A DNA stretch of 64,000 nt from Bryobacteraceae bacterium (lineage in GTDB: Bacteria; Acidobacteriota; Terriglobia; Bryobacterales; Bryobacteraceae), in NCBI GenBank assembly GCA_026002875.1, contig BPGE01000001.1, forward strand, positions 3,844,001 to 3,908,000, given 5' to 3'. The notes under the pieces were generated by a model. That model did no database searches. It saw only the letters and a program-made list of their open reading frames with translations, and was not told where the DNA came from. The position numbers and the translations under genes are program-made. Shown here one piece after another: positions 1 through 64,000 of this stretch. The stretch's first letter is position 1, and each line of letters opens with the position of its first letter.

Positions 1-2
1 CA

Positions 3-617
3 TTCCGTCCGTGCGAGCAGGAAAGCCGGCTGGCTGGCCCGCCCGCGCCGTATCAGGGCTCGGCAGGATGGTTTTCTGCGGCGCAGAAGCTGGAGTACCG
101 CTCCACGGGCTGCGCCGATGCCGGAACCGGGGCCGAGGTATTTGCGCCAGGGATCGGCATGCTGCAGCGGACTGTCACGACCATCGCTGGACCGCGCGTC
201 TATGAGCTCGTCTCCGCGCGCGTCGGCAAGTTTCTTTTCGAGGCCGGTCCCTCGACATTCTTCAGCGCCTCGCTGGCGGAGACTCCGTCTGGCGGGCTGT
301 CAGCGTCGCTGCGCCTGGTTCCGGGAACGGGCGAGCCTGTCGATCTTTTTTACGCCGACTGGCAGGAATACGACGCCGTCCTCTGGGATGAATCCGGCCG
401 GCCTGTTTACCGCTGGTCGGACGGCAAAGCCTTCGCGCAGGCGACGCGGATCAGGACCGTTTCCGGGGAACTCCGTCATGAGGTCCCCCTCGAGCTGCGC
501 GAGCCGCTGCCCGACGGCCGCTATGTGCTGGAAGCGTGGCTGACGACAGGACCTGACCGGCGCGGGTATGCCGCGATGGCGCCGTTCCGGATCGAGGGAG
601 GCAGGCTCAGCCGGTAG
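3..617 (+). CDS. Secreted-type hypothetical protein with BsuPI-like C-terminal domain (5' end outside window)
   Basis: The reading frame is open from the first bases of the window, so the N-terminus is missing; 204 residues are visible. The first ~75 residues contain a pattern common at the end of exported proteins of unknown role (GCADAG, then APGIGMLQRTVTTIAGPRVYELV). The last ~100 residues look like a BsuPI / intracellular-proteinase-inhibitor-like beta-sandwich (FYADWQEYDAVLWDESG, PLPDGRYVLEAWL). An internal ATG at 159 would give a shorter product, but the upstream part reads as real protein. It converges on the minus-strand gene that ends at 676. Function unknown. Confidence 0.65.
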   Translation, partial: FRPCEQESRLAGPPAPYQGSAGWFSAAQKLEYRSTGCADAGTGAEVFAPGIGMLQRTVTTIAGPRVYELVSARVGKFLFEAGPSTFFSASLAETPSGGLSASLRLVPGTGEPVDLFYADWQEYDAVLWDESGRPVYRWSDGKAFAQATRIRTVSGELRHEVPLELREPLPDGRYVLEAWLTTGPDRRGYAAMAPFRIEGGRLSR

Positions 618-675
618 CCGGAGCCGGGACGGACTTCCGGGATCCGGCTGGCCCATCCGGGACACGGGGAGCCCG

Positions 676-1515
676 CTACTTTTCGACCCGGAACCGCCCG
701 CGCGCTTCGGCTGTCTTGCCGCCCACTTTATCGACAACGGTTACGGCGAGCTGATAATCGCCGGGCTGGACGCCCTCGCTGACGCTGAGCGTCAGCATGC
801 CGTTCAGCAGGCGGCGGGGGTAGAAGGGCTCGCCTTCATCGCTGGCGGCTTCCTCCTGGGTAAAGAGCACGTCTCCCTGCGTGTTCAGGACCTCCAGTCC
901 GTAGCTGACGGAAAACCGGTTGTTCCCGCCGAGCGTGAAGCCCGCCACCTGGAACCGCGCGATCAGAGTCTCGCCGGGGCGGTAGACGGCGTCGGGCATG
1001 GGTTCGCGATCCGCTTCGTCGCGGTAGAAGCCGAGGTTGAGGACGGTCAGCCCGTCCACCTTTGGCAATGGCCTGCCGCCGACGCGGAAGGGGACGTCGT
1101 GTTCGGCGCTTGTCTGCGCCAGTTCATCGGCCACCCGGATCCTGATCCGGTAGCCGCCCGGAGGCAGCTGTCCGGGCAGCGCCATGGTGTACTGGACGCG
1201 CGGCAGCCAGTTCCTGTCCTCGTAGCTCAGCTCTTCCTGGATGGCGCCGCCCGCCGCCGGCTCCAGAAGCCGCCCCTCGGGATCCGTGGCGTAGAGAGAC
1301 CAGCGGAGATCGACCCGGTCCTTGACGACGCGGAACCCGGCGATCCGGAAGCTGAGATAGAGGAGCTCGCCGGAGTGGTATTCGTAGTTGGCGCTGATCG
1401 GCGGGCCGTCCTCCTGCCGGTAATGCAGGGTGACTCCGGTGATGGCGAGCTTCGAAGGCGCCGGCTGTCCGGCGGAGAGCACCGCCGGCAGCAGCATCAA
1501 CCCGATCCAGCCCAC
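676..1515 (-). CDS. Exported two-domain beta-sandwich protein, unknown function
   Basis: 279 residues. A short signal peptide (GLMLLPAVLSA then GQPAP) is followed by two similar Ig-like halves, about residues 22-145 and 150-279; each has a YRPGE/YHSGE-like strand, a YGLEV/WSLYA strand and a closing PGDYQL/PGGYRI strand before a FRV motif. This suggests an internal duplication. Translation can begin at GTG 1515 (an AGAGG lies just upstream) or ATG 1497. It lies 17 nt downstream of the DUF4352-like lipoprotein gene, so the two probably share a transcript. No enzymatic motif was seen; a periplasmic or surface binding role is only a guess. Confidence 0.7.
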   Translation of the reverse strand: MGWIGLMLLPAVLSAGQPAPSKLAITGVTLHYRQEDGPPISANYEYHSGELLYLSFRIAGFRVVKDRVDLRWSLYATDPEGRLLEPAAGGAIQEELSYEDRNWLPRVQYTMALPGQLPPGGYRIRIRVADELAQTSAEHDVPFRVGGRPLPKVDGLTVLNLGFYRDEADREPMPDAVYRPGETLIARFQVAGFTLGGNNRFSVSYGLEVLNTQGDVLFTQEEAASDEGEPFYPRRLLNGMLTLSVSEGVQPGDYQLAVTVVDKVGGKTAEARGRFRVEK

Positions 1516-1532
1516 GCCTCTATTGTGCGCCT

Positions 1533-2072
1533 TTATTGCGCGGGAGGCATCTGCGGCTCCACCGCCGGACGGGCTTCGGGCGCCTCGACGCGGTAGGGCA
1601 GGCTGACCAGGGCGGTCTGTTCATGTTCCACGTCGCCGCCGCTGGAGACGCGCAGCTTGTAATCACCCGGCGGCACGTCAAACAGCATCACTCCGGTCTC
1701 CGTCTGCGTGCTGCGGACGCGGCGCAGCAACCCGAGCCACTGGGGAACGCCCTCGGCCTTGTCGAGCTCGAGCGTCTCCCGGCCATCTTTGTCGATCACG
1801 GCGAGCAGGGGCGCGGTGAGGTCCTCGGGACCGTTGTTCGTGATGCTGACAGTGACCAGCAGAAAACGGTGTTCGGGCTTGCGCGGGCCCATGTTCGTCT
1901 GCAACTCGTCCCGCCATTCCGTCTGGTAGACCGTGTAGCTGAGATCTCCGACGATGACGGGAGTTCCCATGGGGTGCACCGTGCCTGATTTGCGCGGCCC
2001 GCAAGCCGCAGAGCTGAGAACCACCGCTACTGTCGCCGCGATTCCGATGACCGGTCGAAATGCTGCGTACAT
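1533..2072 (-). CDS. DUF4352-like lipoprotein
   Basis: 179 residues. The N-terminus has a hydrophobic stretch ending in a lipobox-like SSAAC (Cys24), then an immunoglobulin-like domain with MGTPVIVGDLSYTV, LLVTVSITNNGPEDLTAP and VMLFDVPPGDYKLRV, the pattern of DUF4352 / telomeric-repeat-binding-factor-2-like exported proteins. The start at 2072 is chosen because GGAGG sits 8 nt upstream on the minus strand; any longer reading runs antisense through the neighbouring methyltransferase. It is divergent from the gene at 2100 with only 27 nt between, so promoters must overlap. Role unknown. Confidence 0.75.
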   Translation of the reverse strand: MYAAFRPVIGIAATVAVVLSSAACGPRKSGTVHPMGTPVIVGDLSYTVYQTEWRDELQTNMGPRKPEHRFLLVTVSITNNGPEDLTAPLLAVIDKDGRETLELDKAEGVPQWLGLLRRVRSTQTETGVMLFDVPPGDYKLRVSSGGDVEHEQTALVSLPYRVEAPEARPAVEPQMPPAQ

Positions 2073-2099
2073 TCGTCGTGCCTCCGAATCAGTATCAGT

Positions 2100-2783
2100 G
2101 TGAAAGATATCCCAAATCGCACGTCCGCGCAATTGGCCGCAGCTTTTCTTCTCCTTTTCGCCGTCTCCTGCAGCGCGCAGCCCCTGCGCCATCCGGTGAG
2201 CGGCCGGCTGATCGCGCCCGTCATGGGGGCCGCCGGCGCGCCGTGGCTCGAGCGGGCCGAGCGCGAGATCGAAGAACGGCCGAGCCTGGCCGTCCGGCTG
2301 CTCCGCATTCAGCCCGGCCAGACGGTCGCCGACATTGGCGCGGGCTCCGGCTACTACACCGAACTGTTGTCGAAAGCCGTCGGTCCCGGAGGCAAGGTTT
2401 ACGCCACCGACATCCAGCCTGAAATGATCCGGCTGCTCGAACAGCGCATCCAGCGCAAACGGCTGGGGAACGTGGAGACGGTTCTGTCCACGGAAACCGA
2501 TCCCCGCCTTCCTCCGGAATCGCTGGATCTCGCCCTGCTCGTGGACGTCTATCATGAGCTCGCGCGGCCGCAACAGGTGCTCCGCCGCATCCGCGAATCC
2601 CTCAAGCCTGGCGGCCGCCTCGTGCTGATCGAATTCCGCAAGGAAGATCCCAACGTGCCCATCCGGGAAGAGCACAAGATGAGCGTGGCCGAGGCGCGCG
2701 CCGAAGTCGAGCCCGAGGGCTTCGTCTTCGAACGCGTTTTGAACGATCTGCCCTGGCAGCATATCCTGATATTTCGCAAATGA
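2100..2783 (+). CDS. Class I SAM-dependent methyltransferase with N-terminal export signal
   Basis: 227 residues from a GTG start. Residues ~10-27 are a signal sequence ending FAVSC, a possible lipobox. The body is a Rossmann methyltransferase: motif I ADIGAGSGYYTELLSKAVG, motif II acid VYATDIQPEM, motif IV ALLVDVYHEL and post-motif LKPGGRLVLIEFRKED. Substrate is not apparent. Export of a SAM-dependent enzyme is odd because SAM is cytoplasmic; proteins of this layout recur in related bacteria. It overlaps the next gene by 4 nt (ATGA), so translation is probably coupled. No convincing Shine-Dalgarno sequence precedes the GTG. Confidence 0.82.
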   Translation: MKDIPNRTSAQLAAAFLLLFAVSCSAQPLRHPVSGRLIAPVMGAAGAPWLERAEREIEERPSLAVRLLRIQPGQTVADIGAGSGYYTELLSKAVGPGGKVYATDIQPEMIRLLEQRIQRKRLGNVETVLSTETDPRLPPESLDLALLVDVYHELARPQQVLRRIRESLKPGGRLVLIEFRKEDPNVPIREEHKMSVAEARAEVEPEGFVFERVLNDLPWQHILIFRK

Positions 2784-3889
2784 AAGACGCGCGCTTTCCG
2801 TCCGAGCACGCTCTGGAGCGCGACGCCGCAACCGGCGCGCGCGTGCACAGGCTCACGGGCGCCCCGTGCATCAACCATCACACCTACTTCCTCAACTCCT
2901 CGCTGACCCCGGACGGGCAGTCGCTGATTTTTGCGAGCAACCGCACCGGCGCGTGGCAGCTCTTTTCCGTCGAGCCCTTCCCGGAGGGCGAGATCCGGCA
3001 GTGGACGGACGCTGCGCCAATCCATCCGTTTTCGCCCGCCATCCATCCGGGCGGCGAATCCGTTTACTTCGTGCGCGGCGGCTCGATCTGGGAGATCCGC
3101 AGGGACACGCTGGAAGAGCGGCTCGTCGCGCGCCGCGATCACGCGCAGTTCGGAGAAGTGTCGCTGTCGGCGGACGGAGAGTGGCTGACCGCCGCGGCAA
3201 GGATCGGCGGTGAATCCGGACTCGTTGCAGGCCGCAGGGACGGGCGGGACTGGATTTTCCATCGTTTCCCGCGCACCGTCATCCATCCGCAGTTCCACCC
3301 GCTCGAGCCGGAGTGGATCGAGTTCGCGGCGGACCCCGCCCCGCGCATGCACCGCATCCGGCGGGACGGCACGGGTCTTGAGTGCCTTTACGAACACTCC
3401 AATGACGAGTTCGTCGTCCACGAGACTTTCCTCGGGCGCACCGGCGACCTCGTCTATGTCGAGTGGCCCCGCGCGCTCTGGCGCCTGGACTGGACGACGA
3501 GGGAGCGGCGGCTCATCTGCGAATGCAACGCGTGGCACATCGCTCCCAACCGCGCCGGCACGCTGATCCTGTGCGATACCAACCACCCGGACCGCGGCCT
3601 GTTCCTGATCGACGCCGCCACCGGCGCGCAGCGCCTTGCCGCGCTCTCGCAGAGCTCGAACAGAGGCTCTCAGTGGATGAAGTCCCGCTATGCGCTGCCC
3701 GAAGACTTCGCCGCCGCGCGCGCGGCGCTGGGGGGCAATCTGAGCTGGATGGAGAACGCCGCTGATACGGTGTACGGTCCGCAGTACACGCACCCGCATC
3801 CCTCTTTCTCGCCTTCGGAGCGTCACGTGATTTTCACCAGCGACCGCAGCGGCCATCCGCAGGTCTACGCCGTGGAGCTCGATGGATAA
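2780..3889 (+). CDS. Oligogalacturonate lyase-like (PL22-type) beta-propeller protein
   Basis: 369 residues, no signal peptide. Repeated TolB/WD-like blades are visible (SLTPDGQSLIFASNRTGAWQ; SLSADGEWLTAAA; FSPSERHVIFTSDRSGHPQV) and the C-terminal VYGPQYTHPHPSFSPSE matches the oligogalacturonate lyase family (Oligogal_lyase), as does the CINHHTYF segment near residue 30. In that family the enzyme cleaves unsaturated oligogalacturonides by beta-elimination using Mn-binding histidines. Whether the substrate here is pectin is inferred only. It overlaps the upstream methyltransferase by 4 nt and the downstream YdjM-like gene by 8 nt, indicating one operon. Confidence 0.75.
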   Translation: MKDARFPSEHALERDAATGARVHRLTGAPCINHHTYFLNSSLTPDGQSLIFASNRTGAWQLFSVEPFPEGEIRQWTDAAPIHPFSPAIHPGGESVYFVRGGSIWEIRRDTLEERLVARRDHAQFGEVSLSADGEWLTAAARIGGESGLVAGRRDGRDWIFHRFPRTVIHPQFHPLEPEWIEFAADPAPRMHRIRRDGTGLECLYEHSNDEFVVHETFLGRTGDLVYVEWPRALWRLDWTTRERRLICECNAWHIAPNRAGTLILCDTNHPDRGLFLIDAATGAQRLAALSQSSNRGSQWMKSRYALPEDFAAARAALGGNLSWMENAADTVYGPQYTHPHPSFSPSERHVIFTSDRSGHPQVYAVELDG

Positions 3890-4877
3890 CCTCACACACT
3901 CGCTGACCGGCGTTCTGCTGGCCCGCACGGGACTGGCGCGCGGGGTGCCGTATGGAACGGCGCTGGCCGTGGGCGCGGCCAACTTCGCTGACATCGACAT
4001 CATCACGGGCGCGCGGAGCTGGATCTGCTATCTGCATCACCACCGGGGTTTCACGCACTCGCTTGTCTGGCTGCCGCTGGTGGCCGCCGCGCCGCTCCCG
4101 CTGTGGTGGCTGCTCGCGCGGCGGCGCGGACCGGCGTCCCGTGCGCTGTGGCTCCGCGCGTATCTCATTTCCCTGGTCGCCGCGTTCACCCATCCGCTGC
4201 TCGACCTGCTCAATGTTTACGGAATCCGCCTGGGGACCCCGTTCACCGAGCGCTGGTATCACCTCGATCTGCTGTTCATCGTCGACGTCTGGGTCTGGGC
4301 GATTCTGCTCGTCTGCACGCTCGGGCCGATGCTCGCGCGGCTCGTGTATTCCGAGATCGGTTTCCGCCGCGCGCCAGGGCGCGGCATGGCGTGGCTGGGG
4401 CTCGCCGGCTTCGCCGCCGCCGTCGGCCTGCGCGCGCTGCTCCACGAGCAGGCCGTGCAGCAGCTGAATTCCCGCGTCTACGCGGGCGAGCCGCCCCGCC
4501 GCGTGCTCGCCACGCCCTCCCCTGCGAATCCGTGGAAGTGGACGGGCGTGGTCGAAACACGCTCCGCGTGGCGGCTGGTTCCTGTCGAACTCGGCCGCCC
4601 GTTCGATCCCGATGCGGGCACGGTGTTCTACAAGCCGGACACCGAACGGTTCCGCCCGATTGTGGCAGGCACGGAGACAGGGCGCGTGTTCCTGCACTTT
4701 TCCCAGGCGCCGTCGTGGTCGGTCATGCCCGCACCGGATCCCGAAGGCGCGGTGGTGGTCCGCATCACCGATCTCCGCTTCGGGCCGCCGGAAGGCAACG
4801 CTTTTGTCGTCACCTTCCTGATCGATGCCCAGGGCCGCGTGCTGCGCGAGGAATTCTCGTTCGGCCGCAGGCGCTGA
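3882..4877 (+). CDS. YdjM-family membrane-bound metal-dependent hydrolase
   Basis: 331 residues. The N-terminus MDNLTHSLTGVLLARTGL, then ANFADIDII and LHHHRGFTHSLVWLPLV, is the signature of the YdjM/LexA-binding inner-membrane family (PF04307), with conserved His/Asp residues that could bind a metal. Four or five hydrophobic helices lie between residues 60 and 190, followed by a soluble C-terminal domain. The family has no firmly known reaction. It is the last gene of a three-gene operon (8-nt overlap with the propeller gene) and is followed by a strong hairpin. Confidence 0.8.
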   Translation: MDNLTHSLTGVLLARTGLARGVPYGTALAVGAANFADIDIITGARSWICYLHHHRGFTHSLVWLPLVAAAPLPLWWLLARRRGPASRALWLRAYLISLVAAFTHPLLDLLNVYGIRLGTPFTERWYHLDLLFIVDVWVWAILLVCTLGPMLARLVYSEIGFRRAPGRGMAWLGLAGFAAAVGLRALLHEQAVQQLNSRVYAGEPPRRVLATPSPANPWKWTGVVETRSAWRLVPVELGRPFDPDAGTVFYKPDTERFRPIVAGTETGRVFLHFSQAPSWSVMPAPDPEGAVVVRITDLRFGPPEGNAFVVTFLIDAQGRVLREEFSFGRRR

Positions 4878-4933
4878 TCTCTTCAGCGTGGATGCGGCTT
4901 CAGAAGCGAAGGCGGACGGCGCGGCGGACCTGC

Positions 4934-4991
4934 GGCCGCGGAAAAGCCGCGGCCCGCGGCAGCCGGCATGCGCGGCTCCGCGGGCCGCTTT
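4934..4991. terminator. Convergent intergenic hairpins, probable bidirectional terminator
   Basis: Two GC-rich stems overlap here. An 8-bp perfect stem (4934-4941 with 4947-4954, loop AAAAG) shares bases with a larger one: an 11-bp perfect arm GCGGCCCGCGG (4949-4959) pairs with 4978-4988, extended inward by AGCCG/CGGCT (4961-4965 with 4973-4977), and is followed by TTT. The site separates the plus-strand operon ending at 4877 from the minus-strand gene ending at 5028. The two hairpins cannot form together. Confidence 0.7.
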
Positions 4992-5027
4992 CTCCGTCTG
5001 GCTTTCAGGCCTTGAGCAGCAGTACTC

Positions 5028-8000
5028 CTACCGCCGTTCGAGCCGCACGGCCGTGTCTGTGGCCAGCCCATTCACGGTCAGCGTCACGTCCCCGGCGGCA
5101 TCGGCCTGCACGGTTTCGGTCCGCACGGGCTGCCCGGTCGACGTGTTGTACCACGTCGCGGTGTAGGAGGCGTTGGCCGCGCCCATGGCCACTGTCACCG
5201 TGCCGCTCACCGCGGGCACGGCGGCGCCATCGGCCACGGCGCGCCACGTATGGCGGCGGTTGTCGATCCAGAGGTGCGCGCGGCCGCCTGCCGTGTCCTT
5301 CTGCCCCAGCACACGCAGGTCAGTGTGCGAGGCGCGCGCATCGGCGTCGCGGTAGCGGCCGTTGTTGAGCGGGATGCCGCTCATGAAGCGGTTCCAGTTG
5401 CCGTACAGGCCGTGGAGGCGGTAGTTGAAGATGTTGTCGGTGTACCAGTAGAGCGGATACACGCCGCCCGGGCCGCAGCGGGCCCAGATCATCTTATGCA
5501 GCCACACGCCGTTGCGGTCCTGCCGGAGGTCCGTGTCTTCCTCGTCGGTGGAGCGCGGGCCGTTGATGCCTTGCTCGCCCCACGTGGCCGGCTTGCCCCA
5601 GTTCATCTGGAGCGAGGCGCGGTCGTATTCGGCGAAGAAGCGGGCCGAATCGTTGGCCAGTTCGTCGCGGGGCTCGATCCAGCCGGCGCGCACGTACACA
5701 TGGAAGTCGACGTTCGAAATGGGCGCGCTGTCGGGGTGCTTCCACGCCTCCTCGGCGAAGGTCGCCCAGGTGGACGTCGTCGCCGGATGCGGGTTGCCAT
5801 CGGCGCCGGCCAGCGCGGCCAGCCGCGCCGCCAGCCGGAAGTGCGCGCCCGGCGAGGGCGCTTCTTCGTTGACCAGTTCCCAACTGTGCACGGAACGGTG
5901 AGCGCCGAAGCGCGCGAACAGGTATCGCCAGTAGGCCTCGTGCAGCCAGCCGCCCGGCGTGCCCGGCCCGTTGTTGAAGTTGCCCGGGTTGCGGTCGGCC
6001 AGACCCTCGGGGCCGAGGTGGTTCAGCAGATACTCCTGCTTCTCGCTGATCACGAGCCGGAGCGTGATGCCGAGCTGCCGCGCCACGTCGAGGATGGAGT
6101 CCATCGCGGCGCTGCGGCGCGGGTCGAACGTGGTATGCGAGTTGAACTTCGGCGACTGCAGCAGCTGCGGCCCCAGCGCGCCGCTGCTCTGCAGCTCGTA
6201 GAGCGCCACTTCGTCCACGAACGCGCTGCCTCCCGTCGTGTTCTCGAGAATCAGCGACAGGAAAGACGCCACGTCGGACGCGGCCGTGAAGTCGCCGTAG
6301 GCCACATGCCACGGAGTGTCACCGGCGACGTGCCGCACCAGCACGGGCAGCGATTCCGTCTGGCCGATCTCCGGCCAGCCGGTGAACTTGACGCAGACGC
6401 CGTACGGCTGGCCCGCGGTGCGCGGTCCCGTTACGCCCTCTGTCCGCAAACGCACGAACACGCGGTAGCGCCGGCCGGGAACCAGCGGCACGGCGGAACT
6501 CGAGAAGCCGTAGAACATCAGCGGGTTCCTCTCGTCGAGCCGCAGCGCCGCCAGACCGTGCGCCCAGGCGCTCTCCAGCGACAGTCCCGTGGCCGGGACC
6601 GTTCCTTCGTAGGACAGCGTGCGCGAGGTCCACGGCCCCCACGCCGAGCCCCAGATCTGCCCGCTGATCCACCAGCGGAACATCGTCTGGTTGCCCGAGC
6701 CGACCTGATTCAGGTTGTTGATCATCTCGTAGGAGAACTGCCGCGGACCGGCGCCAATGCCGCTGCCGCCGCCAAGGAACGGCGAGCCGTCGGCGTACTC
6801 GAAGTAGCGCCAGTCGGATTGGGAGACACGCACGGGTCCGCGATTGACAGGGCTCGCGGGGGCCGCGGCGGTGAAGGTCCGCTCGGCCGACTGCGCCGTG
6901 CCGCGGGCTTCGCGCACTTCAATCCGGTAGCGCCACGTTCCCTCCTGCGGCGGCGCGAACCGCACGGTCCACTCGGGTTCGCCCTCCGGGTACATCCATT
7001 CTTCGTTCGACTTCAGCGCCCGCTGGTAGCGCTGTTCGAGAAACGCCGGCCGCCGCAGCACAGTGGCCCAGTTGTCGCGCGTGAACAGCACGTCGACGCT
7101 CACGCCGTCCACCCACTCGAGCCCGCGCGGCGGGTTGGGATCGAAAGGAAGATGCGGATGCGTGGCCGCGCTGTTGGCCAGCCGGAAGCGGATGACGTAA
7201 GGCTCCCAGCGCTCCGCCGTGCCAGTTTCGCGGATATCGGTCACAGCGAGCGAGCCTGACGGAACGTAGCGGACACGCCGCTCCGCCGCAGCCACGCGCC
7301 CCTGCGCGTCGCGCACCTGAGCCAGAATCCGGTTCCAGCCGGGCTTCAGCGTCAGCGCCGCGCTCCAGGTGTTCGACAGGCTGGCCGCAGCCATCACGTC
7401 CCGGTCCGTCGTCACCAGGATCTCCGACAATGCGCCTTCCGCCGTGCCGCGCACGGTCAGCGAAGCGCTGTTGACCACCGCTCCGTCGGCGGGTTCGGTG
7501 ATCGCAATGCGCGGAGCGCCCGCAGGAACAGGCGCGCTCCAGGCCACCGTGCGCGTCACCACGTTGCCATCGTCGTCCGACGCACGCAGCACCGCCGTGT
7601 AGCTGCCGGGCACGCTCACGCGCCGGGTTCCGGCAGGCCACTGCGAGCGCGCTCCGTCGCCGAAGTCCCAGTTGTAGCGGACCACTGCTCCATCGGGATC
7701 GTCGCCGGTCACGCGGTAATCGAGCAGGCGCTCTCCGCCCGCGCCTTCGCGCACCTCGATCACCGCGGTCAAATCAGGCGGCAATCCGGCTCCGGTCTTG
7801 CGAACAACGGCCAGATCGTCCACGAACACCGTCATGCGCAGGGAAGGACCGCCGAAGAAGCCGACCGCAATCCGCGTCTGCGTCGTCGACGCCTGGAAGG
7901 TCAGCGCATATTTCACCCAGCCGTCGCCCGCGCTCTGGCGCGAAATGTAGCCCGAATGCGCCAGCGTCTTCCAGTCCCAGCTGAGAGCTTCAAGGCGGAA

Positions 8001-11000
8001 TCCGCCCCAGTCGCTGCCCGTTTCGGCAGCCACGCGCGCCCACCCAGTGAGTTTGTAGGTCTCGCCCGGCGTGGTCGTCACTACCTGCGTAATGGAATCG
8101 GTGGTGATGCGCGCCGACCACTGCCCGGAGTAGCGGTCTTCATTCGTGACCTGAGCCGAGCCGGACCAGCCGCTCAGAGTGCCGGTTTCGAAGCCGGGGT
8201 TCGCCAGCAGATTGCTGGAAGGCGCGCCGCCGCCTCCGCCACCGCCTCCGCCGCCACCAGAAGGCTCGTTCACCGTGATCGTCACGGGCGATGATGTCGT
8301 CTGCGCGCCACGGTCATCGACGGCGCGCGCCGCCAGCGTGTAGGTTCCCGTGTTGCTCAGCGTCAGGCTGGCGGAATAGGGGGCTGACGTGTCCGTCGCA
8401 GCCACAGCCCCATTCACCAGGAACTCCACGCGAACGACGCTTCCATCAGGGTCTGATGCCGCGGCGGCCACGTTGACCACTGCCGGTGCAGTGAACGTTG
8501 CGCCATTGGCTGGCGCGGTCAGCGCCACCACGGGCGGCTGGTTTGGCGGCGGCGTGTTGTCGGGCGGAATCGGCGATTCGCTCACGATGAACTCGTCGCC
8601 GCTGGCCTCATACCGCCCGCCGCCGCTGAAGTTGCTGAAGTTGATCCGCGTGTCCTGGGTGGTTGCGGTGAAGGTCATGTCGAGCCGCTTCCACTGTCCG
8701 ACGGGGGTGTCCTGAGCGGTCACAAATCCGGCCGCCAGTTCCGTCCAGTCCCAAGCCGTGATGTTCACGCGCAGGCCGCCCCAGCCCGGCGGCTGGATTT
8801 CGCGGTCGATCCGCACGCGAGCCATCGCGTAATAGCGCCGGCCGGGCGTTGTGCGGAATGTCTGCGTGATGCTGCCATCGCCGTTCATCTTTAGCCCGAA
8901 CCGTCCGGTATGCGCCGCTTCGGGACTGACCGTGAAGCCCCAGTCGTGACTCCAGCCGCTGAAGTCGCCCGTCTCCAGCCCGCCGTTCACCAGAATGTTG
9001 TTCACTGCGCCGCCGCCGCCCGAAGCCGGCGTCGCCGCCATCACGGGCGCGGACCAGCCCGAGCGGTTCCCTGCAGCGTCAACCGCCCGCACCCTGTATG
9101 TATAGGCCGTGGACGGCGCCAGGTTCGAGTCAGTGAACTCCGTGGCCGTGATCAGGGGCTGTGCAATCAGCGTTCCGTCGCGCTCGATCTCATAGCCGGC
9201 GACCTGAATGTTGTCTGTCGATGCCTGCCACTGCAGGCGGATGCTCGCGGGGCTTTGCGCCGTGGCCGTCAAGGATTGCGGCACGCTTGGCGGCGTGGTG
9301 TCGGCCGCCGTCTGCACCGTTACCGTCACTGCAGCAGACGTCGTCTGCGCGCCCTGGTTGTCCACTGCGCGGGCGGCCAACGTGTACGTCCCCACCGTGG
9401 CCAGCGTCGCGCGGTAGCGGTAAGGCGCCGCCGTGACGACTCCCGCCACCGAACCGTTCACGAGGAACTCGACGCGCGCCACCGAGCCGTCGGGATCCGA
9501 TGCCGCCGCCGTCATGTCGAACGACGCTGGCGCCGTGAACGTCGCGCCGTTGGCCGGCGCTGTCAGCGTCACCACCGGCGGCTGATTCACTGGCGCCGAG
9601 CCGTCGGGCGGGATCTGCGTCTCGCTCACGTAGAACTCGTCGCCGCTGGCTTCGTAGCGCCCGCCGCCGCTGAAGTTCTCAAAGGCGATCCGCGTCTGAG
9701 TCGAAGCGGCGACAAAGTTGAAGTCCAGCCGCGTCCACTGTCCCGGAGGCGAGGTCTCGACCGTGACAGTCCGCTGGCCGAGCTCGTTCCAGTTGCTGGA
9801 ATTCGTGATCTGCACGCGCACGCCGCCCCAGCTTGGCTTCGTGATCTCGCGGTCGATGCGCACGCGGGCCATCACATAGTAGCGCCTCCCGCGCACCGTG
9901 CGGAAGATCTGCGTGATGCGCCCGTCGCCGTTCATCTTCACGCCGAAACGCCCCGTGTGGGCCGCATCCGCGGAGACAGCCAGGCCCCAATCCAGGCTCC
10001 ACCCCTGCAGATTGCCCGTCTCGAAGCCGCCGTTCGTCAGCAGGTTCGTCACCTGCGGCGGGGGCGGCGTTCCGCCTCCTCCGCCTGCGCCGGGTGTCGT
10101 CACCTGCGCGGCTGCGCTCCACCCTGAGCGGTTGCCGGCTGCATCGCGCGCCCGCACACGGTAGGTGTACGCCGTCGACGCCGTCAGCCCGCTGTCGGTG
10201 AACTCTGTCGCCGTCACCGCTTGCGGCAGCACCGCGCCGTTGCGCTCGATCTCATAGCCGGTCACTCCGGCGTTGTCCGTCGAAGCCTGCCAGACGAGGC
10301 GCACGGAAGTGGAACTGAGCGCAGTGGCCTGCAGCCCCTGCGGCGTCGAGGGCGGCGTGGTGTCGGGCGGCGGCGTCTGGGTCGTGACCTGGATGGTGAC
10401 CGCCGCGGATGTCGCTGATGCTCCCGCATTGTCGAACGCCCGGGCTGCAATCGTGTACGTTCCCGCAGCGCTCAAAGTCACGCGCACCGTGTAGGGCGCC
10501 GCCGTGGCGGTGCCCGCGAGGTTGCCGTTCACGAGGAACTCCACCCGCGTGACGGTCCCGTCCGGGTCGGATGCTGTCGCAGCCAGATCCAGAGCGGCCG
10601 GAGCGAAGAAGGTGGCGCCGTTGGCCGGCGCCGTCAACGAAACTACGGGCGGCTGGTTGGGCGGAGGCGCACCGCCGCCCAGCGGAACCCACCGCTTCTC
10701 GCCGAAGCCTTCGATCGCTGCGATGACCCGTTGCCAGTGGCAGAGATCTCCGATCACGTACGGCGCATCGACATACTGCTCGAGCACGGCGCCCGGCTCG
10801 TTGTAGACATATGCGTGCACCATGAACAGCGCCCACGGCGTGTCCGGCGTGACCATGTGGTTTTCGCCATAGTGGCCCGTCCACAGATCGATAGGAGGAT
10901 ACTCGCCGCGATAGAGGAACCAGTACGGCCAGTGCCGCTCGATCGCGCGAGGCTGCCCGGGCTGGCCTTCCTGGGGGTTTTCCGTGACGCGGCGGCGCAC

Positions 11001-11921
11001 GTCGGCGAGGCTGTTTTCAGCGAGAAACCGGCCGATTTCCGGGGCGAAAAACACGCCGACGGCATTGCTGTCGCGATGGAAATGGAAAGGCAGGAAGGCC
11101 CAGTCGTGCTGGCGGCCGCCGACATACCGCTGGAATGCCCCGTCCATGAAGGCGCTGAAATTCGTCCCCGCCGTCAGACCGGCGCGGATTTTCTCGAGCG
11201 CCGCCTGGTAGGTCGGGTCGCTCGTCAGCCCGAATTTTTCCAGCATCCGCACCCAGCCGATCGCCCCGGCGACTTCGCCATAGCGGACCGGCTGGTTCGG
11301 AATCGCCTGGAAGAGGTTCCGCAGCCGCGTCCAGCGCGCCCCCGATGGAGGCCGCGAGGCGGAGATGAAGTCCCAGTCGCCCGTGGCTTCGGCGTATTGC
11401 CAGAGCATGTAGATCGTCTCCGGCGGCACCTGCACGGGAGGCCAGATGTTGGGCCGGAGCGGGTCCGGGTTCGGAGACATCGGCAGCAGGTGGAATTCGC
11501 GCCGCGGCTGCGCCAGCTCGCACGCGCCCCAGCCGCCGCAGTGCTCGAAGGCAACTTCGGTCGGATCCGCGGCCCGCACCATGGAAGACAGGAAAGCGCG
11601 GACGCGCGTCTGCGTCTCCGGCTGCAGATAGGGCAGAGCCAGCGACATCACGTAGGCCGTCTCGCCCGGGTTGCCGTAGAGCATCCAGCTGCCCGTGACG
11701 CCGATTTCGAAATACGCCGGGCCCGGACGTCCGTTGCGGTCCACGAAATCCAGGAACCGTGCCACGTCCGCATCCAGCTCCGCGCGCAACCGGTCTGCGC
11801 CGGCGCCGATGTTGCGCACCTCCAGCCGCTCGACCGCGTACCGCCGCGCCGCGGCCGCGTCGATCGCCGCCGCATTCGTTCCGGCGGCCGCCAGCAAGAG
11901 AATGAGTGCTGTCGCTCGCAT
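5028..11921 (-). CDS. Giant secreted multidomain glycosidase (Ig/FN3/CBM/PKD/DUF5060-like plus clan GH-A-like catalytic domain)
   Basis: About 2,297 residues. Start at ATG 11921 is preferred: GGGGAGG lies 6 nt upstream and a Sec signal follows (MRATALILLLAAAG). Approximate order: helical N-terminal region 25-415; Ig-like 422-510; FN3 515-610; CBM-like jelly roll 625-775; Ig 778-870; FN3 875-970; CBM 975-1120; Ig 1125-1215; Gly-rich linker; CBM 1235-1380; PKD 1385-1465 (WDFGDGARSQWPAGT); Ig 1470-1555; DUF5060-like 1560-1685; TIM-barrel-like region 1695-2220 with an inserted CBM-like segment; C-terminal beta-domain. SWELVNEEAP (Asn2018-Glu2019) and TWGEQGI (Glu2116) fit the acid/base and nucleophile of clan GH-A, which is inference. 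Probably degrades a plant or microbial polysaccharide outside the cell. It follows the PQQ-propeller gene by 14 nt. Confidence 0.85.
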   Translation of the reverse strand: MRATALILLLAAAGTNAAAIDAAAARRYAVERLEVRNIGAGADRLRAELDADVARFLDFVDRNGRPGPAYFEIGVTGSWMLYGNPGETAYVMSLALPYLQPETQTRVRAFLSSMVRAADPTEVAFEHCGGWGACELAQPRREFHLLPMSPNPDPLRPNIWPPVQVPPETIYMLWQYAEATGDWDFISASRPPSGARWTRLRNLFQAIPNQPVRYGEVAGAIGWVRMLEKFGLTSDPTYQAALEKIRAGLTAGTNFSAFMDGAFQRYVGGRQHDWAFLPFHFHRDSNAVGVFFAPEIGRFLAENSLADVRRRVTENPQEGQPGQPRAIERHWPYWFLYRGEYPPIDLWTGHYGENHMVTPDTPWALFMVHAYVYNEPGAVLEQYVDAPYVIGDLCHWQRVIAAIEGFGEKRWVPLGGGAPPPNQPPVVSLTAPANGATFFAPAALDLAATASDPDGTVTRVEFLVNGNLAGTATAAPYTVRVTLSAAGTYTIAARAFDNAGASATSAAVTIQVTTQTPPPDTTPPSTPQGLQATALSSTSVRLVWQASTDNAGVTGYEIERNGAVLPQAVTATEFTDSGLTASTAYTYRVRARDAAGNRSGWSAAAQVTTPGAGGGGGTPPPPQVTNLLTNGGFETGNLQGWSLDWGLAVSADAAHTGRFGVKMNGDGRITQIFRTVRGRRYYVMARVRIDREITKPSWGGVRVQITNSSNWNELGQRTVTVETSPPGQWTRLDFNFVAASTQTRIAFENFSGGGRYEASGDEFYVSETQIPPDGSAPVNQPPVVTLTAPANGATFTAPASFDMTAAASDPDGSVARVEFLVNGSVAGVVTAAPYRYRATLATVGTYTLAARAVDNQGAQTTSAAVTVTVQTAADTTPPSVPQSLTATAQSPASIRLQWQASTDNIQVAGYEIERDGTLIAQPLITATEFTDSNLAPSTAYTYRVRAVDAAGNRSGWSAPVMAATPASGGGGAVNNILVNGGLETGDFSGWSHDWGFTVSPEAAHTGRFGLKMNGDGSITQTFRTTPGRRYYAMARVRIDREIQPPGWGGLRVNITAWDWTELAAGFVTAQDTPVGQWKRLDMTFTATTQDTRINFSNFSGGGRYEASGDEFIVSESPIPPDNTPPPNQPPVVALTAPANGATFTAPAVVNVAAAASDPDGSVVRVEFLVNGAVAATDTSAPYSASLTLSNTGTYTLAARAVDDRGAQTTSSPVTITVNEPSGGGGGGGGGGGAPSSNLLANPGFETGTLSGWSGSAQVTNEDRYSGQWSARITTDSITQVVTTTPGETYKLTGWARVAAETGSDWGGFRLEALSWDWKTLAHSGYISRQSAGDGWVKYALTFQASTTQTRIAVGFFGGPSLRMTVFVDDLAVVRKTGAGLPPDLTAVIEVREGAGGERLLDYRVTGDDPDGAVVRYNWDFGDGARSQWPAGTRRVSVPGSYTAVLRASDDDGNVVTRTVAWSAPVPAGAPRIAITEPADGAVVNSASLTVRGTAEGALSEILVTTDRDVMAAASLSNTWSAALTLKPGWNRILAQVRDAQGRVAAAERRVRYVPSGSLAVTDIRETGTAERWEPYVIRFRLANSAATHPHLPFDPNPPRGLEWVDGVSVDVLFTRDNWATVLRRPAFLEQRYQRALKSNEEWMYPEGEPEWTVRFAPPQEGTWRYRIEVREARGTAQSAERTFTAAAPASPVNRGPVRVSQSDWRYFEYADGSPFLGGGSGIGAGPRQFSYEMINNLNQVGSGNQTMFRWWISGQIWGSAWGPWTSRTLSYEGTVPATGLSLESAWAHGLAALRLDERNPLMFYGFSSSAVPLVPGRRYRVFVRLRTEGVTGPRTAGQPYGVCVKFTGWPEIGQTESLPVLVRHVAGDTPWHVAYGDFTAASDVASFLSLILENTTGGSAFVDEVALYELQSSGALGPQLLQSPKFNSHTTFDPRRSAAMDSILDVARQLGITLRLVISEKQEYLLNHLGPEGLADRNPGNFNNGPGTPGGWLHEAYWRYLFARFGAHRSVHSWELVNEEAPSPGAHFRLAARLAALAGADGNPHPATTSTWATFAEEAWKHPDSAPISNVDFHVYVRAGWIEPRDELANDSARFFAEYDRASLQMNWGKPATWGEQGINGPRSTDEEDTDLRQDRNGVWLHKMIWARCGPGGVYPLYWYTDNIFNYRLHGLYGNWNRFMSGIPLNNGRYRDADARASHTDLRVLGQKDTAGGRAHLWIDNRRHTWRAVADGAAVPAVSGTVTVAMGAANASYTATWYNTSTGQPVRTETVQADAAGDVTLTVNGLATDTAVRLERR
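8565..10660. repeat. Internal duplication of Ig-FN3-CBM modules within the giant glycosidase gene
   Basis: The Ig-like unit (PPVVxLTAPANGATF) occurs three times, the FN3 unit (TAYTYRVRA, DAAGNRSGWSA) twice, and the CBM unit (ETGxxxGWSxDWG, NFSGGGRYEASGDEF) in two closely similar copies, at about 8570-9000 and 9610-10040, with a third, diverged copy near 7790-8220. The similarity is visible at DNA level, for example the stretch encoding SGGGRYEASGDEF. Recent unequal recombination or module shuffling is likely. Confidence 0.75.
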
Positions 11922-11935
11922 GACCGGCCTCCCCG

Positions 11936-13459
11936 TCATCTCGGCACTGCGTATGACTTGATCCCCGCGGTGTCGCGCAGCACGACGCGCGCGTTGGCGA
12001 TCACCGCACCGACGTGCGTGCCGTACAGGCCGGCCGCGCCCGTATCATCGGAGCTGTAGAAGCGGATGTTGAACGTGCGGTTCGTCGACAGATCGACACC
12101 TCCAACCGAGACCCAGTTCGAAGAGACGATGGCGTTGGAGGCTGCCGTCAGGATTTCGAATTCATCGCTGATTTTGTGAAAATCTTCCCAGGCTTCCTTG
12201 CAGCCGAAGGATGGGCTTGCACAGCGGAAATATTGCAGGAACAGCCTCGCTTCAATGTTCGTGCCATCGGTGTAGACAGCCGGGTCGAAATTCAGGTTGA
12301 TCGGGTTCAGGTCTCCGAAGGGGCGCACGCCCACTCCGTCGAACCGCGCCCATACGGTGCGCGCCGTCATCCACGCCCTGCCGCCCGCATCGTCCACCAC
12401 CGGCGGCGCGCCCGCATCGCCGCTGCCGCTCGTCCACAGCACCGGTTCCGGCTGGCTGTAGCGGTCCTGCCCGTCGCTCGAGCGCAGCACCCAGAGCGAC
12501 CGGCGGTGCGGATTGTTGCGAATCCTCTGGCTGATCGCCCGCTGTTCCGCCAGCCATTGCTGCGGAGTGCCGTCGTTCTGCGTCGCGTCGTTCACCCCGG
12601 TCGTCTGCTGCAGGAAGTACTCGTCGCCGATCAGCATGTCCAAGTGCGAGTACACCGGCGTCGTGCGGAAGATCACCACTCCGCCCGCCTGCCGGCTCGC
12701 CACCGGCCAGAGCCAGCTGAAGGACTGCCCCTCCAGCCGCCGCCGCCACAGGCGCGCCCCCGTGGAGGCATTGAGAGCGTACGCGTAGAGATTCTCGGCG
12801 CCGAAAAATACGCGCCCGTCGAGCACTGCCGCTGACGCCAGAATGGGCGTGCGCTCCGCCCCGGCATCATTTGGCCCGCCGACCTCGAAAACCCACACTG
12901 CCTGTCCCGTCGCCAGATCCACGCAATGGAACCGGCCATCCTTCGAGCCCAGATAAATCCGGTTGCCTTCCACCGCGGGGGACGCCGCGTAGCCCTTCTG
13001 CGCTCCGCGGTAGGTCCACACCCGGCTGCCGTCGCTGAGAGAAAGCGCCAGCAGCTCTCCCCGCTGCGTTGGCACAATCACCTTGCCATCGGCGATGGCC
13101 AGCGTCGCGAACACCGGCGATCCGGCGTCAACGGTCCAGCGGACCGCACCGGTGCGCTCGTCCAGAGCGAACACCCTCCCTTTAGTGGTGCCGATCGCCA
13201 CCACGCCTTGCGCCACGACCGGCTGCCCGGACAACGGTTCGGGGGCATTCCAGCTCCACGCAGGAGACCCGTAACCTGCCGGGTTGGAGTTTGTGTGACG
13301 ATCTGTTGCCAGCGTTTCGCCCGCCTGAAAACCGCTCCGGGCAGCGTCTCTCTGCAATTGCGGCCAGTCCGCCGCCCGCATCCCGGTAATTCCTGCCAGG
13401 AGCAGCATCACCGCCGGTAAATTTTTCAGTCCTGCTTTGAGAAAGAATCGCGTGCTCAT
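11936..13459 (-). CDS. Secreted PQQ-repeat (BamB-like) beta-propeller protein
   Basis: 507 residues from ATG 13459, preceded by AAAGGAG about 12 nt upstream; longer readings have no support. A signal peptide (PAVMLLLAGITGMRA) is followed by ADWPQLQRDAARSGFQ, the usual opening of PQQ-like outer-surface propellers. Blades carry the PQQ/WD motif: GRVFALDERTGAVRWTVD, GELLALSLSDGSRVWTYRG, GRFHCVDLATGQAVWVFE, NLYAYALNASTGARLWRR. The C-terminal ~200 residues are less repetitive. Catalytic PQQ-binding cannot be claimed; most such proteins are structural or binding. The stop lies 14 nt before the giant glycosidase start, so the two are probably co-transcribed and may act together outside the cell. Confidence 0.85.
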   Translation of the reverse strand: MSTRFFLKAGLKNLPAVMLLLAGITGMRAADWPQLQRDAARSGFQAGETLATDRHTNSNPAGYGSPAWSWNAPEPLSGQPVVAQGVVAIGTTKGRVFALDERTGAVRWTVDAGSPVFATLAIADGKVIVPTQRGELLALSLSDGSRVWTYRGAQKGYAASPAVEGNRIYLGSKDGRFHCVDLATGQAVWVFEVGGPNDAGAERTPILASAAVLDGRVFFGAENLYAYALNASTGARLWRRRLEGQSFSWLWPVASRQAGGVVIFRTTPVYSHLDMLIGDEYFLQQTTGVNDATQNDGTPQQWLAEQRAISQRIRNNPHRRSLWVLRSSDGQDRYSQPEPVLWTSGSGDAGAPPVVDDAGGRAWMTARTVWARFDGVGVRPFGDLNPINLNFDPAVYTDGTNIEARLFLQYFRCASPSFGCKEAWEDFHKISDEFEILTAASNAIVSSNWVSVGGVDLSTNRTFNIRFYSSDDTGAAGLYGTHVGAVIANARVVLRDTAGIKSYAVPR

Positions 13460-13908
13460 GAGCCCGGTCTTCTCCTTTCCCGCACTGCGCGGTTCATTCC
13501 GTCCATCGGAACCTCTTTCAGAAGCCCGCATGGCATGGATCCCCGACCAGGAGCGGAAAAAACATCTGTGCTCCGTTCTCGCCCATTCAGCGGCTTTTCC
13601 GGCTCTTCGCCAGAGGATCACGAGAGGCTTTTCTCGGAGAAACTCCGTACTGCAAGGCCGCCGCCGGGCCGATTCCCGGATGCAATATGACTGCCAGATT
13701 CCTTCCGTTGCGGATTGCAGCAACCGCCGGTTGCATTCTCATGAAATTCAACAGCGTTTTCCCCGCGATTCCTGTGAATTGGATCTCCCTATTTCCCGGA
13801 GACATTTGCGGCAAGGCCGGTCCGCCGTGGCTCGGGCGCCGTTCCACGCCCCCGCGGCCGGCCTCTCTCGCCGGGCTGCGATCCTGCCGCATAGTACAAT
13901 CAGTATTC
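13460..13908. other. Intergenic region between divergent genes; near-leaderless promoter for ggt
   Basis: 449 nt without a convincing gene. Near its right end TACAAT (13895-13900) lies 8 nt before the ATG of ggt, so the predicted transcript would start within a few bases of the start codon. No matching -35 hexamer was found. No promoter could be assigned for the minus-strand PQQ gene, and no RNA gene or repeat was recognised. Confidence 0.45.
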
Positions 13909-15636
13909 ATGCGAAAGTCCCTGATTTTCGCTATTCTGGCGCTCTCGGTCACCCCTGCGTCGCAAGCCCGCGAACCCGTCCGCGCGCGCCACGCCATGGT
14001 TGTCGCTCAGGAGCCGCTGGCCGCCGACGTTGGGGCGGAGGTTCTCCGGAAGGGCGGCAACGCCATCGATGCTGCTGTCGCCGTGGCCTTCGCGCTCGCG
14101 GTCACGCATCCTTCTGCCGGCAATCTCGGCGGAGGCGGATTCCTTCTGGTTCGTTTCGCAGACGGACGCTCCGCTTTCATCGACTTCCGCGAAATGGCGC
14201 CGCTCGCCGCTTCCCGGGACATGTACGTCGGCGCGGACGGCAAGCTGACGGAAGATTCGCTCATCGGCTGGCGGGCAGCCGCTGTCCCCGGCACTGTCCG
14301 CGGTCTCGAACTGGCGCACCGCAAGTTCGGCAGCAGACCCTGGGCTGAACTCCTGCAGCCCGCCATCCGGCTTGCCGCCGGGGGCGTCACCCTGTCTTAC
14401 GCCGAAGCCCGCTCCCTCTGCGGCGCGCGCGCGCGGCTCAGCCGCTTCGAGGAATCCCGCCGCATCTTTCTCAAAGACGGGGCCTGCTACGAGCCCGGCG
14501 AAGTTCTCCGCCAACCGGAGCTTGCCCGCACGCTTGAGCGCATCGCCCGCCAGGGCGCGCGCGATTTCTACGAGGGAGAAACGGCCCGTATCCTCGCCGA
14601 AGAAATGAAAAAGCACGGCGGGCTGATCACGCTCGAGGACCTGCGCGGTTATCAGGCGGCGGAACGCGAACCGCTCAGGGGCGCCTACCGCGGCCACACG
14701 ATCATCACCGCGCCGCTGCCGAGTTCGGGCGGCGTCGGCATCCTGCAGATGCTCGGCATGCTCGAGGGAACCGGATACGAAAAGCACGGCGCGGGCTCGG
14801 CAGCCTCGCTGCACTGGATCGCCGAGGTCATGCGGCGCTACTTCGCCGACCGCGCAGAGTTTCTGGGCGATTCCGATTTCGCGCGGGTTCCCGTGCGCGG
14901 GCTGCTGGAGCCGTCCTACATCGCCTCCCGGCGCGCCTCCATCCGGGCGGACCGCGCCACGCCCAGCTCTGAACTCGGCGCAGGCCGGCCTGCGCGCGAA
15001 TCAGAAGACACGACGCACTTCAACGTCATCGACGCCCAGGGCAACGCCGCCGCGCTCACGTATACGATCAACAACTCCTACGGCAACGCCGTCACCGTGC
15101 CCAGGCTCGGCTTCCTGCTGAACAACGAGATGGACGACTTCGCCGTCCAGCCCGGCAAGCCCAACATGTTCGGCCTCATCCAGGGCGAGGCCAATGCGAT
15201 CGCCCCGCGCAAGCGTCCGCTGTCGGCCATGACCCCGACCATCGTGGAAAAGGACGGCCGGCTCGTCATGGCGCTCGGAGCGCCCGGCGGGCCGCGCATC
15301 ATTTCCGGCGTGCTTCAGGTGCTGCTGAACGTCATCGACTTCGGCATGGACATCCAGAGGGCGGTCGATCAGCCGCGCATCCATCACCAGTGGATGCCGG
15401 ACCGCCTCTATCATGAACAGGGCCTTTCGCCGGACACGCTCGACCTGCTGCGCCAGCGCGGCCACGATCTGTCCCCCATCTTCGCCGTCGGCTCGGTGGA
15501 GGCCATCATGGTCGAGGAGCCGCGCGTGCGCTCCGTCGAGGACGCCACCACGAAGGGGGCCAACGTCACGGAACGCATCCGCTGGCTCGCCGCCGCGCAG
15601 AACGGACGCAGCGCGGGCAAGGCTTCGGGATTCTGA
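13909..15636 (+). CDS. ggt: Gamma-glutamyltransferase
   Basis: 575 residues. The start at ATG 13909 gives a clean signal peptide (MRKSLIFAILALSVTPASQA); upstream extension is not protein-like. The sequence shows the family hallmarks: RHAMVVAQEPLAADVGAEVL, GGNAIDAAVAVAFAL, NLGGGGFLLVR and the autoprocessing site EDTTHFNVIDAQGN, where Thr368 becomes the new N-terminus and nucleophile of the small subunit. LLNNEMDDF and the MTPTIVEKDG segment complete the small subunit. It hydrolyses or transfers gamma-glutamyl groups (for example of glutathione) in the periplasm. It heads a plus-strand operon; the next gene begins 5 nt downstream. Confidence 0.95.
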   Translation: MRKSLIFAILALSVTPASQAREPVRARHAMVVAQEPLAADVGAEVLRKGGNAIDAAVAVAFALAVTHPSAGNLGGGGFLLVRFADGRSAFIDFREMAPLAASRDMYVGADGKLTEDSLIGWRAAAVPGTVRGLELAHRKFGSRPWAELLQPAIRLAAGGVTLSYAEARSLCGARARLSRFEESRRIFLKDGACYEPGEVLRQPELARTLERIARQGARDFYEGETARILAEEMKKHGGLITLEDLRGYQAAEREPLRGAYRGHTIITAPLPSSGGVGILQMLGMLEGTGYEKHGAGSAASLHWIAEVMRRYFADRAEFLGDSDFARVPVRGLLEPSYIASRRASIRADRATPSSELGAGRPARESEDTTHFNVIDAQGNAAALTYTINNSYGNAVTVPRLGFLLNNEMDDFAVQPGKPNMFGLIQGEANAIAPRKRPLSAMTPTIVEKDGRLVMALGAPGGPRIISGVLQVLLNVIDFGMDIQRAVDQPRIHHQWMPDRLYHEQGLSPDTLDLLRQRGHDLSPIFAVGSVEAIMVEEPRVRSVEDATTKGANVTERIRWLAAAQNGRSAGKASGF

Positions 15637-15641
15637 ATTCT

Positions 15642-16471
15642 ATGCAGCGCGCTCTTTCCACTCATCTGATCGTCAATTGCCGGCTCACCACCGTCTGGCT
15701 CGAGCGCATCCATGACGCCGGTTTCCCGCTGGTGGAGATCTTCTGCGCCCGGCAGCACTTCGACTACCGCAACCGCTCGCAGGTGGCTGAACTCGGCTAC
15801 TGGTTCCGCGATTCCGAACTCCGCTGCCACTCCCTCCACTCGCCCATGTACAGCGACGACTGCTGGGGGCGTTCCGGACCGGGCGCTGTCGTCTCCATCA
15901 CGGAGCTCTCCAAGCCGAAGCGTCTCGCCGCGGTCGACGAGATCAAGCGCGCGCTCGACGTCGCCGAGAAGTTTCCTTTCCGCTATCTTGTCCAGCACCT
16001 CGGCGTGTCCGAGGAAGAATACGACGAGAAGAAGATCGAGGCCGCGTTCACCGCTCTCGAAGACATCTGCCTGTTTGCGAAACACCGAGGCGTCGAGGTG
16101 CTGCTCGAGAACATTCCCAACCGGCTCTCTTCCGCCGAGCGGCTGCTGCACTTCAACGAGATGACGCATCTCAATCTCAATTTCTGCCTCGACACCGGCC
16201 ACGCCCACATCATGGAGGGCGTCGAAAACGCCTTCCACCTGCTGAAAGACCGCATCCGCTCCACCCATATCCACGACAACGACGGCGAGCGCGACATCCA
16301 CCTGTTCCCGACGCTCGCTTCCGGCGGCACCATCGACTGGCCGCGCATCATGCCGCTGCTCCGCGAGCGCGGCGATCAGTTCCCCCTTCTGCTGGAATTG
16401 AAGGAGTCCCCCGATTTTCCGAACCCGATCGAGTCCGCCCGTCAGGTGGCTGACAACCTGGAGTCCTGCTG

Positions 16472-16472
<1 letters not shown>
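15642..16472 (+). CDS. Sugar phosphate isomerase/epimerase-like TIM-barrel protein (AP endonuclease 2 fold)
   Basis: 276 residues, no signal. The sequence fits the xylose-isomerase-like TIM barrel (AP_endonuc_2): [44 protein letters not shown] (metal-ligand Glu), [13 protein letters not shown] (Asp and His ligands), [18 protein letters not shown] and LLLELKE. These positions correspond to the divalent-metal site of sugar epimerases and of endonuclease IV. The substrate is unknown. It starts 5 nt after ggt and its stop overlaps the ATG of asnS (TGATG), so it is translated as part of the operon. Confidence 0.85.
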
Positions 16473-17781
<1,309 letters not shown>

Positions 17782-17785
<4 letters not shown>

Positions 17786-18702
17786 GGAAGATGCCCCAGA
17801 CGATCTCGGTCATCGGCGTGCCGCTCGATCTCGGCGCCGGGCGCCGCGGCGTCGACATGGGGCCTTCGGCCATGCGCGTGGCTGGACTCGATACGCGGCT
17901 TGAATCGCTCGGCTACCGCGTCGAGGATCTGGGCAACATCGAAGTGGAGCAGCCGGAGTCGTCCCGGGTCGGCGCGGAGAACGCCCGCTATCTGAAGCCC
18001 ATTGCAGCCACCTGCCGCGCCCTCGCGTCGCGGGTCGAGCGCTCCATGCGGCAGGGCCGATTCCCTCTCGTGCTCGGAGGCGATCACTCCGTGGCCGTCG
18101 GCACGGTCAACGGCGTCGCCGCGCATTACAGGAAGCGCGGCCACAGGATCGGCGTCATCTGGCTGGACGCCCATACGGACATGAACACGCCGGAAACATC
18201 TCCTTCGGGAAATGTTCACGGCATGCCGCTGGCCTGCCTGGTGGGCGCGGGTCCGCGCGAGCTCACGCACCTGAACGGCGTCGCTCCGGTGCTCGATCCC
18301 CGGAATGTCGTGCTCGTCGGCATCCGGGATGTCGACCTGGAAGAGCGCCCTGTCGTGCGCGAGTCCGGCGTCGCCGTTTTCACCATGCGCCACATCGACG
18401 AGCGCGGCATGCGCGCCGTCATGACGGACGCCATCGCCATCGCCTCCCGCGGCACGGTCGGCATTCACCTGTCGCTTGACATGGACGGCATCGATCCCGG
18501 CGAAGCTCCCGGCGTTGGCACGCCCGTCCGCGGCGGCATCTCCTACCGCGAGGCGCATCTCGCCATGGAGATGCTCTGCGACTCGCGGCTGCTGCGCTCG
18601 ATGGAGGTCGTCGAGGTCAACCCGATCCTCGACGTCGCCAACCGCACGGCGCAGCTGGCGGTCGAACTGGCCCTCTCGGCCATGGGGAAGCGCATTCTAT
18701 GA
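17782..18702 (+). CDS. rocF: Arginase
   Basis: 306 residues, typical for arginase. The ureohydrolase dinuclear Mn site is complete: GGDHS (His102), WLDAHTDMN (Asp129, His131, Asp133) and [14 protein letters not shown] (Asp233, Asp235), plus MEVVEVNP near the C-terminus. The N-terminal [20 protein letters not shown] is typical for arginase rather than agmatinase. It converts arginine to ornithine and urea. The start at 17782 overlaps asnS by 4 nt; a second Met at 17791 is possible. The stop overlaps ddl by 4 nt. Confidence 0.92.
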
Positions 18703-19679
18703 GCGCTCTGCGCGTCGCCGTGCTTCACGGCGGGCGGTCCGGCGAACACGAAGTCAGCCTGCGATCGGCCGAAGCCGTCATCGACGCACTCGCCCGCAAG
18801 GGTTACCGCCCGATCCCGTATTTCATCTCCAAAGACGGGCGCTGGCATCCCGCCCCCATTTTGCCGGTCCCCGGCGCGAACCCCGACATCGACGTCGTCT
18901 TCCCCATGCTGCACGGCACCTTCGGCGAAGACGGCACCGTGCAGGGGCTGCTGGAAATGGCGGCGCTGCCCTACGTCGGCGCAGGCGTGTTCGCCTCCGC
19001 CGCCGCGATGGACAAGGTGCTGTTCAAGAGGCTGTGCCGAGAACGCGGCCTGCCCGTGGCCGACCACCTCGTGCTTCACTCGCGCTCGCTCGACCCCGCA
19101 CCCGTGCTGCGGCGCTTCCCGTTCCCCGTGTTTGTGAAGCCCGCCAATCTCGGTTCCTCCGTCGGCATCCACAAGGCGCACGATGCAGCGGAACTCGAAG
19201 CCGCGCTCGCCGACGCCGCCCGCTATGACACGAAGATCCTCGTCGAGCGCTGCATCACGGGGCCCGAACTCGAGTGCGCCGTCCTTGGCAACCACGAGCC
19301 CCAGGCTTCCACGCCCTGCCAGATCTTCCCCTCGCGCGAGTTTTACGATTACGACGACAAGTACGTGCTCGACAAAGCCCGCGCCGTCATCCCTGCCGAG
19401 GTGCCCGCCGAGACGATCCGCGAAGTGCGCCGCCTCGCCATCGAGTGCTACCGCGCCGTGGACTGCTGCGGCATGGGCCGCGTCGATTTCCTCGTCGAGG
19501 CGGCCACGGGCAGGGTGTTCATCAACGAGCTGAACACCATCCCCGGCTTCACCAGCATCAGCATGTTTCCGAAGATGTGGGCCTACGACGGCCTGCCCAT
19601 GCCGGAACTCGTCCACCGTCTCGTGGAGCTCGCCCTCGAACGGTTCCGCGAGCGCCAGGCCCTGCGTTTCGAGAAGTGA
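18699..19679 (+). CDS. ddl: D-alanine--D-alanine ligase
   Basis: 326 residues. ATP-grasp ligase with the Ddl signatures LHGGRSGEHEVSLRSAEAV at the N-terminus, VFPMLHGTFGEDGTVQGL, PYVGAGVFASAAAMDK, FPVFVKPANLGSSVGI (ATP-binding Lys and Ser loop) and the C-terminal MGRVDFLVEAATGRVFINEL with NTIPGFTSISMFPKMW. It makes the D-Ala-D-Ala dipeptide for peptidoglycan. Overlaps arginase by 4 nt upstream and the S41 protease by one base downstream, so it is translationally coupled within the operon. Confidence 0.95.
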   Translation: MSALRVAVLHGGRSGEHEVSLRSAEAVIDALARKGYRPIPYFISKDGRWHPAPILPVPGANPDIDVVFPMLHGTFGEDGTVQGLLEMAALPYVGAGVFASAAAMDKVLFKRLCRERGLPVADHLVLHSRSLDPAPVLRRFPFPVFVKPANLGSSVGIHKAHDAAELEAALADAARYDTKILVERCITGPELECAVLGNHEPQASTPCQIFPSREFYDYDDKYVLDKARAVIPAEVPAETIREVRRLAIECYRAVDCCGMGRVDFLVEAATGRVFINELNTIPGFTSISMFPKMWAYDGLPMPELVHRLVELALERFRERQALRFEK

Positions 19680-21151
19680 TGCGCCGCGCTGCAGCCCTGC
19701 TCCTGCTCGCTCTGCTGCCCGCGCGTCCGCAGACGCCGCCGCCTTCCACTGAAGATCTGGAGGAAGCGGTCCGCCGTTTCACCGCTGCGCTTGCCGCCGC
19801 AATCGAGAACGCCGCCGACCCCGTGGATCTGGATACAGCTTTCTACCGCGGCGCCATTCCGGGCATGCTGCGGCGGCTCGACCCCCACTCCGTGTTCTTC
19901 GACGCCGAACAGTTCGAGCAGCTCAAAGAACTCGAGCGCAGCGTCACCAAAGGCTTCGGCACCGTGGTCAGCCTGCTGCCGGGCCGCGTCATCATCCTCC
20001 AGACCATGCCCGGCTCTCCATCGCAGAAGGCTGGCCTCGCGCCTGGCGACGAGATTCTCGTCATCAACAACATTCCTCTTGCGTATCTGGATCTCGATCA
20101 GCTGGTCGAACTGCTCGGCTACACCCGGCAGCGCGAGGCGCATCTGCTGGTCCGCCGCCAGGGCGAGCCCCGGCCAGTGGAGGTGACGCTTTCGCCCGCC
20201 GAACTCGAATCTCCGAGCGTCGACCGCAGCTTCCTGCTCGAGCCGGGCGTCGCATATGTCCGCGTCTCCAGCTTCGATGTCAAGACTCCGGAAGCCCTGC
20301 GCGAGGCCATTCAGAATCTCGGCGGGGAACAGCTGAAGGGACTCGTGCTGGATCTCCGGAACAATCAGGGCGGCGTCGTCCAGGCAGCTGTCGCCGCCGC
20401 AGCGCTGTTTCTTGAAGCAGGCTCTGTCATCTTTTCCGTCCGAGGGCGCAACACGCCAATCGAAGAGCTGAAAGTGCCCGAAGGTTTCACGCCGTACCGT
20501 TTCCGCCTCGCCGTTCTCGTCAACGGCAAGACGGCCAGCGCCGCCGAGATCTTCGCCGGCGCCATCCAGGACAACGACCGTGGCGCGCTGTTTGGCGAGC
20601 CGACCTTCGGCAAAGGCCTGGTGCAGCGCGTGTACCCTCTCAGCGGCGGCACGGGACTGGCGCTGACGACCGCCTTCTATTACACGCCCAGCGGCCGCTC
20701 CATCCAGAAGCCGCTCAGAGGCACGGAACTGGACCGCGCGACCGCCGAGTCTGAACAGGAGTTCCGCACGCGCCTCGGCCGCCCGGTGCGCGGCGGCGGC
20801 GGCATCCAGCCGGACTTCATCGTGTACCAGCAGGCCTATTCGCCGCTGGGACGCGTCCTCGAAGCCTCGGGATCCTACCCGAATTTCGCGACCGAATGGC
20901 TGAAAAACCGCTCTGCAGGCGTCAGCGGAGACTTCGAAATTACAGCCGAGATTCTCGACGAATTCCAGCTCTGGCTGTCCCGCCGCAACATCCGTCCCAC
21001 GCTTGCCGAGTGGACTGCGGAGCGCGAGACCGTCCGCCGCCGGCTGAAGCAGGAGATCCTGAACCAGGCTCTGGGCGTGGCCGCCGGCGATGAAGTGGAG
21101 CTCCGCGCCGATCCTGTGGTCCTGCGCGCCCTGTCACTCTTTGGCGCCTGA
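19679..21151 (+). CDS. C-terminal processing peptidase, S41 family (CtpA/Prc-like)
   Basis: 490 residues. Signal peptide (MRRAAALLLLALLPARPQ), an N-terminal helical region, a PDZ domain at ~85-175 (GRVIILQTMPGSPSQKAGLA, GDEILVINN) and the S41 catalytic core. The nucleophile is Ser287 in NGKTASAAEIFAGAIQD and the general base Lys312 in GEPTFGKGLVQ; the 25-residue spacing matches Prc. It is probably a periplasmic protease acting on C-termini of envelope proteins or on cell-wall enzymes, which fits its place after ddl. It ends the operon and overlaps the convergent membrane-protein gene by 18 nt. Confidence 0.92.
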   Translation: MRRAAALLLLALLPARPQTPPPSTEDLEEAVRRFTAALAAAIENAADPVDLDTAFYRGAIPGMLRRLDPHSVFFDAEQFEQLKELERSVTKGFGTVVSLLPGRVIILQTMPGSPSQKAGLAPGDEILVINNIPLAYLDLDQLVELLGYTRQREAHLLVRRQGEPRPVEVTLSPAELESPSVDRSFLLEPGVAYVRVSSFDVKTPEALREAIQNLGGEQLKGLVLDLRNNQGGVVQAAVAAAALFLEAGSVIFSVRGRNTPIEELKVPEGFTPYRFRLAVLVNGKTASAAEIFAGAIQDNDRGALFGEPTFGKGLVQRVYPLSGGTGLALTTAFYYTPSGRSIQKPLRGTELDRATAESEQEFRTRLGRPVRGGGGIQPDFIVYQQAYSPLGRVLEASGSYPNFATEWLKNRSAGVSGDFEITAEILDEFQLWLSRRNIRPTLAEWTAERETVRRRLKQEILNQALGVAAGDEVELRADPVVLRALSLFGA

Positions 21152-22531
21152 GGCTTTCCGCGGCTTGCGCCGCGGCCCCGGCTTCGCAGGCGGCTCGACG
21201 GCGGCAGCCTGCTCCGGCGCCTTCGCCAGCCACCAGAATGCGCAGAGTATCAGAACGGGCATGACGTGCATCAGGAGCCGGTCCGCCGCCGTGCCGGCCT
21301 GCCAGGCTGCGTCGTTCGGCGATCCCCACATGACCGCGATGTCGGCGCAGAGCATCAGCGCCGCAACGGCGGCAGGCCAAACGGGCTTCCAGGGCTTTTC
21401 AGGACGGAAGACGGCAAGCAGAATCGCAGCAAAAATCAGCGGGTGCGCCGGAAATCCGCCCGATTTCCAGACCGCTCCCGCCATCCCTTCCAGCACGGTC
21501 ACCAGCCGCCCCGCCTGCTGGAAACTCGCCATGCTGAGCAGGGATTTCGAGGGCGCCAGGCGCCACTGGAAGAGCAGCGTGAGGGCGAGCGCAGGGACCG
21601 CGCCGGCCAGCCACCAGGCGGCGCGCTGACGCGCCATGAAGAGAACCGCTCCGGCCATCAACAGGCAGAAAACCAGCCCTTCATTTTTCGTGAACGCCCC
21701 GAAAGCCGCCAGGGCGCCGCTCAGCGCCGCGATGGGGCCGGACCATCCCGCCCGGCGCGCCAGCTCGCCGGCGATCACCGAGCCCAGGAAAAACATCGCG
21801 AGCGGCACGTCTGCGTACTGGCTGCCCGCCGAACGCCACAGGGGGACCGTCATGAGCAGCGTCGCGGTTCCGGCCGCGGCCCACGGCCAGCCGCCCGTCA
21901 TCCCGAGGCCGCCCGCGAACAGCAGGACCAGCGACGCCGCAGCCAGCCAGGCGCCTGTCTGCGGCGCAGCCTGCGAGACGCTCCCGCTTTCCGCCCACGC
22001 GCGAGCCACCGCCGCCGGCCAGAGGAGCGGATACTCCGGATGCGTCTCGCTCAGCTCCGGCGACACGGCGTTCCGCCAGAGACCTTCGCTGGCAAGAAAC
22101 TTCGCCCTCAGGTTCCAGATGGCCCATGCATCCCAGTCGCCCTGCGGATTCGCCCGCAGATACACGCCCGCCGCCGCGAGAAACGCACCAAAGCTCAATG
22201 CCGCCGCAAGACCCGCCATCCAGGCCAGCGGCAACGGCCTTGCCGCCTCCTCAGCCTCTTCGCCGCCCTTGCGGCCCCGTCGGATCAGCCACAGAACCAC
22301 GCCCCCGGCCAGCACCGCCGCATCACCGGACCATGCCGCCGCGCCGGGCTTCAGACCGCTCCAGAGGAGCGCGAAAAACGCCGCCGAGCACGCCCCGACG
22401 CCGAAGATGAAGGAGAGCGCGAGCTCCGCCGTCAGCCGCGCCCAGAGCCGCCGTCCCTCCGTCCGCGGCCACAAAGCCCGAACCCAGAACCAGCCCGCCG
22501 CGGCTGCCGTCAGCCAGGCCAGTACGTTCAT
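21134..22531 (-). CDS. Polytopic membrane protein, probable GT-C type glycosyltransferase
   Basis: 465 residues with about 11 hydrophobic segments. The extracytoplasmic stretch RANPQGDWDAWAIWNLRAKF followed by SETHPEYPLLWPAAVAR resembles the first loop of PMT/ArnT-like lipid-dependent glycosyltransferases, which carries an acidic catalytic residue. LWRSAGSQYADVPLAMF and AAFGAFTKNEGLVF are also typical of this fold. The tail is basic and Pro-rich. Donor and acceptor are unknown. Its start overlaps the stop of the small upstream gene (ATGA), so the pair is coupled; its 3' end overlaps the S41 protease gene on the other strand. Confidence 0.75.
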   Translation of the reverse strand: MNVLAWLTAAAAGWFWVRALWPRTEGRRLWARLTAELALSFIFGVGACSAAFFALLWSGLKPGAAAWSGDAAVLAGGVVLWLIRRGRKGGEEAEEAARPLPLAWMAGLAAALSFGAFLAAAGVYLRANPQGDWDAWAIWNLRAKFLASEGLWRNAVSPELSETHPEYPLLWPAAVARAWAESGSVSQAAPQTGAWLAAASLVLLFAGGLGMTGGWPWAAAGTATLLMTVPLWRSAGSQYADVPLAMFFLGSVIAGELARRAGWSGPIAALSGALAAFGAFTKNEGLVFCLLMAGAVLFMARQRAAWWLAGAVPALALTLLFQWRLAPSKSLLSMASFQQAGRLVTVLEGMAGAVWKSGGFPAHPLIFAAILLAVFRPEKPWKPVWPAAVAALMLCADIAVMWGSPNDAAWQAGTAADRLLMHVMPVLILCAFWWLAKAPEQAAAVEPPAKPGPRRKPRKASGAKE

Positions 22532-22980
22532 GGCTTTGCCTCCGGCTTGCGGTACAGGACGACGTAGCCGCCCAGATCCTGCTCCAGCAGGAGCCCCCGG
22601 CCGGCGCCGATCTGCATGAAGTTATCCTGCCTGGAGAAAACCCCGAGCCAGAAACGCGCCCGGCTTGCCTGCGGCGCCTTCTCGAGAAGCACGATCCGGG
22701 GCGCGAAAGCATACTGGACGGCGAAAAACGCCGCCTGTCCCGCAACTTCATCGAAGGACACGTCCGAAAAGAAAACAACCCGTTCCTGCGGCGGAACCCT
22801 GGCCAGCGCCCTGCTGAGACGCTCCTGCAATCCCATCACCTGATAAGGATCCGGATAAAGCGAGGCGAACTGTTCCGTCACACCAAACTGGATCAGGGCT
22901 CCATAGAGCGCCACAGCTGCAAGCGCAGCCACGGCGGCCTTCGCGCGCCACAAGATCGGCTGTTCAGGACTCTGGCTCAT
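22528..22980 (-). CDS. Small membrane-anchored protein of unknown function, partner of the GT-C-like protein
   Basis: 150 residues from ATG 22980. One N-terminal membrane helix (AAVAALAAVALYGALIQFGV) and a soluble domain with VVFFSDVSFDEVAGQAAFFAVQYAFAP and LGVFSRQDNFMQIGAGRGLLL. A longer start (TTG 23028) is possible but would run into the promoter region of the divergent gene at 23040. It overlaps the GT-C-like gene by 4 nt. Similar small proteins often accompany polytopic glycosyltransferases, so a helper role is plausible, but no family was recognised. Confidence 0.6.
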   Translation of the reverse strand: MSQSPEQPILWRAKAAVAALAAVALYGALIQFGVTEQFASLYPDPYQVMGLQERLSRALARVPPQERVVFFSDVSFDEVAGQAAFFAVQYAFAPRIVLLEKAPQASRARFWLGVFSRQDNFMQIGAGRGLLLEQDLGGYVVLYRKPEAKP

Positions 22981-23013
22981 GGCAAGCCAACATGATAGCA
23001 GGAGGATGCGGGA

Positions 23014-23033
23014 TAGAATGGCGCGCAAAGGAG
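23014..23033 (+). promoter_or_regulatory. -10 element and ribosome binding site of the enolase-family gene
   Basis: TAGAAT at 23014-23019 fits a -10 element; AAAGGAG at 23027-23033 is a strong Shine-Dalgarno sequence 6 nt before the ATG at 23040. The leader would be only about 14 nt. No clear -35 was found. Confidence 0.5.
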
Positions 23034-23039
23034 ATCCCG

Positions 23040-24275
23040 ATGCCGATCCATTGCCTCTCCCGCCGCGCCTGGCTGGGCGCCGCAGCCTCCGCCGCAGCCC
23101 TGAGAAACGGGGAAGCGGAAAACCGTTTCCTGCAGGACGCGCCTGTCCGCCCCCGCGATCCTCTGAAGATCACGCGCCTGGAGACCTTTCCGGTCAAACC
23201 CCGCTGGCTCTTCCTGAAGATCCACACCAACGCCGGCATCACCGGCCTCGGAGAGCCGATCCTCGAAGGCCGCGCCGAGACCTGCGCCGCCGCCGTGAAA
23301 GAGATCGAGCCCTACCTCATCGGCAAAGACCCGCGCGCCGTCGTCCATCACTGGCAGGCGATCTACCGCCACGCCTTTTATCGCGGCGGCCCCATCCTCA
23401 CGTCCGCTCTCAGCGGCATCGACATGGCCCTCTGGGACATCAAGGGCAAGGCCCTCGGCGTGCCTGTCTACGAACTGCTGGGCGGTCCCACACGGACGCG
23501 CGTCCGCGTCTATGCTCATGCCAGCGTGAACAATCCGGACCGCGTCCGCGAGGCGATCCGCCAGGGTTTCACCGCGTTCAAGACCGGCCCGGCGCGCCGC
23601 CGCAAGTATCCCCGTTATGTCGAATCGCAGGCGGAGGTCGAATACGCCGCCGAGAAATTTGCGGAATTCCGGAAAATGGTGGGTCCGGAAATCGATATCG
23701 GCGTGGATTTCCATGGGGCCATTTCTCCGGCTCTCGCGAAGGTTCTCATCAAAGCCCTGGAGCCGCACCACCCGATGTTCATCGAAGAACCCTGCCAGGC
23801 CCAGAACCACGATGTCATGGCCGAGATCGCCCGTTCCACGCACATCCCCATCGCCACCGGCGAGCGGGTTTTCACGAAGTGGGGTTTTCGCGAAGTCCTC
23901 GAGAAGAAAGCCGCCACGATTCTGCAGCCGGATCTGTGCCACGCCGGCGGCATCACCGAAGTCCGGCTGATCGCCGGCATGGCCGAGGCCTACTACGCCG
24001 CCATCGCGCCGCACAATCCGCTCGGCCCGATTTCGCTGGCCGCCGGCATTCAGCTCGCCGCCTCCATTCCGAATTTCCTCATTCAGGAACAGGTCACTCT
24101 GGGGGAAGGCTATCTGAAACAGCCTTTCACGGTCCGCAACGGCTATGTCGATCTCCCAACCGGCCCCGGCCTCGGCATCGAGCTTGACGAAAACGCATTG
24201 GCCGGCAAGATCGGCCACGACTGGCGCAATCCTGAAAGCTACGACGAAGACGATTCAAGCGTCGTGGACTGGTAG
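23040..24275 (+). CDS. Mandelate racemase/muconate lactonizing enzyme family protein, galactonate dehydratase-like
   Basis: 411 residues. The N-terminal RRAWLGAAASAAAL resembles a twin-arginine signal. The body is an enolase-superfamily protein closest to D-galactonate dehydratase: RWLFLKIHTNAGITGLGEP, FYRGGPILTSALSGIDMALWD, KGKALGVPVYELLGG, metal-binding Asp in IGVDFHGAIS, Glu in FIEEPCQAQN and Glu in ATGERVFTKWG, then LQPDLCHAGGITE and APHNPLGPISLA carrying the catalytic His region. It likely dehydrates an acid sugar to a 2-keto-3-deoxy acid. A Tat signal on such an enzyme implies periplasmic action, which is unusual. Confidence 0.85.
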   Translation: MPIHCLSRRAWLGAAASAAALRNGEAENRFLQDAPVRPRDPLKITRLETFPVKPRWLFLKIHTNAGITGLGEPILEGRAETCAAAVKEIEPYLIGKDPRAVVHHWQAIYRHAFYRGGPILTSALSGIDMALWDIKGKALGVPVYELLGGPTRTRVRVYAHASVNNPDRVREAIRQGFTAFKTGPARRRKYPRYVESQAEVEYAAEKFAEFRKMVGPEIDIGVDFHGAISPALAKVLIKALEPHHPMFIEEPCQAQNHDVMAEIARSTHIPIATGERVFTKWGFREVLEKKAATILQPDLCHAGGITEVRLIAGMAEAYYAAIAPHNPLGPISLAAGIQLAASIPNFLIQEQVTLGEGYLKQPFTVRNGYVDLPTGPGLGIELDENALAGKIGHDWRNPESYDEDDSSVVDW

Positions 24276-24491
24276 CCGCCGCCTGCGCTGAACGCCGCTG
24301 CCGCTCTTTGGCGTCCTTCCCGTATTGCTGCACGCCCCGGGCGGAGCCCCGCTGAGGCGTGCGGCGCCAGAGGAAGCTCCATGCGCGGTCCTTTCTGATT
24401 TCGACAGCCCTGCATTCTTGCCGGTCTGGCCTCCCGTTGAAGGTCTCGAAGGCGCCATCCCGGGCTGTCGCCTGCGTTGGCCGGCGCTGGA
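24276..24491. terminator. Convergent intergenic region with imperfect nested hairpin
   Basis: Between the enolase-family gene and rpoD, which converge. GCACGCC (24330-24336) pairs with GGCGTGC (24356-24362), with a smaller CGGG/CCCG pairing inside the loop. There is no T run, so termination activity is uncertain. Nothing else was recognised in the interval. Confidence 0.35.
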
Positions 24492-26168
<1,677 letters not shown>

Positions 26169-26205
26169 GGCTGCCTCGTCAAGCGACCCCTCGAATTCGT
26201 CCTTC

Positions 26206-27981
26206 CTATCCTACACCACCGGATGCTCCCGGATTGGCGGGAGCGGAACGCTCCAGCCGGCCCAATTCCTCCAGCAGCCGAAGCGCCTCCTCCAGATTGC
26301 CTGTCTGTTCCGCATCGCGGATCCGACGGCGCAGGAGCGCTCGGCGCGCTTCCTGCTCCGATGCCGCCAGCTTGCGGACGCACGAGACAGCCAGCTCGGT
26401 GGAATAACTCTCCGCCAGCGTATCGTCGGCCAGAACCAGCGCGGCCAGACGCTGGCGGTCTTCCTCGCGCAGACGGGCTTCCAGCGAGTGGTATGTCAGC
26501 GGTTCGCCCGCGGCGGCAATGCGCCGGATGGTCTCGAAAATTCCGTGCGAGGGCGACTTCTCCAGGACCGAGAGCTCGCCGAGCAGAGGCGCGATCTCGG
26601 CGCGGGCTTCCGGATCGTTCAGGAGTGCGTGCAGCAGCAGGACTTCGTTGGGATCCGGCAGGACCTGCTCCCGGGGTTTTGTCTGGCGGCGGCGCTCCGC
26701 CGCCGCCTTGCGGAACTCATCCAGAACCACGCCCGGCTCCATCCGCAGATACTCGGCCACATCGTTGGCCACGGCCAGCCGGTCCAGCCGCTCCGGCATC
26801 CGCTGGATGGCAGGCAGCAGGAACTGGAAGGCGGCCACGCGGCCTTCCGGAGTGCGCAGGTCGAAGCGCGAGCGCGCCCGGTCGGCCAGCCAGTGAAAGT
26901 AGCTCCGGGCGTTGTCGAGCGCCGCACGATACGCTTCCGGGCCGTTGGCCTGGATGAATTCATCCGGGTCGTGACCGCCGCGCAGCTCGAGAACGCGCAG
27001 CCGAAGCCCTTCTTCCAGCAGCACCGGAATGTGCCTCTCCGCCGCCGCCGCGCCGGCGGCGTCCGGGTCGAAATTCAGCACCACCTCGGGCGCATGCCGC
27101 CGCAGGCTGCGCACCTGCATCGCCGTCAGCGATGTCCCGCAGACCGCCGCTACATTCCGCACGCCCGCCGCGTGCAGGCCGATGGCGTCCATGTAGCCTT
27201 CGACAAGAATGGCGCGGCCAGCCTCCTCCATCGCCTTGCGCGCGCGGTGCAGGTTGTACAGAACCTGGCTCTTGCGGTAGATCGCCGTTTCCGGCGAGTT
27301 CAGATACTTCGGCTGGTCGTCCGCTTCAAGAGCCCGTCCGCCGAAGCCGATCAGCTTGCCCGACTCCGAGTGGATCGGAAACATCAGGCGTCCGCGGAAC
27401 CGGTCGTAGAAGCCGCTGCCGTCGTTGCGGCGCAGAACGAGGCCGCTCTCTTCCATCAGTTCAGGCGCGAAACCCGCTCTCTGGAAGGCGCGGACCAGCA
27501 TCTGCCCGGAGCGGTCGCTCAGCCCGAGGCCGAATTCCTCGATGACGGCTTTCGGCACGCCGCGCCGCTCCAGATACTCGCGGGCCTCGCGCCCCGCCGG
27601 CGAATGGAGCTGTTCCCGGAACAGCCGCGCCGCGATTTCGTGCATCTCGTACAGCGCCGCGCGCCGCCGCGACTCTTCATCGGTTTCCGCGCCCTGCTTC
27701 GGCAGCGGAATGCCGTGCCGCTCCGCCAGCAGCCGCACCGCCTCCCAGAACGTCAGCCGCTCGATCTCCATCACGAACTTGATCACGTCCCCGCCCGCGC
27801 CGCAACCGAAGCACTTGTAGAACTGGTGCGTCGAATGCACCGAAAACGACGGCGTCTTCTCGTGATGGAACGGGCACAGCCCCGTGTAGCGCGGCCCAGC
27901 CCCCGCGCGCTTCAGCCGCACGTAGTCCCCCACCACGCGCACGATGTCGACTGAAGACTTCAGATGCTCGATGAAATCCAT
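26206..27981 (-). CDS. dnaG: DNA primase DnaG
   Basis: 591 residues from ATG 27981 ([14 protein letters not shown]). The CHC2 zinc finger is intact (Cys36, His39, Cys57, Cys60 in [16 protein letters not shown] and [11 protein letters not shown]). The catalytic core with [18 protein letters not shown] and the TOPRIM fold ([29 protein letters not shown]) follows, then a helical C-terminal DnaB-binding region. It synthesises RNA primers at the replication fork. A TTG at 28008 would add nine residues, but a -10-like GATAAT overlaps that position, so 27981 is preferred. It sits upstream of rpoD. Confidence 0.95.
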
Positions 27982-28007
27982 GCCCGCCCCGCTGGCCTCG
28001 GTTTTCA

Positions 28008-28013
28008 ATTATC
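28008..28013 (-). promoter_or_regulatory. Putative -10 element of the dnaG-rpoD operon
   Basis: On the minus strand GATAAT spans 28013 to 28008, so transcription would begin near 28000, about 20 nt before ATG 27981. It overlaps the stop codon (TAA at 28011-28009) of the upstream glycosyltransferase gene. No -35 hexamer stands out. Confidence 0.4.
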
Positions 28014-28818
28014 GCGCTGCGCTGCGGAGGGATCCAGCCGTGCGGGGCCGCTGCCGCTGCACGCGGTAGTCGCCCCGGCTGAAGTATTTTTCGAGCCAGC
28101 AGTAGAGGGCGATGAACAGATACCGGCTGCCCATTTCCTTGATGCGAAGCTTCGACACCCCCGTGCGGCGGCCCCTCCAGGAGATGGGAACGACCGTCCA
28201 TGTGAACCCCCGCACGATGATCTTCAGCGGCAGCTCGACGGTCAGGTTGAAATGGGGCGAAAGAAACGGACGGCACCCGTCCAGCGCTTCACGCCGGTAT
28301 GCCTTGAACGCATTCGTAAAATCGTTGCACGGAACCCCGAACAGAAACCGCAGGAACAGATTGGCCATCCTGTTGAGCAGCAGCTTCAGAAACGGATAGT
28401 CGGAAACCCGCCCGCCATGGATGAAGCGCGACCCGAACACCGCGTCCCACCCTTCCTCCAGGACTCTCCAGTAACGCACGGCGTCGCCAGGGTCATCTGA
28501 GCCGTCCGCCATCATGATGACCAGAGCATCGCCGTTGGCGGCATCGATGCCCCGGATGACCGCCCGCCCAAAACCGTGGGGGCCGGGATTGTCCACGGGC
28601 CTTAGTTCCCGGATCCTCTCTGCGAGCGACGCCAGAATCAGGCTGGTTCCGTCGGTGCTGCCGTCATTCACGACGACAATTTCATGCGGCACCCCCGCTG
28701 AGGCCAGGGTCCTGTGAACATCCTCCACCGTCTCCGCAAGGCAGCCCTCTTCATTCCGGGCGGGAATAACCACCGAGAACAGCCGCAGCGGGTCAGGTTC
28801 GGGCGCTTCTCTGTTCAT
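28009..28818 (-). CDS. Family 2 glycosyltransferase (dolichol-phosphate mannosyltransferase-like)
   Basis: 269 residues. GT-A fold of GT2: FSVVIPARNEEGCLAETVED, EIVVVNDGSTDGTSLILASL, AVIRGIDAANGDALVIMMAD and the metal-binding ADGSDDPGD, then VFGSRFIHGG and FGVPCNDFTNAFKAYRREAL, which is the DPMS/GtrB-like signature. A lipid phosphate is the likely acceptor. There is no clear transmembrane pair at the C-terminus. The start overlaps the stop of the upstream epimerase (ATGA). Likely part of a surface-glycan operon reading toward dnaG. Confidence 0.88.
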   Translation of the reverse strand: MNREAPEPDPLRLFSVVIPARNEEGCLAETVEDVHRTLASAGVPHEIVVVNDGSTDGTSLILASLAERIRELRPVDNPGPHGFGRAVIRGIDAANGDALVIMMADGSDDPGDAVRYWRVLEEGWDAVFGSRFIHGGRVSDYPFLKLLLNRMANLFLRFLFGVPCNDFTNAFKAYRREALDGCRPFLSPHFNLTVELPLKIIVRGFTWTVVPISWRGRRTGVSKLRIKEMGSRYLFIALYCWLEKYFSRGDYRVQRQRPRTAGSLRSAAR

Positions 28819-29876
28819 GCCTGACTGATCTCCAGCCAATCCGGATGCGCTTCCGCGTGCCGCGCAATCTCTTCGAGAATCTCCTGCAGCGGTGTTGCTG
28901 CCCGCCAGCCGAATGCCTGCTCTGTGGCCGTGGAGTCCATCACGATCCAAGGCACATCGTACCGCGGCTCGCACGGATCGGCGGCCACCGGGTGCGGCCC
29001 GAAGCGTTGGTCGCACCATTCCGTCAGCCCGCGCAGAGAGATGGCGTTCGCCGTTCCGCCGCCTGCGTGCCACACACAGGGCCGCGCTGGCCGTCCCGCC
29101 TTCATCTGTTTCACCAGCAGCGCCGCCAGATCGCGCGGGTGCAGAACGTCGCGCGTCTGCAGCCCTTCGCCGCCAAATCCGGTGTAGCGCAGCGGTCTGC
29201 GCTGCCTGTGGGCGTGGATCCAGTAGGCGATGATTCCCTGCCGCGGAGTGCCGAACTGGCCGGCGCCAGCCAGAATGCTGCACCGCGTGATCCACACCGG
29301 GAGCCCGAACGCCTCGCCGTATTCCTGCGCGAGTCTCTCCGCGGCGAGCTTCGTCGCTCCGTACAGCGAAACCGGCGCTTCTGTCGAGAAGTCTGGGGCA
29401 AGACCTTTCTGTGAAACACCCGCCGGCAGGGGAGCTTCACCATTCAGCCGGTATCCCTGGCTTTCTTCTTTCAGAGGGAGGGACCGCAACCCGCGAATGC
29501 TGTAGACGCGGCTGGAGCTCAGCAGCAGCAGCCCCGCCCCATGACGCCTGCAAAATTCCAGCAGGTTGAGCGTCCCGAGCACGTTGTGCTCCATCAGCAG
29601 GACGCTATCGTCCCCGAGTCCCGCGCGCACGTCCGGGATCGCGGCTGCATCAATCACCCAGTCAACGGGAGGAATGCCTGCGACATCCACTGCGGACCTC
29701 TGGTCGCCATGGAAAAACCGCACGCCCAGATGTCTCATGAGAGTCCGGTTCTGCTCCGAACCGGGCCGCATGAGATTGTCGAGGCCGAACAGCGACGCCT
29801 GCGGATCGAGTTCCCGCAACGCGCGGCAGAGCGCGCTGCCCACAAAGCCGCAACAGCCCGAGACCAGGATCCTCAC
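28815..29876 (-). CDS. NAD-dependent epimerase/dehydratase (extended SDR), CDP-paratose 2-epimerase-like
   Basis: 353 residues. N-terminal NAD-binding motif [13 protein letters not shown], then [37 protein letters not shown] and the catalytic [18 protein letters not shown] (Tyr and Lys present). [17 protein letters not shown] and the C-terminal [18 protein letters not shown] fit nucleotide-sugar epimerases of the CDP-paratose/tyvelose group. It overlaps the neighbouring SDR gene upstream and the GT2 gene downstream by 4 nt each. Exact sugar is unknown. Confidence 0.85.
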
Positions 29877-30943
29877 TGCGCTCTCTGAGCCGCCCTGTCA
29901 AACCACGCCCGCGCGGTTTCTTCAAAGATCTGCGGCAGCGTCCGCGTGATCGACCACGCCGGATAATGGGACTGGATTTTCCGCAGGTCGCTGATGTAGC
30001 AGATGTGGTCTCCTTTCCTGGCTTCGTCGACGTAAGTCCAGTTCATTTTCCGGCCTGTGGCTTCCTCCGCCATCGTGATCGCCTCGAGCACCGAGCACGA
30101 ATTGCCCCGCCCCCCGCCGAGATTGTAAACCTCCGCCACGCGCGGCGCCAGAGCGAACTCCTCGACGAACCGGGCTACGTCGTAGGAATGGATATTGTCG
30201 CGGACCTGCTTCCCTTTGTATCCCAACACGCGGTAGGGCCGGCCCTCGACGCAGCACCGGACAAGATAGCTCAGAAAGCCGTGGAGCTCGACGCCGCTGT
30301 GGTTGGGGCCCGTCAGGCAGCCTCCGCGCAGACAGCACGTCGGCATTCCAAAGTACCGCCCGTATTCCTGCACGAGCACGTCCGCTGCGGTCTTGGAGGC
30401 GCCGAACAGGCTGTGCATCGACTGGTCAATCGGGAAGTCTTCGCCGATACCCCCGGCATACCGGGGGTCGTCGTAGTCCCACCGCGTGGGCAGTTCCCGC
30501 AACGGAATGGTGTTGGGCCGGTCCCCGTACACCTTGTTGGTGGAGAGGAACACGAAAGGCGATTCCGGGCAGTGCTGCCGCGCCGCTTCCAGCAGGTTCA
30601 GCGTGCCCAGCGCATTGACCTCGAAATCGAGAAACGGAATCGCTGCGGCCCTGTCATGAGACGGCTGGGCAGCCGCATGCACGATCAGATCCGGCTTCAG
30701 GCTGTTCACTGCCGCGTCCACCGCCGCCCGGTCGCGGATGTCGATCTCGTGGTGCTGGTAGCCGGGCGCCTGCTCGAGCAGGTGAGACAGCATCCATCGT
30801 GTATCTCCCTCGCGGCCGAAAAACACGCCCCGCATATGATTGTCAATCCCGGCCACGCGCCAGCCGCGCTGCGAGAAAAAGAGCGTCAATTCCGACCCGA
30901 TCAGGCCGCAGGAGCCGGTGATGAGAGCCAGCTTCGCCCGCAT
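29873..30943 (-). CDS. NAD-dependent epimerase (extended SDR), CDP-tyvelose epimerase-like
   Basis: 356 residues. [19 protein letters not shown] (NAD binding), [66 protein letters not shown] and [19 protein letters not shown] match the CDP-paratose/tyvelose 2-epimerase group. In the usual YxxxK motif the Tyr position is Phe (SLFGASK), whereas the adjacent paralogue has Tyr. It is the first of the three coupled genes running to the GT2; its ATG is followed 4 nt later by nothing unusual. Upstream lies a 317-nt gap. Confidence 0.85.
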
Positions 30944-31260
30944 AATCCATCAGCATAGCTCACGGCAATGGACTCGGCTCCCGATTCGCTTATTCCGCAT
31001 CTGCGCTCCAGCCGTTCTTGAGACAGAACCTGTGCTGCTTTAGCCGGCAGCTTGCCGCCAGCCATGTCCGGCAAAGCGTTCGCACCAGAATGCCTCCAGC
31101 AGGAACTCACCGCAGAGAACCGGGTGGGCCCATTCTATTCGCGTTGGCTCGACTCCCGTCCCGGCAGCACAAACGTCAAGCCCTGCCCAGCGGCGCGCAG
31201 CCGCACGGAGCCCCGCTTGCCCCGGACCGTGACTCTTCCGCTCCTGTTTGAACATTGCCT
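30944..31260. other. Gap without a recognised gene
   Basis: 317 nt between the membrane-protein gene stop and the epimerase start (both minus strand). On the minus strand TATGCT lies about 9 nt before the epimerase ATG and could be a -10 element. A 71-codon open frame (31255-31040, minus) has no recognisable motif. No terminator with a T run, repeat or RNA gene was seen. Confidence 0.35.
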
Positions 31261-33261
31261 TCAGCGCTGCCGTTGCTCACCTCTCGTGGATTCCGCCAGC
31301 CCGCTCGCACCACCTTCGCTGTCGGCAACCCATCGGACGCGGAACCACTTCACTCGAATCTCAGGATCGTACTCGGCTGGCCGCGGCGTCGTCCACGCAA
31401 TGGCCTGCACCGGATCCTCCTCTTCCCGGGCCGGACTTTCCAGCATTTCTGAAAATTCAGCGAGGTTTTCCGGCAGCGGCCGGATCTGCGCCGGAATCGT
31501 CAGCAGCCGCCGCACGCTGCGGTACCAGCCCTCCTTGCCAGACCGCCGCCAAACCCGCAGATGGATGGGCGCCGCACGGAGGAGAAACGTCCGCAGGGCC
31601 CCGTACGGCGAGGGCTGAATGTCAGCAGCGAAGTAGATGAACTCTCCGGGGCCGGAGTCAGGCAGCTCGACGGGTTGGTTCCAGGCGACAGAGGTCTCGC
31701 CGGCAGGGATCAGTTCAACCTGCACAGGCGGGCTTCGGCGCTCCATCAGCAGCGCACGATCACCGACCAGCACAGGCCTGTAGCGGGTCTTGAGCGCGTG
31801 AAGCGTCGCGGCGTCCTGCAGGAGCGGGTGGCGTCCATCAATGGCCTCCCAGACAAATAGCACGAAATCCGGCGCACGGTCTCCGGAGAAATGATCGGCG
31901 TTAAGACGGTCCAACGCGGGAGTATAGGCGCCGCTGGACTCGATGGTGGGACGCGGCCGGTAATTCCAGCCGTTGGCGCAGATGACGTCGATGCAGTGCG
32001 GGAATGCATCGACAGATCTGGCTCGGATGGCTTCATGGAACTCGGCGGGCAGGCGGAGATGGGTGCGGGCATTGTGAGAGTGGATCTGTAAACCCTGGTA
32101 CTCACGGCTCCAGTCCGCCAGTGTGCGCAGTGCGCCCATGATGCCCTGTGGCGTCAGCCTCGAGGCGGCGATGCGGACCAGCCATGGCTGCTCCTGCAGG
32201 ACGTAAATCCAGGTGAAGGCGCTGCCGAAGAGGAGCACCGGAACAAGCAACCGCCGCGCGAGGGGCGCCGTGCAGGCGGCAAGCAGAAACAGTCCGGCCA
32301 GGGCGAGCTTCTGCAAAGCAAGGTCCGCGTGGCCGTCCTGCCGCACCATGGCGTGCTTGAACCCAACGAATGCCGACAGACCAAAGCAGAGAAATGCGGG
32401 GCTGCGCAGCCAGCGCCACTCGCCGCTGACAACAGGCACGGAGAGAATCAGCATGCCATAAAGGACGGTCAGTCCCACTTGCCAGAGCGGCCCGTCGATG
32501 CTCATCGCATCGCTGTAACCGCTTGTGGTTTCCAGAAAATTCCTGAAGTAGGGGAACACCGCAAAGAGATCCCGCTCTACAAGCCCGAACCAGAGCAGCA
32601 CAGTGGCGGGCGGCAGAGCGAGGAAGAAAGCGGCCTGCAGGCGGCCAGGCCTGTGACGCCACAGAGCAGGCACGCAGAGAAGGTAATACAGGAGGAACGC
32701 TGCCAGCCCCTCGTTGGCTTTCAGCAGCATGGACAGGCCTGCAGCGATGGCCGCAACCGTCAGCCGCACAGGCGCCCAGGCATCCGCCCATGCCAGCGCC
32801 AGCAGGGCGGCCATGTAGCCTGCCTGCCAGACATCGGCGGGAGTGCGATCCAGAAGCGCCTGCGTGGCCAGCACGGCCGCCACGGCGGCGCCCTGCGGCG
32901 GACCCAGGCGCCGCAGCGCAGCAAAGGCTGCCCAGAGCAGGAGGAGCCAGTTCAAGACCCGCAACAGGAGAACCTGGCCAGCCGAAACCAGTTCCGGTTC
33001 CGGCGTGAACAGATAGCCGAGCGGCCCCATTGTGTAAGCGATGTGGCGGCCGAACACGAGACCCTGCTCGTGGATCAGATTCAGCGCAAGATACCAGGAG
33101 GCATCGACGCCCGCTCCATTGACCCAGGGCCGGCGGGGCAGCGCGCCGGCGAGCAGCCACAGAGCCAGAAGCCAGCAAAGGCGCAGGGAAAGATTACGGC
33201 CGGAGACGGGGAGAGCCGGGAGCAGACCTCGCGCCCGGGACCAATAGGACATTGGCCACAT
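31261..33261 (-). CDS. Large polytopic membrane protein, GT-C-like, unknown function
   Basis: 666 residues. About 11 hydrophobic helices occupy residues ~25-370, followed by a ~290-residue soluble C-terminal part rich in beta-prediction (LALNLIHEQGLVFGRHIAYT early; later PAEFHEAIRARSVDAFPHCI and IDVICANGWNYRPRP). The early loop NGAGVDASWYLALNLIHEQG has an acidic residue where GT-C transferases keep their catalytic Asp. This is suggestive only. It starts one base after the methyltransferase stop, so they are co-transcribed. Alternative start ATG 33252. Confidence 0.7.
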   Translation of the reverse strand: MWPMSYWSRARGLLPALPVSGRNLSLRLCWLLALWLLAGALPRRPWVNGAGVDASWYLALNLIHEQGLVFGRHIAYTMGPLGYLFTPEPELVSAGQVLLLRVLNWLLLLWAAFAALRRLGPPQGAAVAAVLATQALLDRTPADVWQAGYMAALLALAWADAWAPVRLTVAAIAAGLSMLLKANEGLAAFLLYYLLCVPALWRHRPGRLQAAFFLALPPATVLLWFGLVERDLFAVFPYFRNFLETTSGYSDAMSIDGPLWQVGLTVLYGMLILSVPVVSGEWRWLRSPAFLCFGLSAFVGFKHAMVRQDGHADLALQKLALAGLFLLAACTAPLARRLLVPVLLFGSAFTWIYVLQEQPWLVRIAASRLTPQGIMGALRTLADWSREYQGLQIHSHNARTHLRLPAEFHEAIRARSVDAFPHCIDVICANGWNYRPRPTIESSGAYTPALDRLNADHFSGDRAPDFVLFVWEAIDGRHPLLQDAATLHALKTRYRPVLVGDRALLMERRSPPVQVELIPAGETSVAWNQPVELPDSGPGEFIYFAADIQPSPYGALRTFLLRAAPIHLRVWRRSGKEGWYRSVRRLLTIPAQIRPLPENLAEFSEMLESPAREEEDPVQAIAWTTPRPAEYDPEIRVKWFRVRWVADSEGGASGLAESTRGEQRQR

Positions 33262-33262
33262 T

Positions 33263-33934
33263 CTAGCGAAGGGCCCTGGCTATTTCTGAATCGGCTCCTG
33301 CGACGGCGATGAGGGATTTCGGGAGGCCGCAGAACCGCTCGCGCAGGATCCGCGCTTCGGGGAAGAAACGCTGCATCTCTGCCTGCCTCAGCAGCCGGAT
33401 CTCTTCCAGGTAGTGGCGGAGATAGAACTCGCGCTCGTCCGCCGGCGCCCGCGACAGCAGAGCCCATAGTGAACAACGCGGAGCGAGGGCGCGCTGCCAT
33501 GTCCCGGGCAGCCAGTGCAGAAACGGCGTGTAGAGGTGCGGCTCGACGGGCGACGCCGCGTCCGGCGTCTGCACGAAATACCGCCGTCCCGTGCGCCGCA
33601 CCTCCGCGGCGAACCGCGCCATGGCCTCCGCCGTGCCCAGATGCTCAATCACGGAATTGCTGAACACCAGGTCGAACGACTGGTCTGCAAACGGCAGCGC
33701 CGTGCCGTCGCCGTCCACGTAGAGAACCCCGGGCGGCACGGGCTCGCGCGCGCGGGGCTGGTTCAGGATGACCAGACGCGGACGCACGGGGCAGAGTTCC
33801 CAGATCGCTGGAGTGCCGCCTACATCAAGCACGAGCCAATCCGGCTGCATGCCGAACCATTCGGCCAGCCAGCGCATGCGCTTCCGGCGGAACCGCGCAC
33901 CGAGGCGGGCAAGCTGGCCGAGTGCATCCATCAT
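33263..33934 (-). CDS. SAM-dependent methyltransferase (Methyltransf_11-like)
   Basis: 223 residues from ATG 33934. Motif I is WLVLDVGGTPAIWEL (one Gly of the usual GxGxG is replaced), then VLYVDGDGTALPFADQSFDL and VFSNSVIEHLGTAEAMARF, which is the Methyltransf_11 core. C-terminal half contains FVQTPDAASPVEPHLYTPFL and a basic/aromatic region. It heads a minus-strand glycan-type operon and may modify a lipid-linked sugar. TAGACT lies a few bases upstream of the start and could be a -10, giving a near-leaderless message. Confidence 0.82.
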   Translation of the reverse strand: MMDALGQLARLGARFRRKRMRWLAEWFGMQPDWLVLDVGGTPAIWELCPVRPRLVILNQPRAREPVPPGVLYVDGDGTALPFADQSFDLVFSNSVIEHLGTAEAMARFAAEVRRTGRRYFVQTPDAASPVEPHLYTPFLHWLPGTWQRALAPRCSLWALLSRAPADEREFYLRHYLEEIRLLRQAEMQRFFPEARILRERFCGLPKSLIAVAGADSEIARALR

Positions 33935-34275
33935 TCGTAGTCTACGCAGGCGTGGATTCCGCAAGCTCTCCTGACGCCGTCAGCTTCAACTATGGCAGTC
34001 GAACACTGGCAGGCAGGGCTGCCGGTGGAATCACCGAACGGGGAGAAACACAAGATGCCGGCATCCCGGATCGCATCCTTCTGGGTGCTGCTGTGCGGGA
34101 AACCTCGTTCTTCCGGGCGCTTGCAGCCTTTCCTTCGCTGCGCGGAACCTGCCGGAGGACCAGGCGATTCACCGAGACGAGCGCCTTGTGCGAGCGTCCG
34201 GGCGCCTGCGGTGACAGCTCGCGCGGCCGAATTCGCGGTCTTGCGCAAGAAACGCGGATCCTGCTAAGATTCAAG
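33935..34275. other. Intergenic region with tRNA promoter at its right end
   Basis: 341 nt. TTGCGC (34240-34245) and TAAGAT (34265-34270), 19 nt apart, form a plausible sigma70 promoter placed 5 nt before the tRNA. The rest has no gene with recognisable features; the short hairpin CTGACGCCGTCAG near 33973 is the only structure noted. Confidence 0.5.
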
Positions 34276-34352
<77 letters not shown>

Positions 34353-34532
34353 ACTCTCCTGCTCCCCAGTTTCTCTTCCTCCCACGTCCACTCTGTTTTC
34401 GAGCGAAGTCTCCCGTTCTCCTGCCTCGGTGCCGGCAAGATTCTGATTCGTCGGAGGCGTGCAGCTTTGCGCCCTCTCTCCGCTGTCAGCCGGCAGCAGC
34501 GGAGCGGGGCTTTGCGGCGCGCTGGAGGGGCG

Positions 34533-35327
34533 CTATTGCAGTCCGACAAGGCTGCTGAGCTTGGCCTTGTCGACGGTGAACATGGCGCGCGTGATGGGAT
34601 GGGCGACAAGCTCGGCGGAGATGGAGTGAATGCGGAGTCCGGAGGCGGGCTTGCCGAACGAGTACACGTCGGCGCGTTCGGGGTCAGCGTCGAAGGGCCG
34701 CCGGTTGGTTTCTATGTCGAAGACGGCCTGATCCACGTACTTCGCTCTGATCTCGGAAACCAGTTTGGAGCGCTGGGCATACAGGGCGTCCAGCTGGGCT
34801 TTTGTGGACTGCTTGTAGGACGCTTCCAGCGCGGTCATCTCCGCGTACTTGGCGTCAGCGATGGCGCGCTGGGCTTTGGCCGTTTCGTTGTCCTGCGCCC
34901 GCTGCGCCTTGCGCGAGGCGGAGCTGGCGGCCGACATTTCGGCCTGCAGCGCCTTGTATTTGGCATCGAGATCAGGCGGAAACTGTTTCAGCGATTCGAT
35001 TTTCGATTCGAGTTCGGTGGCAGCGGCCCATTCCGGCGTCTTGCGCTCGTCGACCTGGCTGGCGCGTCTGTACGTTCCCGACAGACGGATGGTGAAAGAT
35101 CCGATGGGGCTGTCCGAGGAGAAACTGAGAGGCGGCTGGTTGGCCACCATGGAGGCAAGGTCGGGCTTGACGAATCCGTCTGGGGCCTCGGGAAAGACTC
35201 CGGCCAGAGCTTCCAGCGCCTTTTTCTGGAACGCCAGCTCGGCGGGCGTGGGTTTGCGTTCCCTGCCGGACGGGCAATCGGCCAGCAAGGGAGACACGGC
35301 GAGAACAGCCAGGAGAATGGGTTTCAT
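34533..35327 (-). CDS. Exported coiled-coil protein of unknown function
   Basis: 264 residues. Signal peptide MKPILLAVLAVSPLLA, then a Ser/Lys-rich region, a beta-like segment (PPLSFSSDSPIGSFTIRLSG) and a long charged helix (residues ~105-200, AKYKALQAEMSAASSASRKA, KAQRAIADAKYAEMTALEAS) probably forming a coiled coil. The C-terminal 60 residues (VFDIETNRRPFDADP, GLRIHSISAELVAHP) may be a small globular domain. No family recognised. TATACT at 35341-35336 (minus) may be its -10. An 8-bp hairpin (34478-34504) lies after its stop. Confidence 0.65.
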   Translation of the reverse strand: MKPILLAVLAVSPLLADCPSGRERKPTPAELAFQKKALEALAGVFPEAPDGFVKPDLASMVANQPPLSFSSDSPIGSFTIRLSGTYRRASQVDERKTPEWAAATELESKIESLKQFPPDLDAKYKALQAEMSAASSASRKAQRAQDNETAKAQRAIADAKYAEMTALEASYKQSTKAQLDALYAQRSKLVSEIRAKYVDQAVFDIETNRRPFDADPERADVYSFGKPASGLRIHSISAELVAHPITRAMFTVDKAKLSSLVGLQ

Positions 35328-35446
35328 GACTCGTGAGTATACGTTAATCCTGAATTTTGGGAAAGAGAAATATCAGCCCCGCCCGGCCTGTCCCGGAGCC
35401 ATTACGGACAGGACGGCAGCGTGCAAACCAGGCACAAGCAAGAGCG

Positions 35447-36091
35447 TTACAATCCTCTGACAAAAACGACAACGGCTTCAATTTCCGGGCGCTTGTGGAA
35501 CCGCCCGCGGACGAGGACTTCATGCTGGCTGAGTTCGCCGACGCGAAGCCGCTCGTAGACCTGGGAGGACGTGAGGCGATTGCCGATGCCCGTGAGCGGC
35601 TTGACGTCGCCGCAGACCTCGAGCGAGCCGTCGTCGCCATGGCAGCGGGCGCAGGCGGAAAGGAACACGCCGCGCCCGAGCCGCCATTGATCGAGGAAGT
35701 GTTCGAGATCCTTTCCGTTCAGAATGCGTCCCGTCTCGATCCGGCGGACGATGCCGCCTGAGTCGACGAGCAGGGTTGCCGTGCTTGATGGATCGAACCC
35801 GGGGCGCTCGGCGTCCGATCGCGAGGGCGCAACGAGGAGATCCGCATCGCGCTCTGCGAGCTTTTTCCGGGCACGTTCGATGTCCTGTGTGGGGATGGCT
35901 TCCCCCGCCCGGGGAACCAGCAGGATGGCATCGCGTTTGTGCTGCCGCAGGTAGGAGAACAGAGAGGCGGGCCTGCCGTCAGCGGTTTCCACGGCCCAAT
36001 CGGGCGCGGGCGCCCCGAGGCGGAGCGGCGGATCAGCCGCCGCCACTATGAATCCGATCCATGCCAACGGCAGAGTGAGCCAACCCCGCAT
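35447..36091 (-). CDS. Exported thioredoxin-fold-like protein fused to a c-type cytochrome domain
   Basis: 214 residues with SD GGAGGAGG just upstream. After a signal peptide, residues 22-135 resemble an AhpC/TSA-type thioredoxin fold (LRLGAPAPDWAVETADGRPA, STATLLVDSGGIVRRIETGR), but there is no cysteine, so it is not a redox thiol enzyme. Residues 140-214 are a small cytochrome c: CARCH (Cys147, Cys150, His151) with a later LTGIGNRLTSSQVYERLRVG region. Located in the periplasm; probably an electron-transfer accessory. It lies upstream of the coiled-coil protein gene on the same strand. Confidence 0.75.
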   Translation of the reverse strand: MRGWLTLPLAWIGFIVAAADPPLRLGAPAPDWAVETADGRPASLFSYLRQHKRDAILLVPRAGEAIPTQDIERARKKLAERDADLLVAPSRSDAERPGFDPSSTATLLVDSGGIVRRIETGRILNGKDLEHFLDQWRLGRGVFLSACARCHGDDGSLEVCGDVKPLTGIGNRLTSSQVYERLRVGELSQHEVLVRGRFHKRPEIEAVVVFVRGL

Positions 36092-36259
36092 GACTGCCTC
36101 CTCCTGGATTATGCCCCCGTCGCTGGCCGACGGCGATATCGATCTGGCGGGAGACTGTGTGACGTCATAATCATCCCCCTGGAAAACCGCCGTGTGTCCG
36201 TCAGTCTCCCGCTCAGTCCATCGACCCTGTCTCGGTGGCGGGAATGCTCGGCATGGTCA
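36092..36259. other. Short gap between cytochrome gene and HEPN pseudogene
   Basis: 168 nt; no gene supported. A 69-codon minus-strand frame overlapping it has no recognisable content. Confidence 0.3.
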
Positions 36260-36672
36260 TCACGGCCGCACCTCCGGGGGCAGCCGGCCCGCGATTTCAT
36301 CGAACAGCCGGCGGGCAATGGCGAGAGCCTGTTGAGCTTCTTCTGGCGGAGGATCTTCTGAATCGCCCGGATAGCGAAATTTCCAGGCGTATTTTGTCAG
36401 CGGCACAGCGTCGTCAATCGCGTGGGCAAGCGCCGGTTCCAAGGCAAGGCATTGCTGGCCGAGCTCTTCCAGCGCATGCGTCTTCCGAAATGGAGCGCTG
36501 TGCCAGGTCAGGAAGGCTTTCAGGGCTTTCTCAGCGCCTGCTGGGCATGAAAAGCAGCATCCGCGGTGAAAGGCGGGGAGGCGCCGAGATCATGCGAACC
36601 CGCACCCAGGTCCTGAGCAGCCTTCACAAGCCAGGCCCTGGTTTCGGCAGCGAGTTCCTGGTCATGCGGCAT
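36260..36672 (-). pseudogene. HEPN-domain protein (toxin-type partner of MNT), single-base frameshift
   Basis: Starts at ATG 36672, overlapping the MNT gene by 11 nt. The first frame reads MPHDQELAAETRAWLVKAAQ and later TADAAFHAQQA, then goes out of frame at about 36534-36537 and stops at 36520. The adjacent frame continues exactly where expected: AEKALKAFLTWHSAPFRKTH, then VPLTKYAWKFRYPGD and EEAQQALAIARRLFDEIAG, ending at 36260. Total 413 nt is one base short of 138 codons, so a one-base deletion splits an otherwise complete HEPN (PF05168) domain. Either a real mutation or a sequencing error. Confidence 0.82.
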
Positions 36673-36994
36673 GGATCAGCCTGCCCTCCCTGAGGACCGT
36701 GGCGGGCAGCGAGCAGACGACGTGGCGGCGGCGCTCGAAGGCGGTGCGGGTCCAGACAAGGATGTCGGCGCCGATGCCGGTCCCGCGCAGGGCACGATAG
36801 CCAAGGTCGCTGTCGCGCCGTTCGGGCGGGGCGTCGTCCGGGACGATCAGCAGCAGGTCGTAGTCGCTGTCCGCGCCGGACTCGCCTCGTGCCTTTGAAC
36901 CGAACAGATAAATCCGTTCGGGCTGATAGGCCTCCACCAGGCGCGCGACAATTTGATCGAGGACGGGATCCTTCTCGTTCATCGATCCATCCAT
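36662..36994 (-). CDS. MNT-type minimal nucleotidyltransferase (HEPN/MNT antitoxin)
   Basis: 110 residues (start ATG 36994; ATG 36982 is an in-frame alternative). Contains the Pol-beta-like nucleotidyltransferase motif LFGSKARGESGADSDYDLLL, i.e. GS followed by the DxD metal-binding pair. In HEPN/MNT modules this protein neutralises the HEPN RNase by AMPylation. The 11-nt overlap with the HEPN gene is typical. The partner gene is frameshifted, so the pair may be inactive. Divergent from the B12-riboswitch/TonB-receptor unit. Confidence 0.85.
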   Translation of the reverse strand: MDGSMNEKDPVLDQIVARLVEAYQPERIYLFGSKARGESGADSDYDLLLIVPDDAPPERRDSDLGYRALRGTGIGADILVWTRTAFERRRHVVCSLPATVLREGRLIHAA

Positions 36995-37117
36995 GCCCCG
37001 GCTGCTGGGCACAGCGGCGGAGCAGCGTTCTGCTGAATGGATTGTACCCGGATTGCAGATCGCGATTCGCGGGGTCCAGGAACAGCTGCTGCTGCCTGCT
37101 CCGGACGATCCAAACGC

Positions 37118-37147
37118 TTGACGCCGCCGGGAATCGGACGCGATAAT
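37118..37147 (+). promoter_or_regulatory. Sigma70-type promoter of the riboswitch/TonB-receptor unit
   Basis: TTGACG (37118-37123) and GATAAT (37142-37147) are separated by 18 nt. Transcription would begin near 37154, just ahead of the cobalamin riboswitch. This is the clearest two-hexamer promoter in the window. Confidence 0.72.
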
Positions 37148-37159
37148 CGCAAATGCGCG

Positions 37160-37353
37160 CGGTTGGGCGGCCTGCAGGCCGTCCACGCAAGAGGGAACCC
37201 GGTGGAAATCCGGGACTGCCCCGCAGCGGTGAGCGGGAACGAACGCCGCAGGAGAAGGCACTGGGAGCGCAGGCTCCTGGGAAGCCGCGGCCAGTAGGAA
37301 CGCCGGCCTCAGCAATGAGCCGGTCCAGCCCGCAAGTCCGAAGACCTGCCGCC
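37160..37353 (+). promoter_or_regulatory. Cobalamin (B12) riboswitch
   Basis: The conserved elements of the adenosylcobalamin aptamer are present in order: GAGGGAACCCGGTGGAAATC (37191-37210), CGGGACTGCCCCGCAGC (37211-37227), the CACTGGG block (37259-37265), GGGAAGCCGCGGCCAGTAGG (37279-37298) and the B12 box region AAGTCCGAAGACCTGCC (37334-37350). It lies in the leader of a TonB-dependent receptor; B12 binding should lower expression. A GC hairpin just downstream (CCGGGC / GCCCGG, near 37359-37375) lacks a T run, so control may act on translation rather than termination. Confidence 0.93.
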
Positions 37354-37409
37354 GCCCCCGGGCCCGAGCGCCCGGCGGAATCCACAAGCAGCTCTCGAGG
37401 GAGGAGCGA

Positions 37410-39812
37410 ATGAAACAATTCGCTGTATTTCTGTTTTCTGCTCTCAGTGTCTTCGCGCAGGGCCAGGGCGCGGCGGGCATCGCCGGCACGGTGACGGACC
37501 CGTCGCAGGCGGCGGTGCCGCAGGCCACGGTGCGCCTGTTCACGCGCGATTCGACGATCCAGCTGGCGACCACCGCGGACGCGCAGGGACGCTTCCGGTT
37601 CGAGCGTCTGGCGCCGGGCGAGTATCTGATCGAGGCGCGCACGGAGACGCTGGACCAGGCGAGCCCCGTGCTCGTGAAGGCCGAGGCAGGCCGCACGGCC
37701 GAAATCGAACTGAAGCTCGACATCCGCGGCCTCGCCGCGCAGGTGCAGGTGACGGCGGCGGTGACGCCGCAGTCGACGGTTGAATCGGGCAAGGCGATGG
37801 ACATTGTCGACGCCGCGATGCTGGAGCGCCGCGCGGAGATCCTGCTGTCGGAGGCGGTGCGGCTGGTGCCCGGCCTGCGCGTGCAGCAGCTGGGCGGACC
37901 GGGCTCGTTCACGCGCATCCAGATGCGCGGCCTGCGCGCGGCCGACACGGGCGTGCTGATCGACGGCATGCGGCTGCGCGATCCGGCCAGCGTGCAGGGC
38001 GATGCGACGGCGTTCCTGGGCGACATGCAGCTGATCCAGACGGACCGCGTGGAGATCCTGCGCGGGCTGGGCTCGAGCGTCTACGGAACCAACGCGACGG
38101 CGGGCGTGCTGAATCTGGTGACGGACTCCGGCGGCGGGCGCACGCGGGGCGAGATCGGCGGCGAAGGCGGCGGGTTAGGACTCGCGCGCGGACTGGCGAA
38201 GATCGCCGGCGAAGCGGCGCGGAGCCGGCTGCACTACAGCGCGGGCATCGCGCACCTGAACGTGAACGGCGGCGTGGACGGGGTGGAGAGCGTGCGCAAT
38301 TCGAGCGCCCAGGGGCAGCTCCTGTGGCGGCCTTCAGCGACGGCGTCGCTGTCCGGACGCGTCTGGGCGACGCTGAGCACGGTGGGCGTGAACTCGTCGC
38401 CCTATGCGGCGCCCGCGGCGAATCTGCCGGCGAGCACGGTGATCCGCGCCATCCCGCTGGATGCGGCGCAGGCGCGGCTCGGCGACCGCGGGCTGCCGTT
38501 CCAGTGGGGCAATGCGACGTTCGCGCCCAATTTCTTCGACCCCGACAGCCGGCGCGAGGGCCGGTTTGTGACGACGCTGGTGCAGTGGGTGCAGCAGGCT
38601 TCGCCGCGCTTCAGCTACCGGCTGAGCTATCAGAACGTGGACACGGAGCGCGACAACCGCAACGGTCCCGCCGGGCAGGGCTTCCAGCCGCAGTTCAACT
38701 CGTCGAGCCTCTTCGCGGGGCGCATCGACACAGTGCAGGCGCGCGCCGACGCCGCGCTGGCGCGGTGGAATGCGTTCAGCGCGGGCCTTGAATGGGAACG
38801 CGAGTCTTATGAGAATCCTTCGCGCGACGAAAACCCGGACCCGGCGCAGCGGGTGAATGCGCGGGCTTCAGCGCAGCAGCGCACTCTGGCGGTGTTCGTG
38901 CAGGACCAGATCCGGCTGTTCCAGGAGCGGCTGCAGATCGGGCTCACCGGGCGCTACCAGACGTTCGATCTGTCGAAGCCGAAATTCGAGGGCGGCTTCC
39001 CGCTGTATCAGAACGCGCCCTTCACGGCGCCGCCGGACGCACTGACCGGCGACGCGGCCATCTCGTACTTCATCCCGTCGGCGAACACGAAGCTGCGGGC
39101 GCACGCAGGCAACGGATTCCGCGCGCCGACGCTGTACGAGCGCATGGGCAGCTCGTTTTTCTGGGGCGCCTTCAGCCCGCTGGGCGATCCGCAGCTGCGG
39201 CCGGAGCGCACGGTCTCGTTCGACTTCGGCGTGGACCGTTACTTCGCCAATTCGCGCTACCGGCTCAGCTCGACGTATTTCTACACGCGCCTGCAGGAAG
39301 TGATCGGCTACTCGGGGCTCGTGAACGACCCCTACGGCCGCTGGGGCGGGTATGTGAACATGGGCGGCGGGCTGGCGCGCGGCGTCGAACTGGCAGCCGA
39401 AGCGCGGCCGCAGCGCAACCTGCTGGTGCAGACGTCCTACACCTACACGAACGCCGACGAGCGGCGCAGCTCGCTCATCGGCGGCTCGCTCCGTTCGATC
39501 CGCGTATTTCCGCACATGTTCACACTGACAGCGACGCAGCAGGTGACGCGGCGCTGGCAGGTGACCACGGATTTCCTCTCAGCCAGCGACTACATCTCGG
39601 GCTCGTTCTTCGTGGGCAGCGGGAGCCGGCCGTATGAATTCCCGGGGCCACGGAAGCTGGACATCGCCACCAGCTACACGCTGCCGCTGGATGACACGCG
39701 TTCGCTGCGCTTCTACGTGCGCGCGGAGAACGTGCTCAACCAGCGGTATTTCGAAGACGGCTTCCGCACGCCGCGGGCGTGGGCGTCGGCCGGAATGAAG
39801 TGGATGTTCTGA
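37410..39812 (+). CDS. TonB-dependent outer-membrane receptor, probable cobalamin transporter (BtuB-like)
   Basis: 800 residues with SD GAGGGAGGAG upstream. Signal peptide (MKQFAVFLFSALSVFAQG), an N-terminal carboxypeptidase-regulatory-like domain (residues ~22-105: GIAGTVTDPSQAAVPQATVR, GRFRFERLAPGEYLIEAR), a TonB plug (~125-235: LSEAVRLVPGLRVQQLGGPG, RVEILRGLGSSVYGTNATAG) and a beta-barrel ending in Phe (SAGMKWMF). FRAPTLYERMGSSFF is a typical receptor strand. The upstream cobalamin riboswitch makes B12 or a precursor the likely ligand. No TonB/ExbBD or BtuCDF genes lie in the window. Confidence 0.9.
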   Translation: MKQFAVFLFSALSVFAQGQGAAGIAGTVTDPSQAAVPQATVRLFTRDSTIQLATTADAQGRFRFERLAPGEYLIEARTETLDQASPVLVKAEAGRTAEIELKLDIRGLAAQVQVTAAVTPQSTVESGKAMDIVDAAMLERRAEILLSEAVRLVPGLRVQQLGGPGSFTRIQMRGLRAADTGVLIDGMRLRDPASVQGDATAFLGDMQLIQTDRVEILRGLGSSVYGTNATAGVLNLVTDSGGGRTRGEIGGEGGGLGLARGLAKIAGEAARSRLHYSAGIAHLNVNGGVDGVESVRNSSAQGQLLWRPSATASLSGRVWATLSTVGVNSSPYAAPAANLPASTVIRAIPLDAAQARLGDRGLPFQWGNATFAPNFFDPDSRREGRFVTTLVQWVQQASPRFSYRLSYQNVDTERDNRNGPAGQGFQPQFNSSSLFAGRIDTVQARADAALARWNAFSAGLEWERESYENPSRDENPDPAQRVNARASAQQRTLAVFVQDQIRLFQERLQIGLTGRYQTFDLSKPKFEGGFPLYQNAPFTAPPDALTGDAAISYFIPSANTKLRAHAGNGFRAPTLYERMGSSFFWGAFSPLGDPQLRPERTVSFDFGVDRYFANSRYRLSSTYFYTRLQEVIGYSGLVNDPYGRWGGYVNMGGGLARGVELAAEARPQRNLLVQTSYTYTNADERRSSLIGGSLRSIRVFPHMFTLTATQQVTRRWQVTTDFLSASDYISGSFFVGSGSRPYEFPGPRKLDIATSYTLPLDDTRSLRFYVRAENVLNQRYFEDGFRTPRAWASAGMKWMF

Positions 39813-39884
39813 GGCGCCTGCGCCTCATTTTGACAGGCCGGAACGCCAACGCCGGTCAGAAGCGCAGGCGTTCCGGCTCTTCTT
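39811..39884 (+). terminator. Tandem intrinsic terminators after the TonB receptor
   Basis: First hairpin: GAGGCG (39811-39816) with CGCCTC (39821-39826), loop CCTG, then ATTTT; it overlaps the stop codon. Second: an 11-bp perfect stem GCCGGAACGCC (39837-39847) with 39867-39877, followed by TCTTCTTC. The second stem overlaps the end of the BNR remnant on the minus strand and may act in both directions. Confidence 0.75.
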
Positions 39885-40379
39885 CGTCGCGCCGCATCGT
39901 GAAGGGCAGGCGGAACACTTCGCCTTTCCGGTTGGCGAAGCAAAGGGAAGACGGCGACGGATTCAGCGCGCCGCCGCCGGCCCAGATGGCCAGAAAGTCC
40001 GGATGAGCGTGCAGCGGGCGCCGGACATCCGCGTGGTTGAACCGGCTGCCGCGCGTCAGCTCGCGGGACTTTTTCCGGGTGCGCCCTGCATCGCGGCTGA
40101 TCCATTCCTCGATTTCACCCCCGGTAGACCAGGGCTGGGGCCGGGTCCGGGCGGAGCGAGAAACCGCCACAGGCGGCCGTCTTCTTCGATGTACAGCGAG
40201 CCGTGATCGTCGTTGTGATCCGCCGCGCAGAGGGCGGAGAACAGCCATTCCGGGCCGGTCCAGCGGGCAAGCATGAAACGGTGAGGCCCCTGTTGCGGTC
40301 CCGGTTCAACGCCGCGGCTGGTGAGATAGACGATGATGGGACGGCCCTGCGCGCGGTCATCCGGCGGGCGCCGGACCAC
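39856..40379 (-). pseudogene. Remnant of a BNR-repeat (sialidase-fold, BNR_4-like) protein gene
   Basis: Two minus-strand frames carry adjacent parts of one protein. The first (from ~40379) reads GRPIIVYLTSRGVEPGPQQG, RFMLARWTGPEWLFSALCAA and DHGSLYIEEDGRLWRFLAPP. The second (to 39856) continues GGEIEEWISRDAGRTRKKSR, FNHADVRRPLHAHPDFLAIW and ANRKGEVFRLP. The frame changes within the G run near 40115-40125. The N-terminal half of the family is absent, and the Trp expected in the Asp-box-like GRTW motif is Arg. Together this indicates a truncated, decaying gene for an exported BNR-type sugar-binding or hydrolase protein. Confidence 0.7.
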
Positions 40380-40382
40380 GGA

Positions 40383-40673
40383 TCAATGCTGCGGCGGGAC
40401 GTAATCGGGCGGCAGCTGCGCGCCTTCGCCGAAGAAGTACTGCTCCATCTGTTTGAGCAGGAACTCCTGAGCCTCGCGCGTGCCGAGATTGAGGCGGTAT
40501 TCGTTCATGAGCATCTTCATGTGCTCGACCCACATGCGCCACGCCTCTTTGGACACGTTCTCGTAAATCTTCTGGCCCAACGGATGGTTGTCGAAAGGGA
40601 CTTCGTCGAGCCCTTCCATCTCGCGTCCGAATTTGACGCAGTGCACCATGCGCCTGGGTTTGGCTTCCGACAT
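40383..40673 (-). CDS. yggX: Probable Fe(2+)-trafficking protein YggX
   Basis: 96 residues, the family's usual length. The N-terminus carries the conserved single Cys (VHCVKFGREMEGLDEVPF), followed by PLGQKIYENVSKEAWRMWVE and YRLNLGTREAQEFLLKQMEQ, which are diagnostic. In enterobacteria YggX supports iron-sulfur clusters under oxidative stress. AAAGGAGG lies 9-10 nt before the ATG. It is 53 nt downstream of the haem-binding protein gene and may be the last gene of that transcript. The BNR remnant follows immediately. Confidence 0.93.
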   Translation of the reverse strand: MSEAKPRRMVHCVKFGREMEGLDEVPFDNHPLGQKIYENVSKEAWRMWVEHMKMLMNEYRLNLGTREAQEFLLKQMEQYFFGEGAQLPPDYVPPQH

Positions 40674-40726
40674 TCGATCAGGCCTCCTTTAGCAGTTTCG
40701 CGCAAACGGGAGCGGACGGGCGCGCC

Positions 40727-41173
40727 TCATTTCGGCTGCGCCTCGCGCGTCCATGAGCAGACCGTCTGGATCTCCGCGCCGGTGAGTTTCGCCTCCGGAT
40801 GAAGGGCGAGATAGCTTTTCAGCGGCATGGAGCCGACACGGATCTCCTGGCAGACATCCTTGAGCGACATCTCCTCGGTGAAGTCGTCCATGTTGAAGTG
40901 GCGGCGTCCGTCTTTGACGTGATCGGCGAGGAACCAGGAGACGGGGGCCAGGTTGCTGTACCAGGGCCAACGGGTGCGGTTGGAGTGGCAGTCGCCGCAG
41001 GCGCGCTCGAGGATTTGCTTGACATTCTGAGGCACTTCATACTGCGCCTCGAGCGTGTATTCCGGGTTGACGGGCGGATTGGTCCGCTCGGGACGGACGG
41101 CCTGCATCCCGGCGAACACAACCACCAGAGCGATGACGATCCAGCGGGCCCAGCGCGTGCTCATGCTTTTCAT
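40727..41173 (-). CDS. Haem-binding domain protein (cytochrome-like, CxxCH), membrane-anchored
   Basis: 148 residues. One N-terminal membrane helix (WIVIALVVVFAGMQAV), then a Haem_bd-type domain: VPQNVKQILERACGDCHSNR with Cys59, Cys62, His63, followed by TRWPWYSNLAPVSWFLADHV and FTEEMSLKDVCQEIRVGSMP, LALHPEAKLTGAEIQTVCSW. Such single-haem exported proteins are common near oxidases and lyases, but the partner is not known. It starts 30 nt after the KAS III-like gene and could belong to the same transcript. Alternative start Met at 41164. Confidence 0.85.
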   Translation of the reverse strand: MKSMSTRWARWIVIALVVVFAGMQAVRPERTNPPVNPEYTLEAQYEVPQNVKQILERACGDCHSNRTRWPWYSNLAPVSWFLADHVKDGRRHFNMDDFTEEMSLKDVCQEIRVGSMPLKSYLALHPEAKLTGAEIQTVCSWTREAQPK

Positions 41174-41203
41174 GATGCATCACGGGGGCGCAAGGAAGCA
41201 GGC

Positions 41204-42136
41204 TCAGACGCCGCGGGCGAGCAGCGCGCCCCAGTGGAAGCCCGCGCCGAACGCAGCGAAGACGACCGGCGCGCCGGAACGGAAGCCTTCCGCGCGGCTC
41301 CACTCGCAGGCCGCAATCAGCAGGGATGCCGAAGAAGTGTTGCCATAGCGGCGGATGTTGGAGAAGAAGCGATCCGGCGGCACGCCCAGGGCCGCAGCGA
41401 TCTTGTCGAGCAGGTTCTGGTTGGCCTGGTGCATGAGGAACGCCTGAACGGCGGCGGGCGCGACGCCATTGCGGTCGAGCACGGTGCGGATGGCGGCGGG
41501 GATTTTCCGCGAGGCCTGCAGGATGACGCTGCGGCCGTTCATCTGCAGGGGCGCACCGTGATCGAGTTTCAGGTCATCCGCAAAGGAGCCGTCGGAGGCC
41601 AGGAAAGAGTCGACGATCTCGGCGCGTCCGGCGTTGGGCGAAACAAGGCACGCGCCGGCGCCGTCGCCGAAGAGGATGGCGACGCCCCTTTCCCGCGGCT
41701 CCCGCAGAACGACGCGGGACATGATCTCCGCGCCGATGACAAGGATGGGGCCGAGCTGTCCGGCCAGGCGCGAGGCGAGCGAGAGCGCGAACAGCGATCC
41801 CGCGCTGGCCATGGGGATGTCGAGGGCGGGCACGTGCTCCGCGCCCAGCAGCCGCGCCGCCGTGCAGGCGGGACCGGGGAAGGAGCGCTCGGCTGTGCCG
41901 CTGGCCACCAGGATCATGCCGAGATGTTTCGCTGCAAGACCGGCGCGCTTCAGGCAGTCCGCGCCCGCGCGGGCGGCCAGATCGGCCACCGTCTCGGTCT
42001 CCGCGGCGAAGCGGCGCTCGTCAATGCCGGAGACGTTCCTGACCCACTCGGCGTCCGAGCCGACCCACGAGCCGGCTTCCGCGCTGGTGACGATGTGCTC
42101 CGGCAGCCAGCAGCCGAATTCTGCAAGAAACGCCAT
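41204..42136 (-). CDS. KAS III (FabH-fold) protein with catalytic Cys replaced by Ser
   Basis: 310 residues and clearly FabH-like: N-terminal GCWLPEHIVTSAE, SDAEWVRNVSGIDERRFA, MILVASGTAERSFPGPA. At the nucleophile the sequence is ALDIPMASAGSLFAL, where FabH has AFDVAAACAGF; Ser111 (AGC codon at 41806-41804) replaces Cys. His236 (AFLMHQANQNLLDKI) and Asn266 (NIRRYGNTSSAS) are retained. Such Ser-type homologues are known as acyltransferases rather than condensing enzymes in some pathways; here that is inference. It is 6 nt downstream of the carrier-protein gene and belongs to the MBOAT/SGNH locus, so an acyl group on the carrier protein is the likely substrate. Confidence 0.88.
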   Translation of the reverse strand: MAFLAEFGCWLPEHIVTSAEAGSWVGSDAEWVRNVSGIDERRFAAETETVADLAARAGADCLKRAGLAAKHLGMILVASGTAERSFPGPACTAARLLGAEHVPALDIPMASAGSLFALSLASRLAGQLGPILVIGAEIMSRVVLREPRERGVAILFGDGAGACLVSPNAGRAEIVDSFLASDGSFADDLKLDHGAPLQMNGRSVILQASRKIPAAIRTVLDRNGVAPAAVQAFLMHQANQNLLDKIAAALGVPPDRFFSNIRRYGNTSSASLLIAACEWSRAEGFRSGAPVVFAAFGAGFHWGALLARGV

Positions 42137-42142
42137 GCGCGG

Positions 42143-42376
42143 TCAGGCCCTCGAGTCCAGATATTCTTCAATGCGCTGGATGGAGTCGAACTTGCGCGGG
42201 TTGAGGTCGGAATCCGGGATCTGGATGGAGAACTCCTGCTCGAGGGCGCTGACGAGGTCCGGCAGGGCGAAGGAATCGAGGACGCCGGACTCGAAAAGAG
42301 ACTCCTCCGGGCCGATATTCACGTCTTTTTTGGTGACGGATTTCAGGATTTCAATGAGTTTTGACCGGCGATCCAT
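42143..42376 (-). CDS. Acyl carrier protein, DltC-like
   Basis: 77 residues, the usual length. Ser35 in SLFESGVLDSFALPDLV is the phosphopantetheine site; the FESGVLDSF pattern is closer to D-alanyl carrier proteins (DltC) than to fatty-acid ACP. Helix III region FSIQIPDSDLNPRKFDSIQR is also DltC-like. It overlaps the upstream SGNH gene by 26 nt and precedes the KAS III-like gene by 6 nt. No adenylating enzyme (DltA) or phosphopantetheinyl transferase lies in the window, so what is loaded is unknown. Confidence 0.9.
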   Translation of the reverse strand: MDRRSKLIEILKSVTKKDVNIGPEESLFESGVLDSFALPDLVSALEQEFSIQIPDSDLNPRKFDSIQRIEEYLDSRA

Positions 42377-43718
42377 TGCCGTTTTCTCCCATGATTTTAT
42401 TCCGGATCGAGACGAAAATGCCGTACTGGCCCATGATCAGCTCGTACAGCGTGTCGCCCACCAGGCGGTAGCCCGCGGCGGTGAGATGGACATAATCGCC
42501 CTGGGCGAGGCCGGCGCGGACCCACTCCCGCATGGCGCCGGGGCCGCCCATGGCGGAGCGCAGGTTCCAGAAGGCGCAGCGGTGGGCGAGGGCGGCGCGG
42601 CGCTGCGCCTCGAGGATCTGATCCGTGCCCGAGGGCGGGACGGCGGCGCGGCGGGTTCGGATGAACTGGTCCGGCGCGCCGACGACGAGGATGCTGGCGA
42701 CGGGCGCCGCCTCGCGGAGCAGCGTCAGCACGGCGTCGAGAGCCTGCTGATAGGTTTCCACGGTCCAGTCCTTGCGGCGGGACTCGTTGGTGCCGTAGGC
42801 GACGAGGATCAGAGCGGGATTGCGGCGGGCGATCTGATCCTTGAGCAGCGCGGGGTCCTGCCTGAGGAGCAGGTCGGCCTGCGCGCCGTTCAGCCCGAGC
42901 GTCTCCCAGGTGATGCCGCCGCGGCGCTCAAGCACCCAGCCGAAGACGCGCACGGGAGCATCGTGGAGGGTGCGCAGCAGGAGCGAGTGCGGGCCGGCGG
43001 GCAGTTCGGCGCGGAAATAGCCTGGCCCCGGAGAGCCGTCCGTAGAGACTTCTCCGATAATGGAACCGTTCTCTTCGAGTGAAAAGGAGCCGCCGCCGGG
43101 CTGCTTCCAGTAGTAGAACTCGAGCACTTCGCCCTCGGCTTCGAGCGTGAGCGTCTCGCCGGCGCGGGCGGTGGCAAGGCTGACGCCGGCGATGCCGTCG
43201 AAGCCGTCGCCGCCGCGGATGCCGCCGAGGGTCTGCCATCCGCGGGACATGGAAGACTTCGCATCGAGGCGGCGGAAGCCCGCATAGGGACGGCCCGCCT
43301 GGACGAAGCCGGGGCCTCCGGGGCCGAAACGCTGCTGAAAGCGGGCGCGCAGCTGGCCAGGCCAGTCGTCGGCGGCGGTGTGGGAATCGCCGAACTGCAG
43401 CACGCGCAGGGGCTGGCCGTTCTCGACGTGGTTCTCGAGCCGGTACATCAGCTCGTAGAGCGGCACCATGGCGGCGGCGTTTTCGATGCCGGTTTCCGGC
43501 GCGAGTCGGACACGCGATTCGACTGTAGCAGCGGCCTCGGCGCGAGCCTGCGGGGAGACGGGAGGGGGTTTCGGGACGGTGCGCCGCCGGGCGGCGGGAC
43601 TCGCGGTTGTTTTCTTCGGGGACGCGGAGGACTGTCTGGTGGAAGAACTCTGCGGGAGAAGCGGGGCAGCAGTGAGGGCGAGCGCCAGCAGCGCCGCGCG
43701 CGGCAGGATGCGTTTCAT
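42351..43718 (-). CDS. Exported SGNH/GDSL-fold protein 1
   Basis: 455 residues. Signal peptide, then a Ser/Pro/Lys-rich linker (~20-60). Block I is VLQFGDSHTAADDW (Ser112), block III VAYGTNESRRKDW and block V GDYVHLTAAGYRLVG (Asp and His), so the catalytic triad is intact. A ~110-residue beta insert (FYYWKQPGGGSFSLEENGSI) separates blocks I and III, like the CBM-type insert seen in AlgJ/AlgX/PatB relatives. Likely a periplasmic O-acyltransferase or esterase acting on a polymer. It directly follows its paralogue (43719-45107) and overlaps the carrier-protein gene by 26 nt. Confidence 0.85.
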   Translation of the reverse strand: MKRILPRAALLALALTAAPLLPQSSSTRQSSASPKKTTASPAARRRTVPKPPPVSPQARAEAAATVESRVRLAPETGIENAAAMVPLYELMYRLENHVENGQPLRVLQFGDSHTAADDWPGQLRARFQQRFGPGGPGFVQAGRPYAGFRRLDAKSSMSRGWQTLGGIRGGDGFDGIAGVSLATARAGETLTLEAEGEVLEFYYWKQPGGGSFSLEENGSIIGEVSTDGSPGPGYFRAELPAGPHSLLLRTLHDAPVRVFGWVLERRGGITWETLGLNGAQADLLLRQDPALLKDQIARRNPALILVAYGTNESRRKDWTVETYQQALDAVLTLLREAAPVASILVVGAPDQFIRTRRAAVPPSGTDQILEAQRRAALAHRCAFWNLRSAMGGPGAMREWVRAGLAQGDYVHLTAAGYRLVGDTLYELIMGQYGIFVSIRNKIMGENGNGSPVKTH

Positions 43719-45107
43719 TTACGGCTGGACCGTCCCGGGCTGGCTGCCTGCGGCGGCGGTCTGGCGCAGCAGCCTGAGCTTGTAGGCGTTGAAGCCGTCC
43801 ATAAGGGCATTGTAGAGCAGCGTGCCTACGATGCGCCCTCCGGCGGGCAGCGGGTGGATGAAGTCCGCGCTGACGAGCCGGGGTTCGGCCATGTACCACT
43901 TGCCCATGGTGCCGGGGCCGCCCATCGCCTCGAAGGTATTGAAGAAGGCGCAACCGTTCTCTGCGGCGAGCTTCGCCTGAACGGCCACCAGATGGGGGAT
44001 GGAGGGCATGGTGCCGATGGCGCCGCCAGACTCCCGCACGCCGCGGTCCATGGGGCTCATGATCAGGATGGACGCTTCGGGAACAGCCGAGCGGACGCGG
44101 CGGATGATCTCTTTCACGTCCCGCGGGTACGTGGAGTCGATGTAATTGCGGTAGCCGCTTTCGTTGGTCCCGTAATGGATGATGACGAGATTCGGCCGCG
44201 CCTGCCGCAACTGCTCGGCCCAGTGGCTGGCGTTCATATGCCAGGCGAGAACGCCCGCCCAGGTGCCGTTCAGCCCGATGCTGTCGTACACGATGCCGGG
44301 GTTGGGCTTGAACAGCTCAACGTGGAACAGGCGCACCTGCCCGCGGGTGACGCGCAGTTCCAGCTCCAGCGTTTCCGGCGGGATGTCGAACGCCTGCCGG
44401 GCGGCCATGACTTCCGCCGCCGCCGTGTCGAGCACGCCAGCTTCGATGTCCCCCGCCAGGATCCGGAGCTCGCCGCCGCCGGGCTGCGCCACGTAAGAAA
44501 GAACCAGCTGCGTGTGGCCGGGCCTCTTCAGCCGGAGCCGGCTCCAGGCGCCGGCAGAGCCCGTGAAGCTGACGCCGCCCAGACCGTACCAGCCGTCCTT
44601 CTGGCCTCGCAATGTGGCGGGGTCGGCCTTCCAGCCTTCGGCTGCGGCGTCGACGCCCCGGTGCGCGTACCAGGCCCAGGGTTTGGCGATGAGATAGGCG
44701 CCGTGGCCGGCATCGCCGAACCGCTCCTGCAGCAGGGCGCGGACGTCGGCGGTGATGAGATCGGCCGTGACGGGCGAATCGCCGTAATGCAGAATGCGCG
44801 TCACCGCGCCTGGCTCGCGGCGCTCGGTGCGCAGGAGGCTTGCATAGAAAGACTCCATCGCCCCGTGCGGATCGGCGATCTTCAGCGGGTCCTGTCCGGG
44901 CCTGGGCGCCGCCGGACGCAGCCGCGCCAGTTCCTCTTCCACGGGGCTTTCCTTGCGCATCCGCGGCTGGAAATCAAACAGGGACGAGGCTGAGCGCCAC
45001 TCATAGACGCGCCAGTTATGCCACTGCGGAACGTATTGCGGCAGCGTGATCAGGAGCCCGAAGGTGGCCATCACGGCGAGCGGTTTCAGCGGCCAGAGAG
45101 GCTTCAT
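43719..45107 (-). CDS. Exported SGNH/GDSL-fold protein 2, membrane-anchored
   Basis: 462 residues. An N-terminal hydrophobic helix (AVMATFGLLITLPQYVP) may be an uncleaved anchor. Triad blocks are ILHYGDSPVTADL (Ser111), VIIHYGTNESGYR and SADFIHPLPAGGRIVG (Asp, His), with a beta insert (LVLSYVAQPGGGELRILAG) between I and III. It is clearly paralogous to the following gene, with the same order of blocks and FEAMGGPGTM/RSAMGGPGAM in common, but diverged. It begins 7 nt after the MBOAT gene, like DltD or AlgJ next to their MBOAT. Probably receives the acyl group from the MBOAT protein. Confidence 0.85.
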   Translation of the reverse strand: MKPLWPLKPLAVMATFGLLITLPQYVPQWHNWRVYEWRSASSLFDFQPRMRKESPVEEELARLRPAAPRPGQDPLKIADPHGAMESFYASLLRTERREPGAVTRILHYGDSPVTADLITADVRALLQERFGDAGHGAYLIAKPWAWYAHRGVDAAAEGWKADPATLRGQKDGWYGLGGVSFTGSAGAWSRLRLKRPGHTQLVLSYVAQPGGGELRILAGDIEAGVLDTAAAEVMAARQAFDIPPETLELELRVTRGQVRLFHVELFKPNPGIVYDSIGLNGTWAGVLAWHMNASHWAEQLRQARPNLVIIHYGTNESGYRNYIDSTYPRDVKEIIRRVRSAVPEASILIMSPMDRGVRESGGAIGTMPSIPHLVAVQAKLAAENGCAFFNTFEAMGGPGTMGKWYMAEPRLVSADFIHPLPAGGRIVGTLLYNALMDGFNAYKLRLLRQTAAAGSQPGTVQP

Positions 45108-45114
45108 GGCGTCC

Positions 45115-46521
45115 TCAGAACTGCGTGTACAGGAACGGCGCGGCGCCCGTGATGGCAACGTACTCGATGGCCAGAACGAGCAGCGCCAGAGCGGCTGCCT
45201 GCGCATAGAACGGCGCGCGCGCGTACAGGGCCGCGCACCACTCGGCCCAGCGCTTCGGCAGATAGTGCGCCGTGACGGCGATCAGCAGAACCACGGCGAT
45301 CGGTAGCGTGATGTTGGCGAAGCTGACCGTGAGCGACCCGATCCTGCCCAGCACCTCGAAGGCGTTCCCGATCGAAGAGGCGCGGAAGAAGATCCACGCG
45401 AAGATGACGAAATGCGCCGTCAGCACGCGGCTCAGCAGCCGCGCGGGCCAGCCGCCCGGCGGCGGATTGCCGCGCGCCGCCCGGAAGCCGTGATGAACGG
45501 CCAGCGCCAGCCCGTGCAGCGCGCCCCAGACGACGAAGGTCCAGCTGGGGCCATGCCACAGTCCGCCGAGCAGCATGGTGATGAACAGGTTGAAATAGGT
45601 GGGCCACTTCCACCTGGAGCGGAGGCCCGGCAGCGAGAAATACAGATAATCGCGGAGCCAGTTCGACAGGCTGATGTGCCACCGGCGCCAGAACTCGCTG
45701 ATGTTCAGCGCCAGATAGGGCCGGTTGAAATTCTCCGGCAGCCTGATGCCCAGCAGAAGCGCGCTTCCGATGGCGATGTCCGTGTAGCCGGAGAAGTCGT
45801 AGTAGAGCTGCGCGGCGTAAGCGTAGACGCCGATGAGAGTCTCCATGCCGGTATACAGACCGGGCGTGTCGAAGACGCGGTTGACAAGATTCTCGGCCAG
45901 ATAATCGGCGATGAGGAATTTCTTCATCAGGCCGATTCCGATGCGCCAGAAGGCGCGGCCGCTGTCTTCGGGGGAAAGCTGCTTTCCGGTCTTTTCGAGC
46001 TGCGGCGCCAGCGCCAGCACGCGCGTGATGGGACCGCTGAGCGTCGTGGGAAAGAAGGTGACCGCAGTCATGTGCGTCAGCAGGCTGCGCACGGGCTTGC
46101 CATCGCGCCGGTAGAGGTCGATGGTGTAGGTCATCGCCTGGAAGCAGTAGAAAGAGAGGCCGAGCGGAAAGACCCAGTGCCATTCGGGCGCCTTGCCGCC
46201 CGAGGCGGCTGCCCAGGTCCCAAGGAAGAAGGGCATGTACTTGAACGCCGCCAGCAGGCCCAGGTTGAGGGCGATGCTCGCCGTCACCAGCAGACGGCGC
46301 ACCGGGGGGCTCTGCCAGGCGCCCAGACCGCGCCCGATGAGGTAATCGAGGAACGCCGCCGGCGGGATCAGCGCCAGGTAGTGCAGATCCCACTTGGCAT
46401 AAAAGAAGAGATTGGCGAACAGCAGCAGCGCGACAGATGCCGCGCGCCAGCGGGACAACGGCCAGTAGAGGAGAAAAACCCCGGCCAAAAAGACGAAATA
46501 GATGGAGCTGGCAAGAACCAT
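45115..46521 (-). CDS. MBOAT family O-acyltransferase (AlgI/DltB-like)
   Basis: 468 residues with ~10-12 membrane helices. AlgI-type signatures: FANLFFYAKWDLHYLALI, FPLGLSFYCFQAMTYTIDLY, TFFPTTLSGPITR, YAAQLYYDFSGYTDIAIGSA, NFNRPYLALNISEFWRRWHI and the invariant His in LLGGLWHGPSWTFVVWGALHG. These proteins pass an acyl group across the membrane to an SGNH partner. Start ATG 46521 is chosen; GTG 46527 is an alternative. It is the first acyl-transfer gene of the locus and lies 48 nt after the MBL hydrolase gene on the same strand. Confidence 0.93.
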   Translation of the reverse strand: MVLASSIYFVFLAGVFLLYWPLSRWRAASVALLLFANLFFYAKWDLHYLALIPPAAFLDYLIGRGLGAWQSPPVRRLLVTASIALNLGLLAAFKYMPFFLGTWAAASGGKAPEWHWVFPLGLSFYCFQAMTYTIDLYRRDGKPVRSLLTHMTAVTFFPTTLSGPITRVLALAPQLEKTGKQLSPEDSGRAFWRIGIGLMKKFLIADYLAENLVNRVFDTPGLYTGMETLIGVYAYAAQLYYDFSGYTDIAIGSALLLGIRLPENFNRPYLALNISEFWRRWHISLSNWLRDYLYFSLPGLRSRWKWPTYFNLFITMLLGGLWHGPSWTFVVWGALHGLALAVHHGFRAARGNPPPGGWPARLLSRVLTAHFVIFAWIFFRASSIGNAFEVLGRIGSLTVSFANITLPIAVVLLIAVTAHYLPKRWAEWCAALYARAPFYAQAAALALLVLAIEYVAITGAAPFLYTQF

Positions 46522-46569
46522 GCGCACGCCGCCGAGGGCGTGTGTTTTCCATTCTAGCCGGAGCGAGGC

Positions 46570-47577
46570 TCAGGGCCGGTAGGTTTTCGAGAAATTGTTG
46601 CGCTGGTTGCGGACGGTGATCACGCGGTCCCGCGTGGCTTCGACTTCAATGCCGTAGCCCTGGCACTTCTCCTCAACGTTGGCGATCCGCTCTTCGGTCA
46701 CGTTGGCCTCCTTGCCCCCTGCCACAGAATAGTGGAGCTGCCAGAGATCCTCGAGACCGGGGGAAGACTCGACGATGCGCCACGCCGCGGGCGAGCCGCC
46801 CTTGCGGGCGCCGTTGTTCATGATGGCGACGCGCGGCCGCAGGCCATGGACGATCTGCGGACAGCCGCTCTGGTCGAGGCCGTGGTGGGTGGTCAGGTAC
46901 AGGTCCACGGGGCCGATGAGATGCTCGGGACAGGCGAGTTCGAGTTCCTTGTTCCAGGTAAGGTCGGCCAGGTCGACGAAGCGGAAGCGGCCGTAAGTGA
47001 GGACGAAACCGATGGAGCGGGCGTTTTCCGTGGGGTCGTCCGCCCTGCGTTCCGCTTCCGGGCAGAGCGGGTTCTTCTGGCCGCCGCCCCGGACAGGCTT
47101 CGCGATGCGATCCCCGCGGGCGGCCACAATTTCAATGCGGACATCCTTGAGCGGCAGCACGTCGCCGGGCTTCACCGTCAGCCGTCTGGCGCCGGTGGCG
47201 AGCACCTTGCGGTAGCCCTCTTCGAGCGCTTTGGCCTGCGGCGAGGTTTCCGTGTTGTCGCCGTGGTCGATGAACGCGCCGACGGGGAACTTCGCCGCCA
47301 GCTCGGGCACGCCGCCGACGTGATCGAGATGGTAGTGCGTCACCAGCAGCCAGTCGATGCGTTTCAGGCCAAGCTTCCGCGCAGCTGCAACAATTCGGTC
47401 CGAGTCGCGCCCGTTGTTGCCCGGGAATCCCGCATCGACCAGGAGCGATTCCCCGCGCGGCGTCAGGATCAGCGTCGCCTGGCCTCCTTCCGTGTCAATG
47501 AACACCATCTTCAATGGCTGCGCGCGCACGCTCCAGCAGAGGAACAAACAGAGCGAAAGAACGGGGAACCGCATCAT
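46570..47577 (-). CDS. Exported metallo-beta-lactamase-fold hydrolase (ComEC-type MBL)
   Basis: 335 residues with signal peptide (LSLCLFLCWSVRAQ). The MBL core has VFIDTEGGQATLILTPRGES, LLVDAGFPGNNGRDSDRI and the metal motif VTHYHLDHVGGV (His81, His83, Asp85, His86), then DLADLTWNKELELACPE and LTTHHGLDQSGCP. This matches the ComEC/Rec2-like MBL subfamily. It is exported, so it may be a periplasmic phosphodiesterase or lactonase; the substrate is unknown. It reads toward the MBOAT gene with a 48-nt gap. On the minus strand TAGGAT lies about 8 nt before its start. Confidence 0.88.
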   Translation of the reverse strand: MMRFPVLSLCLFLCWSVRAQPLKMVFIDTEGGQATLILTPRGESLLVDAGFPGNNGRDSDRIVAAARKLGLKRIDWLLVTHYHLDHVGGVPELAAKFPVGAFIDHGDNTETSPQAKALEEGYRKVLATGARRLTVKPGDVLPLKDVRIEIVAARGDRIAKPVRGGGQKNPLCPEAERRADDPTENARSIGFVLTYGRFRFVDLADLTWNKELELACPEHLIGPVDLYLTTHHGLDQSGCPQIVHGLRPRVAIMNNGARKGGSPAAWRIVESSPGLEDLWQLHYSVAGGKEANVTEERIANVEEKCQGYGIEVEATRDRVITVRNQRNNFSKTYRP

Positions 47578-47627
47578 GCGGGCATCCTATCACGCGCGCC
47601 CCGCGGCGGAACTTTGCCTGCGGAACC

Positions 47628-47645
47628 CCCGTAGTACACTACGGG
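47628..47645. promoter_or_regulatory. 18-bp palindrome, candidate operator between divergent genes
   Basis: CCCGTAGT-AC-ACTACGGG is a perfect 8-bp inverted repeat with a 2-bp centre. It sits in the 77-nt gap between the MBL gene (minus) and the zinc-ribbon gene (plus), 9 nt before the ATG at 47655, and contains TACACT, a possible -10 element. A dimeric repressor site is plausible; no regulator gene lies nearby. Confidence 0.5.
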
Positions 47646-47654
47646 AAACGAGAA

Positions 47655-48143
47655 ATGCCCTTCTGCACGCACTGCGGCTTCCAGGTGGACGAGCAGGCGC
47701 TGTACTGCCCCGCCTGCGGCGCGCCGCAGCGCGCCGACGTTCCTCCGCCTCCCGGCGCCGGCGCCCGGTCAGGAGGGCCGTCTGCAGGGGACGATTTCCT
47801 CGCCCGCATGCCGGCGCGCCGCGCCGCGCTCCTGTGCTACGTGCCCATCGTGGGCTGGATCATGAGCATCATCGTGCTGGCGGCGGACCGGTTCCGGCAG
47901 GAGCGGATCGTGCGGTTCCACGCCTTCCAGGGACTGTACCTGTTCGTCGTGTGGCTGTTCGCGGACTGGGTGTTCAGTCCGATGACCGGCTACACGCCAG
48001 CCCTGAAATTCGCCGCCGGGACGATCAAGCTGGCTGTGCTCGTCCTGTGGGTCTACATGATGGTGCGCGTCAATGCCGGCGAAGACGTGCGTCTGCCGCT
48101 GATCGGGGATCTCGCGGAGCGGTCGGTTTCCGAGCAGCAGTGA
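47655..48143 (+). CDS. Zinc-ribbon membrane protein (DUF4870-like)
   Basis: 162 residues. The N-terminal zinc ribbon has CTHCG and CPACG (MPFCTHCGFQVDEQALYCPA), followed by a Pro/Gly linker and three hydrophobic helices (ALLCYVPIVGWIMSIIVLAA; AFQGLYLFVVWLFADWVF; IKLAVLVLWVYMMVRV) with RIVRFHAFQG between the first two, which is typical of the DUF4870/Tic20-like family. Function unknown. ATG 47655 is 9 nt after the palindrome, so the mRNA is probably near-leaderless. Confidence 0.8.
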   Translation: MPFCTHCGFQVDEQALYCPACGAPQRADVPPPPGAGARSGGPSAGDDFLARMPARRAALLCYVPIVGWIMSIIVLAADRFRQERIVRFHAFQGLYLFVVWLFADWVFSPMTGYTPALKFAAGTIKLAVLVLWVYMMVRVNAGEDVRLPLIGDLAERSVSEQQ

Positions 48144-48269
48144 GCCCCCGGAACCAGGCGGCGGCAGCCTCTCCCCGGAACTGCCGCAGGGATGCGGGTG
48201 CGCCGCGCCCAGGCGGCTGGCCGGCTGCGCCTCTCCTTCTTTGCGGAAAGGATGTTCAGGAGAGAACGC

Positions 48270-48297
48270 TGGTATAATTATTCAGTGGAGTGAATAA
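48270..48297 (+). promoter_or_regulatory. Extended -10 promoter of argC overlapped by an ArgR-like inverted repeat
   Basis: TGG-TATAAT (48270-48278) is an extended -10 element without a good -35. Immediately downstream TTATTCA (48278-48284) and TGAATAA (48291-48297) form a perfect 7-bp inverted repeat with a 6-bp spacer, covering the predicted start of transcription. ATTCA/TGAAT half-sites are those of ArgR/AhrC boxes, although their order is inverted relative to the E. coli box. Confidence 0.6.
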
Positions 48298-48308
48298 ATA
48301 ACCAGGCA

Positions 48309-49325
48309 ATGAAGATCCGGGCTGGCATTGTTGGGTTCCGCGGCTACAGCGGAATGGAGCTGGTGAAGATCCTGTCGGGACACCCGCGGGTGGAGCCCGT
48401 GCTGATGGAGCACCGCTCCGACGCCGCGCCTGAGGTGCACCCGCTGGGCTGGCAGGGACCGGAGCGGATTGCAGCCACGGCGGAAGCGGCGCGGACGGCT
48501 GACGTGGCGGTGGTGCTGCTGGCGACGCCGGCGGACGTGAGCATGCAGCTGGCGCCGGAGTTTCTCGAGGCAGGCATCCGCGTGATCGACCTGAGCGGCG
48601 CGTTCCGGCTGCGGACCGTTGAGCGTTACCGGCATTGGTATAAGGAGGAACACACGCAACCGGCTCTGCTTGCGGAAGCCGTCTACGGACTTCCCGAGTT
48701 TTACCGGGAGCAGGTGAAGGGAGCGCGGCTGGTGGCGAATCCCGGCTGTTACCCGACGGCGGCGAATCTGGCGCTGCGCCCGCTGGTCGAGGCCGGTTGC
48801 ATCGACCGCAGGCATGGAATCATCTGCGACGCCAAGAGCGGCGTGAGCGGGGCGGGGCGGAAGCCGTCGCTGAAGACCAGCTTCTGCGAGGTGACGGAGA
48901 ACTTCAGCGCCTATTCGATTCTCGGACACCGGCATGTCCCGGAGGTGCTTCTGAACAGCGGGCTGGAGGAAAGCGAGTTCAGCTTCACGGCGCATCTGCT
49001 GCCCATCCATCGCGGGATTCTGGAGACGATCTACTTCCGCGCGGCGGAGGGTGTGACGGCGGAGCGGCTGCTGGAGGTGTATCAGGGCGCTTACCCGGAC
49101 GAGCCGTTCGTGAAGCTGTACCCGCCCGGTTCGGTTCCGGACCTGCGCCCCGTGCAGCATACAAACCTGTGCCTGATCGGCTGGCGGGTGGACGATGCAA
49201 CGCGCCGGGCGGTCGTGGTAGCCTGCATTGACAACCTCGGCAAAGGCGCCGCCGGACAGGCGGTGCAGAACCTGAACCTGATGCTTGACCTGGCCGAGAC
49301 GGAGGGCTTGCAATGCGCATCGTGA
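48309..49325 (+). CDS. argC: N-acetyl-gamma-glutamyl-phosphate reductase
   Basis: 338 residues. N-terminal NADP-binding (GIVGFRGYSGMELVKIL), VIDLSGAFRLRTVERYRHWY, VYGLPEFYREQVKGARLVAN and the active-site NPGCYPTAA (Cys147), then DAKSGVSGAGRKPSLKTSFC and LGHRHVPEVLL. It reduces N-acetylglutamyl phosphate to the semialdehyde, third step of arginine synthesis. The 13-nt overlap with argB and the operator-like repeat upstream support arginine control. Confidence 0.95.
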   Translation: MKIRAGIVGFRGYSGMELVKILSGHPRVEPVLMEHRSDAAPEVHPLGWQGPERIAATAEAARTADVAVVLLATPADVSMQLAPEFLEAGIRVIDLSGAFRLRTVERYRHWYKEEHTQPALLAEAVYGLPEFYREQVKGARLVANPGCYPTAANLALRPLVEAGCIDRRHGIICDAKSGVSGAGRKPSLKTSFCEVTENFSAYSILGHRHVPEVLLNSGLEESEFSFTAHLLPIHRGILETIYFRAAEGVTAERLLEVYQGAYPDEPFVKLYPPGSVPDLRPVQHTNLCLIGWRVDDATRRAVVVACIDNLGKGAAGQAVQNLNLMLDLAETEGLQCAS

Positions 49326-50119
49326 TCAAGCTGGGCGGAACGCTCCTGGATCAGCCGAAGACGCTGAAGGCGCTGGCGGCGCAGATCGCCGCCCTGCCGG
49401 CTGGCGCGCAGCCGGTGGTGGTCCACGGCGGCGGCAAACAGATGACGAAGTTCCTGGAGGAGCGCGGCGTGGAGAGCCGGTTTGTCAACGGGCTGCGCGT
49501 GACGACCCCGGAAGTGCTGGACGCCGTGCTCAAGATCTTCGCCGGCAGCGTAAACAAGCAGCTGGTGGCCGCGCTCGTGGCCGAGGGCGCCCCTGCCGTG
49601 GGGCTGAGCGGCATTGACGCGAAGCTGGCGGAAGCGAAACCGATGAGCGCGGAGCTGGGCGCCGTCGGGCGCATCCACCGGGTGAACGCGGAGCTTCTGG
49701 AAGTGCTCTGCGACGCCAGCTACCTGCCCGTGGTGGCCTGCGTGGCGGGCGACTCGGACGGCAACATCTACAACGTGAACGCGGACCAGATGGCTTCGGC
49801 GCTGGCCATCGCGTTTGATGCGGACCGGCTCATCTTTCTGACGGATGTGGAGGGCGTGCGCGGCGCCGGCGGAGCGATCCTGTCCCACCTGACTCCGGAC
49901 GACGCCAGGAAGCTGATCGCCGCCGGGGTGGCGACCGGCGGGATGCAGGCGAAGCTGGAAGCCGCGTGCGAAGCCGTCGATCAGGGGGTGTCCGAGGTGG
50001 TCATCGCGCCCGGCGCGGCGCCGGGCATTCTCGACCGCCTGATTGCCGGCGAGGCGGCGGGCACGCTGCTGAGCTGGAACTGGGAGCCGGAGGACGTGGA
50101 AGAGGAGGAAGAGGAGTGA
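49313..50119 (+). CDS. argB: Acetylglutamate kinase
   Basis: 268 residues. Amino-acid kinase fold: MRIVIKLGGTLLDQPK (Lys-Gly-Gly), VVVHGGGKQMTKFLEERG, FVNGLRVTTPEVLDAVLKIF, YNVNADQMASALAIAFDADR and LTDVEGVRG. It phosphorylates N-acetylglutamate, the second step of arginine synthesis. The C-terminus ends in a run of acidic residues (EDVEEEEEE) that is not part of the usual fold; its purine-rich DNA serves as the ribosome binding site of the next gene. Overlaps argC by 13 nt. Confidence 0.94.
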   Translation: MRIVIKLGGTLLDQPKTLKALAAQIAALPAGAQPVVVHGGGKQMTKFLEERGVESRFVNGLRVTTPEVLDAVLKIFAGSVNKQLVAALVAEGAPAVGLSGIDAKLAEAKPMSAELGAVGRIHRVNAELLEVLCDASYLPVVACVAGDSDGNIYNVNADQMASALAIAFDADRLIFLTDVEGVRGAGGAILSHLTPDDARKLIAAGVATGGMQAKLEAACEAVDQGVSEVVIAPGAAPGILDRLIAGEAAGTLLSWNWEPEDVEEEEEE

Positions 50120-50649
50120 CGCTGCGCAAGGCGCGCATGAGCGATATCCCGGGAATCCTGCGCCTGATCAACGGCTATGCGGCGCAGGGCCTCATGCTGC
50201 CGCGCAACGGCTTCGAGCTGGCGGAAAACATCCGCGACTTCACCGTGGCTGCAGCCGCCGATACGGTGCACGGATGCGCCGCCCTGCACTTCTACGGCCC
50301 CGCGATGGCGGAAGTGCGCTCGCTGGCGGTGGACGAGACGCTGAAAGGGGCGGGCATCGGCAGGCTGCTGATGGAGGCGCTGGAGGCCGAGGCGCGCGGG
50401 TTCGATCTCGACCTGCTGTTCGCCTTCACCTATGTGCCGAAGTTCTTTACGCGGCTGGGATACCGGCAGGTGGACCGGAGCGCCCTGCCGCTGAAAGCCT
50501 GGAAAGACTGCCTGCGGTGCCCGAAATTCCAGGCCTGCGACGAAATCGCCGTGCTGAAGTGGCTGAAGCCGGAGGCGGAACTGGCGGGACGGACCGAAAC
50601 CGCCGACACCGACGAGCTGATCCAGATCCCCGTGTTTCGGGGCAATTAG
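50116..50649 (+). CDS. argA: GNAT-family N-acetyltransferase, short ArgA type
   Basis: 177 residues from GTG 50116, overlapping argB by 4 nt, with a purine run (GAGGAGGAAGAGGAG) as Shine-Dalgarno. GNAT motifs: MSDIPGILRLINGYAAQGLM, AEVRSLAVDETLKGAGIGRL (acetyl-CoA loop) and LFAFTYVPKFFTRLGYRQVD. These, and the CPKFQACDEIAVLKWL tail, match the short N-acetylglutamate synthases (ArgA-like, without a kinase domain). With argC and argB it supplies the first three steps of arginine synthesis. Confidence 0.88.
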   Translation: MTLRKARMSDIPGILRLINGYAAQGLMLPRNGFELAENIRDFTVAAAADTVHGCAALHFYGPAMAEVRSLAVDETLKGAGIGRLLMEALEAEARGFDLDLLFAFTYVPKFFTRLGYRQVDRSALPLKAWKDCLRCPKFQACDEIAVLKWLKPEAELAGRTETADTDELIQIPVFRGN

Positions 50650-50689
50650 GGCCCGCCCGCCGGGGGCAGGAGCCGCTTTCTGGAACTTC

Positions 50690-50704
50690 GGTACCAGGAG
50701 TACC
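50690..50704. promoter_or_regulatory. Small inverted repeat upstream of the molybdopterin-binding gene
   Basis: GGTAC-CAGGA-GTACC, a 5-bp inverted repeat, lies about 110 nt before the ATG at 50813. TAGTCT near 50738 might be a -10. The significance of either is uncertain. Confidence 0.25.
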
Positions 50705-50812
50705 AAATTCCCCTGAGATTTTTCCGAGGCGGCAGGCACTAGTCTGGCGTGAATGGCGGCCGCGCCATTCCCGAACGGTCACCGGATTCCGTGGCGCGGC
50801 CGGGGAGGTTCC

Positions 50813-51784
50813 ATGCGCGCCCAGACGATTGATGTTCGCCAGGCCCACGGCAGGGTTCTCTGCTGCACGATCTTCCGCCCCGGCGGGAAGAAGCTGCTCT
50901 CCAAAGGCCATGTCCTCAGCGCCGAGGATGTGCAGCTGCTCGAGACGGAAGGACTGCGGACGGTCTGGGTGACGGAGCTCGAAGAAGGCGAGGTCTCGGA
51001 AGACGAGGCCGTCCTCCAGGTGGCAACGGCCATGGCCTGCGGGTCGGCGGAGGTGCGTCCCGCAGCGGGCGGGCGGGCCAACCTGCACGCCACGGAGGAT
51101 ACCTGCGTTCTGGTGGACGACGAGCTGCTGCGGCAGATCAACTGCACCTCCTCGGTCGTCATTGCGACCGCCGCCAACTTCTCTTTTGCGCGGGCGGGGG
51201 ACCGGATCGCAACAGTGAAGAGCGCTCCGTTCGCCGTCTCGAAGCAGGAGCTGGAGGTGATCCTCGGCACGCTGGGAGAACGCGGGCCGCTGCTGCAGGC
51301 GCGGCCGGTGCGCAACCCCTCGCTCGCCATTCTGTACAGCGACCACTACGACGGCGAGCGGGCGCGGATGATGTTCGAGCCGATCGTGCGGCAGCGCATG
51401 GCGCGTTTTGGGATTCAGCCCCGATACCGGCTGTCCTGCACGGAAACCGAAACCGAAGTGGTGAAGTCGCTGGGACACCTCCTGCGCATGAATCCCGACG
51501 TCGTGCTGGTGGCGTCCACGACAGCGCCGGCGGGGCCGGAGGACGTGATCGGCCGCGCTATGCAGCGGCTGGGCGCCCATCTGGAACGCTATCTGGCGCC
51601 CGTCGAACCGGGCAACCTGCTGCTGCTCGGATACAGGGACTCGGTTCCCATCGTTTCCGCGCCGGGCTGCTTCCGCTCGGCGAAACCCAATGTCGTCGAT
51701 CTGGTTCTCCCGCCGCTGCTGGCCCGCTACCGGGTTTCGGGCTGGGAGATCGCCTGCCTTGGCCACGGGGGGCTTCTGTCCTGA
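50813..51784 (+). CDS. Molybdopterin-binding (MoeA-like, MoCF_biosynth) protein
   Basis: 323 residues from ATG 50813 with GGGGAGG 5 nt upstream. N-terminal half starts QTIDVRQAHGRVLCCTIFRP, then GKKLLSKGHVLSAEDVQLLE; the C-terminal half has the molybdopterin-binding fold but with unusual content: SLAILYSDHYDGERARMMFE, PRYRLSCTETETEVVKSLGH and VVLVASTTAPAGPEDVIGRA, then GYRDSVPIVSAPGCFRSAKP. This resembles the MoeA C-terminus and the stand-alone molybdopterin-binding proteins found near Mo enzymes. It lacks MoeA domains II and IV, so it may not insert molybdenum itself. It is monocistronic, followed by a strong terminator. Confidence 0.78.
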   Translation: MRAQTIDVRQAHGRVLCCTIFRPGGKKLLSKGHVLSAEDVQLLETEGLRTVWVTELEEGEVSEDEAVLQVATAMACGSAEVRPAAGGRANLHATEDTCVLVDDELLRQINCTSSVVIATAANFSFARAGDRIATVKSAPFAVSKQELEVILGTLGERGPLLQARPVRNPSLAILYSDHYDGERARMMFEPIVRQRMARFGIQPRYRLSCTETETEVVKSLGHLLRMNPDVVLVASTTAPAGPEDVIGRAMQRLGAHLERYLAPVEPGNLLLLGYRDSVPIVSAPGCFRSAKPNVVDLVLPPLLARYRVSGWEIACLGHGGLLS

Positions 51785-51854
51785 CCCGCTCCATGCACCT
51801 TCCAGAGTTGGATTTCCAGGGGCGTTCCTCCTGAAGCAGACCCTGTGGCGAACC

Positions 51855-51893
51855 GGCCGGAGGCCCCGCGCGGGGTCTCCGGCCGGCCTTTTT
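51855..51893 (+). terminator. Intrinsic terminator after the molybdopterin-binding gene
   Basis: A 13-bp stem (51855-51867 with 51872-51884, one G-T wobble, loop GCGC) is followed by GGCC and TTTTT at 51889-51893. This is the strongest rho-independent terminator in the window. Confidence 0.9.
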
Positions 51894-51972
51894 GTGCGCT
51901 GGTCCGGCGCGCGAACCGCGGGCTTGGCGGCGGCGCAGAAACGCGTCAGGATGCCAGAAGGGGCGGCTGGCC

Positions 51973-52749
51973 ATGGCAGGACGCCGCGCAGCGCTGCGGA
52001 TCGGAACCTCGGGCTGGTCGTACCGTCACTGGCGGGGCGTTCTCTATCCCCTGGAGGCGAAGTCCGCCGAACTGCTGGGGCTGTATGCGCGGGTCTTCCG
52101 GACGGTGGAGCTCAACGCGAGCTTCTACCGCATGCAGAGGGCGGAGACGTACGGCCGGCAGGCGGCGTCCGTGCCGGATGGCTTCGTCTTCGCCGTCAAG
52201 GCGCACCGCTCGATCACGCACGAAAAGCGGCTGGAGGGCGTTGAAACAATCTGGCGGGAATTTGTTTCCAGCGCGCAGGCCCTCGGCGGGAAGCTCGGCC
52301 CGGTGCTGCTGCAGTTTCCGCCGTCGTTCCGATGCCGCCCGGATCTGCTGCGGTCGTTTCTGGAGGAGCACCGGCGGGCTTTCGGAGAGGCGGTGCGGCT
52401 GGCGTTCGAGTTCCGTCACGCTTCGTGGTTTGATGCCGAAGCGCTGGACCTGTTGCGCGGTGCTGGCGCGGCGGCCGTGATCGCGGATTCCTCCCGCTAC
52501 CCGCGGGCGCCGCTGGAATGGGCAGGACCCTTCGTCTATCTGCGTTTCCACGGTCCCGGAGCGCTGTTCGCCTCCGGCTATTCGGACGAAGAACTGCAAG
52601 AGTGGGCGTTGCGCATCCGCGAGTGGTTGGCGGACGGCAGGGACGTCTACGTGTATTTCAACAACGACGCCGGGGCGTGCGCCGTACGAAACGCGCTGCA
52701 GCTGATGGAGCTGGCGGAAGGCTGCAGCGCAGAGAGCAGCGGCGCTTGA
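51973..52749 (+). CDS. DUF72 (YecE-like) family protein
   Basis: 258 residues. TIM-barrel of the DUF72 family: LRIGTSGWSYRHWRGVLYPL, ELNASFYRMQRAETYGRQAA, DGFVFAVKAHRSITHEKRL, VLLQFPPSFRCRPDLL, LAFEFRHASWFDAEAL, VYLRFHGPGALFASGYSDEE and VYVYFNNDAGACAVRNALQL. The family has no confirmed activity. Start ATG 51973 follows the terminator by 80 nt. It converges on the methyltransferase gene ending at 52754. Confidence 0.9.
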   Translation: MAGRRAALRIGTSGWSYRHWRGVLYPLEAKSAELLGLYARVFRTVELNASFYRMQRAETYGRQAASVPDGFVFAVKAHRSITHEKRLEGVETIWREFVSSAQALGGKLGPVLLQFPPSFRCRPDLLRSFLEEHRRAFGEAVRLAFEFRHASWFDAEALDLLRGAGAAAVIADSSRYPRAPLEWAGPFVYLRFHGPGALFASGYSDEELQEWALRIREWLADGRDVYVYFNNDAGACAVRNALQLMELAEGCSAESSGA

Positions 52750-52753
52750 AGGC

Positions 52754-53410
52754 TCAATGTTTCTGGGCGACGAGGCGGACGATGCGCGCCCGTGCGTCAT
52801 GCGAATCGTTGCCCCACTCGGAGGGCATCTGGCGGTCCTCGTAGCGGAGGATGCGCAGGCGCTCGTAGAGGTTCAGCAGCTGGTTGTCATGGAAGCCCGT
52901 GACGGCGTAGCCGGCGGAGGCGATCGAGAGGGCTTCGATATGCCTGCCTTCGATGAGCAGCAGCCCGCCGGGCTTGAGGGCTTCGATGAACTTGCGGGCG
53001 GCGCGCGCGGCGAGCGGTTCCGTGTACAGGCAGAGGATCAGGTCGTAAGAGGCGCGCGGGAGGTCCATCTTCTCGACATCGCCGACCCGCGCGTCGAACT
53101 CGACCTTGAGCCTCGAAGCCTCCTCTCGGGCTTTGCGGACGGCCGCCTCGGACAGATCGACGCCGGTGACTTTCCAGCCTTTGCGGGCGAGGTAGATGGC
53201 GTTGCGGCCGTTGCCCATGCCGGCGTCGAGGGCCACGCCTGCCGGCAGGTTCGCTGTCGTCTCCAGCACGAGCGCGCTGGGATTGACCGGAACGCGGGCG
53301 TCGGGGTTCAGATAGACCTGGTCCCACGTCTGGGGCGCCTTCTGCCGGGTCTGTGCAGGCAGCAGAGACAGCGGAACCAGCGCGGCGAGCACGGCGAGGC
53401 GATTCATCAT
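52754..53410 (-). CDS. Exported SAM-dependent methyltransferase
   Basis: 218 residues. Signal peptide (MMNRLAVLAALVPLSLLPAQ), then a class I methyltransferase: VALDAGMGNGRNAIYLARKG (motif I), VTGVDLSEAAVRKAREE, LPRASYDLILCLYTEPLA and EALKPGGLLLIEGRHIE. The pattern is close to TehB/tellurite-type methyltransferases, but with an export signal. It is the second signal-bearing methyltransferase in the window (the other is at 2100-2783). Its ATG overlaps the stop of the CusF-like gene by one base (TAATG). Confidence 0.83.
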   Translation of the reverse strand: MMNRLAVLAALVPLSLLPAQTRQKAPQTWDQVYLNPDARVPVNPSALVLETTANLPAGVALDAGMGNGRNAIYLARKGWKVTGVDLSEAAVRKAREEASRLKVEFDARVGDVEKMDLPRASYDLILCLYTEPLAARAARKFIEALKPGGLLLIEGRHIEALSIASAGYAVTGFHDNQLLNLYERLRILRYEDRQMPSEWGNDSHDARARIVRLVAQKH

Positions 53411-53724
53411 TACTCCACTACGACGTCGGTGAGCCAGTAGTTCAGATCATTTACGTTGACCGTGGCGCGGATGACGGCGCCTTCCTTCAGCCTGGCGAAG
53501 TCCTCTTCCTTCGGGATCGGGAATTCCATCGTCATCGCTTCCATCCATCCGTCGATCTTCTCGTGGTCGATGGAGGCGATGCGGGCTTCCGGACGGAGGC
53601 GGAGGACCTTGCCGCGAAGCTGGTAGCGCTGCTTCGGTTCGCCGTAATCGAACTTGGGCTCGCGCCGCGTGCCGCAGGCGGCGGCGAACACCGCAACGAG
53701 AGCCAGAATCTGGCGGCGCTGCAT
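53410..53724 (-). CDS. Copper-binding periplasmic protein (CusF-like fold), lipoprotein
   Basis: 104 residues with GGAGG upstream. A lipobox (VFAAACG) gives lipidation at Cys17. The body matches the CusF/copper-binding (PF11604) pattern: YQLRGKVLRLRPEARIASID, HEKIDGWMEAMTMEFPI (the metal-binding Met residues) and LKEGAVIRATVNVNDLNYWL. It probably binds Cu(I) or Ag(I). It lies between the GCDH gene (24 nt) and the methyltransferase gene (1-base overlap). Confidence 0.83.
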   Translation of the reverse strand: MQRRQILALVAVFAAACGTRREPKFDYGEPKQRYQLRGKVLRLRPEARIASIDHEKIDGWMEAMTMEFPIPKEEDFARLKEGAVIRATVNVNDLNYWLTDVVVE

Positions 53725-53747
53725 GGGGATACCTCCGGTCTCCAATC

Positions 53748-54917
53748 TTACTTGTAGGCGGCGACGCCTGTCAGGCGCTCCCCGATGACCAGCGTGTGGA
53801 TGTGGTCCGTGCCCTCGTACGTCTTGACCGACTCGAGATTGCACATGTGGCGCATGACCGGATAGTCGTCGACGATGCCGTTGGCGCCGAGCAGGTCGCG
53901 GGCGATCCGGGCGCAGTCGAGCGCGATGGCGACGTTGTTGCGCTTGAGCATCGAGATGTGGGCGAAGTCGAGCCTGCCCTGGTCTTTCAGGCGCCCGCAG
54001 TGCAGGGCGAGCAGCTGGCCCTTGGTGATCTCGGTGGCCATCCAGGCGAGCTTCTCCTGCACCAGCTGATGGGAGGCGATGGGGCGGTTGTCGAACTGCT
54101 TGCGTTCGACCGAATACTGGCGAGCTACTTCCAGGCACTCCATGGCCGGACCGAGGACGCCCCAGCCGATGCCGTAGCGCGCCTGAGAGAGGCAGGAGAG
54201 CGCGGCCTTGAGGCCAACGGCGCCGGGCAGGCGCATCGATTCCGGCACGCGGCAGTCGGCGAAGGAAAGCGAGGAAGTGACCGAGGCGCGCATGGAGAGC
54301 TTGCCGTGGATGTCGGAGGCGCGGTAGCCGGGCGTGCCCTGCTCGACGAGAAAGCCGCGGATGCCCTCTTCCGTGCGCGCCCAGACGACGGCCAGATGCG
54401 CGGCCGTGCCGTTGGTAATCCAGGTCTTCTCGCCGTTGAGCACCCACGAATCCCCGTCCCGCACGGCCGTGGTCGTCATGCCGCCGGGGTTCGAGCCGAA
54501 ACCGGGTTCGGTGAGGCCGAAGCAGCCGACCATCTCGCCCGCGGCGAGCTTCGGCAGGTATTTCTTCTTCTGCTCCTCGCTGCCGTAGGCGAGGATGGGG
54601 AACATGACGAGCGCCCCCTGGACGGAGGCGAAGCTGCGCAGACCGGAGTCGCCGCGCTCAAGTTCCTGCATGATGAGTCCGTACTCGACGTTGGACATGC
54701 CGGCCGCCCCGTAGCCTTCGATGTTGGCGCCCAGAAAGCCCATTTCCCCCATCTCCGGAATCAGCTCGGAGGGAAAACGGCCCTGGTTGTAGCAGTCCTT
54801 GATGATGGGAATGACGCGGTCCTCCACCCATTGCCGCGTCGTCTGGCGGACCAGCTTCTCTTCGTCGCTCAACAGGGAGTCGATCAGGAGATAGTCAAAG
54901 CCGTGGTACGGGGGCAT
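53748..54917 (-). CDS. Acyl-CoA dehydrogenase, glutaryl-CoA dehydrogenase-like
   Basis: 389 residues from ATG 54917 (GGAGG 3 nt upstream, unusually close). Acyl-CoA dehydrogenase fold: CFGLTEPGFGSNPGGMTTTA, WVLNGEKTWITNGTAAHLAV, GKLSMRASVTSSLSFADCRV, ARQYSVERKQFDNRPIASHQ and the active-site region NLESVKTYEGTDHIHTLVIG, where YEGT carries the catalytic Glu. The DHIHTLVIGE tail and overall length are those of glutaryl-CoA dehydrogenase, which makes crotonyl-CoA in lysine/tryptophan breakdown. The longer reading through 54983 has no support. Divergent from the TPR gene at 54986. Confidence 0.88.
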   Translation of the reverse strand: MPPYHGFDYLLIDSLLSDEEKLVRQTTRQWVEDRVIPIIKDCYNQGRFPSELIPEMGEMGFLGANIEGYGAAGMSNVEYGLIMQELERGDSGLRSFASVQGALVMFPILAYGSEEQKKKYLPKLAAGEMVGCFGLTEPGFGSNPGGMTTTAVRDGDSWVLNGEKTWITNGTAAHLAVVWARTEEGIRGFLVEQGTPGYRASDIHGKLSMRASVTSSLSFADCRVPESMRLPGAVGLKAALSCLSQARYGIGWGVLGPAMECLEVARQYSVERKQFDNRPIASHQLVQEKLAWMATEITKGQLLALHCGRLKDQGRLDFAHISMLKRNNVAIALDCARIARDLLGANGIVDDYPVMRHMCNLESVKTYEGTDHIHTLVIGERLTGVAAYK

Positions 54918-54985
54918 ATGCCTCCATGGTAGTCCGTTGCGCGGCGGGTGAGATTTCTGCCGCCCTCGGGCCACTGAATCCATGT

Positions 54986-56734
54986 ATGGCGGCGATTCTG
55001 ATTCTGGCGCTGTGGCTGTCGAACCCGGCGGCGGAGGAAGCCGGCCGCGGGTACGCGGCTCTGCGCGCCGGGCAGTACGATGAGGCGGTAGCGGCGTTCG
55101 ACCGCGCGCTGCAGGCGGATCCCGCGCTCCGCCACGTCAGAAAGGATCTGGCCTACACGCTGCTGCGGCGGGGCGACCGCGAAGAGGCGCGGGACCATTT
55201 CGACCGGCTGCGCCGCGAGGATCCGTCAGACGAGCAGTCGGCTCTGGAGTATGCGTTTCTCTGCTACGAGACGCGGCGGGTGCAGGAGGCGCGGCGGACG
55301 TTCCATATGCTGCGTCTGGCGGCGAAGGATGAAAGAGTCCGGCAGACGGCGGCGGAGGCGTTCGAAAACGTGGACCGCCCTCTGCGCGAGGGCATCGAGC
55401 GGTGGAGCGAGGCCGTGCGGCGCGCGCCTCAGCAATGGTCCGCGCACGAGGAGCTGGCGCAGCTGGCGGAGATGCGCGATGAACTGGCGCTGGCGGCCGA
55501 ACATTACGAGCTGGCGTGGAAGCTGAGGCCGCAGAAGCTGGAGCTGCTGCTGGCGCTCGGGCGCGTGTGGCGCGAGCTCGGGCAGGAAGACAGGGCGCGG
55601 GCGGCGCTGGCGACGGCGTTGAAGCGCGGTTCGACGCGCGTGAGCGAGCAGGCGCGCGAGATGCTGCAGGGCGAGGCGCCGCAGACGGAACTGGCGGTGC
55701 CGGCTGCGCCCGCGGCGCCTGTTCAGGCGGCCATCCTCGCCGCGGCGCCCCTGCCGGCGCTGGAGATGGGGGAGCGGTCGCTGGCCGGAAGCTACCTGAA
55801 CGACGCCTACCGCTACTTCCGGATGGCGGTGGAAGAGGAGCCAGACAATGCGAAGGCGCAGTATCTGCTGGGCGTGACGGCGAACCTGCTGCAGAAGGAC
55901 GAGGAAGCGCTGCGCTGGTTCGCCCTGGCGCGCCGCGCCCGGGACGCCGGGATCGCGGAACGCGCCCGGGAGAGCTATCTGGCGCTGAAGCCCAAATACA
56001 GCCGGTTCCGCACCGAGGCCTGGGTGATTCCGTTCGTGTCCACCCGGTGGAGGGGGACTTTCGCGTTCGGTCAGGTGAAGGCGCAGTGGCGGCGGCCGTG
56101 GCTGCCGGTGGAGCCGTATCTTTCGCTTCGTTTCGTCGGCGACTCGGCTGGCGCGAGGCAGGCGTCGAAGGCGCTGCTGCCGCTTTATCTCAGCGAGAAG
56201 AGCCTGATCGCGGCGGTCGGCGCGAGCCGGACGCTGCACCGGACGACGTTCGCGTGGTTCGAGGCGGGACGGTCGTGGGCCTATGGCGAAAAGCGGTTTT
56301 ACGAGCCGCGGTGGCGGTGGGACGCACGCGGCGGCATCTCGCTGCTGAAGGGGTGGGGAACGCTTCTCGGCGGGCGCGAAGCCGGACTGTTCCATGAAGT
56401 GAACCTCGATGGCGTGTACGCCTCCCGCTTCCGCAACAACATGCTCGCGTATGCGCAGAACAGGAGCGGGTACACGTTCGCCCCCGTGCTCGGCGGCATG
56501 CAGTATCAGGTGTACGCGGTCTGGAACGTGACGGGAGACTGGCGGGGCGAGTACTGGGGGAATTTCGCCGAAGCCGGGCTCGGGGTCAGGGTGCTGAGTC
56601 CGGCGTTGCCGCAGGGGATGAGCTGGCGGGCGGAGTTCGTGCGCGGGGCGCACCTGCGGAACGAGTCGAACCCCTGGAGACAGAACTACTGGGATTTCAG
56701 GACAGGCATCTGGTATGCGCGCACCAAGTATTAG
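54986..56734 (+). CDS. Exported TPR protein with C-terminal outer-membrane beta-barrel-like domain (PgaA/NfrA-like layout)
   Basis: 582 residues. Signal (MAAILILALWLS), then 6-7 TPR units (AALRAGQYDEAVAAFDRALQ, LAYTLLRRGDREEARDHFDR, HYELAWKLRPQKLELLLALG, LALARRARDAGIAERARESY-like) up to ~residue 345. The C-terminal ~235 residues are rich in alternating aromatic strands (FRTEAWVIPFVSTRWRGTFA, FAWFEAGRSWAYGEKRFYEP, WRGEYWGNFAEAGLGVRVLS) and end RTGIWYARTKY, as in a 14-16-strand outer-membrane barrel. The layout matches PgaA and the NfrA C-terminus. It overlaps the following glycosidase-like gene by 20 nt. Role in polysaccharide export is an inference. Confidence 0.75.
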   Translation: MAAILILALWLSNPAAEEAGRGYAALRAGQYDEAVAAFDRALQADPALRHVRKDLAYTLLRRGDREEARDHFDRLRREDPSDEQSALEYAFLCYETRRVQEARRTFHMLRLAAKDERVRQTAAEAFENVDRPLREGIERWSEAVRRAPQQWSAHEELAQLAEMRDELALAAEHYELAWKLRPQKLELLLALGRVWRELGQEDRARAALATALKRGSTRVSEQAREMLQGEAPQTELAVPAAPAAPVQAAILAAAPLPALEMGERSLAGSYLNDAYRYFRMAVEEEPDNAKAQYLLGVTANLLQKDEEALRWFALARRARDAGIAERARESYLALKPKYSRFRTEAWVIPFVSTRWRGTFAFGQVKAQWRRPWLPVEPYLSLRFVGDSAGARQASKALLPLYLSEKSLIAAVGASRTLHRTTFAWFEAGRSWAYGEKRFYEPRWRWDARGGISLLKGWGTLLGGREAGLFHEVNLDGVYASRFRNNMLAYAQNRSGYTFAPVLGGMQYQVYAVWNVTGDWRGEYWGNFAEAGLGVRVLSPALPQGMSWRAEFVRGAHLRNESNPWRQNYWDFRTGIWYARTKY

Positions 56735-58550
56735 TTGCGGTCTGATTCTGCTGCTGATGTGGGCGGGGCCGCCCGCGCAGGGCGGCTGGAGCCGGGTGCT
56801 GGAGGCGGCGGGGCTGGATCCGTCCCGGTTAACGGTGCTGGAAGGCGACTCGGCGGCGGCGCGCGCGGCGGGCTTCGTGCCGGAGGGCGGAAGCATCGAA
56901 GTGCGCAGCGTGACCGACACGTTTCTGCCCTCGCTGCAGATCGTCTGGGAGAAGCCTGTCACGGTGCCCCGTTTCCGGGTTCCCGAACGGGCCGCGGTGT
57001 TTACACGGGAAAAGTGGACCGGAGCGCCGCTGGCGGCGGGATTCCGGGAGGGCGGGAAAGTGGTGTTCTGGACCGCGGCGCCCATCGGGGAGAAGGGCTA
57101 TGAGCGGTATCCTTACCTGGCGCAGGCGCTGGTCGAGCTGGGGCTCGAACCGCAGGCGGCCACGCGGGGCCTCTGGGCGTTCTTCGACTCTTCTTACCGC
57201 CTGCGCGCGGATCCCGAGTATCTGGCGGACCGCTGGCGCGCGGCGGGCATCAGCGCGCTCCATGTGGCGGCGTGGCATTACTGGGAGCCGGACGGGCAGC
57301 GGGACGAGTATCTGCGGAAGCTCGTGGCCGCCTGCCACCGCAGGGCCATTCACGTCTATGCGTGGATCGAGTTTCCGCATGTGAGCGAGGCGTTCTGGGA
57401 GGCCCATCCGCAGTGGCGGGAGAAGACGGCCACGGGCCAGGACGCGCATCTGGACTGGCGCAAGCTGATGAACCTGGCCGATCCGGACTGTTCTGCGGCC
57501 GTCGAGGCGGGCCTGCGGAATCTGCTCGGGCGGTTCGACTGGGACGGGGTGAACCTGGCCGAGCTGTACTTTGAATCCCTGGAGGGCTACCTCAACCCGG
57601 CGCGGTTCACGCCGTTCAATGAAAGGGTCCGCCAGGAATTCAAGGCCCTGGCGGGCGTCGATCCCGCGGATTTCTACAATCCGGCCTCGCGCGCCTACCA
57701 CGTGCGGGACGCCGGCCCGATGCGGCGATTCCTGGAATACCGGGCGCGGCTGGCGCACCGGCTTCAGGTCGAGTGGCTGGGCAAAGTGCGGAGCATGGCG
57801 GAGGAGAAGGGCGGGCTGGATCTGGTGCTGACGCATGTCGACGACCGGTTCGACACGGCCATGCGCGACAACCTGGGAGCGGACGCCGCGGCGCTGCTGC
57901 CCGAGGCGGCTCGCTTCGGGGCGGCGTTCCTCGTGGAAGATCCGGCGACGATCTGGAATCTCGGGCCCGAACGCTATGCGGAGCTGGCGCGGCGGTACGC
58001 TCCGATCACGCCGCCGGGCGTCCGGCTGGGCGCGGACATCAACATCGTCGAACGCTACCAGGACGTGTATCCGACTCGGCAGCAGACCGGCGGCGAGCTG
58101 TTCCAGCTTCTGCACTGGGCGGCGAAGTCGTTTCCGCAGGTGGCGGTCTATTTCGAAAATTCGATTCTGGCGCCCGACTGGGGGCTGGTCGGCGCTGCCG
58201 CGGCGGCGGCGCGTGTCCGCAGCGCGGCCAACGGCGGCATCGAGGTGGAATCGCCGAGTCCCGTGGCCGTCGCCTGGCAGGGATGCGCCGAAGTCGACGG
58301 GCAGCCCTGGCCTGTCTGGAGCCACGGAAAACTGCTGGTGCCGGCGGGGCGCCGGCGGGTGACGCCCTGCAGCGGACCGTTGCCGCCGGTTCTGGAAGAC
58401 TTCAATGGCGACATCGTCAGGCTCGAGCAGATCGACGGCATGTGGCGGCTCGAGTACGAGAGCCGCGCCCGGGCGATTGCCGTGCTTTCGGGCGGCGGAC
58501 GGCAGGTGCGGTTCTTCCCGCCGGGGCGTCATCAGGTCTGGCTGCGCTGA
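56715..58550 (+). CDS. Exported glycosidase-like TIM-barrel protein (GHL10/PgaB-hydrolase-like)
   Basis: 611 residues with signal peptide (ISCGLILLLMWAGPPAQG). Residues ~150-480 read as a (beta/alpha)8 barrel: LRADPEYLADRWRAAGISAL, HRRAIHVYAWIEFPHVSEAF, DWRKLMNLADPDCSAAVEAG, LLGRFDWDGVNLAELYFESL and GGLDLVLTHVDDRFDTAMRD. WDGVNLAEL and IEFPHVSEAF carry acidic residues in the positions used by GHL families. C-terminal ~120 residues are beta-rich. No exact family is claimed. Overlap with the TPR-barrel gene suggests joint work on one exported polysaccharide. Confidence 0.7.
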   Translation: MRAPSISCGLILLLMWAGPPAQGGWSRVLEAAGLDPSRLTVLEGDSAAARAAGFVPEGGSIEVRSVTDTFLPSLQIVWEKPVTVPRFRVPERAAVFTREKWTGAPLAAGFREGGKVVFWTAAPIGEKGYERYPYLAQALVELGLEPQAATRGLWAFFDSSYRLRADPEYLADRWRAAGISALHVAAWHYWEPDGQRDEYLRKLVAACHRRAIHVYAWIEFPHVSEAFWEAHPQWREKTATGQDAHLDWRKLMNLADPDCSAAVEAGLRNLLGRFDWDGVNLAELYFESLEGYLNPARFTPFNERVRQEFKALAGVDPADFYNPASRAYHVRDAGPMRRFLEYRARLAHRLQVEWLGKVRSMAEEKGGLDLVLTHVDDRFDTAMRDNLGADAAALLPEAARFGAAFLVEDPATIWNLGPERYAELARRYAPITPPGVRLGADINIVERYQDVYPTRQQTGGELFQLLHWAAKSFPQVAVYFENSILAPDWGLVGAAAAAARVRSAANGGIEVESPSPVAVAWQGCAEVDGQPWPVWSHGKLLVPAGRRRVTPCSGPLPPVLEDFNGDIVRLEQIDGMWRLEYESRARAIAVLSGGGRQVRFFPPGRHQVWLR

Positions 58551-58611
58551 CCGGCGGCGCCGGGCAGCCGCCTTTCTGCATCCTGCCTGCGGCAGGCGCA
58601 TCCAATGGGGC

Positions 58612-59136
58612 ATGATGCGCCGATTCCTGCTGACAGGAGCTCTGTTTGCCATGTCCGCCCTGGCTGCTTCTTCCATCTACGAATTCACCCTGAAGACGAT
58701 CGATGGCGCGCCTGCGCCCCTGAAGCAGTATCAGGGCAAGGTGGTTCTGATCGTCAACGTGGCCAGCCGGTGCGGCTACACGCCGCAGTATGCGGGTCTC
58801 GAGCAGCTCTACCGCAAATACAAGGACCGCGGGTTCGTCATCATCGGCGTGCCGGCGAACAACTTCGGCGGTCAGGAGCCGGGCACGGACGCGGAGATCA
58901 AGGAATTCTGCACGCGGAAATACGACGTGACCTTCCCGATGATGTCGAAGGTGTCGGTGAAGGGCAGCGACATGACGCCGCTGTATCAGTTCCTGACGTC
59001 GAGCGCCGGCGGCGACGTGAAGTGGAACTTCACCAAGTTTCTGGTCGGCAAGGACGGCAAGGTGATCGGCCGCTTCGAGCCGGGCGTGAAGCCGGATGCG
59101 CCGGAGCTGATCGCAGCCATCGAGAAAGCCCTGTAA
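58612..59136 (+). CDS. Glutathione peroxidase family protein, exported
   Basis: 174 residues. N-terminal signal-like region (FLLTGALFAMSALAAS), then the GPx core: VVLIVNVASRCGYTPQY with the peroxidatic Cys54 (no selenocysteine), FVIIGVPANNFGGQEPG (Gln88) and VKWNFTKFLVG (Trp, Asn), the complete Cys-Gln-Trp-Asn tetrad. In bacteria these enzymes use thioredoxin or glutathione to reduce peroxides. Starts ATG 58612 or 58615. A short GC palindrome (GCCTGCGGCAGGC, 58585-58597) lies upstream. Confidence 0.92.
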   Translation: MMRRFLLTGALFAMSALAASSIYEFTLKTIDGAPAPLKQYQGKVVLIVNVASRCGYTPQYAGLEQLYRKYKDRGFVIIGVPANNFGGQEPGTDAEIKEFCTRKYDVTFPMMSKVSVKGSDMTPLYQFLTSSAGGDVKWNFTKFLVGKDGKVIGRFEPGVKPDAPELIAAIEKAL

Positions 59137-59213
59137 GAGGCTGATCCCTCCGGCCGTCTGGTACGCTGGAGGGGAGCCGTGCCGACTGCGCCGGCTTGCC
59201 CCGACACGCGTCC

Positions 59214-60191
59214 ATGGCCAACATTCTCGTCACCGGAGGCGCCGGCTACATTGGCGCGCATACGGCCCGGCTTCTGCTCGAAGAGGGCCACGACGTCCAG
59301 GTTCTGGACGATCTGAGCAAGGGCTACGCCCACAACGTCCCCAAGGGCCGCCTGCACATCATCAACCTGCACGACACCGCGTCGCTCGATGCGCTGTTTT
59401 CGGCGCACCGGTTCGACGCGGTGATTCATTTCGCGGCTCTGATCGCCGTGGGCGAGAGCATGCAGGAGCCCGAGCGGTATTTCCGGAACAATGTCGGCGG
59501 ATCCGTGGCGCTGTTCGAGATGATGCGGCGCTACGGCGTCCGCAGGCTGGTCTTCAGCTCCACGGCGGCGGTCTATGGCGATCCCGATGCGACGCCCATT
59601 CCGGAGGACGCGCCGCTGCGCCCGAAGAACCCTTACGGCGAGTCCAAGCGCATGGTGGAGAGGATTCTGGAGTGGCTGGACGAAACGTCGGGGCTGAGGA
59701 GCGTCAGTCTCCGCTACTTCAACGCCTGCGGCGCCGAGCCGCGCTACGGCATCGGCGAAGAGCACCAGCCGGAGACGCATCTGATCCCGCTGATTCTCCG
59801 CGCCGTGCAGACAGGCGAACCGCTGACGGTTTACGGGGACGACTATCCCACGCCGGATGGCACGTGCATCCGCGACTACATCCACGTCTCCGATCTGGCT
59901 CTGGCGCACGTCAGGGCGCTGGACTATCTGATGCAGGGCGGGCGGAGCGACGTGTTCAATGCGGGTACCGGGCGGGGGTATTCGGTTCTGGAGGTGATCC
60001 GGGCGGCGGAGAAAGCGACAGGCATGCCCGTGCCGTTCCGTTTCGGCCCGCGGCGCGAAGGGGACGCGGCCGTGCTGGTTGCAGACAGCTCCAAGCTCCA
60101 GAAAACACTGGGATGGAAGCCTCAGTACGAGACGCTGGAGGCGATGGTGGGCACGGCCTGGGAGTTCGCGCAGTCCCGCCGTCGGCGGTGA
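59214..60191 (+). CDS. galE: UDP-glucose 4-epimerase
   Basis: 325 residues from ATG 59214. Extended SDR with ILVTGGAGYIGAHTARLLLE, VIHFAALIAVGESMQEPERY, FSSTAAVYGDP (Ser/Thr), NPYGESKRMVERIL (Tyr, Lys), SLRYFNACGAEPRYGIGEEH, TPDGTCIRDYIHVSDLALAH and GRGYSVLEVIRAAEKATG. All are typical of GalE. Interconverts UDP-glucose and UDP-galactose. TACGCT at 59162-59167 may be a -10 element, but spacing to the ATG is long and no -35 was found. Confidence 0.94.
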   Translation: MANILVTGGAGYIGAHTARLLLEEGHDVQVLDDLSKGYAHNVPKGRLHIINLHDTASLDALFSAHRFDAVIHFAALIAVGESMQEPERYFRNNVGGSVALFEMMRRYGVRRLVFSSTAAVYGDPDATPIPEDAPLRPKNPYGESKRMVERILEWLDETSGLRSVSLRYFNACGAEPRYGIGEEHQPETHLIPLILRAVQTGEPLTVYGDDYPTPDGTCIRDYIHVSDLALAHVRALDYLMQGGRSDVFNAGTGRGYSVLEVIRAAEKATGMPVPFRFGPRREGDAAVLVADSSKLQKTLGWKPQYETLEAMVGTAWEFAQSRRRR

Positions 60192-60253
60192 GGTTCCGGG
60201 CCGGATGTAACCGGAAGAGTGCGCTTGTGCGCCTTTTCCCAGTAGAGCGCGTC

Positions 60254-60269
60254 TAAGATCTGGAAAGGA
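60254..60269 (+). promoter_or_regulatory. -10 element and Shine-Dalgarno of the HlyD-family gene
   Basis: TAAGAT (60254-60259), the same hexamer as that before the tRNA, is followed by AAAGGA (60264-60269), 13 nt ahead of ATG 60283 and 22 nt ahead of an in-frame ATG at 60292. Confidence 0.4.
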
Positions 60270-60282
60270 ATTTTGTGTTTCC

Positions 60283-61596
60283 ATGCCGGCGATGACTCAT
60301 CCAGCGCCTTCGACAGGCCCCGGGCAGGCGCCCGAGACCCCGAGGCGGCACAGGCCTTCCCTGACGCGCCCGCTCCTGATCGTGGCCGGACTGGCTGCCG
60401 CAGGCGTGGGAGCGTGGCTCTACCTGCGCGCGGAACGTCAGGCCGGGGAGGCGCAAACCGTGCTGGCCGCCACGCGGACGGCCACCGTGCAGCGCGGCGC
60501 GCTGGAGGTGCGCCTGCGGATCGCCGGTTCCACGTCGGCCAAGGATTACGTCAACATCACGGCGCCCCGGCTGAGCGGGCCGGACGCCGGCCCGCTGATC
60601 ATCCTGAAGCTGGCCGAGGCGGGCAGAATGGTGCAGCCGGGCGACGTCGTGCTCGAGTTCGATCCGCAGAGCATGCGGGATCACCTCGACGACACGATCG
60701 ACGGCCTGCGGGACCGGCAGAACGACGTCGCCAAGCGCAAGGTCAACAACGAGCTGCGCATGGAGAACCTGCAACAGTCCCTGCGGCAGGCCAAGGCGGC
60801 CGTAGACAAGGCCGCGCTGGACTACAAAACTCTGGACGTGCGCACCGATATCGACCGCGAACTGTTGCGGCTCGCGCTGGAAGAGGCGGAGGCTGCATAC
60901 AAGGAAATGCTCGCGGAAGTCTCCCTGACGGAGCAGTCCCTGGCCGCCGATCTTCGCAACGCCGAAATCGGCATGAGGATGGAAGAGCTGCACGTCAAGC
61001 GTCACGAAGTGGACCTGACGAAGCTGGTGGTGCGCGCGCCCATGGCCGGCATGGTGGTGCTGCAGACGACGTTCCGTCCGGGCGGCGATCAGGTGACCCT
61101 GGCCGTGGGCGACCGCCTCGGTCCGGGGCAGCCCGTGATGAAGATCATCAATCCGGAGAAGATGATGGTGGAGGGCACGGTGAACCAGGCCGAAGTGACG
61201 CGGCTGCGCATCGGCCAGGAAGCCGTCATCGGGCTGGATGCGTTTCCTGAGGCGAGCTACCGCGGCAAGGTGTATTCGATCGGCGCCATCGGCGTGGGCA
61301 GCCGCCGGGAGAACTATTACATCCGCAACATCCCGGTGCAGGTGATCATCGAAAACCCCGACCGCCGCGTGATCCCGGACCTGTCCGCTTTCGCCAACGT
61401 GCTGGTAGACCGGCAGGAGAACGCGCTCCTGGTGCCCGCTTCCGCCGTGGGCGAGCAGGAGGGCAGGACTTTCGTGCACGTCCGAACGGCGAAGGGCTTC
61501 GAGAAGCGCGAGGTCAAGACCGGACTGAGCAACGGCGTGCAGACGGCGATCCTCGAAGGGCTGAACGAGGGCGACGTCGTCCGCGCGCAGTTCTGA
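60283..61596 (+). CDS. HlyD-family periplasmic adaptor (RND/ABC efflux)
   Basis: 437 residues with an N-terminal membrane helix (PLLIVAGLAAAGVGAWLYLR) after a Pro-rich cytoplasmic tail. Membrane-fusion-protein fold: biotinyl-lipoyl-like half (SGPDAGPLIILKLAEAGRMV, QPGDVVLEFDPQ), a long coiled coil (~125-235, NDVAKRKVNNELRMENLQQS) and the second half with VVRAPMAGMVVLQTTFRPGG, then a beta-barrel domain (IGQEAVIGLDAFPEASYRGK) and a membrane-proximal domain. Links an inner-membrane pump with an outer-membrane channel; neither partner lies in the window, so the substrate is open. No gene follows on this strand before the convergent fusion gene. Confidence 0.9.
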   Translation: MPAMTHPAPSTGPGQAPETPRRHRPSLTRPLLIVAGLAAAGVGAWLYLRAERQAGEAQTVLAATRTATVQRGALEVRLRIAGSTSAKDYVNITAPRLSGPDAGPLIILKLAEAGRMVQPGDVVLEFDPQSMRDHLDDTIDGLRDRQNDVAKRKVNNELRMENLQQSLRQAKAAVDKAALDYKTLDVRTDIDRELLRLALEEAEAAYKEMLAEVSLTEQSLAADLRNAEIGMRMEELHVKRHEVDLTKLVVRAPMAGMVVLQTTFRPGGDQVTLAVGDRLGPGQPVMKIINPEKMMVEGTVNQAEVTRLRIGQEAVIGLDAFPEASYRGKVYSIGAIGVGSRRENYYIRNIPVQVIIENPDRRVIPDLSAFANVLVDRQENALLVPASAVGEQEGRTFVHVRTAKGFEKREVKTGLSNGVQTAILEGLNEGDVVRAQF

Positions 61597-61618
61597 AGCG
61601 CGCGCCAGACTGCTTCCT

Positions 61619-64000
<2,382 letters not shown>

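Follow-up and report, generated by a model that had tools for sequence, protein, structure and literature searches.

A conserved five-gene operon of Acidobacteriota that probably supplies an envelope O-acylation machine from a dedicated carrier protein

What is the function of an operon that places a membrane O-acyltransferase (MBOAT) and two SGNH proteins beside an acyl carrier protein (ACP) and a KAS III-like protein? Such an operon lies in the genome of a Bryobacteraceae bacterium, within the 64,000-nucleotide stretch of contig BPGE01000001.1 analyzed here (the window). The host is a soil bacterium. An ORF check of the window confirmed five minus-strand ORFs in the order MBOAT, SGNH1, SGNH2, ACP, and KAS III-like, with the gaps of 7, 0, −26, and 6 nt on which a preliminary description of this DNA had based its claim of a single operon. 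The gene set that it placed at 41204 to 46521 stands, but its MBOAT start does not: position 46521 is an internal ATG, and the gene begins with a GTG at 46527. SGNH2 and ACP overlap by 26 nt, including the stop codon, in the window and in seven other loci (L032 to L038), where the overlap lengths rest on start codons picked by script.

The order and content of the five genes are kept in 11 of 15 loci of relatives (at L036 the contig stops within the KAS gene). The same holds for 9 of the 16 top loci retrieved from the KAS protein in a named scan and for 6 of 20 taken from the phylum at large, a recurrence that exceeds chance. The SGNH1 block was present in 16 of 61 related genomes. Fifteen of these 16 encode an operon-type KAS (at least 341 bits), with serine read at the active site in all 15, while none of the 45 genomes without the block reached such a score; the next best was 248 bits, in G023. 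Among those 45, the active site was read in four (G001, G002, G005, and G006), all with cysteine. The cooccurrence of block and KAS gave a Fisher P value of 2e-13, or 2.5e-9 within the family, both calculated with kinship ignored. A match in G005 at an E value of 2.4e-4 was not scored as a block, and its locus, L047, gave no match. In the sole exception, G023, the ACP gene adjoins a transposase-like ORF and the KAS is of a Cys type belonging to a sister clade.

Physical linkage is looser than cooccurrence. In G028, G036, and G348, MBOAT-SGNH1-SGNH2 stands without the adjoining pair, and each of these genomes carries ACP-KAS(Ser) on a different contig. SGNH2-ACP-KAS occurs without MBOAT-SGNH1 in reach at L055, L060, and L061, as does ACP-KAS alone at L056; at L133 the KAS and ACP genes are 0.6 kb apart. 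For L144, a 3.5-kb contig, only that contig was considered for the pair. The preliminary description had proposed neighborhood conservation as a check of its five-gene system, and across genomes the ACP and KAS genes do remain with the MBOAT and SGNH genes, so they are not found apart in all related genomes. We consider it nearly certain that the five genes form a conserved functional unit in Acidobacteriota. Two flanking genes that had been put forward as possible members are ruled out as conserved parts. The gene for an exported MBL hydrolase is directly upstream in only 4 of the 15 loci of relatives (L032, L033, L037, and L042), and at two others, L034 and L041, it lies at distances of 1.4 and 4.4 kb; the gene for the haem-binding protein was found in 2 of the 15, both from the same genus.

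Outside this phylum, SGNH1-profile matches were found in 35 of 240 genomes from the phylum of L075 (Roseibacillus), short and with a best score of 33 bits, and in 149 of 282 genomes from the phylum of L117 (Myxococcales), many of them strong. MBOAT accompanies these SGNH proteins in the Myxococcales-phylum loci, but a local ACP or KAS gene was found at none of 20 such loci (18 genomes), which indicates that the MBOAT/SGNH core does not need the pair everywhere.

The MBOAT (45115 to 46527, minus strand; 470 amino acids; PF03062, E = 9e-29) is the only MBOAT match in the genome. Its nearest solved relative is DltB (E = 1.2e-41), yet it scored 173.8 bits against the DltB equivalog model TIGR04091, under the 375-bit cutoff. 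One refinement to the preliminary description is that, in place of a separate DltX, the protein carries its own PatA/AlgI-style shuttle tail, the C-terminal hexapeptide FLYTQF. The FxYxxF pattern is present in 16 of 16 aligned homologues; His284, His325, and Tyr467 (the tyrosine of the hexapeptide) are invariant. This acyl-shuttle motif is known from carrier-free MBOAT systems, and its mechanism is treated in PMC12148441.

The carrier (42143 to 42376, minus strand; PP-binding, E = 2.9e-10) has a predicted phosphopantetheine site at Ser35 in LDSFAL, of which D-S-F is invariant in 14 of 14 sequences. As had been supposed, it is DltC-like: DltC entries 8jf2_F and 6bug_A are its nearest solved relatives (E of about 6e-12), although it fell below cutoff against both NCBIfam DltC models (46 versus 68 bits and 28.5 versus 52 bits). 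It is likely to be the acyl donor for the MBOAT. The absence of DltA noted for the window extends to all 61 genomes, the window genome included, none of which has a match above the TIGR01734 cutoff; homologues of adenylating enzymes occur in all 61.

Both SGNH proteins (SGNH1, 43719 to 45107; SGNH2, 42351 to 43718; minus strand) match Lipase_GDSL_2 in Pfam at E values of about 3e-15 and resemble Ape1 over their full length, by fold and by profile, including an inserted CBM35-like domain, at 14 to 26% identity. For SGNH1, the structural model (pLDDT 79.5) best matches Ape1 4k3u (TM score by target, 0.86; profile E = 6.6e-32); for SGNH2 (pLDDT 84.2), the best match is again 4k3u (TM score by target, 0.84 to 0.85; profile E = 2.4e-54). 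Ser111, Asn315, Asp415, and His418 of SGNH1 and Ser112, Asn311, Asp408, and His411 of SGNH2 are each invariant in 16 of 16 sequences. Export was assigned by visual inspection of sequence and model: SGNH1 has a predicted N-terminal helix that appears to be a membrane anchor, and SGNH2 appears to have a signal peptide. Wherever an acidobacterial locus shows both genes, SGNH1 adjoins the MBOAT. The Block II glycine, lost in PatB transferases, is kept in both proteins, a feature by which both resemble esterases. The PatB family (PF04311, DUF459) gave no match in the window genome, and 2 of 61 relatives exceeded the cutoff; apparently, an Ape1-type protein takes the place of the absent PatB. We propose that SGNH1 is the acyltransferase, in the role of PatB, and for SGNH2 we propose a role as a second transferase or as an O-acylesterase.

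The fifth protein (41204 to 42136, minus strand) is a KAS III (FabH) paralogue. The preliminary description had placed a KAS III-fold protein where DltA-type loading would be. Family models (ACP_syn_III_C, E = 2e-26) and alignment confirm the fold and overall similarity to FabH, but the protein is not an ordinary FabH. Ser111, His236, and Asn266 align with C112, H244, and N274 of Escherichia coli FabH, so that serine replaces the catalytic cysteine. Serine was found at this position in 13 of 13 aligned KAS copies chosen by locus and, among the best 80 of 527 matches in the named scan, in the best 16, the 64 weaker ones having cysteine. A separate Cys-type FabH is encoded in the same genome (C1:2199049-2200008). 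A tree was built with one in four of the 64 FabH-like matches from the scan and without rows of fewer than 250 amino acids. In it, the Ser-type rows group as a single clade (100/99), distinct from the FabH of the window genome. Five system-associated Cys-type rows form another (100/99); three of these are linked to MBOAT/SGNH genes, and L152 and L153 are unlinked and were chosen partly by motif. The two clades group together (99/99), apart from FabH.

Residues were compared after removal of seven long-branch or non-FabH loci (L162, L168 to L171, L176, and L177) and two duplicate rows. The groups were defined by serine or cysteine itself, so those counts are no test; the 40 Ser-type rows represent 39 independent proteins, two rows (L040 of the first set and L051 of the KAS-derived set, both kept in the tree and tables) coming from one contig. 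Arg249 and Arg36 of FabH are ACP-docking residues. The position of Arg249 holds asparagine in 38 of 40 Ser-type and 5 of 5 system-associated Cys-type rows and arginine in 30 of 30 others, and Arg36 is likewise lost, a pattern fitting a changed partner ACP. His236 and Asn266, which correspond to the decarboxylation pair of FabH, are present in all 40 Ser-type rows. Altered enzymes of this fold have precedents: ChlB3, a KS III-like enzyme, is described as loading a discrete ACP (PMC9573744), and BolM and DpsC carry the Cys-to-Ser change (PMC7756342). In CerJ, a Cys-type KAS III acyltransferase, the substitution C116S is reported to have abolished transfer (PMC9573744). We propose that the paralogue is the carrier-loading enzyme, and we lean toward its acting by transfer only, without condensing; the direction and the chemistry of this step are inferred.

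Taken as a whole, we read the operon as a carrier-fed envelope O-acylation machine, a variant of PatA/PatB/Ape1-type wall O-acylation, with a probability of about 0.55 that applies to the machine as such and not to all its steps jointly. KAS Ser111 would take an acyl group from CoA and transfer it to the dedicated ACP, onto its phosphopantetheine. By analogy with the Dlt and Pat mechanisms, the MBOAT would then move it from acyl-ACP across the membrane to its own Tyr467 in the FLYTQF tail, and SGNH1 may accept it on Ser111 and esterify an envelope glycan. SGNH2 could be a second transferase or an esterase that removes the group.

Three other readings concern the KAS and ACP. The KAS might condense through its serine, combining acyl-CoA with malonyl carried by the dedicated ACP, so that the MBOAT would export a 3-oxoacyl group such as acetoacetyl. 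The retained His236 and Asn266 would suit this, the Cys-type clade serves the same kind of locus, and DpsC, which has serine, has been described as a condensing enzyme (PMC9573744) and a chain initiator (PMC7756342). However, the five genes include neither a reductase nor a malonyl-loading gene, and the docking arginines of FabH are lost. We know of no 3-oxoacyl ester serving as a wall decoration, and we consider condensation rather improbable. The KAS might instead edit or unload the carrier like a thioesterase while an adenylating enzyme encoded elsewhere loaded it; serine nucleophiles are typical of hydrolases, and adenylating-enzyme homologues are universal in the sample. That reading is very improbable: DltA is missing above cutoff from every genome, the five genes include no AMP ligase, and the KAS gene adjoins the ACP gene even where the pair is unlinked from the MBOAT. 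Finally, ordinary fabH and acpP fatty acid genes might sit by chance beside an O-acetylation operon, as could be argued from the NCBIfam subfamily model, which names the protein beta-ketoacyl-ACP synthase 3 at 249.9 bits against a 249-bit cutoff. The separate Cys-type FabH and the distinct Ser clade largely refute this, as do the serine substitution itself and cooccurrence with the SGNH1 block, and we give it scarcely any credence.

Both acyl group and polymer had been left open in the preliminary description. The polymer is less so, since both SGNH proteins are Ape1-type, with Ape1 entries taking the first five places in each fold search, which makes peptidoglycan, at the C6 hydroxyl of MurNAc, the likeliest polymer. 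We slightly favor it, although likeness to Ape1 at 14 to 26% identity is no proof of the polymer. The same machine could instead act on an exopolysaccharide, a lipopolysaccharide glycan, or a flagellin glycan, which we think unlikely. MBOAT/SGNH systems are described as acting also on alginate and cellulose (PMC12148441), CBM35-type modules are described as accompanying plant-glycan hydrolases and esterases as well, and the unlinked ACP-KAS pairs of G036 and G028 lie, by eye, beside flagellar genes. The window itself holds two epimerase-type ORFs at 28.8 to 30.9 kb, with a methyltransferase ORF adjoining, and an epimerase at 59.2 kb; the sugar-nucleotide epimerase pair, 10 to 12 kb from the operon, leaves room for another glycan. 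Cellulose is not supported as the target: BcsA exceeded the cutoff in 2 of 61 genomes, and only one of these, not the window's, is among the 16 with the system. Nor is a flagellin glycan supported as a rule: Flagellin_N is matched in all 16 system genomes and in 23 of 45 others and is thus nondiscriminating, and in G030, 99% complete, the single match is weak.

Peptidoglycan O-acylation by PatA, PatB, and Ape1 in Gram-negative bacteria (OAP) is a close parallel, with an MBOAT ending in FxYxxF followed by two SGNH proteins, both of which here are closest to Ape1. The operon differs in adding a dedicated ACP and a KAS III paralogue and in belonging to a genome without a PatB-family match; PatA is described as taking acetyl-CoA directly (PMC12148441). 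The likeness to teichoic acid D-alanylation (DltA/B/C/D/X) lies in an MBOAT nearest to DltB among solved structures, a carrier nearest to DltC, and an SGNH acceptor, whereas here a KAS III paralogue occupies the loader's place, the shuttle motif is fused to the MBOAT, and the SGNH proteins are Lipase_GDSL_2/Ape1-type. AlgI/AlgJ/AlgX and other polysaccharide O-acetylation systems likewise combine an MBOAT with two SGNH proteins; in the present operon the SGNH proteins are Ape1-type (Lipase_GDSL_2) and are accompanied by a carrier protein. ChlB3, CerJ, DpsC, and BolM share the FabH fold and an altered active site but serve secondary-metabolite pathways, and their described triads, Cys-His-Asp in ChlB3 and CerJ and Ser-His-His in DpsC (PMC9573744), differ from Ser-His-Asn here. 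We found no paper in the open-license literature describing an MBOAT, carrier, and KAS III system.

The five-gene set thus probably charges a small carrier protein with a chemical group, moves the group across the membrane, and attaches it to the wall. According to a 2025 study of how PatA and PatB work, non-Dlt MBOAT/SGNH pathways lack a carrier protein (PMC12148441), a generalization that this gene set contradicts. The family of natural Ser-type KAS III proteins, 39 of them independent, has a clear partner carrier and offers a test bed for the effect of the Cys-to-Ser change, called unclear for BolM (PMC7756342), and the locus suggests that Ape1-type proteins act as the transferase when PatB is missing. 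Tentatively, and with the odds somewhat against it, we suggest that the dedicated carrier receives a non-acetyl acyl group, built or loaded by a KAS III with a Ser nucleophile, and that the shuttle peptide has changed with it, from FxYFxF to FxY[T/S/N/Q/G/A]xF. This would be a third way of feeding a wall-decorating MBOAT/SGNH machine, beside acyl-CoA (PatA and AlgI) and DltA-adenylated DltC. With this gene set, the wall chemistry of Acidobacteriota becomes testable; if the suggestion is true, these bacteria would carry an O-acyl modification of peptidoglycan other than acetyl.

Re-reading of the open reading frame coordinates bore out the five genes and the intergenic gaps of the preliminary description, all on the minus strand: MBOAT (46527-45115), SGNH1 (45107-43719), SGNH2 (43718-42351), ACP (42376-42143), and a KAS III-like protein, KAS (42136-41204). 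The family name of each was backed by Pfam and NCBIfam. The source genome is complete (4.86 Mb), and the operon MBOAT is its sole MBOAT match.

The five-gene set is real and conserved. The preliminary description had treated the genes as one unit that should recur elsewhere, and among the 15 loci read from relatives of the window genome, all Acidobacteriota, 11 carried all five in the same order (at locus L036, KAS is truncated at a contig end). L045 has all five rearranged, L039 and L041 have only MBOAT-SGNH1-SGNH2, and L037 (genome G023; L037:5127-7808) retains ACP followed by a transposase-like ORF at the KAS position. The SGNH1 query matched 17 of 61 related genomes, counted as 16 with G005 set aside: its match (E 2.4e-4) was discounted as a block carrier, and its locus, L047, which is additional to the 15, contained no hit. 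Operon-type KAS (at least 341 bits) occurs in 15 of the 16 block genomes versus 0 of the 45 without the block (Fisher p 2e-13; within the family, 2.5e-9; neither corrected for kinship). Ser was read at the active site of all 15; for the 45 block-free genomes KAS type was called from the score, and the four active sites read there were all Cys. G001 and G002, which share the window's genus and lack the block, have a FabH-like match only. The ACP-KAS pair is present though unlinked in G028, G036, and G348, while G023, the exception among block genomes, and G350 (locus L134) have an unlinked Cys-type KAS of a sister clade (the G023 copy is L153). The unlinked pairs of G036 and G028 (L208, L209) adjoin genes that by eye resemble those for flagellin, FliD, FliW, or FlgB; the flagellin matches were confirmed at these places.

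A KAS alignment was also scanned against a named genome collection. In the best 80 of 527 loci, the top 16 were all acidobacterial by title and all had Ser; ACP lay directly upstream in 15 (L063 ends at a contig edge), and the entire block was visible in 9 (L051 is on the same contig as L040 of the relatives' set). SGNH2-ACP-KAS is truncated by contig ends in L054 and L059, has MBOAT and SGNH1 out of reach in L055, L060, and L061, and is reduced to ACP-KAS by itself in L056. The remaining 64 of these 80 were FabH-like with Cys, with no MBOAT or SGNH profile match in their loci. The closest KAS among the matches listed from named genomes was that of Bryobacterales bacterium UBA690 (75% identity). 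Because MBOAT and SGNH1 stand together at another place in the L061 genome, as do MBOAT-SGNH1-SGNH2 in the L056 genome, the tight pairs are MBOAT-SGNH1 and ACP-KAS.

Alignment with E. coli FabH (1hn9) placed Ser111, His236, and Asn266 of KAS at Cys112, His244, and Asn274. We grouped a residue table by the Ser or Cys itself into 40 Ser-type rows (39 sources), 5 system-associated Cys-type rows, and 30 FabH-like rows; the catalytic His and Asn are invariant in all three. FabH Arg36 and Arg249 are positions that we take to dock ACP. The former is missing from the system proteins, and the latter is Asn in 38/40 Ser-type and 5/5 Cys-type system rows (this motif was part of the basis for choosing two of these five, L152 and L153) versus Arg in 30/30 FabH-like rows. 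FabH Phe87 is retained in 31/40 Ser-type and 0/5 Cys-type system rows. A maximum-likelihood tree built from 84 rows, of which 82 differ, gathers the 41 Ser rows into one clade (100/99) and the five Cys-type system proteins into a second (100/99); the two join at 99/99, separate from FabH proteins, among them that of the window genome. In published work, the KS III-like ChlB3 loads a discrete ACP and CerJ C116S is inactive (PMC9573744), while Ser replaces Cys in the KAS III homologs BolM and DpsC, the latter described as a chain-starting enzyme (PMC7756342). Since DpsC starts chains and CerJ C116S is inactive, Ser alone tells neither transfer nor condensation.

For the AlphaFold models of SGNH1 and SGNH2, Ape1 was clearly the best match (TM about 0.81-0.86 on target, five Ape1 chains), and profile matches to Ape1 4k3u agree (SGNH2, E 2.4e-54; SGNH1, E 6.6e-32). 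Ape1, a peptidoglycan O-acetylesterase, has a CBM35-like domain within its SGNH domain (PMC6174289, PMC9487903), and the MBOAT-SGNH-SGNH order resembles patA-patB-ape1. No PatB-family match was found in the window genome, and whereas PatB lacks the Block II Gly (PMC12148441), SGNH1 and SGNH2 both retain it. We assign SGNH1 as the putative transferase because its gene adjoins that of MBOAT in the acidobacterial loci showing both (0.6 kb apart in L134). The link is looser in the phylum to which a Myxococcales record belongs, being divergent in L219, L223, and L224 and 4 kb apart in L235.

Among solved structures, the MBOAT matched DltB best, and its C terminus, FLYTQF, fits the FxYxxF shuttle whose Tyr PatA acylates (PMC12148441). 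Among 34 MBOATs that have ACP or ACP-KAS locally, 33 unexpectedly carry a non-aromatic residue after this Tyr (the exception is L138), as do 5/5 whose pair lies at another site of the same genome (L039, L041, L128, L198, and L199, the last scored as unlinked). An aromatic residue takes this position in all four acidobacterial MBOATs that adjoin related SGNH genes but have no local pair (L144-L147; the status of L144 is undecided), in 7/7 other MBOATs, and in 11/14 of those from the phylum of the Myxococcales record, where the remaining three have Gly. Against this pattern, a more distant Holophagaceae MBOAT (L205:160-1899) has the aromatic tail FLYFKF alongside a divergent ACP gene, in a genome that also has a Ser-type KAS (L063). 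With L205 included, the residue is non-aromatic in 38/40 carrier-linked versus 3/25 other MBOATs (p 5e-12), or 37/39 versus 3/24 (p 2e-11) without L144 and the duplicate from the contig shared by L040 and L051, neither value being corrected for kinship; it is mostly T/S/N/Q/G/A when carrier-linked and mostly F or Y when carrier-free.

The surroundings of the operon neither name nor exclude a particular glycan. Upstream, on the other strand, argC- and argB-type genes are followed directly by a GNAT acetyltransferase ORF (49966-50649). On the minus strand, 7-12 kb downstream, two adjoining epimerase/dehydratase-type ORFs, a methyltransferase ORF, and a 666-aa ORF with no Pfam match (28815-33964) are possibly a glycan locus; a further epimerase ORF lies at 59.2 kb, and a 2303-aa minus-strand ORF (5028-11939) has Ig-like, fibronectin III, PKD, and carbohydrate-binding domains. 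Next after the operon, on its strand, come genes for a YggX-type Fe(2+)-trafficking protein and a haem-binding protein (40383-41173). The haem-binding gene had been suggested as a system component, a suggestion that fails: it is a neighbor in only 2/15 relatives' loci, both of the same genus.

Across the wider phylum, the SGNH2 profile matched 36 of 396 genomes, and loci were read for 20; the others were the window genome and G028, known already, and 14 more, all weak apart from G227 (E 8.5e-32). ACP accompanied a Ser-type KAS in 9 of the 20 (L129-L132, L135, L138, and L141-L143), a Cys-type KAS in 3 (L133, L136, and L137), and no local KAS in 1 (L134); both were missing locally from 7 (L128, L139, L140, and L144-L147), although L144 spans just 3.5 kb. 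In the Myxococcales record's phylum, SGNH1-profile matches occurred in 149/282 genomes, and 13 of 20 loci read had MBOAT with SGNH1, mostly with SGNH2 (L224 is a further case, its MBOAT frame being split). A local ACP or KAS was absent from all 20. MBOAT with Ape1-type SGNH proteins is common there (L211-L238), possibly a widespread wall O-acylation module without PatB.

As these loci have MBOAT and SGNH without a local ACP or KAS, we divide the system into a core, which is MBOAT plus the Ape1-type SGNH proteins, and ACP-KAS, which seems to have been added in Acidobacteriota as a loading module. With steps predicted from the protein families, the five-gene set would be, at a probability of about 0.55, a carrier-fed variant of MBOAT/SGNH envelope acylation, one apparently undescribed in the open-licence papers searched.
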